DNA of 64,000 bases from Morinoia aosen (taxonomy: Eukaryota > Arthropoda > Malacostraca > Amphipoda > Talitridae). The stretch covers positions 25,721,360 to 25,785,359 of the forward strand of contig CM059562.1 in the NCBI GenBank assembly GCA_030386875.1, read 5' to 3'. The position numbers and the translations under genes are program-made. Below the pieces are notes generated by a model. It did not search any database, was not told where the DNA came from, and saw nothing but the letters and a program-made list of their open reading frames with translations. This document shows positions 1 through 64,000 of the stretch, one piece after another. Within the stretch, counting starts at the first letter, position 1, and each line of letters begins with the position of its first letter.

Positions 1-63
1 TTGTCGGTTGCGTAATCGCTGCATTGTTGGAACACGTGCAGATTCTTGGCGGAAGAATGTCAG

Positions 64-180
64 CCTCGGTATGGCTAAGTTAAGTTAAGTTATTTCAGGT
101 TTATTTAGATTAGTTTAGGTTAGTTTAGGTTAATTTTTTTTAATTAACTTAACTTTACCTAACCTAACTTCACCTACCGT
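64..180. repeat. Imperfect inverted tract of TTAGGT/GTTAAG-like words
   Basis: The left part is rich in GTTAAG and TTAGGTTAG words. After a T8 run the complementary words ACTTAAC and ACCTAACCTAAC follow, so the tract can fold on itself. The words resemble the arthropod telomere unit TTAGG, but they are irregular and interstitial. I treat this as simple-sequence DNA or a decayed palindromic repeat. Confidence 0.45.
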
Positions 181-1366
181 TACGTCAATACCGTATTATA
201 ACATATTTACATGTCCGTTTCTTCACTTTTACATACGACGTTCTCATTACTTCAAAGCTGAATAACTCGAAAATTACGCATCAGCGTGCCAAAAATGTCA
301 TACTTGTAAAACATTCTTAAATGTATTCCTCTAGTGATTCCAGGGAACCAAATTTCTAAATTCCGTGAGCGCAATAAGGTATAATTTGACTTCCTGAATT
401 GACAATGTAGGACTCTAAAGTAGGGTGAGGTTGAAAAGACGTTATATGTAGAACTCAGGTTTGGTAGTTTGTTCGACAATTCAGAGCAGTACATAACAAA
501 ACTTTTCTTACGGCTTCAAAGAGCATGAATTCAAATATAAAGTTTTTCTTTCCCGTAAAAGCATTCCTACTACTAATTCACCGGTTGCAGAGGAGGCAGG
601 AATGCCTCCATTTCCTTACAACGATGACGAGTACGAATTCCACACTTTAGCAATGCTAATGCCTCTCGCATTGAACAAAGGCCAATTTTTTTCATCCCGA
701 ATTTGCGGCGGCGAGGATGACAATATAAATTAACAGAGAGTTTCTTTAACCAAGGAAACTTCAGTTAAATTTCAATGAGCGTACTATATGAATCAAGAAG
801 CTTTTGTTGCTGTCGTGTACTCGAGGCGCCATAAAGATGAACGCAGCAAGCGACTTACCTTTAAATACGACGCTCTCTACAGAGCATTTCTTGCGACTAA
901 CCCTGGAGCTGTTTGGCCTGATTTAGGAGTCTGGTATTTATGGCAGTTCAAGGGAAATAAATCGACGAGTGGCTCCTTTGTTAGCAGAAGAAACGATGTC
1001 AGGCCAACGGATGACTTACTTCAGTGAGTCTCCGGAAATACGAATCAAATAAAACGTTGTTCTTGAATTTTCGCAATTCAACTGCACAATTTAATTTTGT
1101 AGACCGCATCTAAAATTATTAAATTTTCATTCAGTACAGCATTATAAGCTCAAGATTATGCAGTATTCACACAAATTTCTTTTCACATCACTATTTCAAC
1201 TGACAAAAGATTTGACTCATACTTTAGTGCTGTACGTATTTATATAACATTTATTGTGGTTTTTAATTCACTTACAGATAATTTTATGTCACACTTATCT
1301 CTCATTTGTCCAGGTTATTAACTACATTGCGACTCAACCTGGTGTAATTTACATGAGCGATCTACG
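181..1366. other. No recognised gene
   Basis: AT-rich sequence without a recognisable domain. The longest open frame is 79 codons at 788-1027 on the plus strand, with no similarity I recognise, no repeat match and no clear splice context. I do not call it a gene. Confidence 0.5.
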
Positions 1367-1594
1367 TTAACACGTTCCCTGCGAAGGGACCCACCGGTGG
1401 TCCCTTAGGTTTTTTTCAAAGTGCTGCTGACCCACCTGCAGTCACTAACTCATTGATTATAAATACTTAATGAAAGCTAAATAAAAACCCTATCCAGTTT
1501 ATTTTTGCTATTTTCAAAGTAGATTACTACAACTGAATTTAAATTCGAATTGAATATTGAACTTCAGTTTAACCCATCGCAGTTAACGTGTTAA
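1367..1594 (+). mobile_element. piggyBac-like MITE, copy 1
   Basis: The element is 228 bp including a TTAA at each end. The left end TTAACACGTTCCCTGCGA and the reverse complement of the right end, TTAACACGTTAACTGCGA, form the inverted repeat. It has no ORF. An internal palindrome around ACCCACCGGTGGTCC follows the left end. The TTAA target and the terminal repeat are typical of piggyBac-derived MITEs. Three related copies lie at 4076, 6700 and 9421, and the TIR is seen in all of them. Confidence 0.75.
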
Positions 1595-2009
1595 ATATTT
1601 TTCAAGATCATACATCAAGGGAATTGCGAGTGATCACTTATTAGGTAGGTACTTGTAGTTCGTAACGTCTACCAATCTAACAATCTTGAAAAATCAACTT
1701 CAATGACATAAGCACAATAGAAATAAATGTAAATATTTTCAGCGATCCACGACCGTGCAAGAAGCTTGTGATGTGTACTGTATACTTCAATTTGTTTCAT
1801 ACTGCAGAGGAATTTCCCATACGAGCTGTAGGTTTTTTCAGAGTGTTTTGAAATTTTCAACGCGCAGCAACACATGCAAGTCACGAGCCAAACTTATACT
1901 TAAAGGCTGCAACGAGAACTTCAGGGTTGTAATAATAATGTGCAAACACGGGGCATTAATATTTCTTAATTTTGCAGCAAAAAACAGAAATACTAAATTA
2001 GTTTGTTAA
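1595..2009. other. No recognised gene
   Basis: AT-rich sequence. Short overlapping frames on both strands (1669-1884 and 1755-2009) show no recognisable domain and are most likely chance ORFs. Confidence 0.45.
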
Positions 2010-2310
2010 GAAATCATTAGCCACAACAAAGGCTACCTCAAGAAAGCAAAAAGAAGGGACTGTGTAGTACGGACAGAACTAATCTATGAGATCTGCGGAA
2101 TCTATACAAAAGGTGAATTCGTACACAGGATACTCTGCTTATAGAAACAGCAAGTTAAGCAGGAAGAGGAAAAAAGACGAAGGTGAGAAAACAAAGAAGG
2201 CATGAACATTGAAATAAATTGAATGAGCACATAAGGCGGTAGACCTGAAAAATTATCTATAGCTGAGATACCTAACAGTACCTCCCCAGGAGGCACCTGT
2301 CCCCATAACA
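2010..2310 (-). mobile_element. B-type retroposon, copy B1
   Basis: The start (GCCACAACAAAGGC...) through GCGGAATCTAT matches the A-family 3' region. The rest (ACACAGGATACTCTGCTTA, then AAACAGCAAGTTAAGCAGG, then CTATAGCTGAGATACC) matches B2 and B3 but not A. The strand is assigned by analogy with A, whose variable A/T-rich tail marks the 3' end at the low-coordinate side. No ORF. Diverged copy; boundaries are approximate. Confidence 0.55.
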
Positions 2311-3272
2311 TAGAACAGACTATCTAACTAACCAGTACCTATTGCCTATCCCATGCCCATCGAATAAAATATGGGAAATATTAAAAATATTTGAAATTAT
2401 TACAGGTTATACAGGAAAATGGCACGAAACACTTTGATTGATGAGAAATTATACGCTTTTTGGCAGACTTTATTCCAAACAGAAATTACCGTAATAATCT
2501 TATACGAACCCAGCACAATAAATGAGTCACCGTTCCAGATGCTACCCGAAATTCATAAGAATTGCACCCTAAGCTACTATTAGGAAAATACAATAAGTAA
2601 TTGAAGAAAGCAGTACCTTTCGCTCGCAAATGCAAGTATAATAAGTTTACGTATCATTGGAGGATGCTCATTTATTATTACAGCCACAATATGATAATTG
2701 ATATAACCTAAATTAGCATAAATGAAGATGACAAATATGATCAATGCCAACCATCTCCGATAAATCAGAGGTCCCCTCTCAGCAGAAACGGAATTTGGCA
2801 GATTTCATAAAACCTTCTTCACGATGAGCTAGGATTTTTAACTTCTAATCCTCGTAGCCAGCTCGGCATCGCCACTCTTTGTGAGTGGTATTTACTAATT
2901 TAAAAGATAAACCATCAGTAGCCAACATCTTCGTTGAAAGTCATACAGAAAAAAAACATTCAAATCGGACAGAATGTGGCACAACTACAGTATGAGACTT
3001 GATTCTCTTGCTGTATTTTAATCGTATGAACCGCGGAAAAGTGCCATCTTCATTTATATTTACACTTGTAATTTTCGTGCTAAGTATTTTGGTAGCAACT
3101 GATTTATACATTTCCTAGATGGAGAGCCACCAATGAAGCGGTCATGAGCAGCACGCAGCTCGTGGGCCTCACCAGAGCAATCAGCACATGCCATGTCTAG
3201 TTTTGATATCTACAGCTACTGGCACGAGTTTACATGGAGCATTTACGAATAGAAAGTTTAGATTAAAATGAT
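2311..3272. other. No recognised gene
   Basis: AT-rich DNA; no domain, tandem repeat or family match seen. Confidence 0.5.
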
Positions 3273-3600
3273 CAGTTAGTCTCTAGCCACAATAGCCATA
3301 ACGAAGGTGTTTAGTGTTAACGGAACGGGGAATCTTTGCACAAGACGTGTTTCTACACAAGATCGCCTGTGCACAGAAACTCTAAGTTAGAAAGAGAGTT
3401 TATGGAACTAAAAAAAAAAGTCGAAGCAGAAAGGAATAGGGGGTGAAAAACAGCACAGCATTGAACAGAAAGCATGCATGGTCCGAAGAAATTATTCTAT
3501 TTAAACATAAAGAAGGCCTACCTAACATCCAACTCAAGACCTAGCATTTTCCCTAGGAGCACCAAATCACATAAATACAATAATTGTGTCCCCATGAGGA
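3273..3600 (-). mobile_element. A-type retroposon, copy A1 (old, long form)
   Basis: Diverged copy of the A family. Shared landmarks in order on the plus strand are CTCTAGCCACAAT, GGGGAATCTTTGCACAAG, the long-form spacer ending GCACAGAAAC, GTGAAAAACAGCACAGCATTGAAC, GAAGGCCTACCTAAC and ACAATAATTGTGTCCCCATGAGG. It retains the roughly 20-nt spacer that younger copies have lost. No target duplication is visible. An open frame across it is a by-product. Confidence 0.6.
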
Positions 3601-3682
3601 AAACGATTAGAAAGTCTTGTACGTGGCCTGAAGCTCGAGAGCTAAAAATTATTTTCAATACTGTACTAGTTTCTGATCTCTT

Positions 3683-3935
3683 GCATCAGCAAAGGCGATA
3701 TCAAGAAGCGACTAGAAGGTACCATTTGATATGGACTACTGCAAACGTAGAATCGATGCTCAAGGTGTGTTCCCACACGAAATAACATGAGCACCGAAAC
3801 AGCAAGTTTCAGAGGAAAAGGAAGAAAAGACAAAAGATGGATAGCGAAGAAGGTATGAAAACGGAGAGAAGCAAATTGGGCACGAAAGTTCCTTAGGCCC
3901 ATCTACAAGTGAGGTAACTGAACAGTTTTCCCTTC
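3683..3935 (-). mobile_element. B-type retroposon, copy B2
   Basis: Matches B1 and B3 in order: CAGCAAAGGCGATATCAAGAAG, GGTACCATTTGATATGGACT, AAGGTGTGTTCCCACACG, AACAGCAAGTTTCAGAGGAA, GAAGGTATGAAAACGGAGAG, GAGGTAACTGAACAGT. It lies 80 bp from A1 in the same orientation. Overlapping ORFs on both strands here are shadows of the repeat. Confidence 0.5.
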
Positions 3936-4075
3936 GGGTGCGAGACAAAAAACCTTTATCCATATCAATATGGGACCAAAATTTGAACGAACAGGTAAGA
4001 CGTGCATGTTCAACCCAGATAAAAATCGGTGAAGTGTCTCCAAAGGTTTGCTGCAGTTCGGTACAGTTAGGCATT

Positions 4076-4305
4076 TTAACACGATCCTTACGATACGACC
4101 CACCAGTGGGTCGTGCTTAGTTTTTTCTGGCTGTGAAACGACCGATCGATGGGTCGCTTGAAAAATTCTAACAATCTTTTTTAAATTAATGGCACTGAAT
4201 GGACACAGTTAATGTTTGGTTTTTATAAATTTACTAATCATTTTTTAATTCAGATTTGAGTTGAATATTGAACTTCAGTGTAACTCATCGCAGTTAATGC
4301 GTTAA
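4076..4305 (+). mobile_element. piggyBac-like MITE, copy 2
   Basis: 230 bp between TTAA and TTAA. The right end CATCGCAGTTAATGCGTTAA matches copy 1. The internal palindrome is ACGACCCACCAGTGGGTCGT, the same position as the palindrome in copy 1. The left TIR is eroded (TTAACACGATCC). It ends 13 bp before the hAT relic begins. Confidence 0.7.
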
Positions 4306-4677
4306 GGTTCATTAAGAGTAGGTTTGGCATTAAAAAACACCCAAAAAATACCCAAAACTCATAAAAAAACATTAGTCTGGAGGTTTTTGAAAGATTTAGT
4401 CACATATAAATGCGCAAACCTGTAAGAAAAACACAATGCAGGTTTTATTGTTTTTCTTTTATTTACTCAATTGCCAAACTTAGTACATTGAATCTAATTT
4501 GAAACTTGATTATTTCCCATGGGTTGTACAACACAATTTGTACCATCATGTGGAAGACTCTCGTGTCAGTGGTAGTTCTTAATTTCATTATCTTAGAGAT
4601 CAGCATGTGGCCTCAAATGTTTGAATATTTTAAGGAGCATTTGAGCTTTCCCTGCCCCAAACCTACACCAAACACTG

Positions 4678-4902
4678 TCACAGACAATGCCGACTGGCAG
4701 TATAATCTGACTGTATGTATCCAGGTCGCATCACTGAACAAAACTTGTAGAACACTTTATTATCTGTCACATTAGAATTAATATTTGAACTAAAGAAAAA
4801 TTTTCCCAGTTGAACATCAATTTTTTCTTCGTCTTCTTGAGAAGGGAAAAGGAACTCGGAAGTTCTACTCCGTTTCACTGGTGGTGGTCCAGTTGACTTC
4901 AC
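4678..4902 (-). pseudogene. hAT transposase fragment
   Basis: The 74-codon minus-strand frame contains EEKIDVQLGKFFFSS followed about 20 residues later by KFCSVMRPGY. This matches the conserved N-terminal part of hAT transposases, where the usual pattern is an (I/V)DxxLAxFF motif, a hydrophobic stretch and then LRPGYxPPS. The usual PPS after PGY is lost (IQSD instead). The RNase H-like catalytic core and the C-terminal dimerisation region are absent here. In an active element the protein would bind the terminal repeats and cut out the transposon. This is a broken piece within the hAT relic, oriented like the transposase relics in the other two hAT copies. Confidence 0.6.
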
Positions 4903-4993
4903 TGTAGTTGGTGCTAATGCAGAAGAAAAGGATATTGTAGACGGGAAACTAGCGGCCTAGAAAACTAATGCAGATAGCGAGCCTGCAGTATCA

Positions 4994-5474
4994 TGTTAGA
5001 CTTGATGAGACAACAAGACTGAGAGAGCCTAAAAATCACAAATTTATTAGTTACCAAGTCATACTCCTGATAGGATGGTAGTTCCTGCTTTTGATAGGTA
5101 GCATAATGTAGTATCGTGGTATATCATCACGATACGAGGTTTAGTAAAAGGTAGCTTTAACTACCGTATCTGAAGCCTTAACTTCAAGGAGTAGGATAAG
5201 GAAACTCTCAGCAAGGTTCCTATTCTTGTACTGACTCGTCTATACACCGACTCAGCTTATAAGCTATAGCGCTCGGAAGTTAGACAAGGCTCTTCCGGGG
5301 CATGCCAATGCGATGCGCCCTTAAGGCACGGCTTCCGGCGGAGGTCGCATTACGACATGTGACCTGAACGTGATAAGGAATCCGGCAAGACGTAATCACA
5401 GGTCTTCCGGTGGCGCGCAAACCTCAGCTCCGGAAATCCCATAAACACAACGATGCCTACTTCACAATATAACA
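4994..5474 (-). repeat. LTR of the Ty3/Gypsy remnant (3' LTR)
   Basis: On the minus strand the segment starts TGTTATATTGTGAAGTAGGC and ends AGTCTAACA, giving TGTTA...TAACA ends. It lies directly downstream of the integrase reading direction and of a purine-rich tract. Length is 481 bp. It contains a GC-richer middle. The matching 5' LTR is not in the window, so the exact ends cannot be confirmed by comparison. Confidence 0.6.
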
Positions 5475-5493
5475 ACTTCCCTCCCTTTAGATG
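5475..5493 (-). other. Polypurine tract of the Gypsy remnant
   Basis: On the minus strand this reads CATCTAAAGGGAGGGAAGT, a purine tract immediately before the LTR start. This is the position where LTR retrotransposons prime plus-strand DNA synthesis. It supports the LTR boundary at 5474. Confidence 0.55.
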
Positions 5494-5521
5494 AATATAT
5501 ATGACAAAAAGAAGGAAGAGC

Positions 5522-6573
5522 TCAACAACCCATTCGCATTACAGGTTTAATTACTCTACTTGATCTACGAGGTTCATTTTGCACAGGTGAACTGCTAACA
5601 GGCTGCAAAGCAGGAGTCTCTGTTTCCCCACTACGGATAGACCCCAAATTACTGTGCAACAACTGATTTAAATGTCTCTTCCAGATTACATTTAATGCTG
5701 ATATTTGTACATGAAAGATATTAACAGCCACTTTACTAACAATAATTCCCTTCAGCCACTTGGGACCACTTCTTAAATTCAGAGCAAGAACATGATCACC
5801 GACATCAAATTGAGTTACATACATAGGCTTAGACCTGGACACAGAATATTTAGGATGAACTCTACCTCTGGAAGTAACAAATTTACGATTGTTCAGTGCA
5901 ACAGAGGGAGCAATTTTTGTAACACTATGCGGAATACAATGCGATTGAAATAATGCTTTTGCTAGACGGGATTTGAACGATTCGGAAGAAGAGAGTTTTT
6001 TCAACAGGTCTTTAATGACTCTTACCCCCCTCTCAGCTTGACCATTGCTTGCTGGAGAGTAGGGCGGAGGTGTGAGGTGCTCAATGCCGTTGGAGATTAG
6101 AAAATCTTTAAAGTCTTGCGATGAAAAGTTAGAAGCATTGTCAGTTACAAGCACATCACACAACCCGTTTCTGCTGAAAATCATTCTCAACGCATCGACA
6201 GTATCTGACACACTCGTGGATGGTGCCACTTCGCATTCAATATATTTAGAGAACGCATCTACAGCATGAAAACAATTTTATTCTCGAAGAAAAAATGATC
6301 GACATGAATACGTTCAAAAGGACGAGAAGGAGTAGGCCATTCTACATTTCTAGACTTAGGTTTTGCCCGATTTAATTGACATTGGGGACAACATTTTACG
6401 ATGTCTTCAATAGTTTTGTCCATTCCGGGAAACCAAATAACAGTTCTGGCCAACGACTTCATGCCACAAATGCCAGGATGTCCATCATGAAATGTTTCAA
6501 GGACTAAACTACGCAATGACTTGGGAATAAAAACCCGTTCTTTATAAAGTATACAACCTTTCATGATGGTCAT
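5522..6573 (-). pseudogene. Ty3/Gypsy integrase remnant (frameshifted)
   Basis: Two minus-strand frames together cover an integrase of an LTR retrotransposon. The first (6573-6259) has the zinc-binding HHCC module: two histidines in the HDGHPG region, then CCPQC. It runs into the start of the catalytic core. The second (6229-5522) carries TDNASNF with the second catalytic Asp and NGQAERG with the catalytic Glu, followed by a C-terminal domain with GDHVLALNLRSGPKWL, a typical Gypsy GPF-like region. A frameshift near 6250 separates the two. Protease, reverse transcriptase, RNase H and gag are missing. The integrase ends about 50 bp before the LTR, the normal order pol-PPT-LTR. This is an old dead copy. 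Confidence 0.85.
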
Positions 6574-6594
6574 CTGAGGTAGCAGGTTGGTAGC

Positions 6595-6660
6595 GATCAG
6601 TTTTGATAGGTAGCTTTTTAGGTAGCAGTAGGTAGCTCAAGTTTTGATAGGTAGCTTTCT
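6595..6660. repeat. Short direct repeats TTTTGATAGGTAGC
   Basis: TTTTGATAGGTAGC occurs twice here, with intervening GGTAGC words, and once more inside the LTR near 5089. The relation between the three is unclear; it may mark a rearranged LTR fragment at the broken 5' edge of the Gypsy remnant. Confidence 0.45.
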
Positions 6661-6699
6661 TTGCAGCTTAAGCTGTGTTCGCACTGCGCACACAAATCA

Positions 6700-6939
6700 T
6701 TAACGTGTTCATCAACACTTTGACCGTAATTGGTTGAACTGAAGTTAAATTTTCAACTCGAATTCAAAGTCCATTGTAGTAAGCAATTTTGAAAATAGCA
6801 AACATGAACTGGATCATGCTTTCATCTAGCATCAACCAAGAGTTTTTGAAAATCGAGTTTTTGACTACTGGTCGCTGAGCAGCATTATGAAAATTCCCTC
6901 CGTGGCCACCGGAGGCGCACGATGCAGTCAAAGTGTTGA
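6700..6939 (-). mobile_element. piggyBac-like MITE, copy 3 (inverted)
   Basis: Reverse orientation relative to copies 1, 2 and 4. It starts TTAACGTGTTCATC and ends GCAGTCAAAGTGTTGAA, so the right TTAA has mutated to TTGA. Internal palindromic block GTGGCCACCGG near the right end. It sits in the hAT relic between the Gypsy remnant and the hAT right end. Confidence 0.65.
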
Positions 6940-7117
6940 AAAAATTACTGATGAGTAGAATTAAAGATAACGTAATCTAATAAAATAACAAAAAAATACT
7001 ACAACGTAGTAAAACCCGATTTAAAACCTAACAAAACCCGATAAAACTCAATAAACCCCTCAAAAAACAGGTAGGCAATTTTTTTTAATACGGGGTTTTT
7101 CCAACCCTGATTTCGAG

Positions 7118-8908
7118 CAGTACGAGGAGCCAATTGTTTTAGTTGCAGCGAAAATCGATTCCAGTCGCTGAATATTTGGTGCTGCGAAAACTATACGCTT
7201 ACCACAGAACACATTATCGGTCAATAATGGGCATTACTGAATAGCCGACAACTACGGTTCTTTCCCGATCAATGGGTTTACCTGAAAAAATTACTGCAAT
7301 GAGACACGAAGTCACGGTGTAAGGGAACTGCTGTAAAATGACATCATTATCGTTGTCTCAATATTATTGCGCCAAACTGCTGTGGTACTGCGCCAACTTT
7401 CAATAAGCAGGTATGGTTTCTCAGGTACAATGCACTGTCAAACACAAAGTCAGAAAAATATAACGGAAGCTGAGAAATTATTGGGTCGACCATTTATTTT
7501 AGAACCTTAAAATACAAAGCTTTAAGGTTACTTACATATTTTTTTTTAAAGTAACATGTTGAATATCTAGCAAAGACTACTGCTATGCCATTTTCCCTTC
7601 CGGTGGAATGAACACTGAATTTCAAAGCTTGCCTCGCTCTCATCATGTGCTACAGGAAGGTCCGTTGAGATAACTGTGATCTATGCCACCAATAACGTGC
7701 ATGGATATCTAGTCGGTGAAGTTCAGGAACGTCGCTTTCGTTTTAGCTTCATTTAGACTTACTTGCAAACGAGTTGATACAGTTCCTGGACGATCTGATG
7801 TATATCATGGAAGTTCGAACGTATTCAACTTTGTTCGTTTCTCCCGGCAAAAACGGATCGTTAATAGATCGCTCGCAAACTAAACACATCCGCATGACTC
7901 AAAATGTGAATCTATTTAGAGAAGAGAGAGTGCATTAACGCAGATCCTAACTGAGTTACGGAACTAAAGTTGATAACGACCATTCGCCATTCCAACAACT
8001 ACAGTGAAGCCATCACAGGTCTTGAGCGCGCAACTTCGGGCGTATGTCCTGCCAAGCACCGGAAAATTATCCGCGGCCTCAAAGTTTTCAGGGCAATTTT
8101 CGGAACACAGGCCATCGTACTGAAAATAAAAACTGATAAATACAGTTCCTAAACTTATAAATGGGGTACGATGCTGGATCTCTCACAGGCAACGCTGTCC
8201 CGCAAGATGCGCATACATATATAGGGTCATATGATTCATCGAAGCTAATCACCGAATGAGACACGAATTGTCAAACAACGCAGGCGATTAACTCAAGGTG
8301 TGAAAAGTTCACTTACAAGTTTAACTAGGTAACATCACTCCTTTTCAATTATTATAATGATTATGGACATAAAACAATAAATACAAGCAGTGCATACATT
8401 TTTATCTGCGTAGTTATTGAGCGGAAATTTTGTTCCTCATTATATAGCGATGACAGACACCGCTCTCGACACGTGTTCTCAATACTTTCGCGCTGCAAGA
8501 TTTCTCGCAGACGTACTTTGTGGTTAAAATTTTTTGTTGTAATGCTAAGTTGAATCTTCAAGGTATATTGATATGACAGCTCCTCCGAATAAAGCATACT
8601 TATCGTTCGCCTCGCCGGAACATACTTTCGTTTACCGTAGAATAAATCTAATTGAAAGCATTTCACAGCATCACTTACCATGAAAAAATTTCAAGACAAG
8701 GAGTAGAAGCACATTCGAAGTACCCACAATCAATAAGGAAGGCCACGCACGAGAAAATAATTCCGGGTTTGGAATAAACAAAAAAACGTAATCTCATGTT
8801 TGAGATTACTTTTTTGATGAGAGCACGAGAATCACTCGTGTCTACTTGGGTTCTGAGTTACAGCTCCTGTTCTACATGCGAATACTCGACCATCGAAATT
8901 AGTGCAGG
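7118..8908. other. No recognised gene; one small hairpin
   Basis: No transposon family or domain seen. A perfect short hairpin lies at about 8784-8816: GTAATCTCA, 4-nt loop, TGAGATTAC, flanked by A-rich and T-rich arms. ORFs of 60 and 106 codons (7970-8152 plus, 8361-8681 minus) have no recognisable content. Confidence 0.45.
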
Positions 8909-9265
8909 TTAGATTAGATAAGCCTAGTTAGATTTCCCAAACCACCACGAAGGTGTTCCGAAGGGAGAAATGAGGAAAGCATCATTAAGTACAGAATTAA
9001 GACTAAGGTGAATTCATGAACAAGGCGAGTCCCACACCCTGTGTATGGCAAGACTGAAATAAGTTTATGAACTCAGACGAAAGTTGAAGGAGAAAATTAA
9101 CAGGCGCTGATGGACAGTAGTGAACCGAAAAAAGATGGTCCGTAACAAAACAAAAACCAATTTTATTTCAACAACTCAACCTCAGTCCTTCCCAAGACTA
9201 AATTTTACAAATCTAACCTCACACATTCTTCCCTGAAGCGTTAATTCTCATATAGTGCATGTATA
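8909..9265 (-). mobile_element. A-type retroposon, copy A2
   Basis: Begins with GATTAGATAAGCC and CCACGAAGGTGTTCCGAAGGGAG. Good match through GACAGTAGTGAACCGAAAAAAGATGGTCCGTAACAAAACAAAAACC. The element 5' part (right side here) is strongly diverged: CCTCACACATTCTTCCCTGAAGCGTTAATTC. Confidence 0.6.
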
Positions 9266-9420
9266 TTCAAGGAATCATTCTGAAGAATGAAATCAGAGCG
9301 CATCTTCCTTCCCTGCACCGAACACTCGTGTGGCATGTGAGGATGTTACACTACGCTCTGTCATAAATTTAGCCGTGTATTTTTCACTATTTTAGTGATA
9401 ACCCGTGAATAAGACCATCT

Positions 9421-9637
9421 TTAACACTTTAACTGCGACGTGAGCCACTGGTAGTCACTCAGGGAGTTATTAGAATGCTGCAGACTGACCAGCAGTCGCA
9501 AACTCAAATTCCGTAAATACTTAATTAACATTAGATGAATGCACGATCTACCTAATTTCACTATTTTCAACATTGCTTACTAAAACTGACTTTAAATTTG
9601 AGTTGAATATTAAACTTCAGTTTTCCGCAAAGTGTTT
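9421..9637 (+). mobile_element. piggyBac-like MITE, copy 4
   Basis: Left end TTAACACTTTAACTGCGACG is well kept. The interior carries TTGAGTTGAATATTAAACTTCAGTTT as in copies 1 and 2. The right TIR is eroded (CCGCAAAGTGTTT). About 217 bp. Confidence 0.65.
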
Positions 9638-11649
9638 CACTAAGTCTTCAGTCGTCTCGAATTTGAATTCACCAAGCCATCCCTTTTGTAACAGACCGAT
9701 ATTTAACTTTTCAAATGTATTTATTTCTGATGCTCTCATTCTGTCACATGATAAATTTCTAACACCCTCTGAATACTATTAAAAATATCACAACGGGATG
9801 GCATGAGCAAACATTTTCTTTATTCTGCATGTTTAAATATCAGCATGTGTCGTCTGATTTTTTCGTATGAATAATCACCACCACGCACAACCTGATTTCG
9901 TGCGATCCGATTGCATCACTCGGTGACGGAAGCCAAAATTCTGGTTACGAGACTGCAGGTCTTCTGATAATTAGGGCCGGCCGCACTAGGGCAGCTGTAT
10001 TTGTAAACAGAGGGGGTAGGATTTGTGTCGGACCCAGTGTGTGCCACACCACACGTCGGCCCACATAAACCACACACCCCATCCTATCTGTGAATAATCA
10101 TATCAACCTGTACGCCACCATCCATCCCGCCCCGCATTGTGTTTATCTTCAACCAAACAATTCTTGGTTTGTTTTAATGTCCTGAAAGACGAAATTTTAC
10201 AAGTTCGACGATGAAACCTTGCTATTCCAACGCACTAAATCTCTTTGATTCCTAGAGTAAAAATTACTTTCATATAAACTGTACAAATTTATGAAATCAA
10301 ATCGCATTCAATAGATTCGCCTCACTTGCAGAGCTGCGTTTTTGTAGTGTATGGAAGCGTTTTGAGAGAGATATCTGCGTGAGCACGCGGCTGTAACAGT
10401 TCTTAATTGCAGGCCTCAAGAGGAAATTATATCAGCAATTGCCTCCTTCATGAATTAACTCGAAGAATTACCACAACTGCATCTCTTATCGTGTCCTAAA
10501 AGAGAGGGGAGCTTGAAAGAAATTTGTTTATTTGAATACAAGCGGATTATTTCAGTAATTTACCTTAAAATTTAAAAACATGTCATTTCCTTGTTATGGT
10601 CACAAGGTATCATACTTCTCATTGTACCTCAACGCTATACCTCGAAAATAATTTGAAATGTTCACACCTGTGACGGTAGATGTAAAAATAAAACGTGACG
10701 CATTCTCAAACGTCTCTCTCGAAATTGATGAATTACGATAAAATTAAAAATCCGAACTGCTGCGCTCTTAAAATTATACTTCTCGATAATTTTAAAAGGA
10801 AATACTTACCTTGAATTTTGAAATAACATGAACTTATAATTGATATTGTGCTATGTCGTACACGCGAACTGAATTTTTATGTTGAAAACTATTCAGAGCT
10901 TTTCAGAGACTTCTTCCTCCTTTTCTGAGAATCTCTGAGTGCTACTCGTCATAACTCGACGTCACAAGCACCATCCAGCTGTACAAAACCGTGCATTTTG
11001 AGTCCGTATTACCCCACGTTCATGAGGAAGCAAGGCAGGCCAGCGTCCAGAGCACAGAGGGCCCCTCATTAGGCCGTCTGCATTTAGACGACTTGCTTTA
11101 CTTTTTAGAGCGGACCCAACCCTTAATTAGGGCCCTTCATTTCAAGCCCACCAGCATAAATTGGAGAGAAGGATTTAAGCATTCGCCTTCAACAACATTA
11201 TAATCAACAAGACTAAGTGTTTTCAAGTCGTTTAACCCTTAAGTTTTACGGTTTTGTTTTCAAAGTTTATGCACACTCAGCGACCACAGATGGAGGCAAA
11301 ACTATTACAAAAAAAATTAACTTCTGAGCTGAATATGAGAAAAAGCGGGCAAATGAAAATTTATGCAATTTCGTAGCATCATTCAAATCTTCTAATTAAC
11401 GGCACGTGTATACATAAAAATGCATACAGTTATATTTTTGTATGCATCCGCTCTTACGACTGAAGAGCAATGATTTTTCATGTAATCGATCAAGAGCATG
11501 CAGACTTTCAGCTAGTTATTGAAAACTTCTTATTGATATCGGAGAAATGTTCTTAGATGTTTTGATGTAAGGAATGAATGAATTGCAGCCGCTCATCAAT
11601 ATTGACAGCTAACGGACGTTTTCTCGTTTACTCAGATTAGATTTGAAAA
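9638..11649. other. No recognised gene; GC-rich patch at 9975-10135
   Basis: Mostly AT-rich. The patch around 9975-10135 (GGGCCGGCCGC, CCACACCACACGTCGG, CCATCCCGCCCCGC) stands out in base composition but has no ORF or known motif. A 70-codon plus-strand frame at 10991-11203 has no recognised domain. Confidence 0.4.
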
Positions 11650-12018
11650 GTTAGTAAAATCTCCCTAACAGCAACAAAGACGTTCCAAAGAGAATAAGGA
11701 GGAAGTCATCAGTTTCTCTGGACCGTAAGGAACGCGGAATCTATGCACAAGGTGAGTTTTCACTTAAGACCCCTGCGCATAGAAACATTGAGTTGGGAAA
11801 GAAGTCCATGAAACAAGATAAAAGATGAAAAAGAAAGTAGTAGGTGCTGAAAAACAGGACAGCAGTGAACCGAAACCGAAAAACGGAGTTCCGTAACAAA
11901 ACAAAAACTTATTATTTTCCAACTAAAGGAAGGTCTACCTAACCCTCAGCTCGAGACGTCACATTTACACTCTCGGATTGCAAATTCACATAGATACAAT
12001 AATTGTACCTCACGGGGG
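11650..12018 (-). mobile_element. A-type retroposon, copy A3 (long form)
   Basis: Full-length-like copy, from TTAGTAAAATCTCCCTAAC to ACAATAATTGTACCTCACGGGGG. It has the long spacer after GCACAAGGTG. First of four A copies in the same orientation within 1.8 kb. Confidence 0.7.
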
Positions 12019-12190
12019 TCCTCATTTACCCTTACAGGTAATGGAGATCTATGAGCGTCTTTGCGTATATCTGGTGATATATGATTGTTCTCTCTGGAAA
12101 TACGGAAATGCCGAAATGATGAAGAAATACCCCCAAATATTTTCTACAGTTTCGTTATCACGTTGTCTCCTTCCTCTCTCTGTAACATTT

Positions 12191-12558
12191 TGTTGCGGTT
12201 AGGGAGGCTTAAACTAACTTATAATCTAAACTAAAGAGAGGAAAGAGGAAGTCATTGTTTATTTGGGAGTCAAGGGAACGGGGAATCTATGCACAAGATG
12301 TGTTACAACACAAGATGCCTTGCGCACAAAAACCAGTTAAAAAGCCAGTTTATGAAAAAATTTCAAAGTTGAAGAAAAACGTAGTAAGTACTAATAAATA
12401 GGACAGCAGTGAACCAAAAAAAGAGGATCCGTAACAAAATAAAACACCTATTCTGTTTCAACAGAAGTAAGACTTACCAAACATACAACTCGGTACCTCG
12501 GGTCTTTTGTCTGGGAGCCTCAACTCCCATAGATAAAATAATTGTATCCCACAGAGGA
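12191..12558 (-). mobile_element. A-type retroposon, copy A4, with inverted 3' terminal piece
   Basis: The segment 12233-12558 runs in the usual orientation from AAAGAGAGGAAAGAGGAAG to TTGTATCCCACAGAGG. But 12195-12227 reads GCGGTTAGGGAGGCTTAAAC..., the reverse complement of the A 3' end. The terminal piece is therefore inverted, or belongs to a second truncated copy in the other orientation. Confidence 0.65.
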
Positions 12559-12570
12559 GGATTTTCGCCC

Positions 12571-12930
12571 ATTATTATTATTATATAAGAAATTTTTAGC
12601 CTCCCTTAACCACGACAAAGATGTTCCAAGAGAGGAAAAAGAAAAGCACCATTTAGTATGGAGTTGAGGGAACGTGGTATCTATGCACAAGGTGCACAGA
12701 AACAGTAAGCTAGGAAAGAAGTTCATGAAACAAGAAAAAGTTGAAGAAGAAAGTAGTAGGTGCTGAAAAACAGGACAGCAGTGAACCGAAAAAAGATGGT
12801 CCGTAACAAAACAAAAACCTATTTTATAACAACAAAAAGGAAGCCTACCTAACCTTTAGCTCGGGCCCACACATGGTTCCCCTGGGAGCGCTAATTCCCA
12901 TAGGTACAATAGTTGTATCCCCCTGAGAGG
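12571..12930 (-). mobile_element. A-type retroposon, copy A5 (short form) with 12-bp target duplication
   Basis: Flanked by GGATTTTCGCCC at 12559-12570 and 12931-12942, an exact 12-bp duplication. On the minus strand it ends in an (AAT)n tail (12571-12583 on the plus strand), as copy A12 also does. The young short form has GCACAAGGTGCACAGAAAC. The minus-strand frame at 12520-12726 is similar to one in A12 only because both lie in this repeat. Confidence 0.8.
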
Positions 12931-13110
12931 GGATTTTCGCCCAAACCAGTGCTTCATAGTGAGATACAGAATACTCGCAGATGGCAGCAAGACCCGTTTC
13001 TTAATGTGCTATGATTAATATTGAAATTACACATAACATGAAGCTTCCGCCAGTGGTATTTTACACTCCCTAAGTTAAGAGTCAATTCACAGTTGAAGCA
13101 CAGTATTAAG

Positions 13111-13464
13111 TTATTTTAAGCCTCTCTAACCGCTACAAAAAAAGAACGTATCGAAGAGAGGAAGGAGGAAGGCACCATTTAGTCTGGAGATAAGAGTATG
13201 GGGAATCTATGCAGAAGAGGCATAGGAACAGTAAGTTGAGAAAGCAGTTCATAAAACAAGATAAAAGTTTAAAAAGAAAATAGCAGATGCTGAAAAAAAC
13301 AGGGCAGCAGTGAACCGAAAAAAGGTGGTCCTTAACATAACAAAAAAATATTTTATTTCCACAAAAAGAAGGCCTACCTAACTGTCAGCTCGGGCCCTCA
13401 CACATTTACCCCCTGGGAGTGCTAATTCCCACAGATATAACAGTTGTATCCCCTGAGGGGAACT
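13111..13464 (-). mobile_element. A-type retroposon, copy A6 (short form) with target duplication
   Basis: Flanks CAGTATTAAG (13101-13110) and CAATATTAAG (13465-13474) match at 9 of 10 positions. The body runs from TTTTAAGCCTCTCTAACCGC to TATCCCCTGAGGGG. Confidence 0.8.
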
Positions 13465-13474
13465 CAATATTAAG

Positions 13475-16400
13475 ATGATAGCTTGTAACTACATGTCAAA
13501 TGTTGCTTTAATTTGTCATGGGACTCGCAAATTAAGCAAAAGACCGACATCAGTGTTTTCACTAATGGACAGTCATATGAAAAATTAAATTTATCACATC
13601 TTTGCAACATAAGGTATACTCATATGAGTCTTTCGGCCAAACAAACAGTGGCGCTCAGTATTTTGACTACTAAGCAGCGTCGTTTTGTGTAACTATATAA
13701 GTATCGTACAAAACCAATATCTCCTACCTTACCAGGCTTGCTCCTAGATTTGCCAAAATAACAATGAATTCACGCAACTGATCACAACAATGGTGCCAGT
13801 TTCATCAGAATTCAATGCTGTCGCTCTGCGTAATTTCCATTTGCACTTCTATAAGGTGGTGCGTTAGTGATCAAAATTACCGTGGCCAGCGAAGATACGT
13901 AAATTCTTATATCTACTTACTGTGGTGTATACATTACTTATTATCCGATTTATATAGGAGTTAAATGGGGGAATCTTACTCGCGATTTAGATCGGTGCAA
14001 CGATAAGAACAAGATTGTAGCTCAGACAAACTTCAAAATGATAATGGATAATTTTTAAAGATTTTTCATTCGTATTTGAGGTAAGTCAAACTGTTTTCAT
14101 GGACCATGTGTTATCTAGGATAAATATGAAAAGGAAAACAGCGTAACGACGTCTTACTTAGGTAACTCAAAAGCTCCAGAGAAGAAATAGTCCTAATCCT
14201 ACTCAAACATCAAGGCAGCGCGCGAAAACAGTGTTTCCTTGCTTTCAATTCTCTTAAAGCACGGACTAACGTCAAGTCGAAACAAGCTGAACGACATTTC
14301 CATCATCGGTTTAATTTGAAATAAATACACAAAATAGTATTCTTTCATTCATTCATTCGACACAAGAAGTACGCCGCCTATTTCCTACGACGTTTAAGAC
14401 CAGATCAGCCCCGCACCATAGCAAATCAACAATATATTGTAGCTAACTTAATTTCGCCTCTTTGATTCATCACAAATAGTGCGAAATCTTCGACCACTCT
14501 TGTGAGATCATGATTTCTATGAGCAAGCATTGAGATGTGGACCCATTGGCAAAAATATGGGTCAAATATCATTTACATAAGCTCACGAAAACTTAATTAT
14601 TTCAGTTATTTTGAGAAACTCTTCATTGTAAGCATCGCATAGTTCTCAAGTTCGAACAGAAGACTAAATAAAGCAGTGGGCACAATGGTCCTAGCCATAT
14701 ATCAACCATAAACTCAAGGATAGAGAAATCCTGAATGGTCAGAATTCATGCCGTCCACCCAAGATACACAGTCTTGATTTCGGCTAACTGGGGGCCGTCT
14801 TGCTCCTTTGGCCTCTGTTTACGATCTTAATTTGTTGCGTTCCACGTCAATTGTTTCTTTAAGAGATGCATTACTTAGCTACGGAATGGACTCTAAGCAG
14901 ACAGCATTGCTCGCAACATGCAATGAGAATTCTTATCTCCGTGTTTTGTCGAATAAGAAATATCCATGAAGCATTTTATTGAAGTAAACAATTTTTCTCA
15001 TGGACCTTGAATGTTGTATTAAAGCAGTTTTTTACTTTCTCTACAGAACGCGTTTTTAAAAGACTGACAATCATAACTGAAAGCACGATTTACAAATTCG
15101 CGCAAATGGTCTTCCAGGTTGCAAAAATTACCGTTTATTCCCGTAGTAATGGTTTTATTTTTAAATGCGTGGGATCAATAAAAGTTCACTACACAAAAAG
15201 AAACATGATTCTATTGAACTATATTTCCGTTCGTAAGCATAATGAAATGACGTATTTGACCAATGACCACGTGAATGACAGTGTCTAGACCGTGACCTGA
15301 AATCGCACGTTAAAAAGCATTTCGCCCACTCTTCTGTAACCTACCGCCATTTGGGACTTCACTTTATTTTCCAGAATTAATCCAGTTACCCTCCCCTTCA
15401 GTGCACATACTAACGTGAAATAAAACATTACTCATGCTAAACTCTGTATCAGAGAGGCATTATCAGTCCCGGGACCTCATTTGCTAACCATATAAAATGA
15501 GCCGACATGTGCCAACACTTGCCACGGGGGCATGTAAATTTTCTAAGAAATAAGTGCACACGTCAACAAGGAGAATTTTGTGATTCCCTAAGATCATGCA
15601 AGATGATAAACGACAAGAATCGCAGGAAAAAATTACTCATACAATTAGGTGGATCTGTTCCACTCTAACCACCGTATTCATTGCTTCTTGCGCAAAATGA
15701 TTGAAATTGTTTTCGTTAACCAAAAAATATCAAATCATTTTCAAAGAAACGTCGTAGTAATGCTAGTGGACCAATTCTTGAAATAAAACTCAGATCAATT
15801 CTATGTAATTAAGTACTCGTAAAATGAAGTGGCGCGTAAAAAAACCTGAGACAGCTTACAAAAATAGCTCATATCCTGTTCGCTTCAATAACAACTTCGG
15901 TTATTTCATGTTTGAAAAAATTACAGATGCTTCCAGGTCATTTAATCACAATCCTGAATTAATGACTTATGTCATGCATGTTAGTACCCTCAGGTTCATC
16001 AAAACCAAACTGGCTCTCAACTTTCTGCTCTGATTTGAATACTACCACTTTCTCTCGATACCAAGAATTAGTTTTCCATGCAGCATCGCAGTAGAGCCTC
16101 CGGAAAATCATATTAGTTAATCTCCCTGTCTGGGAACTATTTTTACTGTTTCACAGGCTATTATTTGAGCACAGCGTCGTAACTACGTCATAAAGCGAAA
16201 CGTCCCGAGGAAAGCCTGCGTAGCAAGCGTGAATTCGTAAGCAAGACATGAGACGAATATTACGACGTCGTTTGCGAGCAGATGAGAGATGTAACTGCCG
16301 CCAGCAGTTCTTCAATAACTTCATTACTGAGGCAGGAAAAGGCAGCGGGAGCGGTCGCGTCACTAGCATCATCTGCACCGTTTGTGTTCACTATAAAAGG

Positions 16401-17919
16401 GGCAGTAAAAGCTAGAGATGCGCACCGCGGCCCCGCACCAGCACGGACTTGAAACAGCCTCACCGGCCGTCAATTGACACAGCCCTGACGGCACCGTGCG
16501 TGCCAGGAAATCTCGAATAAACAAACAACGAGAGCAGGTGCAAAAGCTCAAGCAAACCTAGAATGTATGTATGTTGAAGCTTACTGATCCGTCCAAATGA
16601 CTTAGACCGTACTCCATTAAAGAAAGTTAGAGGGGACCAAAGAGAAAGCAGAATATTATCAGCGATGTTCACGTTCATTTTTCCCCAGGTCTGGAAAATA
16701 AGCACTTCTGACGTTCATTCAGTAGACCGTGGTATATCATTGTACTGCGTAATGGTCAGGAATTACATTCCAACACCGAGGACGGCTAGTTGATTGAAGA
16801 AAAAAACGCTCTCAGCTATGATAGTTCCATGATTTATAAACTAGCATAAAATACACGAAAAATTATTTAGCACATAGCTAACGAAGTGCAAATTATTGGA
16901 CATGACATTAATTTCTAGTGAGAGAGATTCCCCCACTCAACACATCACAAGCTCGTAGAAACATCAATGTAATGAAGCGAAATCAATGTAATCCATGTGC
17001 AGTAATGCAGCGAAATCGAAGTGGCTTAGAACAGCGTCCTCACGCAAGAGATGACCAAATGAGCATCTTGCTCATTCTGCATCCGTAGAAATGCTAGTTT
17101 CCATTTATAATCATACTCCGTTGAGAAAACACGCAAACTTAAAAATACATTTTATGAAAAAAGCCAATTTTGTCATCCAGCGTCAGCGGGGACATCAAGG
17201 CTTGCTTACTCGATGATCATGAACATAGTTGCTACAATACATGATGGAAGCGAGCGATCTTATAGGCGCGTGCAGGTCGTAGATTGGTCAGAACGTCCTC
17301 TTCAGAGACAACAAAAAGGGTAACAGGCAAAAAATTGCGAGCACATTTCATACAAGTTTCCTATGCAGAAAGCCAGTTTCTGCGAATTAATCAGGAATAA
17401 ATACGAATTGAACGAATTAGGTAAAATGTGAGAAAAATCTCTTGGAATATTCTGTAATTATTGCTGAATACAGCGCGCGACCAACACCATTGGTACTGAC
17501 AATTAAAAGACGTCACCAGCCATGCCAGAACTAAGCTTTGCACTGTATTAGAACGTCAGCTATAGTCGCATCGCGCAATCCCGAAGTCGCTCTAACCAGC
17601 ACACGTTCTCAACTGCTTTGACTTCTTCATCCTGCTCAAAATTTGAGAACTTTATGTTTCTACGTACTTGGGATACATGTAATTTTTTTAGAAAAGTACA
17701 TTTTATTTTCAGATGCAATGTGAATCCCAATCTCCGGAATTCAACGTCATGAAAGTTTAGGGGCCTTCAGTTCGTTTGATTATTAATTCTAAATTCCGTT
17801 CATACGGTATCCCAGATATTATATAGAAGACTACATTAATATTTTGAGAATCTTCATGGGAATAATTGCTCATCTTGCAATACTACCAAGACTAACAACG
17901 TAGTTGACATTCAAAATAA
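13475..17919. other. Long stretch without a recognised gene or repeat
   Basis: 4.4 kb of AT-rich DNA that matches none of the repeat families in the window. Short frames at 15007-15288, 15824-16033 and 16151-16705 have no recognisable domains. The only special spot is a GC-richer patch with a TATA box near 16392, listed separately. Confidence 0.45.
16330..16500 (+). promoter_or_regulatory. Possible TATA promoter in a GC-rich patch
   Basis: CTATAAAAGGGGC at 16391-16403 is a strong TATA-type word. It lies in a GC- and CpG-richer stretch (GCAGCGGGAGCGGTCGCG upstream, GCACCGCGGCCCCGCACC about 30 bp downstream). No coding exon can be identified downstream and no exact arthropod initiator is seen at +1, so this is only a candidate. 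Confidence 0.2.
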
Positions 17920-17924
17920 AATTG

Positions 17925-18310
17925 ATTATAATATTATAAGTGAGTTTCAGCTACCCTTACCAGTTACCACAATCAAGATGTTCAAAGAGAGGAAGGGTGA
18001 AGGCACAATATAATACAGAGCTAAGGGAACGCAGAATCTCTGCACAAGATGCGTTTCCGCACAGGATCCCGTGTGCATAAAAACACTGAGTTGAGGAGGA
18101 AGGTTAGGAAACAAAACAAAACTTGAAGAAGAAAGTCAGAGTCGCTGACAGACAGGGCAGCAGTGAACCGAGAAAACATGGTCCTTAACAAAACAAAACT
18201 TTTTATTTCAACAAAAAATAGGCCTACTTAACTTTCAGCTCGGGACCCGAGATTTTCCCGTTGAGAGTGCTGATTCCGATAGATACAATAGTAGTATCCG
18301 CGTGAGGGGA
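17925..18310 (-). mobile_element. A-type retroposon, copy A7 (long form)
   Basis: Runs from TACCCTTACCAGTTACCACAAT to GTATCCGCGTGAGGGG. The long-form spacer GCACAAGATGCGTTTCCGCACAGG is present. It lies about 80 bp before the LINE C relic. Confidence 0.7.
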
Positions 18311-18384
18311 TATTAAAATGAAATATATACTTGCACTTCTGTACGGTTCTTGTCGGAACTTGCTGGTCATTTGTTCTACGTCGG

Positions 18385-19215
18385 AACAGGAAAGAAGAAA
18401 GAAAAACAGTTTATTTCCACTAAAGATGATACAAAAATTTCTAATGGTTTTTAAAATGTCTTAACATAAAGGTCCTTAGTTGGTATACACGCAAGGTATC
18501 GCAATTAGTCATGTAGATAGTCGAAACAAATGATTGAAAGAAAAACATGGAAAAATGTATTCCCTTTGTTGCGTTAGTTTAGGTTTGAAAATACATGCCA
18601 ATACGATTTAAAAAATAAAAAACATAATACCAGTGACGATGCATTGTTGAAAACACTCTTATTAGAGCGCACTTACATTGAACCACGAGCTGAGGAACTT
18701 ACGATATCAGGGATTAATATTGAAAGAAAAATGGGAGGATTTAAATATACGTCTAAGACAATGCAGTACTCGATGCAATGCGATCGACATTCGGAACTAT
18801 CTTTTCACTCCTAGGTATAGACTAGTATGCCAATCAACAAACTCGTAGAAAATAAAATATTTTACAAAACATATATATATTTCCTACACAAATGATGGCA
18901 GCACAAAAGAGTTCACCGGAGTCGGAAACATGAAAAGAAATTGTTGTACAACGCCAACTAAAACATTTACAGTATAATTGGAGCAATACGTGAAATTACC
19001 TAAGTAATGCTGGCATAACAAACTCACGAGCGTAAGAAACGACCAATTGCCATACGAGGCTACCAACAACATTTTAGGGTATGAGTAAGAAAGAAAACAC
19101 TAAATATCCTATAAATTTAATACGCAAGATGAATTACATCGCTTTTTAAAAGTCTTAATACGAAGGTTTTTAGTTGACAAACAGATGTGCCATTATAGCC
19201 CATGACATTGCTTGT
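18385..19215 (-). mobile_element. LINE C 3'-end relic, copy C1
   Basis: Shares blocks with C3 (GAAAGAAAAACAGTTT, then GGTTTTTAAAATGTCTTAA, then TCGAAACAAATGATTGAA) and with C4 (GTCGGAAACATGAAAAGAAATTGTTGTACAACG, then GAAATACGTGAAA-like words, then GAGTAAGAAAGAAAACA). On the minus strand this is 3'-untranslated sequence ending in a TTTC-rich tail. No coding part is kept. A short AT microsatellite lies near 18868. Confidence 0.5.
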
Positions 19216-19465
19216 ACAAGAGACAGAGAAAATGATAATAACAATGAATTCCCATAGCAAGTCATTTCAACCCTTTAACATCCGAATTTTGTACTATATT
19301 ACCATTATCACAACCACCATCATTCAACTAGCACCGGCATCAGGTAGCCACCGACATTACAACGAGGAAGTAACTGCCATTCGACAAAGAACTTCGAAGA
19401 ACACATTAGGGCACAAATTTCACGAGGAATAAAACATATTAGAGCTGTTGATGAAAGTGGCATCG

Positions 19466-19650
19466 AGATTTTTCAATGCCTGAAGGGGAATGGAAGTTGT
19501 TTAAAGATGCGGTGGAAAAATGTGCAAGGGAAGTGTGTGGGGTAAGAAAGGTTGGAGGGGGGATTAGAAAGGGGAGTGAATGGTGGAACGGAGAAGTAGG
19601 AGCGGCTGTGAGAAGAAAGAGGGGGGCGTTCGAAAGGTGGCTGCAACAAG
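19466..19650 (+). pseudogene. LINE E ORF, segment 1 (linker before reverse transcriptase)
   Basis: The frame reads MPEGEWKLFKDAVEKCA, then WWNGEVGAAVRRKRGAFERWLQQ. This matches the region between endonuclease and reverse transcriptase of RTE-type LINEs, where a (W)WNxEV...KR/A motif is usual. It breaks exactly where the LTR-like unit begins; the residues beyond Q at 19650 are not LINE. The continuation FEEYKERKKEVQRMVRRAK is found 1.7 kb downstream. Confidence 0.75.
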
Positions 19651-19788
19651 GTGTCAGGCTATTGTCGAAGATGCCGACTTGTGCTTATATAATTTAACAG
19701 GAGGGAAAATAATTCTCCTCGCATAACTAAACTCTCGTATCACTGATACTTGAGAAGCATTTATCCGTCTCAGATTTGAAAATTTCAA
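19651..19788 (+). repeat. LTR-like direct repeat, left copy
   Basis: 138 bp starting GTGTCAGGCTATTGTCGAAG. It matches 20797-20934 with only two differences (T/C at the TGCTTATA/TGCCTATA site and C/A in GTCTCAG/GTCTAAG). It contains a TATATAATTTA box. This suggests an LTR or a recent internal duplication of the inserted unit. Confidence 0.7.
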
Positions 19789-19963
19789 TAACGGGAAACT
19801 ATTACCGCCGATCGGGGAACTATTACCGCCGAATGGGAAACTATTACCGCCGAATGGGAAACTATTACCGCCGATCGGGGAACTATTACCGCCGAATGGG
19901 AAACTATTACCGCCGAATGGGAAACTATTACAGCCAAATAGGAAACTATTACCAACGAATCCT
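19789..19963 (+). repeat. 21-bp minisatellite GAATGGGAAACTATTACCGCC
   Basis: About eight 21-bp units. GATCGG and GAATGG variants alternate in a 63-bp pattern (one GATCGG unit, two GAATGG units). The unit is a multiple of three, so frames stay open on both strands (NYYRRMG repeats on plus, FPFGGNS on minus). These frames are products of the tandem array. Confidence 0.9.
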
Positions 19964-19990
19964 AAAAATAAAAGATCAACGATCAATAAT

Positions 19991-20307
19991 AGCTTCTCAG
20001 CCCAAAAACTCAATGGCTTCTCAGCCCAAAAAACTCAATGGCTTCTCAGCCCAAAAAACTCAATGGCTTCTCAGCCCAAAAAACTCAATGGCTTCTCAGC
20101 CCAAAAACTCAATGGCTACTCAGCCCAAAAACTCAATGGCTTCTCAGCCCAAAAAACTCAATGGCTTCTCAGCCCAAAAACTCAATGGCTACTCAGCCCA
20201 AAAACTCAATGGCTACTCAGCCCAAAAACTCAATGGCTACTCAGCCCAAAAACTCAATGGCTACTCAGCCCAAAAACTCAATGGCTTGTCAGCCCAAAAA
20301 CTCAATG
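19991..20307 (+). repeat. 24/25-bp minisatellite CTTCTCAGCCCAAAAACTCAATGG
   Basis: About 13 units differing in the A run (five or six A) and in TTCTCAG versus TACTCAG. Length changes in the A run shift the frame, which is why overlapping plus-strand ORFs all read through it. It directly follows a short AGATCAACGATCAATAATAG link that resembles the next array. Confidence 0.9.
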
Positions 20308-20510
20308 GCGACCAGATCAACGATCAAGCAAGGCCCAGATCAGCGATCCACAATGGCGACCAGATCAGCGAGCGATCACAATGGCGACCAGATCAACGAT
20401 CAAACATGGCGTCCTTATCAGCGAGCGATCAAGCATTGGTCAACTAGATCAACGATCAACATTGGTGACCAGATCAGCGATCAACAATGGCGACCATCGA
20501 CTATATCTGC
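20308..20510 (+). repeat. Degenerate minisatellite GGCGACCAGATCAGCGATCAA
   Basis: Six to eight irregular units of about 25-35 bp with the core CCAGATCA(A/G)CGATCAACAATGG. Third tandem array in series between the two LTR-like repeats. Confidence 0.8.
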
Positions 20511-20796
20511 AATAAGCTGATTAACTAAACCCACGACTTAAGCGATGGGCCTTATACTTCAGCCTCTTCCAGTTTAAATCGAAACATATTCCGGGAGTGG
20601 AGAACCATCTCGCCCACTTCTTGTCCCGAACTCCCAACCAACCAGAACTGGATTCGGCCTCTTCAGAAGAGAAAGGACAAGACTGTTCCTGAGCTGTATT
20701 AGAATAAGTGTTTCTAATTGTTAAGAAATAGTCTTAACATCGGGCTTAATAGCATGTTCGCGACATTACTTGCAGTAAGGTCTTCTCGGTAAGGGC

Positions 20797-20934
20797 GTGT
20801 CAGGCTATTGTCGAAGATGCCGACTTGTGCCTATATAATTTAACAGGAGGGAAAATAATTCTCCTCGCATAACTAAACTCTCGTATCACTGATACTTGAG
20901 AAGCATTTATCCGTCTAAGATTTGAAAATTTCAA
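20797..20934 (+). repeat. LTR-like direct repeat, right copy
   Basis: Second copy of the 138-bp repeat, 1,146 bp downstream of the first and 136 of 138 identical. It begins TGTCAGG. If it is an LTR, the region to about 21286 would be the rest of it, because a primer-binding-site-like word follows. Confidence 0.7.
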
Positions 20935-21287
20935 CAGCTAGAATTCGTTCGGCTCTAAAAACTAGAAGCTTGATTAGCTCGTAGCTTATCATCTCGACTC
21001 AAATTTCGAAAGCTTGAAAAACCAGCTAAAATCTTCAAACCTTGTAACCAGATCGGACTCCGAAAATTACCGAATAAGCCGCATCCGGAAAAACCTGTGA
21101 GCAATCCCCAACTAAATAAATTAAGTCAGCACAACCTGACTTTCTATTATCCCTGAAGATATCAGGGAGATCCCCCGGGGATAAGAAGGACCAATCTAAT
21201 TAATTCTTAATCGGGCAGAAACAGGATTCGCCCACCTGACTTTATCGTTGGCTCCAAAGAAGGACCAGCCAAATAAATAATCTATAA

Positions 21288-21305
21288 CTGGCACCCAACG
21301 TGCAT
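21288..21305 (+). other. Primer-binding-site-like motif
   Basis: CTGGCACCCAACGTGCAT resembles the TGGCGCCCAACGTGGGG class of tRNA-complementary primer sites that follows the 5' LTR in many retroelements. A second TGGCGCCCAAGAGG word lies near 21331. Suggests that the insertion in LINE E is an LTR-element fragment, but neither LTR border nor internal genes are proven. Confidence 0.35.
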
Positions 21306-21385
21306 CTCCCGAAACAACTATCAAACTTTTGGCGCCCAAGAGGATACAGCCAAACCAAATATCCAACACGAGGCAACCAGCAAAT

Positions 21386-22705
21386 TTTGAAGAGTATAAG
21401 GAGAGGAAGAAAGAGGTACAAAGAATGGTAAGGAGAGCGAAGAGGGCGGCGGATGAGGAATGGGGGAGGAAGTTGGGAGGGGATTTCATGGAGAGAAGGT
21501 TTTCTGGAAAGAAGTGAAGAGAATTAGGAAAGGTCAGGTGGAGAATGAGGCAAGAGTGAAGGATGCAAATGGTAGGCTGCTAGTGGAGAGTTGTGATGTG
21601 AGAAAGAGATGGGCGGAGTATTTTAAGGAACTGCTGAACGTGAGGGATGATAGAGTTGCGAGAGTAGTAGCTGTTGGAAGTGATGTTAGAATGCCTGTGT
21701 TTGGTGAATTGAATAGAAGTCGAATAAGAAGTGCAGAGGTGAAAGGTGCGTTGGATGAAATGAAAAATGGGGAAAGCTCCAGGTATGGAGGGCTGCACGG
21801 TTGAATGTCTAAAGAAAGGAGGAAATGTGGTCGTAGAATGGTAGGTACGTTTATTAAATGTGTGTTTCGAGGCTCGTAAAGTGCCGGTTGATTGGAGTAG
21901 CGCGTGTGTAGTTCCGTTGTACAAGGGGAAAGGTGACAGGTATGATTGCAGTAATTCTAGAGGTATAAGTCTACTGAGTGTCGTTGGAAAGCTGTATGAA
22001 AGGTTTTAATTGAAAGAGTGAGAGTGTTGACTGATCGTGTGCTTGCTGAAGAACAGTGTGGTTTTAGGTGTGGTAGAAGTTGTGTGGATCAAATGTTTGC
22101 TGTGAGGCAGGCAAATGAAAAATACTTATTAAAGGGAAAAGATGTATATTGGGCATTTATGGATCTAGAGAAGGCGTATGACAGAGTGGATCGTGAGTCT
22201 CTATGGCAAGTGGTAAGCTTGTATGGAGTGGGTGGGAGACTGCTGAATGCGATCAAGAGTTTCTACATTGATAGCGGAGCATGTGTGAGAGTAGGGAATG
22301 AGGTGAGTGCATGGTTCCCAGTTGTGACAGGTGTGAGACAGGGATGTGTGATGTCGCCGTGGTTGTTCAATTTGTTTATGGATGGTGTGGTGAGAGAAGT
22401 GAATGCCAGAGTGTTGGGAATAGGTGCGCAGTTGGTGGGACGAAATGGTATGTATTGGGAAGTGTGTCAGCTGTTGTTTGCAGATGATACAGCGCTTGTG
22501 GCTGATTCAGAGGAAAAACTGAGGAGACTGGTTGCAGAGTTTGGTAGAGTGTGCGAACGGCGGAAATTGAGGGTAAATGTGAATAAAAGTGAGGTGATGA
22601 GATGTTCAAGAAGTGGAGTGTTTGGAACTTTCGATGTGAGGTTGAATGGTGAAGTTTTAGAGGAGGTAGAGCATTTTAGGTACCTCGGGTCGGATGTGAC
22701 TGTTT
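21386..22705 (+). pseudogene. LINE E reverse transcriptase, segment 2
   Basis: Continues from segment 1 at FEEYKERKKEVQRMVRRAK. It covers the thumb-proximal linker (VKDANGRLLVES, RWAEYFKELLN), the fingers (PLYKGKGDRYDCSNSRGISL) and the palm (EEQCGFRCGRSCVDQMF, AFMDLEKAYDRVDRESLW, GVRQGCVMSPWLFNLFMDG, then FADDTALVADS around 22476-22500 with both catalytic Asp). LFADD and the GVRQGC motif are typical of RTE-type LINEs. Frameshifts near 21490 and 21800-21840 and a stop near 22009 break the frame. It stops at GSDVTV where LINE D is inserted. Confidence 0.85.
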
Positions 22706-23131
22706 AAAAAATTTAAACAATTTAAACAATTTATTTACCACAGGTGATACAGAGGTAGAATTTTTCTTTCTTTAGTCTAGTACAATGGTCAAATTTGAGT
22801 ATAGCTACTTGTGGGCCCGAACAAGTTCAGCGACTTCTAGGGCATCCTACCATCACGTTATTTTAGGGTGTACAAAAATGTTCACTTAACCTAGTTTCGC
22901 ATTAGCCTGATCATCGAGATAATTAACTCGATATTTCATGCTGTATTTTACAATATAGGTCAAATCGTCTATATTTAACAGTATGTTTGATAAAACGATT
23001 CAAGAGCAGACAGAAGATTGGTTATGGTACCCAAGGCAAGTTACATTATGGCATTATCATTAGTTACATGTAGGAGGCAAGATTTTGACACAGTGATCTT
23101 ACACGACTAGTATTCTGATAGGAAGTGAGAC

Positions 23132-24494
23132 TCAAGATGTCTTTTGAATACTTAAATATTTGTACAAATTACATTCACGGATCTCTGCAGGTATAGAGTT
23201 CCAAGTTTTGGTTCCAACGAAAAGGATACTGTGTTGCGACCGGGCCTTTGAATAATAAGGAAGCATGAATTTACTTCTATTTCGGATTAAATGGTCGTGA
23301 TGACCAGTTTGCGCAGTCAATAATTGTCTTAGGCTATTGTCGCCATCATTTCTTAATGTTTTGTAAATGAAATTACAGATGGAGATTTTGTAGAGATCCG
23401 AAAGTTTAAGTATTTGTAAATTTTTGATAGAATCATTTGTGTGAGCATTATATTCTAGGTTCTTTACCGCTCTGACAGCTCTTTTCTGCAGAGTAATAAT
23501 TTTGTTGGTTTTATTTTTATCAGTTCCGTGCCATGCTTCTATTTCGTATTGCAAGTATGGAGAAATGAGCGTTCGGTAGAGCATTTGTGAAGCTGTTTCA
23601 GGCAGAAAATTTTCAACTTTATTCAGGATTCCGATGGATTTTGATAATTTAGAACTAATATGAGTGATGTGCTCTTTGAAGGTCAGATGTTTATCTATTA
23701 TGATGCCCAGAAACTTACATGAGTTGGTTTCTTCGATTTCACCTTCGCCAATTTTAATGTACGGGAGAGATACATCTTTCTTGTATGAGAATGTAATATA
23801 ATTTGTTTCATCAATATTAAGGCTTATTTTATTAGCTTTGAGCCACGATGAAACCTTGAGAAGTTCAGTATTTATACTCTCCACAATCATAGCAGGATTT
23901 TGGTTCGGAAGGACCGCAGAGGGCGTACTGTCATCGGCAAAAATTATGAATTTGAAGAATGATGTAGATTTTACAACATCATTGATAAAAATCAGAAACA
24001 TGAGAGGCCCAAGAATTAACTCGATATTTGCGCCTTGTGGAACTCCATGGCTAATTGCCTGTGGGTCTGATTTAGCGTCGTCAATGACAACGTATTGCTT
24101 GCGATTTGTTAGGTATGACCTGAACCAATCATGAGCAATCCCTCGAATGCCATAACAGTGTAGTTTCGAGAGTAGTATTTTATGGTCCACACAATCAAAT
24201 GCTTTTCGAAAGTCAAGAAATACAGAGAAGACAGGCTTTCCTTCATCTATATTAGAATAGAGGAATTGTAAATGATTTAATATGGCCTGTGTTGTTGATT
24301 TTTTAGAGCGAAAGCCGTATTGTTTATCGTAAAGAAATGATTTTTATTCAAAATAAGAGTACACTTTTTTATACACAATCTTTTCGAATACTTTGCTAAT
24401 AATTGGTAGAACGGAGATAGGTCGATAATTGTTTACACAGGTTTTTTCACCACTTCTAAAGATAGGGGTTACTCTAGCAACTTTGAGGGAGTTC
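23132..24494 (-). pseudogene. LINE D reverse transcriptase
   Basis: The 352-codon frame (24190-23132) has GVPQGANIELILGPLMFLIFINDV, with an insertion after GVPQGA relative to the usual GVPQGSxLGP. FADD lies near 23930-23945 and SFADD-type catalytic Asp residues are kept. The C-terminal part has FLGIIIDKHLTFKEHI and LISPYLQYEIEAWHG, usual for Jockey/CR1-like elements. Upstream, 24494-24190 carries NNYRPISVLPIISKVFEK, then an in-frame stop near 24345, then KQYGFRSKKSTTQAI and FSVFLDFRKAFDCVD. It is dead because of the stop, frame breaks and the A insertion. Confidence 0.85.
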
Positions 24495-24509
24495 GGGAAA
24501 GTGCCTAGT

Positions 24510-24790
24510 TAGTTTATTAGTTAGTTTAAGCCTCCCTATCCTCAACAATGAGATGTAAAGAGAGGAAGGAAGAAGGCACCATTTAGTATGGAGTTAAGGG
24601 AACGTGGAATCTATGCAGAAAGGGCACAGAAACAGAAAGCTAAGAAAGAAGTTTATGAAACAAGAAAAAGTTGAAGAAGAAAGTTGTAGGCGGTGAAAAA
24701 CAGGACAGCAGTGAACCGAAAAAAGATGGTCCGTAACACAACAAAAACCTATTCTATTTTAACAAAAGAAAGCCTACCTAACCTTTAGCT
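24510..24790 (-). mobile_element. A-type retroposon, copy A8, with perfect 15-bp target duplication
   Basis: Inserted in the LINE D reverse transcriptase. GGGAAAGTGCCTAGT is found at 24495-24509 and 24791-24805, exact. The copy is 281 bp and lacks the last ~90 bp of the consensus on the right. Because truncation is on the right and the A/T-rich tail is on the left, the element runs on the minus strand (5' truncated, 3' tailed). This copy best defines the family's mode of insertion. Confidence 0.9.
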
Positions 24791-24862
24791 GGGAAAGTGC
24801 CTAGTAAGAGAGACTGGTTAACAATATTTGATATCAGCGGGGCTACAATGTCAGCAATAACT

Positions 24863-26160
24863 TTAATTAAGTACTTTAGTCGGAAACGTTTGTAACCCAC
24901 TCGATTTATTATTCATGTTGTTTATGCACGTAATTACATCGGAGTTTGTAGGCGTAAAGAAAAAGGAGTTGGGTTCTCGAATATGATCCTTAAATTCCAG
25001 GTGATCAGTAGGTTCACTTGGAATACCATCAGCTATAGTTTTCCCTACGTTTACGAAGAAGTTGTTAAAGAGATTAGCAATTTCTTTCTTCTCATGGTAT
25101 TTTACATCATCTTGAATAGCATGTTCAATTTTCTTTTTATCGGCATTATTCGATTTACAGCAAGAGTTAAGGAGATGCCAAGTCTTTATAACGTCAGTTT
25201 TGAATTGAGTAAACTTGAGCGTAAAGTAGTTCTTTTTTGATGTTCTTATCTGGTTTGTTACATAGTTTCTGAATCGGTTATATGTTTCTCTAGATATTCG
25301 CCCTTCGCAAAGGAGGGCTAGGTACGCTTGACGTTTCTTTATATTTATCACGATGTCTCTAGTATTCCAGGGCTTTTGTTTATTTTTCGGGGTAACTGTA
25401 CGAGTTACAATTCGGCAACACTGATTGTATGCGGTCATTATAGTTTCAGTCAACTTTACTACTGCTTCATCAATGCTCGTAGCATTATTGTTTTGTTGAG
25501 AGATGTGCAATGTAGGCATTGATTCTTCTAGAACGGTGCGCATTTCTTCAAGATTTAATTCGTTTATTTTACGATATGAGTAAATTTCAGCCCGTGCCTT
25601 GGTGCAAGCAATATAGACATTTTTCTTAATAAGAAAAACTGGGAAGTGATCTGATAAGTCAGAAGTAATTATTCCAGCAATAAAATCACTTGGGTTTGTC
25701 ATAAAGATATTGTCAAGCAGCGTAGCACACTCTGAGGTTATTCGTGTAGGCTTTGTAATGATCGGAAGAAAGGATTGAGACTGAAAGGTTGTTAGGAAAT
25801 TAGAGATTGGTTCATAGCTTTCATGTTTCAGTAGATCATAATTGAAGTCACCGCATATTATTATGTCATTGTATAAGGGCCTGTTGAACTGAGAAATAAT
25901 ACGACTCAGCTCATTCAGGAAGGATATAGGACAGGCTGTAGGAGGCCTATACACCGTTCCAAGCACAATGCGTTTACCATCTCTAGACAGTTCTACGAAG
26001 AGTGATTCTATATGATCCTGATTCATTGTTGCACTTGCTATGGTTCTCGAGTCTATGTGGTTAGATATATATGTGCTGATGCCTCCGCCCCGCTGGTTTT
26101 TTCTTAGCGAATGGTAACTATGATAATTTTCAAATCGAATCATGTCTTTAGTCGAGTCAT
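24863..26160 (-). pseudogene. LINE D endonuclease and linker
   Basis: The long minus-strand frame carries an apurinic-type endonuclease from about 26155: RGGGISTYISNHI, FVELSRDGKRIVLGTVYRPP, IIICGDFNYDLL (GDFN near 25842-25853) and SDLSDHFPVFLI (SDHFPV near 25640-25657). These are catalytic motifs of the LINE endonuclease. The N-terminal part with the first catalytic Asn/Glu is missing through 5' truncation; the residues of this frame upstream of 26160 are antisense LINE E, not real. The linker ends with a stop at 24863 before the reverse transcriptase. Confidence 0.85.
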
Positions 26161-26164
26161 CTGT

Positions 26165-26695
26165 TAAGGATAGTATGGAAGAAGAAGTGAGGGATCGAGT
26201 GAGTGAAGGCTGTAAGACATTGCGTGCAATGAGGAAAGTTTTTGAATGCAGGAGTTTGAGTGTGAATGCCAAGAAGGGACTGTATGAAAGCTTGATTGTG
26301 CCAGTTTTGTTGAATGGAGCAGAGTCCTGGGGGTTGAGAGCACCTGAGAGGAGGAAGTTGGATGTGTTTGAGATGAAGTGTTTGAGGAGCATGTATGGAG
26401 TAACAAGAAGAGGTAGGATCAGGAATGAGTTGGTTAGGGGGCAGACGGGTGTTATCAAAAAGTTGAGCAGGCGAGTAGATGAAAGAGTGCTCGGATGGTT
26501 TGGGCATGTTGAAAGAATGAATATTGAGCGACTGGTGAAAAAGATATATATGTCGGAAGTGGTAGACGAGGTAGACCACGGATGAGTTGGATGGATGGGG
26601 TGAATCGTGTTTAGTATGAGAGGGGTCTGACTGTGGACGTGGCGAGAGGGATGACTGCGGACAGAAGTGAGTGGAGGCAGTGCATAAGAAGGTAA
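26165..26695 (+). pseudogene. LINE E ORF, segment 3 (C-terminus)
   Basis: Resumes at KDSMEEEVRDRVSEGCKTL, followed by GLYESLIVPVLLNGAESWGL, KLDVFEMKCLRSMYGVTRRGRIRNE and LGWFGHVERMN. This is the conserved C-terminal region of RTE-like LINE proteins found after the palm and thumb. After a frame change the end RPRMSWMDGV and RSEWRQCIRR is readable to about 26692. It confirms that LINE D inserted into a contiguous LINE E. Confidence 0.8.
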
Positions 26696-26705
26696 TTTTA
26701 TTTTT

Positions 26706-27000
26706 GGTGCTCGCGATAGCCGTGTGCTATAGGTTCCGCCGCCGTGCGGCCGGGACCCGGGTTCGAAACTCGGCGCTGGCAGTGGCGATTTTCTCTGTTG
26801 GGTATAGGAGAAAAATTCCAAGCACAATACCCCACTCTACCCAGGTGTCGGAAATGGGTACCGGCTTTACGGGGGAACCGTCATGGTGTCCTATATGTAG
26901 GGTTAGTTATAAGGCATTTGAAAATCCAATGTACAAGGTGATATGTATCAGGCTTGATTGGAAATAAAGCATCCGTAGATGCCTTCATTATTATTATTAT
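26706..27000 (+). mobile_element. tRNA-derived SINE
   Basis: The head GCTCGCGATAGCCGTGTGCTA... followed by GGGTTCGAAACTC (26759-26771) resembles the A and B boxes of a class II tRNA (Leu or Ser type). The body follows and the 3' end is a short (TTA)n run at 26986-27000. TTTTATTTTT occurs at 26696-26705 and 27001-27010, a possible 10-bp target duplication though low complexity. It sits between the LINE E ORF and the LINE E 3' UTR. The 98-codon frame over it is not a gene. Confidence 0.6.
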
Positions 27001-27010
27001 TTTTATTTTT

Positions 27011-27283
27011 TTTTTGACGCGGTACTGGAAGCTACCCGCGTGTGATGGAGTTGACCTGTCCTGTGCGGGGGGAGGGGCTGCACTCAATGAAGCGGTCGAA
27101 GTAAACCAGCTATGGCTGTCGGGCCTGACTGTGGAAGGTAGTTGTGCTGGGCTGCTGCTGATCCTGGCAGTTCAGGTGCGGCCAGTGCTGCCTCTCTCGC
27201 CTCCTAGTGACTAAGTGTGGTGATTGTGGCCTGCTGTCGGCTACCCTCCCATAGGGAGGATAAGCCCGGTATATGTATGTATG
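27011..27283 (+). other. LINE E 3' UTR
   Basis: GC-richer sequence (CTACCCGCGTGTGATGGAG, GGGCTGCTGCTGATCCTGG) that ends CCCATAGGGAGGATAAGCCC and a (TATG)n tail. Composition and tail fit an RTE-like 3' UTR downstream of segment 3. Confidence 0.5.
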
Positions 27284-29555
27284 AACTTAATCTCTAACCT
27301 TTCCAGGAAGGAAAATAATGAGAAATAAAAATTTAAATACACATTCACGCATATTTCAATAATTTGGAGGTAAACATCAAAATTACCCGCTCAACGGGAC
27401 GCACCCGGCTAGATGCGACCTAGGTTCGACAAATACTAACAGGTAGAAGCCCAACAAAGCTAGTTTTAGTAAAATTCAATAGCGAGAATTTTCACTCTAC
27501 AAGGATTAAATTTGGAAGTTAAAGAAGGGATTTCGATAGGCCACAGCCTGAGTTAAATTTAAAGTTCGAGGCTTTATTTCGATAGGCCACGGCCTGAGTT
27601 AAATTTAAATTTGAAGAGTTTATTTTAATCGGCAACAGACAGAGTTAAATTTGAAGTTGAAGAGCATTTCGAACGGCAACAAAGCCGAAGTTAAATTTGA
27701 AGTTGAAAGAGGTGAAATTTTAAGGTTCCCCCAACAAGTGTTACTGTCTCTCTCCACAAACAAAAAGTGCTAGGTTCCTTGAACAAAAGAGAAATTTACA
27801 TTTAAAACAGACCGAAGTCTGCAAGGAACCCAGAAAACGGTGTAGTGTGATAACAGTGTTCAACGAAAATTAATGTGGAGAGCGACAAGAGATCTTCCGT
27901 TCCCGCGTTATTCCAGGGTGCAGGACGACTTCATGCTCCGCTCCTTCTGCCAGTGAGATCAACGTGTGCAGCGCACGCCTCAAAGTGACCGTCGCTACAA
28001 CGAACGATCTTGGCAAGAACCCAACTCGGTAGAAGGTGTCGGCTATACCAATGCTGCAGAACAAAAAACAAACTGTGAAATTTGGAAAACAACGCAAATA
28101 ATGAACTAAAATGGTATTAAATAAATTCAAGGTATATTTCGAGCATTAACCCACCGACGGGAAACGGGTGGCTTTCCAAGGTAGAGGCCTCAAAACGAAG
28201 CGAGATAGAATCGGAACAGAATCCGTTGCGACGTTAATACTGCACGAGTAAAGGCTCAGTTAAATAACGGGAAGAAAAGAGGCGAAAAAGTACGACCAAA
28301 TATGGCAATAGTTCAATGATCATTACAACTAACCCACCTACAAGAAGCTAAGGGCTTTTCGAGAAGTAGCTGACCCGCAGCGAAAGAACGGAACAGTAGT
28401 CTCAAGACGTTGATACTGCCCGTGATCAGAAAGAAAGTTTAGAGCTCGGAAAAGGGGCGCGAGAATTCAATATGTGATAAACGATATTCGAAAAATTGGC
28501 ACTTTGATTTTTAAAATTAGGCGACAACTCGCCTAAAGAACGGTAGTCTTCAGTGGAATACGTTCAGGCATAAGAAAAGGCATTTCGAGGGAAATATAGC
28601 GAGAGGAGGCGTACTCCATCTTAGAAAAGAAAAGGAAAGAATAGTTCGAGATACATTCGATAGAGATTAGAGAAGACTTTGATCAGTGCTGCGCTCTGAT
28701 GAGAAGGTCATGGTCAACCTCCACTTTTAGTAGAGCTAGGCACTTATAAATTTGATCGAGCGAATTCGAATTAATTTGATTTACTTTGATTTGAATACGA
28801 ATTCACTCAATTTGATTTGAACTCGAATTCATTCGATTTGATTTTGATTTGAGTTTAATTCATTCGAGCTCCTTTGATTTACTTTGATCGATGGTGTACG
28901 ACAAGATGAAAATTGGTGCGTAGAACACAACACAACAAAAATTGAAAGAAACGCTAATTACTGGAACTCAAAATATAGAAAGAATGAAACACAGGAAGTA
29001 AAGGTTGCCAGAAGAAACTGCGCCACGTAATGCGGTAACTTTCATCAAGACGTAGACAGCAGTCAACTGAACGCTTGAAGAATAGAAGTGACTCGTGGGT
29101 TAGACCACACCATGGTGTTTTTACGTCACCCGACGTCGCTGAAGTTGGTTCGGAGCACAACCACGAGCAAGGAGCGCAAACTCGTCTGGAACAAGCTCTA
29201 CGGGGAACGGAAAGAATCCCCACTGGAGCGGAAAAACAATCTACGTGGAGCTGAGTGAAAAATCCGCAGGTCGAACCGCAGCCCAACCCGAGGTCACCTC
29301 ACTTTGGAATAAAGGTTCAAATTAAATTCGAAACGAGAGAAATTAAAGGTAATACTTTCAACTTTGATTTGAGGATTTTTTGTTTAAATTCAAATTCGAT
29401 TTGCTTATTTTAATTTATTTAATTGTTTAATTTATTTCTATACTTAATTCTTAGAAAGTGTCGAACAATTTTCGACAGTGGATCATGAAATCCACTTTGA
29501 CGATAAAGGGTTAAGTTTGAGGTTTCTTGATGACTCTAATAAAAGAAATATAAAT
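27284..29555. other. Repeat-rich stretch without a recognised gene
   Basis: Three degenerate repeat patterns. (a) 27520-27715: four units of about 50-60 bp with the core GAGTTAAATTTGAAGTT and a CGATAGGCCACGGCC/CGGCAACA spacer. (b) 28148-28510: two diverged units of about 180 bp sharing ACCCACC, GGAACAG, GACGTT(A/G)ATACTGC. (c) 28765-28890: TTTGATTTGAACTCGAATTC-like units. A 110-codon minus frame (28954-29286) has no known domain. Possibly an unrecognised retroelement LTR or satellite. Confidence 0.4.
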
Positions 29556-30780
29556 ATGAAATCAGAGGTGAAACGCTTTTGATCGTCTACACGTACATTG
29601 AAATGTGAGCTTTGGCTTTCGTGATATCAGAGAATTATGTTGAAAGGGTTTGTAGATAATTTATATTCAGAACTAAAAGGTTGCAATAGCAGGATTTTAC
29701 AAATATTTTTTCGTGCAAGCACAACAAGTAGAACTAAGTTTACTGCCTCAAAGAACATGCTTTAAATCCACATTAAATTTATGATATTTCTTAATTAAAT
29801 GCTTGCCAATAATACAAGGAAGTGACGCATAAGGTAACGTGACTAGTTGATAGTTAATAAAAAACATCTGGCATTTGTAGCACATATGTAAGTTGCTAGG
29901 TTAGCAATTTTGCAGAAACTGATTTACGTATACATATATGTATGAAAATATTAGCAAACAAGCAATCACGTCGCATACGCACACTACAAAAATGTAGTGT
30001 AATGCAGTAAAATATATTGAAATGCACAAATAATGAGCGAGATAGATTTGTAGATTCGATTAGATTTTTAAGCCTCCCTAACCTCTGAAAAAAGCGTTCC
30101 GAAGAGATGAAGAAGGAAGGCTCCATTTAGGATGGAGATAAGGGAACGCAGAATCTATGCAGGAGTATAGAAGCAGAAAGTTGAGAAAAAGTTCATGAAA
30201 CAATATAAAAATTGAAGAAGAAAGTAGTAGGTGCTGAAAACAGGACGGCATTGAACCGAGAAAAGATGGTCCTTAACATAATAAAAAAACATTTTATTTC
30301 AACAAAAAGAAAGCTTACCTAACTCTCAGCTCGGGCCCTCACACATTTTCCCCATGGGAGCGCTAATTCCCATAGATACAATAGTTGTATCCCCCTGAGG
30401 GGAAAGAAATTCGCAACTACTTTTTCAGTATGTAGTGCAACATGCAATTATTGTTGAGACGCAAAATGACGTGCAATTTCATTCGTAAATTCTTTCATGG
30501 TGTGAATGATTTTGATACTCCGCGAAGATTATTCCACAGAAAGGCGCCCGATACTGACAGAGCTTTCTGCCCAATCTCAGATGAGCGGTAGTTGACAAGA
30601 CATTATTTCTACAGTTCGGACTTCGGTTTGTTACAGTGGGGGAGATATAGGGAGATTTAAATAATGAAATTTTAAGCTTTACGAGTGAGAAGTCTTTCTT
30701 GAATAGGAATCCAGCCGATTTTATTCAGAAGTGTTGTATGATCCTCAATGGTCACTGTATTGAAGCACACCACCATGAAA
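29556..30780 (-). mobile_element. LINE C relic, copy C2, interrupted by A9
   Basis: 30403-30780 is similar to the end of the reverse-transcriptase frame of C4: ATTATTCCACAGAAAGGCGCCCGATACTGACAGAGC, GGAATCCAGCCGA. 29556-30049 matches the 3' UTR of C4 and C3 (AATGAGC, GGAAGTGACGC-like and ACATATGTA words). A9 lies between. Strongly decayed, no frame left. Confidence 0.55.
30050..30402 (-). mobile_element. A-type retroposon, copy A9 (short form)
   Basis: Runs from TTTTTAAGCCTCCCTAACCTC to TTGTATCCCCCTGAGGGG. Well preserved. It splits C2, where the uninterrupted C3 sequence reads AATGAGCAAAGGAAGTTCG, so the insertion point is within that site. The target duplication is not clear. Confidence 0.8.
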
Positions 30781-32303
30781 ATGTTTCTATCTTGACTGCA
30801 TACAACTGAAAAATATATAATCTTATTGACATCTAAATTTTGAAAAGCTTGTTCACCTGTGTATCGTATACATTACTTAAAACTATATTGATCACTACGT
30901 ATCATAGACATATCGCGTACATCGCTGCCCACATAGATGAACTCAACGTCAGCGACTACTCGAGCTTAGAGTACCAAAGGACCGATGCTCAGTGAGTAGA
31001 TGGCAGATCTGTCCATTAAAGGCCACGAAATTGTCAGCTGCTTCTTTTCTGATCAACAAATAGTCCAGTCGATCAATTTTCGGATCGGCCAATGCTGGCT
31101 AAGTGCTCACCATCAGTTAATGAGTAGGCGATCAGCAACAACCGGTCATTTGCTCCTCTAACCCGCTCGTCGCTCGATCCAGCAATTGCAGGTCGCTCCA
31201 CTTTAAAAGGACTCATTTCTCGACTCGCTCTGCATACAGCGAGCGTTACCTTCCGTTGGTTGACTTTTGACTTGAAGTTCCGATCTATAGCTCGCTAGGT
31301 TTCCTTTCAAATCCTTCATCTAAAATTTCAGTGCGTGGGTATACAATTCAAGCTGATGAACATAGATGGTTCACTTGCAAAGTTACATTAGTAATGTTTT
31401 GTTTCACACAACTTTCATATTTCACAAAGATAAATACAACGCTAAGAGGAAGGAGTAAATCAAGCCAACGACTTCCATTAAAATGCCTCAAAAAGATCCG
31501 TCATCTTGTAAGAAATGTGTTCTCGTGAATAAATTCAGCATTGGTGTGATCCAACGATCATCGCCCAGTCCGCCACGATTAACCATTACAACGCCAGCAG
31601 GCGTCGTTTACCCTCTACCCTTGCCCTCTTTCCGCTTCCTCATCGTTACTTTGCAAAGGAAGCTCCAAGCTATGAGGTTACTACCTACCCTTTTCTCCTC
31701 GAATAATATATTTATATGTCTTTGTGATTTGACCCTTGCAAGATCTTATTCATTTTATATAGGTTAAACAAAGAATTCAGTTTTTTAATGATTAATCAGG
31801 ATTGTGGGCTTTTACACCAATTAACTATGAAACATTGAAGCAACGAGTTTATTCGCAAGCGCTACGACACGCGTGCAAGGTAGCGTGCTCGGCAGGCAGA
31901 CGACTCAGAGACATTAACGAGAAGTGTCGGCTGTGCGAGATCACAAATACTGATCACAAATACTGGTGATCCTTTCTTTAGGTTCATCGCCTAGGGCGTT
32001 TAACCCGCTTTATTACAGAGTGACACTTAAGAGGGACAAGGAGTGTAAATCATCCTACTAGATCAGGATATATACAATCAAACTAATATATTGCCTCTAT
32101 CGTAACTTTCAACTTCAACTTGAAAATGATCAACCTTATCGCACATACCTCACTAACGCCCAAAATTAGATTCCTAAGATAAGTCTACATTATTACTATT
32201 ATGTCTAACCAGTTTCTCTCTCAACAGCTTTGTGATATTTAGTGTCAGCGTTCAATAGTAAAGTGAGTGTTTTTTAATGTTTTAATTTCCCTTCATTAGT
32301 TAA
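30781..32303. other. No recognised gene
   Basis: No domain or repeat family seen. A short tandem duplication ATCACAAATACTG lies near 31938-31965. Frames at 31331-31528 and 31483-31767 are short and unrecognised. Confidence 0.45.
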
Positions 32304-32315
32304 GAAGAATGAGAG

Positions 32316-32634
32316 ATTAGATTACATTAGATATTAGTTCAAGTCTCCCTAACCACAACAAAGGCGTTCTAAAGAGAGGAAAGAGGAAGTCACGATTTAG
32401 CATGAAAAAGATGAGAAAGAAGTTCATGAAACAAGATAAAAGTTGAAGAAGAAACTAGAAGGTTTTGAAAGATGGGACAGTAGCAAACCGAAAAAGATCG
32501 TTCATAACAGAATAAAATACTTATTCTTATGCAACACTAAAAAAAACTCCTTAACCTCTAGCTCGGTAGGTACCTCACACATTTCTGGGAGCGCCAATTC
32601 ACATAAATAGAATAGTTGTATCCTCCCAGACAGT
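32316..32634 (-). mobile_element. A-type retroposon, copy A10, internally deleted
   Basis: Flanks GAAGAATGAGAG (32304-32315) and GAAGAATGAAAG (32635-32646) match at 11 of 12. The body lacks the GGAATCTATGCA region (an internal deletion after CACGATTTAGCATG) and ends TTGTATCCTCCCAG. Confidence 0.75.
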
Positions 32635-32646
32635 GAAGAATGAAAG

Positions 32647-33112
32647 TGAAGAGTGGAAAATATGAAACGAAACATGTATATATATGAAAAATAGCCTTGA
32701 AAGTACGGCTCTGATAATGCCTTCGACAAACTTATCGAAGATAGTCATTTGATCATGACGACCGAAAAGAATCATTCAAATAAATTGTTTAACAATATTT
32801 ATATAATTAAATCAATATAGTTTGTCTTAAACGAGCCAAATATCCTATTAAAATGATTCATAAAAGAATATAATTTCGGTCGTAAAAAATATCGATTCCC
32901 ACGTACGATACCGCCGCCGCATTGGGATGAAAATCCACCGAAAAGAAACATAACAGATGACGAGCGGCGGAATCCCAACCGAAAATATATGATTACATAA
33001 GATTTTTATATTCCTACAAGCTTTCACACTTTCGTCAAGAAATCGAGAAAAAAAATATCGTGAAAGATGTTTTCGTGAAAGTCTGAGCTAGACGTCACCG
33101 CTCAGAAGAACC
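32647..33112. other. No recognised gene
   Basis: AT-rich DNA with no family match. Confidence 0.45.
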
Positions 33113-33115
33113 TAA

Positions 33116-33552
33116 AGCCCCGTACAAACCTTGCGTTCCCATAGTGCCTGTGATCGTCGCACTGACGTTGCAAAAGAACCGCTCCTGACCAGACTGGCTC
33201 GAATGACTGCATTAGCAGTCAGTTATCATTATCAGCAGTCTAAAAAATGATTTAAATCCTTAATTGCTATGCATACATGGTTATCGTAGTACATGAGAGG
33301 GGAAGGATGTTTAATAACGACGATGCTCTGTGCGAAGCCGCGGAGACTATAGCCGCGGAGAGATCGCGGAGCGCTACAACCTTGCTCAATGCCTTCCGCA
33401 ATCACACTGACTGGCCACGCATACGACCAGAATCGGGTACGCTCAACTTCGTGGTGAGCATGAAAAATCTTCTTCCATAGCGGTCGGAGAGCCATCTGCA
33501 GTTCCTCTAAGCGGCATCAAGCACTATGCTAACGCAAGGTCTGGACGGGGCT
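33116..33552. mobile_element. PIF/Harbinger-like MITE with TAA target duplication
   Basis: The ends form a terminal inverted repeat of about 45 bp. The left begins AGCCCCGTACAAACCTTGCG and the reverse complement of the right begins AGCCCCGTCCAGACCTTGCG; both continue with ATAGTGC. TAA lies on each side (33113-33115 and 33553-33555), the 3-bp TWA duplication typical of PIF/Harbinger. Total 437 bp. The open frames inside, on both strands, have no transposase features, so it is non-autonomous. No second copy in the window. Confidence 0.75.
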
Positions 33553-33555
33553 TAA

Positions 33556-35360
33556 TGGGCGTTGCACCAAGGTTATCTCGACCTTCAGCTTTCCAATAAT
33601 ATTAATAGCTCGTTCTTTATTCCCTTCGTCCAAGAATGCTGGTAGAACTAATAAAAAGAAATTCAAGTCATACACACCACCAGTACCACATGCGTACGGT
33701 GTATTGAAACAAGGTATTTACACTAGAAAAAACAAATCCTTACATGATCCTTAGGTGATTATCTAACGCACAACCGCAGACGAAACTTGCTTCGGTAAAT
33801 GCTGTGCTAAAAATAGTTCTAGCATATAGAAGAAAATTTAACCATTATAAACGTATTGAAAATTTCCAAGTTTATGCTCATAAGTACGAAACGCCGATGA
33901 TGTATTACTCTCCAGCACACCTATTGCTTATGAATGATATACCATGCAATCGTTCAAATCATTTGTTGACGATAAACGCTGCACTTCGAACTTCACTTCT
34001 TGCTTCGGCTTTCAATTGTCAGGAGTCTCCATGGCTCATTGAACATTATAAAATCCCATTATGAATTGTATTAGAAATCATATCTTTCGTGATGCTGTCA
34101 ATAACGCATACTTCATGAAAATTAAGAAGATGAGGAGTTTCAAACACCTGTTATTTTTGCTAAACAATGATATAGGCTCGAATTCAGTATTGTACCAGAT
34201 GTTATAAAGGATTATTTTTCCAATCACACCCACTTTCAAAATAGAGTCAATATTTCAGCAAAGAAACCTGGACTACCGCGTCTAACTACAGCGCAGATCA
34301 AGCCCAACGCTGTATAGGCTTCCCACATGAAACGACTCCCGAGAAGACTTGACTCAGCTTCAATAAGGATCTCTTCTTTGATGTGCAAAACTTCAGTCTC
34401 GCGTCTCGCAGTAGTGTCCTAATTGCTGAATATCTTTGTTCCGACGTCTTCAAAACCTGTCTGGTTATGAAGTCAGGCGAAGAATTTTCTTTCGCTCATG
34501 AAAAACATATTTTGCATCGGCGATGAGAACTAAAACGAATTGTAGCGTTAACGGTTTGAAGCATTTTTAAATAACATGTGCTCCAATTCTTTAGCTACAG
34601 TTCAGTCTTCCATCTTCAGTGCAGTAAAACGTGGTAAATGGAACAGTGAATTTACACAGTTCCTTTTACCACGTTCTACTATAATGAAGATGAAATAATG
34701 AAATTCCAAAACGTTTGCAGTAAAAATGTCCATTCGTTCTCCTTTTTATCATTACATTGATATTTCCGAAAAATGGATAGATAAGGAATATATCATCCTA
34801 TATTTTTACAGGTAATTTAATAAGAATCCAGTCTCAACTGCTCTTCGATATTACTAGAAATACGCTCATGTAAAAGGCACGGATCACATCACTACAACGT
34901 TCCCGAAACTGCTCTAATGCACGTGAGGCACCCAGTCCACTTCAGATTTGAGCACCAAGTATTGACACATTCATAATATTCCTGAAATGTATCATTTACA
35001 CAGATTTAACTTTTCAAGTACATCAAGCATAAAATTACCTTTTAACCAAAAGTTATTATGTAACAGCTATAATTTATGTCGAAGAATTATTTACACTGGT
35101 TACATTTTTTCGGTTACTTAAAGCATAAAACGAAGTTGCCATTTAACCGGAAGACAACAGCTAGAATTTACATTGAAATCGCTGCTACAAAGCAGGCGCC
35201 TCTATGGGGGGGTTAAGTTGGTTCTCATGCATCTGATTCTTCATAAAAATATAAGAAACGAAATATTGTATATACATGGATCTCACAGCACGTTTTGAAG
35301 TAATAATTGAATAACTTCTACATTTTTAGTTTCATTATCACACTACTTATTGTTAATTAT
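33556..35360. other. No recognised gene; one long hairpin
   Basis: A plus-strand frame of 86 codons (33804-34064) has no known domain. The notable item is the inverted repeat at 34611-34692, listed separately. The rest is AT-rich without family matches. Confidence 0.4.
34611..34692. repeat. Hairpin with ~33-bp arms
   Basis: Left arm 34611-34644 (CATCTTCAGTGCAGTAAAAC then GTGGTAAATGGAAC) pairs with 34659-34692 (GTTCCTTTTACCACGTTCTA then CTATAATGAAGATG) with few mismatches and a 14-nt loop. The size and the near-complete pairing are compatible with a microRNA-type precursor or a tiny palindromic element. It is not inside any repeat family I recognise. Confidence 0.5.
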
Positions 35361-35809
35361 ATCAGACTCCCTTCTCCACCAGAGGTGATCTCAAAAGAGG
35401 GAAAGGAAGGGACCATTTGGTGCGAGCTGAAGAAGGCAGGGTTGGCACATAAAAAAACCACCCAAAAAAACCCACACAAAAAAGCCCAAAAAAACCCACG
35501 CGAAAAAACCCACTAAATAGTGGGTTTTTTGGGCTTTTTTGGGTTTTATTCGTGCTATTTAAATTTCACTTGTTTTCAAGCTTATAGAATCAAAATGAGC
35601 TAAATATTTATATTGTCAAAAATTTGTCCAAGGCATTTGCATGATTATGACAATAAATATTGAAAAACAAAAAACACCACCATAAAAATAAAATAAGAAA
35701 ACCCTAATCACAAAAAAAACTCGAACGACTAGTACATTTCCATGAGTTCCATTTCCAAAGTAGAAAACAAAAACTTATAAACAAATGCAGTTTGCCTATT
35801 TGAGAGTAT

Positions 35810-36320
35810 AGAGACTTCTGAATTCTTCCTCTGTCTGCTAGACTAGACTGCTACTACAGTACTACTGTATTTCTCTTTCTACATCCACTGCCATTTCATC
35901 GTTGTCATTCACATCATGATCATTTGTGAGGTGGCGATATGATGAGACCAATTTCTGTGCGCGTTCTGATCCTAATCTATTTCTCAATTTATTCCACACA
36001 ATTCCAAATGTTTAGAAAATTCTCTCGATGGATCCTGAACTTGCGGGGCAAGAATGGAGATCGCTTATAAACTTGCAGAAATCCTCTGAAGGTGTTTTTT
36101 TTCAGGAATCTGCATTTTCTGCTGTTTCATGTCTTGAATATCCCACCATCAACGAGGAGTCATTGTCTTAGTGATATTCTTGTTGAACATGTGTTTTGGG
36201 AAGATGTTGGAGTCCTTCAATTTATACAAATAAATCGCACCGATGAACTCCGGATTGTACTCAGCCAACCACTCTTCAATATCTGTCTCCTGTGAGAGCT
36301 TTGCCTGAAATAAGTCTAAC
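35810..36320 (-). pseudogene. hAT transposase C-terminal relic
   Basis: Minus-strand translation in several frames gives the C-terminal dimerisation region of hAT transposases: a decayed SxxERIFSTFGIVWNKLRN stretch (clearest in the sister copy near 47780-47815), then AQKLVSSYRHLTNDHD and an acidic tail. Upstream (higher coordinates) is LSQETDIEEWLAEYNPE. Frameshifts and stops abolish the frame. The mariner element sits just upstream of this part. Confidence 0.6.
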
Positions 36321-36327
36321 AATTATA

Positions 36328-37816
36328 CAGGGTGTTTCAAAAATACACGGCATAATTTCAGGTATGTATTTCCCACATGTAGACAATCAAAATAGTTCAT
36401 TACAACATATGTCCGGAAATGCTTCATTTCCGAGTTATGGCCTTCACAACATTGAAATTCACCGGAACGTTTTTCTTTCCGCAGGTCGTTGCCGTCAAAG
36501 GACACATTAAGAGGGCACTCTGACAGATCATTCCTAGGCGAAGGTTAAATTCAGTGTTGTGTTTGGCGTTCGACTGTGTGTCATGTACACAAATCAGGAG
36601 CTGGCAGAGATGCACTTGATCTACGGTAAGGCAGACGGCAATGCTGCGCTGGCTCGTCGTTTGTACCAGGAGAGGTACCCACAGCGACAATGTCCAGATT
36701 GGAAGACATTTGTAAGTCTCCATCAGCGTCTGTGCGAGTATGGAAAATTTGACTCTCCTGGATTGGGAAGGGGACGACCAAGATCTACAACTCCAGAAGA
36801 ACAGGAGGAGATTCTGGAGATTGTGAACAGAACTCCTTCTATCAGCACACGAAGGTTAGCGTTGCAAGTGAATGTTCCCCATACGACTGTCTGGAGACTG
36901 CTGAAAGAGTATCAATTGTATCCTTACCATTTGCAACGTGTACAGGCGCTGTCACCAGCAGATTACCCTGCACGAGTTAGGTACTGTCAGTGGTTCTTGC
37001 AGCAATGTGCTGCAAATCCGAACTTTCCTGCCTTAGTATTATTTACAGATGAAGCACAGTTCACACGAGATGGCATAACAAATCTCCACAATCAGCATGT
37101 ATGGGCGTATGAAAACCCAAATGCAACTGTTGTATCTCATCACCAGGTGCGGTTCTCCCTCAACATGTGGGCCGGTATCATTGGTGATCGGTTAGTTGGA
37201 CCCCATGTACTTGTAAACAGACTTACGGGGCAGGCGTACACAAACTTCCTGGAAAACATCATACCTGATGTTTATGACGACACTCCACTGATCGATCGTC
37301 AGCACGCTCACTTCTTGCATGACGGCGCTCCTGCACACTTCAGTCGTACGGCTCGCCGGTACTTGGATCGAAGATTTCCTGATCGATGGATAGGTAGAGG
37401 TGGCCCAATTGCTTGGCCTCCACGCTCACCTGATCTGAACCCTCTCGATTTCTACTTGTGGGGCCATTTAAAATCATTGGTTTATTCGTCTCCGGTGCCT
37501 GATTTGGAATCCCTTCGGAATCGAATTGTGGCACGCTCTGAGGACATACGCAACATTCCTGGAGTGTGGGAGCGTGTTCGCAGGTCAATGAGACATCGAT
37601 GTGAGGTCTGTATTCAAGCAGGAGGTGGTCATTTTGAACATCTTCTGTAATGGCAACGACCTGCGGAAAGAAAAACGTTCCGGTGAATTTCAATGTTGTG
37701 AAGGCCATAACTCGGAAATGAAGCATTTCCGGACATATGTTGTAATGAACTATTTTGATTGTCTACATGTGGGAAATACATACCTGAAATTATGCCGTGT
37801 ATTTTTGAAACACCCT
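36328..37816 (+). mobile_element. Mariner-family (DD41D) transposon with perfect 165-bp inverted repeats
   Basis: Left TIR 36328-36493 begins CAGGGTGTTTCAAAAATACA; right TIR 37652-37816 is its exact reverse complement over 165 bp, base for base. Only the outermost G of the right end is lacking, and the TA on the left (36326-36327) has no partner on the right. The TIRs flank one intact ORF whose stop codon abuts the right TIR. The identity of the two arms and the open frame indicate recent activity. Inserted in the hAT element. Confidence 0.95.
36559..37650 (+). CDS. Mariner/Tc1-superfamily transposase, DD41D type
   Basis: A 363-residue protein that cuts and pastes the surrounding element by binding its terminal repeats and using a metal-dependent RNase H-fold core. 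Residues about 10-60 (MYTNQELAEMHLIYGKADGN...) match the helix-turn-helix DUF4817 module common in arthropod transposases. A GRPRS hook at about 72-76 and a second HTH (ISTRRLALQVNVPHTTVWRLL, about 95-115) follow. Catalytic Asp are D164 (LFTDEAQF), D255 (LHDGAPAHF) and D297 (SPDLNPLDFYLW): 41 residues lie between the second and third, so DD41D, the rosa/VS-like spacing, rather than Tc1 DD34E. No stop or frameshift. Met-9 (36583) is an equally good start and fits the family better. Length is normal for the family. It appears complete; whether it is expressed cannot be told. Confidence 0.95.
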   Translation: MFGVRLCVMYTNQELAEMHLIYGKADGNAALARRLYQERYPQRQCPDWKTFVSLHQRLCEYGKFDSPGLGRGRPRSTTPEEQEEILEIVNRTPSISTRRLALQVNVPHTTVWRLLKEYQLYPYHLQRVQALSPADYPARVRYCQWFLQQCAANPNFPALVLFTDEAQFTRDGITNLHNQHVWAYENPNATVVSHHQVRFSLNMWAGIIGDRLVGPHVLVNRLTGQAYTNFLENIIPDVYDDTPLIDRQHAHFLHDGAPAHFSRTARRYLDRRFPDRWIGRGGPIAWPPRSPDLNPLDFYLWGHLKSLVYSSPVPDLESLRNRIVARSEDIRNIPGVWERVRRSMRHRCEVCIQAGGGHFEHLL

Positions 37817-38655
37817 TCAGATGGGGTAAGACACGACCGCAGCCATCATGGGGTAAGAAAGTAAAGAAACGACTGGCCTATGGTGAGCATTATCAAGCTG
37901 CACTGGAACAAATTCGACGATGGAATCTGTTAGAGCATTTATTTCTAATCATTTTAGCGTTTGTTGCTATCCTGAACTGCAAAAAGTGATTTTTTTGGGC
38001 AAATTGAAAAAAAAAAAAATTTTGGCATGTCACTACATGTTGTAACATGCAAGAGTGTGGTTGACTGACTTGGCATGCGCTGCTAAGCCCTCCAGCTCAG
38101 ACAATACACATGTTAAGTTGTTAACAGCATGACTTAAGTGATGTGCAGCTGTCTTGCTTCAAGAAGTTGCTTGTGGTGGTTACTTATGATCTGCATGGTG
38201 CTTCCCTCTCACATGACTTGCGTCTGTCTGCTGCTAAAACAACTTACAATGAATTGACAAGCATAGCAATTCTCTTTACACATTTTATATCTTTACAGAC
38301 TGCAGAGCTATGTCCCTATGCATATGGTAATTGGTAAATGGTAATTGTGAAGGACAAACTTAATTCATATATTGTTCATATAATGTAATAATTCATACAA
38401 TAATGTAATATAATGTTGGAAATAAAGTAATCAAATAACAATATTTACTCAATAAGTGTATATATATATAAACCTGGAAAAGAGGCAACTGGAGCTGTGT
38501 GAATAACTCTTTTAAACAAAAACAGGTAATACAAAAACCCAATAAAGCCCCAAAAAAAACAATAAAACCCCCCCAAAAAAAAAATTTAACCCAAAAAACC
38601 CACGTGGGTTGTTTTTTTTTAAAAACCCAGGGTTTTTTCCATCCCTGGAAGAAGG

Positions 38656-39018
38656 TTAGATTAGATTAGTCGTTAGTTTTAGCCTCCCTACCGGCAGCAA
38701 CAAATACGATCCAAAGAGAGGAAGGAGGAAGGCACCATTTAGTATGGAGTTAAGGGAACGCGGAATCTATGCAGAAAGGGCATAGAAACAGTAAGATAAG
38801 AAAGAAGTTCGTGAAACAAGATCAAAGTTGAAGAAGAGAGTAGTAGGTGATGAAAAAACAGGACAGCAGTGAACCGAAAAAAGATGGTTCTTAACATAAC
38901 AAAAACATTTTATTTCAACAAAAAGAAGGCCTACCTAACTCTCAGCTCGAGCCCTCACATTATCCCCCTCTGGGAGCCCTAATTCCCATAGATACAATAG
39001 TTGTATCCCCCTGAGGGG
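38656..39018 (-). mobile_element. A-type retroposon, copy A11 (short form)
   Basis: On the plus strand it begins TTAGATTAGATTAGTCGTTAG, the reverse of its A/T-rich 3' tail, and ends CCCCCTGAGGGG. Target duplication GCGAGCTGAA is seen at about 35422 and 39020, now separated by the hAT element that landed in the left copy of the duplication. Inserted in B3. Confidence 0.85.
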
Positions 39019-39240
39019 CGCGAGCTGAAAAAAACGTGGAATCTATGCACAAGATGTGTTCTCACACATGATACTCTAGCTTAGAAAAAGGAAGCTGGGA
39101 AGGAAGAGGGAGAAAAGACAAGAAATAGGTACGAAGGTATGGACACTGGAAGAGGTAAGTGGGTACGAACAAAAGTCTGAAGGCATATCTATGGCTGAGG
39201 TGACCGAATAGCACTGCATTGGTGATGCCAGTCCCTATAT

Positions 39241-41587
39241 CTTAAAACATACAATATTTACCATCATAAGCCTATTAACTATCTTATGCTTTCGAGGGGA
39301 GTAACTAACAAATATGAAAAAAACATGATGCCGATAAAATATTTTTGAAATAAAAATAACAGAAGTAAATTTTGAGCGTAATGCGTAATTCTAGTACAAT
39401 GTGAAATAATTGTTCGAATTTGCATTTTATCGAAACCATAAAAAACTAACATTTCATTGAGCTCAATCGCGTGTATGGGACGCGGAACACCATAAAAAAA
39501 ACTTCTGAAAGTGCTGACGAAGTATACAGATGCTCCAGCATAGTACGAAGCTTTCTTGGCATCAGTGACACTCCTGACAGTAAGACTTTAGTCGTATTAC
39601 CATTATTTTATGAAACATTTAATCTCGGTTCCCGCTCAGTGCGGCCATTTTCGAATGACAGAGAAATAAAGAACGAAATTTACGAAGGCTTACCCGGCTA
39701 CGAATTTAGACCCATAACTGGCTTCTGCAACACGAGTTGCTACGGTTACCACTGCAGAGCGCTATAAGCTATTAAATTTCATCGAAATGTTTCTCCCCCG
39801 AACGACTTTTCATTACTCTTGTCGTATTTTCTTCCTTAGCATGTAAATACTACTAAGGCTCTTTTCCATCGGCCGTTCTGGATTGTGTTTCTACAGTCAA
39901 AATATTGAGTATCTAATCTACCACATCAGCTCAGCGTTTAAGACATTCTCAGTAACAACAGATTATCGAGGGCGATGAAGCTGACACACAAACAAAAGCA
40001 TCGTTCAAAGGAAAAGACAACTGTCGCTCAAGGAATGTATTTTTTATTTCCTGCGTAGGAAACTGCAGTGGATAAATCGGGCGCTCGTGGTATTTTTCCA
40101 CAGGGTAAAGCCGCGCAAAGCTCTCAGGGGAGGATATCGAATGCATTTGCAGGCGCTCCGCTGTATCCGGCCCCTTGATGTTTACGTCTCCGGCGACGAC
40201 GATCAGGATCAATGTGAGAGTTATTTCTTCGCGTGAATGAATACTATCGCTAATGGAAGATCACCCGTGTAAACGTGACGGACAGTGTCGGATCAAGACG
40301 TAAATCTCACGGAACACAGTATCCTGTAAAAACGAAGTTTGAACTTGAACTCGAGTGTCTTGATTATACGGTATGTATGATTTGTAAAGAAATCATTTTG
40401 ATTTGTAATTAAAAAAAGAAAATATTTGCAATAATTAATTTAATTTGTGAAGAAATATGGAACGTATTATATAACTCTGAAAAAATCCCACAACATTCTT
40501 ACGTTGCTGCCTTGACAGCACACCTAAATAATTACCATCTGCCACTACACTAACTGAGAAGCATTGCATAAAAACCACGGCATGAAAGTCATTTTTGGGG
40601 CTACAAACTGGAAAGGAAATGCCAGCGTATATTGTCTAAGACCCAATCTGCGCAACTTCCACGGATGGGTGCATGACTGTGACCCAACAGGTTTTCTTAT
40701 TTCTTGACTGCAAGACTGAGCGTCGTGAAAAAATATTTGCAATTCAAATTTTGTGTAATTTTCTTGTGATGACAAAGTTATCTTTTTGCTCAATACCATA
40801 ACAAAATAGTAATAAGTGAAAAATTGCAGCTGAAAAAAATAGAACAGGAAATTTCCGCTGTTCATTTGAGAAGGGACTACTTATATTAGTTCATTTAAGG
40901 GACTTATGAACTAAAATGTTTGCTAGCGTCGGCAGTCGTTCGCAATCATTTTATTCCACATCACACACAGTTTTAAGTCATTATCAAGGCGACAGTTGGA
41001 AAAATATTCAATAAAATAAATTGAAATGAAATTAAATTTCTATCTGAAAGCGTAAACATGATCTTTAACGAGAAACTAATAGGGATAAATATTGTATCAA
41101 AGAATTTATATGACTGATATTTGAATCGGTCAGTCCTGGGGGCACTAGCGCTAGATGCGCACTTTATGCAGCCCGTACACGAATTCTGAAGGTAAATATA
41201 GTCTCCCGAAGTCCAGCAGTCCAGACAGAACGACTCTTCTCTCCAAGGCGGGAGAGGCAGGCAGCCTTCATTCATAACAGGGAATGACCCGATCCAATCG
41301 TCTCAAGCAAACGTGGCCCACAAGAAAACCTAACTTTGGCAAGTAAAGTTACGACAACGAGCTGAGTTACCGAGTGACGTAAAACTAGACGCCGCGCCAC
41401 GGGACCGACATTCTGTATTCGTGTGTATGGTCGAGATTATGGCACTGGCTGTTGAGTCAGACTAGTAAACTTTTGGAGAAACATAGTGTTAGAATTAGAC
41501 CCAATGTATTTTGGTTTGCCATTTGCTGTCTGTTCACACAATCCTCACGATGAGTTTGACATCAAAACCAAGCTCGGTACGAACGAA
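39241..41587. other. No recognised gene
   Basis: AT-rich. Frames at 39471-39767 (plus, 98 codons), 40545-40865 (minus, 106) and 40973-41275 (minus, 100) show no recognised domain and have no clear splice context. I do not call them genes. Confidence 0.4.
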
Positions 41588-41888
41588 CTCCCGACTTCAG
41601 CCACAGGCACCCGACTCTCTGCACAGCCACAGGCACCCGACTCTCTGCACAGCCACAGGCACCCGACTCTCTGCACAGCCACAGGCACCCGACTCTCTGC
41701 ACAGCCACAGGCACCCGACTCTCTGCACAGCCACAGGCACCCGACTCTCTGCACAGCCACAGGCACCCGACTCTCTGCACAGCCACAGGCACCCGACTTC
41801 TACACAACCACAGGCACCCGACTTCTACACAACCACAGGCACCCGACTCTCTGCACAGCCACAGGCACCCGACTTCTACACAGCCACA
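41588..41888 (+). repeat. 26-bp minisatellite CCACAGGCACCCGACTCTCTGCACAG
   Basis: About 11 units. The first eight are nearly identical; the later ones carry CTTCTACACAA variants. Because 26 is not a multiple of 3, the translation cycles through three frames every 78 bp, and none of the frames meets a stop on either strand. The overlapping ORFs of 133-148 codons here are therefore artefacts of the array. Confidence 0.95.
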
Positions 41889-41896
41889 TGTCCAGA

Positions 41897-42000
41897 AATA
41901 TTACTCTCATAAAACATTTTTGGGAATTTTGAGAAATACTCTCGTAAAATATATTTTTGGGGAAACATGCTCGTAAAATGTTCTTTGGGAAAATACTTCA
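41897..42000 (+). repeat. Three degenerate ~33-bp units CTCGTAAAATATTTTTGGGAAA
   Basis: CTCATAAAACATTTTTGGGAA, CTCGTAAAATATATTTTTGG and CTCGTAAAATGTTCTTTGGG follow each other directly after the minisatellite. Confidence 0.6.
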
Positions 42001-42870
42001 AGGAGTGGAATTTGACGGTTAGGCCGGGCCGCAGGCGGCAAGCGGGACTGCTTCGAGGGGGAAAAGGGGAGACGTAGCAGAGAACCAATTGTGCTAAACC
42101 AATGAACGCTTGCCTAGGGATCACGCGAGAAGGTGTGTCTGAGCACACACCAATGGGAGTCCCAGACGTCAGAACAAACAAGGATCCCGCCAATCAGGAT
42201 GCAGATACGGCCTCTGTAGAATGGAATGTTCGAGAACAATCTCGAAGCAAGGAAGCGAAACGCTTATAAGGAGGGTGGATGAAGCCTCGCGAGGATTTTT
42301 TGGGTGGAGCGGCGTAAGGGAAGCAGCTAGAACCTGATTGCGTGAGCAAGTGCACCCGTCCCTTGCCGGGGGGTGCACAAGAACAACGAAATGTACATCT
42401 GCGCGAAGTCACCAGCAGACATCGAAACGATGACTTGCAAGAAAGACCGCTCAAACACCTCAACTGCATCGAAACGACAACTTGCAACAAAACCGTTCAA
42501 AACACCTCAGCTGCACGGTGGTAATCGACAAGAGTCAAAGCGTCAATAACTCTATAGAAAACATTCTATTGGCTTCTACACCAACTCCAAATTCGCAAAC
42601 AACTCCACCTTCTCCAGCAAGATAATTGTCCAAGTTCATCTTCAAGCCAGCAGTGATGTCGAGCGCTGAAAGATCTGCAAGTGGCGGGCAGACGTTGTCA
42701 CGCATTTCTCAGCCTGAGCGCAAGCGCAGCCAGAAAAACCGCAGCATCGCCGAGCAAGATGAGCAGACCGAGTCCGCGTGCAGGCGTCAGAATTGAAAAG
42801 AAAATCCAGCATCAATGGAATGGAATTAGGTCAGCTGCAGCCGCACATCACAGCGGAGTGGAAAGTGTAT
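42001..42870 (+). other. GC- and CpG-richer tract with a 46-codon ORF
   Basis: Composition changes sharply after the minisatellite (GGCCGGGCCGCAGGCGGCAAG). A TATA-like CTTATAAGG lies near 42264. An ATG at 42656 opens a 46-residue frame to 42796 (MSSAERSASGGQTLSRISQP...), hydrophilic, rich in S, R, Q and E, with an in-frame stop upstream. It could be the 5' region of a host gene or the leader of an LTR element. No LTR pair, PBS or splice donor could be shown, so I leave it undecided. Confidence 0.25.
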
Positions 42871-45800
42871 AATTGTCGGCAGGGTGAATTCGAAAAATGA
42901 GAGCCCTGTTAGGTGGTGATAAAAGTTCAATTTCAGATGTAGAACAGCACCCAGAAAAGTGCTTTTCAAAGTGTTGCGCAAATCATATAAATTATAGGCA
43001 ATCGGTTTCCTGTGTTCATTTAGTCGAGGATCGAATTCACGTTGTGAATGGTGCGACGCTTCATATGATTCGACACCTTGTCACAATCACAGGTTAAATC
43101 GTGATGTGTCATTATCGTAAATATTATGCTTGTGTTGCTGTGGAGCCCGCGATTGTGTGGATGCGTAATTTGTTGTCAACGAAGGAGTATTGGTAACTTG
43201 AATTATCGGTAAGCATCAAATTTATACCATGTCGTGTTTAATGTTTTCTGGCGGTAGAAATGTGCATACTTTCATTAACGCAGTTGTGCCCTTTCAAATC
43301 ATTTCGTTCCAATGCCTTGTGTACTTGATCCACGTGTTTTTCCCAAAATAAATTCATGTAAATCTTCAATCCTTTTATTCTCCATGTCTGGTATGCAGGT
43401 GTACGCAAGCATGATGGACAGTATTTTAAAATGTTTGGGGGTTGAGACTCCCCCTGCGTGCATGATTAGTAACCCTTTTCACGTATCGCAACACACAGAC
43501 AAACATATAGCGAGTAGTGACTTACATATTTAAAGTGTTTTGGGGCGCATATAAATAAATTTCAGAATAAAGCTTTCAAAAGATACAGTTAACTACCACT
43601 GTGTGTTTTTTAATAAAACTAAATGTAGGAAATGTACACGATTATTAAACTAAGAGATAAGGGGAAGAAGCATATATTCGATAGTTGGTTCGCCAAGTTA
43701 CTTTTCGTCGATTGAAATACTTTTTCAATTGAATGGAGCTACTTTTGGGCTAAGATAATCTTTTTTCTTCTGCAAGTATTCTGTGAAAACAATAATTTAT
43801 CCTATGGCTCTTTCAGAGATGACAACACTGATGAGGACATGGACCATTTTTTTTAACCTCTGCGTATGGATCCTCGCTAGCATAAACAAAATTGATCATA
43901 CAAGATCAGACTGTGTTCCGTGTATTGTTTCGCCTATCATTAGAAAGTACCACTAGCAGAGCTGAGTGTATAAAGATATCACAACATAGTTACCTCCGGA
44001 ACGACGTCATCGGAGGATGTATCCCAATCACTGGCATGAACCAAATTCTCTGAATTTATATCAATATAAGCATAGGTTTGGGCTCTACTCTACATGCCCA
44101 AAGTTGAATATTTACGGTATTTACGAAGGCTACCCATACCCTAACCTATTTTTGTGCTAACGAACGAAAAACCAGTGTTTTTAATTATTGAAAGAGAGAA
44201 GCTGAATCAAACGTAAAATATAAAAGCCATAAAAAAAGTTATGAAGACAGAGAAAGAGCGACACACAGATGTCGCAGCCTCTCTGACCATAAAGAAATCA
44301 CGTAATATTGAGAATCGAAGTTTACTTAAACTTGACTGCTGTTATACCTAGAGCGACACAGTGTCTGTGAAGAGTTACTTGGATTACTGCGGAAAAGCTG
44401 GCTTGACTACCCAAGATACGTCGACTTTCATGTCTCCAAGGAATGATGCTTTCGTCGGAGATCGCGCAAGTCTTCGAAATGTACTAAAAAGCGTTCCTTC
44501 TCAGGGTATTGCCGATTGCAAATTGATTTTTTCAATACTTATTGGAATAAATCCACACAAAGTAAGCATAAATTGTCTTTAAACGCTTCAGATTTAAAGT
44601 ATTCTTCTGTTTTATAAAAAAAAACATATTCAATTAGCTTGATGCAATTACTGCATTGAGGAACACCAAAAAAATGTTGAAATAAAACCTGGCGGTCTAC
44701 AGCAATTTGTTAGTGAATGCCCGTGAGAAGAGCGCCATTAAAATAATTAGCGAGTCTGAAAGTAATGGGCGAGTTGGTGGAACTCTCCGCTGACCATCCC
44801 GCTTCGCATTCACTAAGAAATGGCCAGTAATATTGACCTCATTTCCTTATGAAAACAGAAAATCTGAAAGGGAAGGTCTTTCCTTCAATTTTTGTTACAA
44901 ATAGAGGTATAGTTATGTCAGAAGCAATTCTTAGATATGACATACTGCTGCATCGTACGAGTGAAACACAGGATAAAGCCAATTCTGATCACAATCGACG
45001 GATTTCCGTCTCACTCTCTTGTTGGCTACGAAAAAATTCTGTTATTTCTATAAGGGAAGCACAATTGAAGAAGGTAAGGAATCAAACAGATAGAGCAAAA
45101 TAAAATAAAAACTTGGACCAAACAACAAGCCTGTATTGTATAATCGAAATGTACAAGTTTCAAGTTTCATACAAAAGCTATACTTCTCTGAGGTAATTTC
45201 ATGAGACGTTTGTTTCGAGTTCAAACACATCTTTTTGAACTTCTCTACAACTTGAGAACAATTTTTCAGCCTTCACGACGAACCGCTCTCCAGGTGATTG
45301 GTTGCAGCTCACAACCAATAAGTTCCTCGCGGAGACTTCGGAGTTCCTTTAAAGGAATCCTCAGTGACGCTCGACAGAATCAGCAACACTAGAACCACGT
45401 ATTATACTTTTATTTTTCACGGGAAGTGTTTTTTTCGCCAACGGATCCTGTCTTCCTTTGTGAGAGGTTTCTTACAGGAATATTCTCCTCGCATCATTAC
45501 ATCTGTTTCATTTATAAGAGGCTCATAGTTATAATTAGAATTTTTAATCTGCCACAATGAACTCATTTTCGTTCACAAGGGCCCACTACGTTATCACCAA
45601 AAATTCAGTGTCCTTTACTGTTTTATACAGATATCAGTAGAGTGCGAAGGGAAACATCACAAGAAGCTCTGATTCGAAATGAGCCTCAGTTCCGTAAAGT
45701 TGACAATGTCTTTATAGAGCTGGAACACCGCCTGAGTAAACCTTCGCAGCGGTTAGGAATTTGAGCCAACAGTCAGCGAAGGTGTCTCGCGGGCGTTGTT

Positions 45801-47208
45801 TGCTCCCCAGAATTGCACCTCTAAAACTGCGCCATCGTCTCCTCGGAGTCGCTGTGAAGGGTCCCGCAGCGGAAGCCTAAGTACTTTCTAGCATTGGAGA
45901 ACGTTCAGAATTTGAAAACAAGGGAATGGGGTTGGATGAGGTACTATAGTAATTACCAAACTGTAATGTTTTGGGGATAAGCAAGCCGAAAATTAAACTC
46001 GCTGCAAAATTTTTACTTTTGATCACGAAAATGTTTGGTTTCAATTTCTTCTCGATGACATATGAAGCACTGATTATGCTACAAAATAATTTCCGTTAAT
46101 AGGGCACCAACGCTGTTCGAGGAAATGAAACAATATTGGAAAATCAGTATTAAAAATCAATAAGGAAATCAGCTAACTAATGCTAAAATTACCTACATAT
46201 TTACACTCAAAATGTAATTAATCAAGGTTAGTGGACTTGGAATGAGGAATTCTAAAATTATGATGTGAAGGAAATTTACTAATTGTTGTGCTCTTTGTGA
46301 TACCTCGATGATTTGAACGTCCAAACGAATAACTATAGTAGGACATACAGAGCAGTCCAAATCAGAATAAAACATAATTACGTGTAGAAATTGTAGATTG
46401 CAAAGAACAAATCCATGAAATTCACATCGGACGCTTCTACAGAAGTGAATTCCGTTTTGTGGTGATAGAACGACTCAAAGAGCAATGCATAAAAATCAAC
46501 AACGATTAAAATTTCGAAACAACTCACGGGCTTTGTGAAAACATTAATTATTTTGTTCCATTAAAAAAAATATCGGTACGGTTTGTTGTTATGTCATGCG
46601 TTAGTGAGCTTTTTCTTGTTCCTTACCATTATACTGGAGTAATAAATAAATACAAACATTGCCTGCATAGATTACGCAAAAATTATTTTTGCCCGCTTCG
46701 AAATAACCAAAATAAACACGAGGTAACACGTTTAAATGTTTGTCTCAAATTAAATTGAAGTACGCGGAGAGTTTCAGTTTAGTTTGGCTGTCTCAAGTCA
46801 TGTAGAAACCATAGCTCGTAAACATTCTCAAGTACTACTGCTCTTAAAATTAAATAAATTAAGAGCTTAGTAACAAATACACCTGTGATAGCTGAAACAT
46901 TTAGCTGAAAACTTGAAGAGAATAAACATACACGTAAAAGCGAAAGCGCTTTCCATTCACGAATAGTTCTGAAAAAACTTGGTGGTGATCGTTTTCCGAA
47001 AGTATCCAAAAACTCAGAAAATTTGAAAAAACTGCGTGGAAATCTCTTCTGTGTGTACTGGAACTTGAACTGTCCCACGAGTGTTCCCTGAATCTTGATT
47101 TCCACAGCACAATCTATAATAAATAAGTGTATTCTTAGGCCATCGTTGCACAAGATAATTACTATGGGCAGCATGATGCAGTTACGGGTGTTATCTGATC
47201 TTCAGGAA
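42871..47208. other. Long stretch without a recognised gene or repeat
   Basis: 4.3 kb AT-rich DNA. Several short frames (44361-44582, 44849-45103, 46779-47174 and others) have no recognisable domains. It matches none of the window's repeat families. Confidence 0.45.
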
Positions 47209-47216
47209 ATTATCAC

Positions 47217-48417
47217 CAGGGTTGGCACATAAAAAACACACCCAAAAAAAAACACCCAAAAAAGCCCAAAAAAACCCACGTAAAAAAACACTAAATAGTG
47301 GGGTTTTCTGGGCTTTTTTGGGTTTTATTAGTGCTATTTAAATTTCACTTGTTTTCAAGCTTATAGAATCAAAATGAGCTAAATATTTATTTTGTCTAAA
47401 ATTTGTCCAAGGCATTTGCATGACTATGACAATAAATATTCTAAAACAAAAAAAAAACACCACTATAAAAATAAAATAAGAAAAACCTTAATTACAAAAA
47501 AAAATTCGAGGGACTAGTATATTTCCATGAGTTCCATTTCCAAAGTAAAAAACAAAAACTATGAAACAAATTCAGTTTGACTATTTGAGAATATAGAGAC
47601 TTCTGAATTCTTCCTCTGTCTTCAAGACTAGACTGCTACTACAGTACTACTGTGTTTCTCTTTCTACATCCACTGCCATTTCATCGTTGCCACCCATATC
47701 GTGATCATTTGTGAGGTGGCAATATAATGAGACCAATTTCTGTGCGCGTTACGATCCTAATCTATTTCTCAGTTTATTCTACACAATTCCAAATGTTGAG
47801 AAAATTCTCTCATTATTATTTTTATTATTATTATTATTATATAAGAAAGTTTTAGCCTCCCTTAACCACGACAAAGATGTTCCAAGAGAGGAAAAAGGAA
47901 GGCACCATTTAGTATTGAATTGAGGGAACGTGGAATCTATGCACAAGGTGCACAGAAACAGTAAGCTAGGAAAGAAGTTCATGAAACAAGAAAAAAGTTG
48001 AAGAAGAAAGTAGTAGGTGCTGAAAAACAGGACAGCAGTGAACCGAAAAAAGATGGTCCGTTACAAAACAAAAACCTATTCTATTTCAACAAAAAGGAAG
48101 CCTACCTAACCTTTAGCTCAGGCCCTCACATAGTCCCCCTGGGAGCGATATTGTTCATATGTAATAATTCATATAATAATGTAACATAATGTTGGAGATA
48201 AAGTAATCAAATAAAAAAATTTACTCAATAAGTGTATGTATATAAATCTGGAAAAGAGACAACTGGAGCTGTGTGAATAACTCTTTTAAACAAATTGGTA
48301 TTACAAAAAAAACAATAAAGCCCAAAAAAAACAATAAAACCCCCCAAAAAAATTTAACCCAAAAAAAACCACGTGGGTTGTTTTTTTTTTAAAAACCCAG
48401 GGATTTTTCCATCCCTG
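47217..48417 (-). mobile_element. hAT transposon, second copy, with perfect 8-bp target duplication
   Basis: Starts CAGGGTTGGCACATAAAAAA and ends GATTTTTCCATCCCTG. ATTATCAC is duplicated exactly at 47209-47216 and 48418-48425. 47217-47810 is closely similar to 35437-36030, and 48148-48417 to 38366-38647. The middle is replaced by A retroposon A12. A minus-strand ERIFSTFGIV motif at about 47782-47812 marks the transposase dimerisation region, so the transposase runs on the minus strand here too. Confidence 0.9.
47811..48147 (-). mobile_element. A-type retroposon, copy A12, inside hAT copy 2
   Basis: Starts with (ATT)n ATATAAGAAAGTTTTAGCCTCCC, the same (AAT)n-type tail as A5, and ends at CCCCCTGGGAGCG, missing about 50 bp of the element 5' end. 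hAT sequence resumes at ATATTGTTCATA. No target duplication, so an internal hAT deletion accompanied or followed the insertion. Confidence 0.85.
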
Positions 48418-48425
48418 ATTATCAC

Positions 48426-49150
48426 ACATGAAATTAATTTCCTGAGATGGCAATGTTCTGAGTTTAGAACTACCTAGGAATAACTTTCGTTTGACTTAAA
48501 AAAAATTGCGTGATGAAAAGTCAAACAGAATGGCTAATACGTAGGATTTCGCAAAATATTCTTAAGCAAGATAACATTCGAACGCCTAGTCGAACACAGC
48601 AATTTACTAAGGAAAATTATGTCATAAAAAAAAGATTCATTATGTTAAGGCGGTAAAATGTGCAATGAGATGTAGAACAAGGTCCAGGTAAAATGCGAGA
48701 GCAATTCTCGCTAAGGTGCAGAGATCGGAGCGTGAAGGCACCCGCAAATGTCACGCCAGCCCGCCCCGTCTGAGCGCTGGTGAGGTCAAGGTGCAGTGAG
48801 GGGCTTTGGTGTCTCCAATATTCCTTCAAAGTGTCCGACAAATCTAACACGCATAAACATGAGAATGAGTTGTTATTTTGTACAGATATAAAAAAGAAGT
48901 TCAAAGCTTATTCACTTTATGGTGATGAAATTCTAAGAATGTACATGTACAGAACACATGTGCACACTACGCCCAGTGTTTTAGCTAAAAAGGGCACATT
49001 GCACAGAGCATAACTTAGCACAGCGTAAAATAATGCTTTACATTAGACCAACGTGACTAGCGTAAGGCAGTTCATTTGAGTACCTTTTGATACGTTTGAA
49101 GCTTAACTGCATATGCTGTAAATAGGAGAGCAAGCATAAAAAAGCACGTT
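48426..49150. other. No recognised gene
   Basis: AT-rich with a GC-richer part at 48720-48800 (CCAGCCCGCCCCGTC). Overlapping frames at 48617-48904 (minus) and 48780-49013 (plus) are unrecognised. Confidence 0.4.
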
Positions 49151-50115
49151 GAGACGGTGAAATAAAAGAAGAAAAAGAAAGAAAAACAGTTTTTTTTCCA
49201 ATAGAGATGGTACAAAAGTACCATCATCGGTTTTTAAAATATCTCAAAGTTAATACACTTAAATGATACACACGAGTACTGTAATGCCCATGTCACTAGT
49301 CGAAAAGAAATGATTGAGGGCAATGTATTCCTAATCTTGCTTAATCTACATTTGATGATACATGTAATGATAATTATAAGAGACAACATAATTTCTTGGA
49401 CGATGCAGTTTCATTCTGGGGTGAAAACACTTTTGACAGTTTACATGTCCTTGACATAAAACTTTGAAATTCTTGACGCCAGGAAATAATATATGAATCG
49501 CTTGTTTCGGCCGATGTTCAAATATGTCGTTTCAAGGAAACATGAAAAAAATAAATATATATATATATATATATATATATTTAAGCATGAGGACCACGAA
49601 AATTATAAGTTTTGTATTTCTAATTAAACGATTTTAACACAACGGTTATTAGTTGATAAGCATTTTATTCGAATATAAATGAATGATTACACAACAAATG
49701 TATAGTTCTTTTACGTGAACAATAATTAAGAGATGACGAGTTAGGTAATGTTACAAGTTGAGAGTGAACAGAAAAAAAGACCATTATCTCCAGTTAAAAT
49801 GCTAGTTGTCAGTTTAGTACACACATAGAGTATGTGCATATATACATGTAAATATATACACAAATACATGCACACACATACCTACGCACATACACACCTA
49901 TAACACGTAAACATACACAAATTCATTTCTATGCATCGAAGCAATCACAATACATACGCGTTCTATAAAAATGCTGTGCGATGTTCTGAAATATAGAATA
50001 ATGAGCAAAGGAAGTTCGTGACAACTTTTTCAGTAAGTGTTGCTGCTTACAATTTCTAATGAATTATTGTAACGATGTTTAATTAAATATTGTATCGAAA
50101 AGATCATTGGTTGAT
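49151..50115 (-). mobile_element. LINE C 3' part, copy C3
   Basis: Blocks shared with C1 at the left (GAAAGAAAAACAGTTT, GGTTTTTAAAATATCT, TCGAAAAGAAATGATTGA) and with C4 (GAGATGACGAGTTAGGTAATGTTACAAGTTGAGAGTGA, CACACATACC words, GATGTTCTGAAATATAGAATAATGAGCAA). It holds 3' UTR only. An (AT)n microsatellite is at 49556-49580. Confidence 0.55.
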
Positions 50116-50154
50116 TATGAGCGTCTTTTTTATCATATGTGGGTGACCGCGCAA

Positions 50155-50193
50155 CAAATAAATATATATAAATATATATATATATATATATTA
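50155..50193. repeat. (AT)n microsatellite
   Basis: Nearly pure alternating AT with occasional AA. Confidence 0.9.
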
Positions 50194-50227
50194 TAAATGC
50201 CCAACAATAATAAAGTGAAATGAAGTA

Positions 50228-50597
50228 GATTATAGATTATAAGATTAAAAGTTAGTTTAAGCCTCCCTAATCGCTTCAAAAATAGAGCGTATCGAAGAGA
50301 GGAAGGAGGAAGGCACCATTTAGAATGGAGATAAGAAAATGAGGAATCTATGCAGAAAGGGCATAGAAACAGTAAGATGGGAAAGAAGTTCATGAAATAA
50401 GATAAAAGTTGAAGAAGAAAGTTAGAGGTGCTGAAAAACAGGACAGTAGTGAATCGAAAAAAGTTGGTCCTTAACATAACAAAAAACATTTTATTTCAAA
50501 AAAAAGAAGGCCTACCTAACTCTCAGCTCGGGCCCTTACATTTTTCCCCTGGGAGCGCTAATTCCCATAGATACAATAGTTGTATCCTCCTGAGGGG
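50228..50597 (-). mobile_element. A-type retroposon, copy A13, full length, perfect 14-bp target duplication
   Basis: AGTGAAATGAAGTA flanks it at 50214-50227 and 50598-50611. At 370 bp it is the best full-length reference: on the minus strand 5' CCCCTCAGGAGGATACAAC ... 3' GGGAGGCTTAAACTAACTTT followed by an A/T-rich tail (TAATCTATAATC-like). No ORF that is conserved between copies and no clear pol III A/B boxes. Confidence 0.9.
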
Positions 50598-50611
50598 AGT
50601 GAAATGAAGTA

Positions 50612-52735
50612 TGACGTAGTGACACCCTCGCCCATCTACGCACGCATAGCGTGCACACGTACACATATACACAAGTAAGCATATGGGCAGATATCAGCTT
50701 AAACTAGTCAGTATCAACTAGCATTTCAATCGAGGGACTCTGAGAAAATATCTTTTATTACGGCATGAATTTTATGAAATTTCCGTACTAAAAATAGTGG
50801 CACAAAACAGTCTACCTGAGTCAGAAACATGAAAACGATTGTTCTACAACGGTTCCCACGTACAGAATATTTCCAGAAATACGTGAAACTTAGTTGCGGT
50901 CGCTATAATATACTCTAAAACGTAAGAGATGATATGATAATTTGCATTACACTAGCATAACAAGAGCATTCTTGGACGTGAATAAGAAAGAAAACATGAA
51001 TGTCCTATAAGGTTTCATATTAGAAAAAAATCACATTATCTTTGAAATATGGCAAAAATGTCTGCAATTGATAAACATACATAGGTACCACATTTTACAT
51101 GAACAAGACATTTAAGCTTTGGATTGCTTGACAATAATAAAATGAAATGATATGTTGGGTAGTGTTAGAAGTTGGGAGTGAGAAAAAAGGCTGGTATTTA
51201 TAGTTTATATACCAGTAGCTAGTCCAGTGCACAGAGGTGTATGGGCACATATGCACATCCATATGCGCTCATACACCCATATACGTACATACATATACAA
51301 GTAAGCATGTTTGCAAATCCTAGCGTATAGACGATCAAATCATAATACCTACGCAAAATTGTTGTGTGATGTCTTGAATTATGAAAAATGAGCAAGGCAG
51401 AGTATTCAGCAATGGAGATACAAGGCAAATGAGATTCGTCAATACGTGTTCAGTATGTTCTGTAACTAAGAATTATCGTTGAGATGCAAGATGACGAATT
51501 ATTTTGGCTTTAAATTCTCTCGGTCTGAGGGATTTTAATACTCATGGGAAGTTTGTTCCACAGTAAGGCACCTGATATTGACAGAGCCTTCTGCCCTATG
51601 TGAGATGAACGATAGTTGACTAAGACATTGTTTTTGTTCGGCTTTTGGTTGGTTACAGTGGGTGGATGGTAACGCACTATCTCAGCATTGCTCTGAGGAA
51701 GATACAACGAGGAGAATACGTATTGGGCCCTCTGCATGAGGAGCCTTTCTTGAATAGGAATCCAGCCGAGTTTATTAAGGAGAGGGGTTACGTGATCACT
51801 TCTTTTGAAATTACCGTTGCATACCACCTTGGCTGCGAAGTTCATGCATTTTTGTAAATCCCTTTGAAGGTATTGAGGTATGTCTCCCCATACTAGGCTG
51901 CAGTAGTCAATGCGCGATAACACCAGGGATTGAATGGTTAATAATATGGATTTTTCGTCTAGCATACTTTTTATACGATGAGAAGACATTAAAGTTCCGT
52001 AAATTTTGTTGCAAGTATTCTCAACGTGAGATTTAAAGGATATGTTTCTATCGAACCAGATACCTAGGTTTTTAACTTTTTCCGGTGTCTTAATTTTATC
52101 ATTTCCAACTGCAAAAGTATGATCTCAAGTTTTTTGCATTGTGTTTTATTAGCATTTAATTTGAGACCACTTCGGTCATACCATGATTTCAGGCTAGTCA
52201 GTACAGTTTCGGCTTTAATTTGCGTCTGTGGTATTTCCGATACAGAACTTGTTATTGGAATTTGAACAACATCAGCATACATTGAGATCCGTGTGTTAGA
52301 AGGCATTATAGGGAAATCATTAATGAAAAAAGAAAACAGTAGCGGACCAAAAATGGATCCTTGGGGAACACCAAAATTGTTTTGAATGAATGGGGAAAAT
52401 TTGTTTTCTTTGCGGACTGCATGAGATCGATTTGACAAATAACTCTCAAACCATTGCGTGTATACTCCCAAGTTCAGTATTTTACGTAGAAGTTTATCAT
52501 GTTCGACGCTATCGAACGCTTCAGAGAGATCGAGTAGCAGCAAGAGTGCTACATTCTTTTGATCGATGTCACAGTATATTTTTTCACAGATATTGAACAG
52601 AGCGTCTTGAGTGCTAGTGTTTCTTCTAAAGGCGTATTGATTTCGGTGGAGTAGATTTGACTCGTCCAGGTGAAATGACAATTGATTTGTCCCAACTTTC
52701 TCCAATATGTTGATAATAATTTATAGGAGCGTAGA
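50612..52735 (-). mobile_element. LINE C, copy C4 (5'-truncated, with reverse-transcriptase relic)
   Basis: Minus-strand LINE. The coding relic (52705-51510) begins inside the fingers region, so the 5' end with endonuclease is missing. The 3' UTR extends below 51500 and contains CA/TA-rich microsatellite-like stretches (CATATGCACATCCATATGC). 50612-50720 may be a further partial UTR copy. Related 3' ends are C1, C2 and C3. Confidence 0.75.
51510..52705 (-). pseudogene. LINE C reverse transcriptase relic (Jockey/CR1-like)
   Basis: The first frame (52705-52064) carries HRNQYAFRRNTSTQDALF, LLLLDLSEAFDSVEHDKLL, FGVPQGSIFGPLLFSFFINDFP and MYADVVQI. The catalytic YADD is changed to YADV, so the second palm Asp is lost. 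The second frame (51989-51510) is the C-terminal region: LVLSRIDYCSLVWGDIP, LGWIPIQERLLMQRA, GALLWNKLPMSI. A frame break near 52060 separates them. The layout fits CR1/Jockey-type LINEs. The element is dead, but this region is the best coding sequence for the LINE C family here. Confidence 0.85.
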
Positions 52736-52739
52736 AAAG

Positions 52740-54682
52740 ATGTCTCAATGTGTATAGTGAAGTTTATCGTAAAAAACACGTTACACCCAATTTATATACA
52801 ATTTATATACAATACAGTCCCGAATTAAGAAAACGAGCTGTATATAAACACACGATAAATATTTTGCTGCGAAAATTGTTAACCTAGAACTTGCAAATTA
52901 AAAATACAGGGTAAAGGCTTTAGATTCAACATCCGACACTAGCACATAGTGATGAGCACAACTAAGCAACGCTGAAAACGTCATGGTCAAGTTTCGAATG
53001 ACACTGAATTGTGTTTTTGAAAGTTAATTGATATGGAGAACTTTTGAAGAGCATATATTTAAGATCCATGATATCGTTGAAAAACGAAACACAGATATAG
53101 GATGTGCGTGATACAATTGAAGTACAGTCTAAATTAAGGCAATGCAAATGAAAAACAAAGCTCTCAAATTCACAATTTTACAACGTCAGCTCGTGTCAGT
53201 TCGTAATTAGGAGAGTGAAACAGAAAAACTCAATAAACCTAACAGCACAGCGTGCACACAATTCATGTTTTATGTGATGGTTCCTATATTTTCTCCCACC
53301 GATGCCGTACCATTTGTAATAGTTTCTTGGTGGTGATCGCAGTCTTATTGGTTTTCTCGTTATCGTCCTTTCCATGTCTTTAATTACTGCCAACATTTCG
53401 TGATTTAAATTTCGTGAGTACATTATTCCTCACAATTCTTTTATTTTCTAATCACTATTAATCATGATAGCTTTCAATGCTGCCACCAGCCACTTGGGCA
53501 AAGAATATTTATATTTATAAGACATGTTAATTTAAGATATCGGTTAAGCGTTTTGGCAACGTAGCGGAAGGCATATTAATATAAGTACATAGCCGTATTT
53601 CTTGGCTTCGTGAAACAATCATTCCTTTTTATCATCATCATCTCCTCCTCCTCTCTTCCTCCTAATTACGGGGGGAAATTAAGGACACGATAGATCTAAA
53701 CATTTCACTATTGACAATAAAAGTAATCAAAAGTTATGAATTACATATCCTAATCGCTCGCATCCTATCCTACATACTTGAAGACCTGAAGGAGGGGACA
53801 TTATTACATGGTGGACATGGATTGATACTTAGCTGTGGTTCGACTGCTTTGTAGAGTGGTCCGGACTCCAGGCGACGGGCCGCCATTTTTTGTATCGCCC
53901 GAATCGACCGTTGTGGCGATGCTTAACTGACATTAAAGCAAGGTTTGCGGGTCACTTAATAGAATTTGGAAGCAAGGCACAATTACGTTCGCTATGAGGT
54001 GGTTATGTTTAAGTCCTCAATATATTTAGATAAAAGCACGCGCCTGGTCCGCGAGGACCAACGCAATTCGTTTCGTCGCAGCTCACACCTCTGTCAGTGG
54101 CATTCGGAGCCCCCCACCTAACTGATTCCCGTCCTCGAAGGCAACCCTCTCGCTGGCGCTATCGCCGCTTCTCCCCAGATGCCGACTAGCAATTACGATC
54201 TAATCAGATTGATATATGATAGGAAATTATTTCCTAAAACAATTTAAATACGCAGTTACTTACTCTCGTTGACATATTTATACTAACAATCCCCGCAAAT
54301 ATTATTAATAAGAAGTAAACATTACATAAGAGAAATCATTGGAGTTCCTGGCATCTTCTGTTGGGCTGTCGTTGTCCTCGAAGTCCAAGCGGAGATTCTT
54401 CCCGAAGGTATAGACGATTTGAAAGAATAGGCGATTTGAAGTGCTCCCACGTTGATACTCAGACTTAATATTGTTTGGTCTTTTAGAACCATTTAGGAAT
54501 ACGTCATTGGCCAGATAACGATTCCAGATTCTCAGCGATATTCCGTACACAGTCATGCGGAGAAGCATGACATTTAGGAGTTATTTGAAAAAACAGTATT
54601 GCCATTCCAGAGAGTTTCTGCGTCTTCTCAGGCATGTCATGATAGTATTTTCGTCCAGCAGCCCTCACTCATGCAGAGATAA
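52740..54682. other. No recognised gene; GC-richer patch at 54030-54190
   Basis: Mostly AT-rich. The GC-rich patch includes a small palindrome TGGTCCGCGAGGACCA (54045-54060) and a short open plus-strand frame near 54121-54246 without a recognised domain. Other short frames (53196-53423, 54305-54568, both minus) are unrecognised. Confidence 0.4.
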
Positions 54683-55106
54683 GATGATAGTTTGAGCCTC
54701 TTTAATCTCTACAATTTCGATCCAAAGAGAGGAAGGATGAAGTTACCATTTATGTGGCATAGAGTTAAGGGATCACGGAATCTATGCACAAGGTGTGTTC
54801 CAAGATGTCGTTGAAAATATATTTAAAAGAAAGACTATAAAACAAGATAAAAGTTGGAGAAGAATGTTAAAGGCATTGAAAACCAGGACAGCAGTGAAAT
54901 GAAAAAAATAATAGTTCTTAACAAAACGAAATACATATATTGCTCTAACAAAAAAGGCTAACTCTCAGCTCGGGATCACAATTTTTTCTATTGGAGCGCC
55001 AAATTCCAATGAGGGATACTGCAATAATTGTATCGTGGGGGGGACAATAATAGTAGTATCGCGGGTTGAGGGGGGGGACAACAAAGTTGTATACCTCTGG
55101 GGGGAC
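54683..55106 (-). mobile_element. A-type retroposon, copy A14, with tripled 5' end
   Basis: Long-form copy (GCACAAGGTGTGTTCC). At the right (element 5') side the terminal block is present three times in series: GCAATAATTGTATCGTGGGG, ACAATAATAGTAGTATCGCG and ACAACAAAGTTGTATACCTC, each followed by a G run. Other copies have one such block. Confidence 0.7.
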
Positions 55107-55384
55107 CATCACTTAAAGTATCATTAACTCATTATGCCAAGAAAGAGGAATGATGTACTCGTACGCATGAGATTTTGCGCTTATTCAACTCTTCGTGCAC
55201 CAACATACGCTGAACTGAAGACATTGTTTAGTTCTCAGAAGCTAAATTAATGATGTAAAAACATTTCAGTTTCAAGTATACGTATCTATGTACGACAAAA
55301 CCTGTATAATGCATGACAAAAATATTGAGTTAAACGATTTTATGTTGAATTTTCAGTTGAGCAGACTTAACATTATTGTTCAGT

Positions 55385-56330
55385 GGCGGATTTCATACGA
55401 ATACCTTGGGTGTCCACAAGTTTGTCGTAACCTGTTCGCCCAGTTATCCAAGCACATTTTTTTCAAACTGTACGATTCTTCATACTTCTTTTCTTGATTG
55501 TATTCTTCAGTATTCCTCAGTAAATTTTCAATTGAATTGAGGTCCAGCGATTATCTTTGCTACAGGAGAACATGGATAGTATTTTTAAATAATCATCCGC
55601 GGGTAAAATATGCCGTCTACGATCGTTGTCTTGCTGCAACGTCCACTTTCGGTTTTTGAATAGGCGTTTCGCACTCAAAATGAGATTCTTCTTTAAATCT
55701 AACGATATATGACACCATCCATCTTTTCTTCTTCAAGTGAATTGCTCCAGCATCACGAGAGATGAAGCAACCCTAAACCATTGTGCTACTATCTCCGTGC
55801 ATCACAATTAGTATGCTATTTCCAGATTCGTAGGCTGTCCTCTCCGCCCTCTGAACATGACAAGCAGCATCGCGTCAAAGCTATTCAATTTGGGTTCCAT
55901 CAGTTTAAAGGTTAGCCTTCGAAAATTCACTTCCGCTGCATAAGCACACTTCCGCAAGTTTCAAACGACTTGCCATGCGCTTTCTCGTCAACCGAGTTTT
56001 ACGAAATCAAAAACTCTCGATATTGCTTTTGCGTGGTTCTTTCCTGAAGATTCAAGCTCCTGTTTTTTAACAGGAGCTTTTAACATAAATTTTCACTTAT
56101 TTTCGAGTAACCATCGTCATATTTGTAATCCTTCTCAACATGTTCGACGTGCACGAGCACTTATCATGCACACATGCGGCAACTGACCATGATAAATTGA
56201 CGAGTGCGCCATATTCCTTAAATTTACGAGTAACTGAACTTACGGTGCAATATGTTACATTAAACTGGTCAGAAATCATGATGTATGAAATTCCTGCCGA
56301 CATGTAGTTCAATGATTAGCTTTAGCGATG
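55385..56330 (-). pseudogene. Tc1-like transposase, heavily decayed
   Basis: Minus-strand translation across stops and frameshifts gives the family landmarks in order. An N-terminal HTH (SYIMISDQFNVTYCTVSSVTRKFKEYG) lies at about 56312-56200. The second catalytic motif WTLQQDNDRRRHI (normally QQDNDPKHT) is near 55640-55605. SLDLNSIENLL (normally SPDLNPIENLW, with the catalytic Glu) is near 55545. The tail with DNWANRLRQTC ends near 55400. It would have been a Tc1 element transposase of about 340 residues. Terminal inverted repeats were not found. Confidence 0.8.
56048..56075. repeat. Perfect short hairpin AGCTCCTGTT/AACAGGAGCT
   Basis: AAGCTCCTGTT and its exact complement AACAGGAGCTT, separated by two or three T. 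It lies inside the Tc1 relic. Probably a small inverted duplication. Confidence 0.7.
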
Positions 56331-56902
56331 ATTCTGGAATCACTTTATCTTCAGTATGATTTGATTTACGCAAATTACTATTACGGTGGCTCATATTGTA
56401 ACTAACAGTGTAATTTTCTATCTAATCACACAGATTTTCAATCAACAAACGCCTATAAATTTAGAGGAATAATTTGCAAATAACAGACTTTTAAAAAAGT
56501 AATAATCATTGTGAAATGGTTCAACTTAATTGGTTGAATACTTTTGTCATGCTTCATAAATATTTTTGTTGTATACGAATCCGGATGCTTGAGAAATATA
56601 ACATTTTATTTCGCAAAATCTGCAAATTACCTAAACAATTAAGAACAATGATCTGTCAGACCTTTCATAAGTGGGGTGAAGAAACGACTAAATACTGGTT
56701 GGCGAATGCAAAATGGCGAAGTTATAGCAGACACGATGCGAACTGTGAAATAGAAGCTATGGACAGTTTGGCTGACACTCAATTCTTGCTTTAGCCCAAA
56801 GCTAAATTATTTTGCAGCATTTCTCACCTGTAAAATAATGAAGCTAGGTTGAGAAATCCCGTAGAGTTTGGGCAAAGTTCACCGCTGTGAACTTTATTTT
56901 AT
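56331..56902. other. No recognised gene
   Basis: A 92-codon plus-strand frame at 56516-56794 is open but has no recognised domain. AT-rich flanks. Confidence 0.4.
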
Positions 56903-56917
56903 TGTCTAAATTTGTGA

Positions 56918-57278
56918 TTAGATTACAAGTTAATTAAAGCCTCCCTAACCGCTACAAAAATTAGCGTATCGAATAGAGGAAGGAGGAAGACACCATTGAG
57001 TATGGATATAAGGGAATGCGCAATCTATGCAGAAGGGGCAAAGAAACAATAAGCTGGGAAAGAAGTTCATGAAACAAGATAAATGTTGAAGAAGAAAGTA
57101 GTAGTCGGTGCTGGAAAATAGGACAACAGTGAGCCGAAAAAGGTGGTCCTTGACATAGCAAAAAATATTTTATTTCAACAAAAAGAAGGCTTACCTAACT
57201 CTCAGCTCGGGCCCTCACACATTTCCCCCTGAGAGCGCTAATTCCCAGAGATACAATAGTTGTATCCGCCTTAGGGGG
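56918..57278 (-). mobile_element. A-type retroposon, copy A15 (short form) with target duplication
   Basis: TGTCTAAATTTGTGA (56903-56917) and TGTCTATATATGTGA (57279-57293) match at 13 of 15. The body runs from TTAGATTACAAGTTAATTAAAGCC to TTGTATCCGCCTTAGGGG. Full length. Confidence 0.85.
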
Positions 57279-57293
57279 TGTCTATATATGTGA

Positions 57294-60200
57294 GTGCTAC
57301 TATAAGTTTGAAATGCTCGTTATAACATATTTGAAAATTATTTCACCTGAGTTGCCTTTTCAAGCATTTCCTTCCATATTCTACTCTCTCCCTTAAACAC
57401 TCGAGATTAGTAATTCACTAATCAAAAAATTATTAATCACAACACAGTGATTGCATTTGAGGACACATGCGTTCTCTAGTATAACACGTCGGTACAAATC
57501 AAATTCCACTAACTCCTCTAGTTTTGCAGGGCCGCTCTCGCCATGCCCATGAAGCACTCGTTACGGTTTGAACTTTGCTGCTGAAGATTTGACATGGCGG
57601 TCTCCCGGTCTCCCAAACTTTATTAAAACAAACCGAGCTAATGAAAACAAAGCTTCTAAGGCAGGATGACCGTACACTGTGTGTTGAGAGCGGCATGTCG
57701 TTGACCCTCCCTGGCGAAAGAGCAATTTGGTCTGAAAATCATGTTTGCCTTTCATTCCTATTGTTAAGAGATGACGTGAAAGTCGGCGTGGTCGTGCATC
57801 TTAATTTACAACTTCAGAGTTAGCTGACAGCATAAAATCTTTGGCAGTAGTAGAAAGGAAAGTGATCGATAATTATCTTCAGTATTGTTAACCAACACGA
57901 CAGGAAGGAAAAAGAGCAGAAATTGAAAAACGCTCAAGTCAAGCAGTGATCTCAATCCTGGACAGCTACACAATTTACAAAACTAACCGGTCAGGGTCAT
58001 CGTATCTGAATGTCTTTAGCTGTGAGTTTCCACTAACATTCCTCTGTTCCGTAACCGTTGCACAGCTATGTTACGTAGTGTGTGTGGAAGAATGCAAATT
58101 AGCAAGCGCAGAGCGTGACACGAAACTGCAGACACAGAAACACTCGTAATCGTGTGAAGGTCAGCCCTGAACCTGCTCTAAAGCTCCGGCCCTCGCTTTC
58201 ACCAGATGCGGCAGACAGAGTTGGAGACGGGGCTCCCGCATGACTGGACGGTGAGCATCCGCATGAATGAAAAATCGAAAATATCTAACTTAGACTGCAA
58301 TTTTGCATTTATTGCTAGCAATAGTTGGTCACTGAATCCATTCGTATAATAATTTGCAGCAATCCGGAGATGAACTGAGCAACCGACTCATTCGATGACT
58401 CCTCCCGGCGTGCTCAGCAAGCCTCATGTAAAGCGCTCGGTAGGTAGAACCAATACCTCGTACATTCCCAGACCTGCTCATAAAAGTAGTGATGTCACGG
58501 TCGTAGTCTGTTATTTTACGTTATTTGTAATCAATAGAAGAGGCGACATTAAGTTAGCGTGGACCCAACGCTGATTTCTCATACAACGGGACTGGTCAGA
58601 CCTTGAATAGTCCTAGGAGGGATACAGTGACCCTTTTTATATTATCAGTACACAAAAAAATCTTTTCCAATAACTGATCTTTTCTGATACGTCTGCAAAT
58701 AGGAATGTAGGCTACTATGTTTGGGCCCAGCATCAGCCCGCACCATTAAGCTACAGTATTCAAATTTATTAAGGAAATACTGCGCTGACGCTTTTTCTAG
58801 GAATATCATTAGGCTAGAGCTCTCACTTCATCACTAAAGCATATTGGTTATAGAAGGTAGGGATTTTTCCCGTCATTTCCCTTTTCATGTTGATCGCATA
58901 CAATACGCGAGCGTCAAAATCGTCAGTTACGACAAAAGTCTAGTATCATTTAACATACTAACGGAAAAACGCTCAAATTTTGACACACTAAAATCTGCTT
59001 AACAGCCCCGAGCTGCCGTTCGTTTTTGACGCATAAATGAGGAAGTACATATGTAGCCGCACTAGGTTGATACACATGTGAGCTCTACATATTTTATCAT
59101 CAAACACATAATTTTTGATCACTCACACAAAATATCACAAAAGTTCAGACCGAAATCACACGAAGCTACTCTCTTTCATTGGATTTCATTGGATTTTTAT
59201 AAAACTGGGGCCGTTGTTATTTGACCTGTAGTGTGACGTCATCGTAACGTGGCCCCGTCTATGATCAGTTCTGAAGTAAAAGGAAGCATTAGTTCGTCTA
59301 ATTCCTCCTGCTTCTCCAAGCTTGCTCAGATCAATGCAGCTTAAAAAATGGCCGTAGATGAAAAGTAATATCAATGCAAATACGATCCCTACAATTATTT
59401 CAACGACAAAAGAAATATCTAAAGTTTCTATTTTTTTTCCATTACAAGTCGTACCGTTATTTACACACTTATTTTGAAGTCCAAGTAAAAATAGAGTAGA
59501 TATCTAAAATGAATCTCTACATAAGAAATGAAAAGTTGAATTTCAGGCTGTTTGTACTTGTGCAAAAAAGTGAGTAAAACTACGGCCTGTAAATAATTAT
59601 AACCATTATAAATCACCTTAACAATAATAAAAGGAAAAATAAAAATACCTATCTTTTACTACATTAAGAGGCAAAGCGAATAAGTGAATGATTCTTACAA
59701 AAAATTTAATACAATTTTTACATTGATAAACTTGTAAGGAATATCACTCAATAAAATCTTAGGACCCGAAGTTTTTCTCCCTGCCGAACGCGCTGACGAC
59801 TCGCACAATTTTAATACAGCAACAGTTGCGCTCGTTTTGATCCAAGTTTCTTTCGTCTTCCCTTCAAAAGCGCAACCAACTCCAATCATTCCATCAAATA
59901 CTCTGTCTTTGAAACGAAACTTCGAGGCGACAAAGTTTGCCTCATACAAAACTGATCTTCAAGGTCCACTTTCAACGATTCTCGACGGCATGATTCCGTA
60001 AAAATTTGCATTCAGAGTTGAGAAAAATCTTACGAAACGAGATATCGGTCCGACCATGGGCTGAAAAAAGTCACAAGAACTGAAAAACAGTGAGATTAAT
60101 TTAACTGTGGATGACACAACGTCTTCTGAAGAGATTTCTCAATCCTCTTTAACGAAGTAAAACTTCTCGCTTTCTCCGAAGAGGAAATCTTAGAGCTCAC

Positions 60201-63200
60201 AAAGCGAATCAATTTGACACGATTCTCGAATATTAATTTTCAGAACATAATTTGTTCAATGGTAACAAAAATGAAATAATTTATTGGTCCCGTGCAATAG
60301 CTAAATGATGGTAATTGCACGATAAATTACACGGCTGTTATCAAGCAAGTGCTCTCGAACCACAGCTTGAATAGAAGATTGATTTAGAGCTAAGCAAAAC
60401 TACACAAAATTGATATTTTTTGATCGAATTGTACTCAACTTGTGTACACTCGAATTAAGCCGCATCGTGGGGAGGCATAACAACATCGTGTTCGATTTGA
60501 GTAGAAGTTCGACGAAAAGCAGCCACCATTAGATATTCGCAACATCCAATGACTTACCAAAAAATTATTACACCGTTCCCTAAAATTCTATCCTGGCCTA
60601 GGAGCAGGTTTTTCACCAATCTACCTTTTACATCGGGCACCATCAATCCTACAACAAAGGCTGCCTCTGACGTCCACAAAAAAATTACGAGCTGTGCCAT
60701 AACGCCTTCCTTGGGGTTGGTCAACCTCTGCAGGAAATTCTCTAAGACGAGAAGAATTTCATCAAACTTATATTTAGAAAGGAACAATAAAGAACTATGT
60801 AAGTTAACAATTTTCCAGTTTTTACAGCAAGTATTTCTCAAATTTTGCTGCGGGTTTTCTGCCAAGTTGTGGAATGATCCAGCTAAAAGTTGAAATTGAA
60901 ATGTTTCTGACGTGAAAAATTTGAAAAAATATTCAAGATTTCATGCGATTCAGCAATAGAGATGGAGGAGCGAATGCTATTACAAAATGAGATATCGTGA
61001 CGCAATGTGTTCCCCCAAAATAGACTTGATCATGTGGCTAAGCTTTGGAGAGTCGTCAGTTCTTTCTTACGGGGAGATAAGCCCCTGTCTCCCACATCAC
61101 CAGCCGGCTCCTATACGTGACACATAGCAATGACGTCACACTTGGCGTCGGAAGATGGCTGCACTTTGAAGTAGAATATCAAAAAGAAGAATAAGTTGCT
61201 CCGTATAATAATCGTCAGATCTTTCGTGATCATGTGCGTGGGTGATTAAAAATGACACACATGAAATGCAAAAATATGTATACCTATAATAATTTATTCT
61301 CGTTGGTTTCATAGAATGCGTTTTTTGATATATTAACGAAAAATGAATGAGTAGTAGTCATAATGCGGAGCGATACAGCGTTTGGAAGAGGAAAATTGTA
61401 GTTATGGCAGATTTGAAAGTTAATATGTAAAGTTTTGAATTTTCCTCAATTTTTTTTGTTTTTTTTTTACCCGCGCCAGACCTTTGTTGTAACAGACGAC
61501 TCTTGGAGATCTCGTACAATATAAGATCAATATGAAAATTCAATATTAAAATTGTGTGAAATTGCCTTACCTCGTATAACTCCTGAAGCTACTGTGATGG
61601 AATGAAAACGTCTACTACGCTGACATGTAAGAAAGTGCGTGAGTACAATATTTCTTTAGTTTAAATTGTTGAACGTAATGGAGCGACAAATGCCACGCCC
61701 AATTTAAACAGCTGGTCTGTACTTTTATGCGGTATCAAAAATAATTAACGAGTTCTTAATCTTTTTATATACTCGGTTAACTAAAAAGTATCGCCTGAAA
61801 TTAAAGTTGAAAGGAATTTCTTTAATCCAGTCAGCTCTTTTCCCCCGGAAACTATCGATAGATTAGAGCTAACTTATTACCTCGTCTCTTCGATTCGTCA
61901 CGTATGACGTGAAATCTCCAACCACTTAGGCGACGTAACAATTTGATTCTTTAAGCAGGCCTCAAAACCTACGAGGCAACGGAATTTCTCAACACAGTAT
62001 CTTCAATACGCGCAACGCCAGTTTGAATACCAGCTACGAGTAAAGTTTAACAGAAAAATTATCCTTTACATTATAACTGACCTGAACTAATTTTAGTTTG
62101 AAGTATTTCTTCATGGGAGCTGCTGAGTCGCAACTTGCGGAACGCAAAGGTCGGGTGGTAGGACAGAGGTCGGACATAAGCAGTTCCACTCAGATTTAAA
62201 GTTCATTTAACTGTCAGTAGGCCAACATACATGATTCAGTAAGAAATCATTGTTTTCAAAAGTTAAACTAAAGATGTAAAAAAATAAAGCATTACATTTA
62301 TCATGTATACCGATTCACATACAGGGTGTGGGAAAACAAATGGGACAAACTTCTATATACGGAAAGCTGGGACACGCAAAACAATTACTGGGTACTTCGA
62401 GTATTTCCGTCATTTCCCAAGCATGCTCTGGTAGTGTATAAATCCGCAGTTGAAAAAATCTGATGTTCTATTTTGCATCTTAAGTTTCATCGTCAAGATT
62501 ATTTATCTGTCGAAACTTAGGGTATCTTATCCTCCTAGCAGTTTAAGGAAAGTAAAACCTCGTGAGTTCAAATACTTTTGTCCCTCCGGTCCACATGACC
62601 ATGTTATTAACTGCCTCTCGCGCTGAGCTACGCTAGAATGAACGATTATGTTTCATAAGAAAGTTGATAACGGCTGTCGCAAATAAACACAATGATTGTC
62701 CATTGAAAAATGTTTATTAGCAGTAGACTTGAGAACTATTTACTCGTTCTAGTTAAAATTCGAAATATCATTTAGGAAAAAGCTTAAAATAAGAAGCTTG
62801 ATTCAATGATGTAAATTGATAAATATATTCAACATAACATTTCTTAGCTTAGCTATCTTTGTGCTATTTTGTGCGGAACTGAGCCAGTTCCATGAATATT
62901 GGCTAAGATAGCTAGCTGTCGGCGACATAAAACTGGGCAAGTACCACCGATAAAATTTAATATTCAAAGACGGCTCGGCTACTGCGACCTAATCAATTGA
63001 AGCAGATTTTGATTACGCCATAAATATGCATGACGAGCCGCAAAGATTCACTTGATTTACGAAATCCTCTCCCTCCTCCCAAAAAGGTTATCCATAAATT
63101 TAAACACTGCGAAGATAGTCTAGTTCCTTGATGGCAGCACTCAAGCAGGGATCATCATCAAATGTACAGGCACATGATACATATGAATGATGAGTCTTAA

Positions 63201-64000
63201 TCCATGTATTTGTACGGATACTTGTTCTACGTTCCACGCACGTAAATAAACACTCAGCCCAGCCAAACGGTCGTACTACCTTTGCCCCCCACTCGTCCAT
63301 TCCACTTTAAAATATATTACCAAGGAACCTAACTTTCTCGTAGAATGTTCTACCTCTTAGTTAATCAAAATTGAGTTCCAGAACAATTTGCTTTAACCTA
63401 GGAAATATACGAGTGAATACGAAAGTGGAGAAGCTGTAAGTGGCGGCGCCGGTCATCTAACGGTATTTTCGATATGACCATACGTCGAGTTCCGCAGCCT
63501 TGCAAAGAGCTCATATTTAAAGGAGAGCTTTCTCAGATCGCATCGTGGAGTACTCTTTCCTGTATTACGTTCATTGAAACGTTATATGGCTACAGTTTAT
63601 TTAATTAAATACTCTTTTTTAAGTAGCATAAAGAAGAAATGACTAGTTCAAATAATTTATTTTACCTTTTTTCGATGATTTCATGATATAACGACAGACG
63701 CAAAGATAAAATCGTTCACGGATCAACACAACGAAATAATAAATAATAATACAATTAATCACATGGCACCATTTCACGGGAGCCCAAGTAACAGTATATA
63801 GATTGTTAACAGCTCTTCTGTGGATAAAATAACACGAGCTTCAATTTGTGCTACATTAACTGTTTCGTTTTGATAAATGGAGTATAACTGTGATGCATGG
63901 ACTTTCGCAGAGATTGTCAAGACTTCTACACTGATTCGTCAGTGTGCAGACAAGTAAGTAGTTGTGAAATTCCAGTTGTCGTAAACGTCACATTTTTACA
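57294..64000. other. Right flank without a recognised gene or repeat family
   Basis: 6.7 kb of AT-rich DNA. The open frames are short. At 60549-60893 two overlapping frames on opposite strands (114 and 103 codons) are open over the same bases, but neither has a recognised domain. A promoter-like motif cluster lies near 61131. ACAGGGTGTGGGAAAAC at 62323 resembles an isolated mariner end. No copy of the A/B, LINE C or hAT families is seen here. Confidence 0.4.
61131..61160 (+). promoter_or_regulatory. CRE / ETS / YY1-like motif cluster
   Basis: TGACGTCA (61131-61138, a full CRE palindrome), CGGAAG (61149-61154, ETS core) and AAGATGGCTGC (61152-61162, YY1-like) lie within 32 bp. Such a combination is common in housekeeping promoters. 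No exon can be tied to it. Confidence 0.2.

Follow-up and report, generated by a model that had tools for sequence, protein, structure and literature searches.

The interval 50228-50597 of a 64,000-nucleotide stretch of the Morinoia aosen genome (hereafter the window) raises the question of how a short retroposon can multiply without a recognisable promoter of its own: a SINE may land anywhere, and a portable pol III promoter is for this reason considered necessary. The interval, on the minus strand, is a complete copy of a family designated SINE-A, with discrete ends: precisely a 356-bp non-coding body and its tail, flanked on both sides by exact 14-bp target duplications (Table 1). The unit runs from CCCCTCAGG ... 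to GGGAGGCTTAAACTAACT (356 bp), followed by a variable tail of TATAATC/TAATC units and then by the target duplication. An earlier note had described a short retroposon family of ~370 bp with a variable A/T-rich 3' tail in 15 copies. Body and tail of this kind are indeed found in many copies; in the window, 19 raw BLAST matches merge into 16 elements occupying 4,809 bp (7.5%), and a seven-query set yields 17. All but one of the 16 merged elements are on the minus strand, the sole exception being a 40-bp tail fragment (12188-12227).

Table 1. SINE-A copies and associated features of the 64,000-nucleotide window
Feature	Position	Strand	Remark
SINE-A body, consensus 1-356, young copy, 5' end at 50597	50242..50597	-	97.5% to consensus
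Variable 3' tail, TATAATC/TAATC units	50228..50241	-	from sequence
Target-site duplication at 5' end, AGTGAAATGAAGTA on + strand	50598..50611	.	exact 14 bp
Target-site duplication at 3' end, AGTGAAATGAAGTA	50214..50227	.	exact 14 bp
SINE-A copy nearest to older subfamily	12594..12930	-	exact 13-bp duplication
5'-truncated SINE-A copy within a LINE	24514..24790	-	exact 15-bp duplication
Full-length SINE-A copy	38663..39018	-	
Full-length SINE-A copy	56920..57277	-	
Full-length SINE-A copy	13107..13460	-	
SINE-A copy, 5' end abutting LINE 3'-region fragment (30640-30403)	30067..30402	-	duplication not found
5'-truncated SINE-A copy	47840..48150	-	
Old SINE-A copy	17933..18309	-	73%
Old SINE-A copy	12234..12557	-	
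Old SINE-A copy	11648..12007	-	
Old SINE-A copy	32326..32626	-	
Old SINE-A copy	54677..55034	-	
SINE-A fragment	9056..9174	-	
SINE-A fragment	3371..3599	-	
40-bp SINE-A tail fragment	12188..12227	+	sole + strand match
tRNA-type SINE, control, outside SINE-A family	26691..26990	+	A/B-box-like pair, ATT tail

The 1.99-Gb assembly (29 contigs) was searched for further copies, giving 7,407 first-look candidates, of which 40 were scored. A diagnostic 27-mer from the SINE-A head has 10,570 exact genome matches (5,215 forward, 5,355 reverse) as compared with 0 for the reversed control; these matches are therefore not due to chance, and at least ten thousand recognisable copies exist. Only two of the 17 window elements carry the 27-mer; scaled by this ratio, a rough one taken from a single window, the family may in truth number about 10^5 copies. 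The 3' end of an older subfamily occurs 2,272 times, and the core 24-mer of a tRNA-type SINE, used here as a control, has 5,668 exact copies. For closer study, 20 loci of 10 kb were sampled, each with one of the 40 best-scored copies; the selection of top-scoring copies means that this sample is not random.

The window and these loci (264 kb) contain 102 non-overlapping SINE-A matches, 66 of which extend to the 3' end. Exact duplications of at least 10 bp (median 14 bp, range 11-18) flank 28 of the 66 tail-bearing matches, compared with 0.5% in a mispaired-flank control. Among the 13 window matches reaching the 3' end, exact duplications of 13, 14, and 15 bp occur at 12594-12930, 50242-50597, and 24514-24790, respectively, and the remaining ten have 6 bp or less. 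The three exact duplications claimed previously are thus recovered, but the total of six or more was not reproduced and may include imperfect ones. Over half of the tail-bearing matches (36/66) begin within 3 bp of the query start, and 17 copies start inside the element with 5' flanks that differ from each other, bearing out the 5' truncations seen at first. The insertion point is T|T on the sense strand of the element: of 28 sites, 19 have T at -1 and 22 have it at 0, the left boundary being blurred because SINE-A tails end in AATCT; the target duplications are T-rich (45% T, 23% A; 28 sites). The median 14-bp duplications, variable tails, and 5' truncation agree well with the LINE-type target-primed integration that had been proposed. 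The family has been active recently; the 5' end is identical in all 22 young copies (>550 bits) of the window and the loci, and their sequences are nearly identical. With its short non-coding unit, discrete 5' end, and target duplications, SINE-A is a SINE in the wide sense.

To see whether it is also one in the strict sense, the first 200 bp were scanned for pol III boxes, with the tRNA-type SINE (26691-26990) as a control. The best A and B box pair in SINE-A has 7 mismatches, equalled or bettered by 472 of 500 shuffles, while the control has 4, equalled or bettered by 50 of 500. No recognisable A/B box pair was thus found in this region by a scan run alongside the control, which supports the earlier note in seeing neither evident pol III boxes nor a tRNA, 7SL, or 5S head. 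Rfam gave no convincing match for SINE-A at gathering or relaxed thresholds; as Rfam and ARAGORN also miss the tRNA-type SINE, their SINE-A negatives are weak. T runs terminate pol III, and SINE-A has seven runs of at least four T, the first at position 93. Since the control also contains three T runs (at 6, 11, and 99), one of them inside its body, this argument against pol III is supportive, not decisive. The first 52 nt of SINE-A have a predicted fold with a three-way junction, for which no clear compensatory changes were seen by eye in an alignment of 26 heads. Resemblance of the head to U1 and 5S was considered and dropped. With no recognisable A and B boxes or tRNA, 5S, 7SL, or snRNA head, SINE-A is not a SINE in the strict sense, and we infer that it is not transcribed by pol III. 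An AATAAA signal and both acceptor-like sites detected by a simple rule are on the sense strand only.

The earlier note had also considered a non-autonomous LINE derivative, and allowed that the consensus might extend into a longer coding element. We find no sign of such a continuation, either in the 22 young copies with their fixed 5' end or in the 17 truncated copies. LINE coding sequence lies upstream of just one truncated copy (24514-24790), and this is an insertion, as it has a 15-bp duplication and LINE coding sequence on its other side as well. When the 1-kb upstream pieces of the 17 were compared, six matching rows were obtained, whose distances from the junction differ and some of which are older SINE-A; no sequence is shared up to the 5' junction among the 17. 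As no LINE with this 3' end emerged from the places followed in the pattern searches either, descent from a LINE is so far unsupported. In all, the behaviour of SINE-A is that of a short retroposon mobilised by a LINE rather than of a fragment of some longer coding element. In the window, plus-strand LINE pieces at 21457-26836 are interrupted by a second, minus-strand LINE, whose open frames are separated by a truncated SINE-A.

No partner LINE sharing the 3' end or tail of SINE-A emerged from three exact-core pattern searches, in which part of the places were inspected; overall, they returned SINE-A subfamilies, insertions cutting SINE-A, and one unrelated repeat. The first pattern (23 places, 12 inspected) suggested new families with a common 3' end, a reading dropped when 6 of the 12 proved to be SINE-A cut by insertions; at one locus of this set, L034, SINE-A sequence lies upstream. 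Of ten places followed for the second pattern (39 places), nine are SINE-A copies, five from subfamilies 85-87% like the consensus and four old or divergent, and L055, where SINE-A is not found upstream, may be a very short truncated copy. A TGGAAC start at three second-pattern places belongs to old SINE-A copies and not to a LINE coding end. The third pattern (20 places) was rejected as mostly one unrelated repeat, with homology spanning the TATAATC stretch in the two places inspected. A search for reverse transcriptases gave 52,382 first-look candidates in the genome, 150 of which were scored. A possible junction is seen at the full-length copy 30067-30402, which starts exactly where a LINE 3'-region fragment (30640-30403) stops, with no duplication. 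A better copy of that LINE lies at 51510-52720, and no SINE-A is present at 51000-51800, the 801 bp that surround its 3' region. We take 30067-30402 to be an insertion with decayed flanks, though it is still the sole hint of a LINE link. We also note that the TTAA of the SINE-A GGCTTAAAC motif is itself an insertion site, duplicated around the insert in 6 of 12 loci (L035, L037-L040, and L045; locus positions ~656-1530); the inserts are ~233 bp in five, in either orientation, and ~851 bp in L037.

The strand uniformity of the window recurs in the sampled loci. In the 17 of 20 loci with more than one copy, 50 of 53 neighbours are on the strand of the best copy (binomial 3e-12, copies treated as independent). 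In L018 and L021 a young copy has split an old element, and the second halves account for two of the 53, so the agreement is about 48/51. Strand is uniform in fifteen of the 17 multi-copy loci, the exceptions being L024, with two copies in the opposite orientation, and L027, with a single opposite match of 28 bp. For all pairs in the window and loci, agreement with rising distance is 20/25 (<0.5 kb), 25/29, 65/69, 42/49, 24/26, and 57/63, the last class being 20 kb and more and from the window only; concordance is thus not highest at the shortest range. Segmental or tandem duplication was rejected as its source, since comparison of 198 flanks did not reveal the sharing sought: there are nine same-side within-locus matches, eight of them between pieces <400 bp apart (split or nested) and the ninth between window fragments at 11648 and 32334, whose upstream sequence, by inspection, is probably older SINE sequence.

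A test independent of the chosen loci used the first 100 listed 27-mer places, all on C1, where young copies are ~5 times denser at 10.6-16.2 Mb (74 of the 100) than at 0-10 Mb (26). Adjacent copies agree in 26/29 cases at <20 kb, 19/23 at 20-60 kb, 15/23 at 60-150 kb, 9/16 at 150-500 kb, and 4/8 at >500 kb, and the longest same-strand run, 24 copies within the denser region, was reached in none of 5,000 shuffles. For the older subfamily (75 places on C1, with 25 on C2 left out), the figures by rising distance are 5/5, 5/8, 7/10, 12/20, and 11/31, and older copies agree with the nearest young SINE-A within 50 kb in 11 of 12 cases. The first 100 listed places of the tRNA-type SINE on C1 show no orientation coherence (1/6, 5/11, 12/21, 13/32, and 12/29), nor does that SINE follow the SINE-A strand (13/28 within 50 kb; 1/7 against young copies within 20 kb). 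The effect is therefore specific to SINE-A, and neither an assembly artefact nor a general property of retroposons. One process that could orient copies over long distances is replication, if SINE-A tracked fork direction rather than transcription. A same-strand block on C1 extends over 1.6 Mb, and replicative strand asymmetry is described for human LINEs and SINEs (PMC10030826). Yet coherence weakens beyond 60 kb, nearer the scale of genes, and the genes themselves (below) are concordant in all five cases within 30 kb, making fork direction a very unlikely cause.

In the few host genes where the two could be compared, SINE-A copies are oriented in sense: this holds for all five genes at 30 kb or less from a copy (p = 0.03), two of them by proximity alone. 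In L020, minus-strand P4-ATPase exons flank a minus-strand young copy on both sides, and this copy is clearly inside an intron. In L029, a plus-strand P4-ATPase exon is 3.5 kb downstream of a plus-strand young copy, and in L022 a plus-strand CDK1 exon is upstream of one. Plus-strand kinase matches at C13:50,029,272 and 50,041,156 are on either side of the L022 copy, which is probably intronic; the second match is interrupted by three stops and covers part of the profile that the exon also covers, and its assignment to the same gene is unsure. Two plus-strand kinase exons, at C1:15,169,428-15,171,134 and C1:10,842,794-10,843,021, have copies on that strand at distances of 17 and 28 kb. A putative exon in L016, with an LSDREK motif, has the same direction as its copy; PDB search gave no identity, and it is uncounted. 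Six further exon matches whose nearest listed copy lies at 70-153 kb agree in 2/6 cases, as the decay of coherence would predict. This distance comparison used kinase matches (130 of 135) and ion-channel matches (39 of 79), with the scored and first- and second-pattern SINE-A places complete and the 27-mer and older-subfamily lists partial. The L020, L029, and L022 genes were identified by PDB sequence search from exons chosen by eye, a procedure that certainly overlooked others. With Pfam, the L020 exons had no P4-ATPase match and a further ten ORFs yielded nothing of use, and a PDB search of a few dozen ORF pieces (1,957 residues), from 466 selected by composition, found nothing.

As the insertion sites are T-rich, the bias could reflect target composition alone, if the endonuclease prefers T on the sense strand and the coding strands of introns are rich in T. 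In 17 of 21 loci, the SINE-sense strand of SINE-masked DNA is in fact T-rich, a skew that may in part represent undetected old copies. In the 17 clustered loci, a target matrix, built from the 28 sites in the same loci to which it was applied, finds 4,535 target-like sites in sense versus 2,055. This predicts 69% sense, whereas 94% is observed, and at an expectation of 70% the 50/53 would have a probability of about 1e-5, neighbours being treated as independent. Furthermore, L022 runs opposite to the expected direction (201 versus 242 target-like sites), yet its copies agree. We consider composition by itself an improbable explanation. L022 is a fourth exception to the T-rich rule; in the others, L017, L030, and L032, masked DNA is near-symmetric and none has a second copy, which suggests, from three loci, enrichment in transcribed domains and not only loss of antisense copies.

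Such loss is the basis of a further explanation, in which insertion is strand-neutral and antisense copies are purged by selection, for example through exonisation or through dsRNA from inverted copies in one pre-mRNA. The decay of coherence over tens of kilobases fits transcription units, long duplexes would arise between near-identical inverted copies on a single transcript, and the tRNA-type SINE could escape duplex selection, having fewer exact core copies (5,668 versus 10,570). On the other hand, young copies are already concordant with old neighbours, the three symmetric loci hold no other copies rather than copies in both orientations, and duplex avoidance does not by itself predict sense orientation to genes. 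As the AATAAA and acceptor-like sites are on the sense strand only, ordinary selection should disfavour sense copies. It should favour antisense, as in mouse introns, where SINE variants likewise have an orientation bias relative to genes but only 41.6% are sense, a deficit attributed by the authors to selection against sense copies (PMC3446317). SINE-A, with ~94% local concordance and sense orientation in five genes within 30 kb, is opposite in direction to the antisense excess reported there. We regard purging of antisense copies as rather unlikely to be the main cause.

The sense-only signals and the empty symmetric loci lead us to prefer biased insertion, and with moderate confidence we favour sense-biased insertion into transcribed introns over the less probable selection. 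Taken as a whole, a LINE-mobilised retroposon with a non-pol III RNA and sense-biased insertion into transcribed DNA is the best explanation, to which we give a probability of roughly 0.55. SINE-A would then be a non-autonomous retroposon mobilised by a LINE via target-primed reverse transcription, its full-length RNA presumably made by pol II, either from an unrecognised promoter of its own or by read-through of host introns. Insertion itself, and not only survival, would be biased such that the SINE-A sense strand coincides with the coding strand of transcribed DNA, and a T-rich coding strand may help. In a bolder version, unlikely as a complete account, SINE-A has no promoter and lives off host transcription: its RNA would be excised from pol II introns, the LINE machinery would nick the template strand, and new sense copies would be transcribed again. 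If this were true, sense insertion would replace an internal promoter.

SINEs are generally short and non-coding, with target duplications, a short-repeat tail, and subfamilies, and in all these respects SINE-A resembles the classical ones. It is unlike those with a small-RNA head in that no pol III box pair or head was found, in its seven T runs, and in its strand coherence. SVA is a pol II-type non-autonomous retroposon, LINE-mobilised without a pol III head; SINE-A shares this but is much shorter, with no VNTR and no poly(A) tail. Nine tRNA-promoter SINEs are reported from Blattella germanica (PMC9191728) and the tRNA/5S-type SINEs HaSE1-3 from Helicoverpa (PMC3272025). No published description of such a family or of such a SINE orientation pattern was found among titles and abstract openings of mostly open-access literature. 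A very successful family without a recognisable promoter that faces along genes suggests sense landing and host-gene transcription as an alternative to a portable promoter. SINE-A also offers a natural test of the coupling between insertion and transcription, for which the second SINE of this genome provides the control.

Other features were seen in passing. The window contains an open 370-aa Tc/mariner-like transposase ORF at 36538-37650. Elsewhere in the assembly, bacterial-type COX1 and ABC genes are crowded on C27 at ~55-73 Mb, and all 19 PF00005 matches are on C27, in bacterial-type sequence; the region is probably contaminant or symbiont DNA joined into one scaffold. Several COX1 copies with in-frame TGA are present on C28, C29, and C26, the C28 copy being open in the invertebrate mitochondrial code, and these are apparently mitochondrial contigs and nuclear copies.
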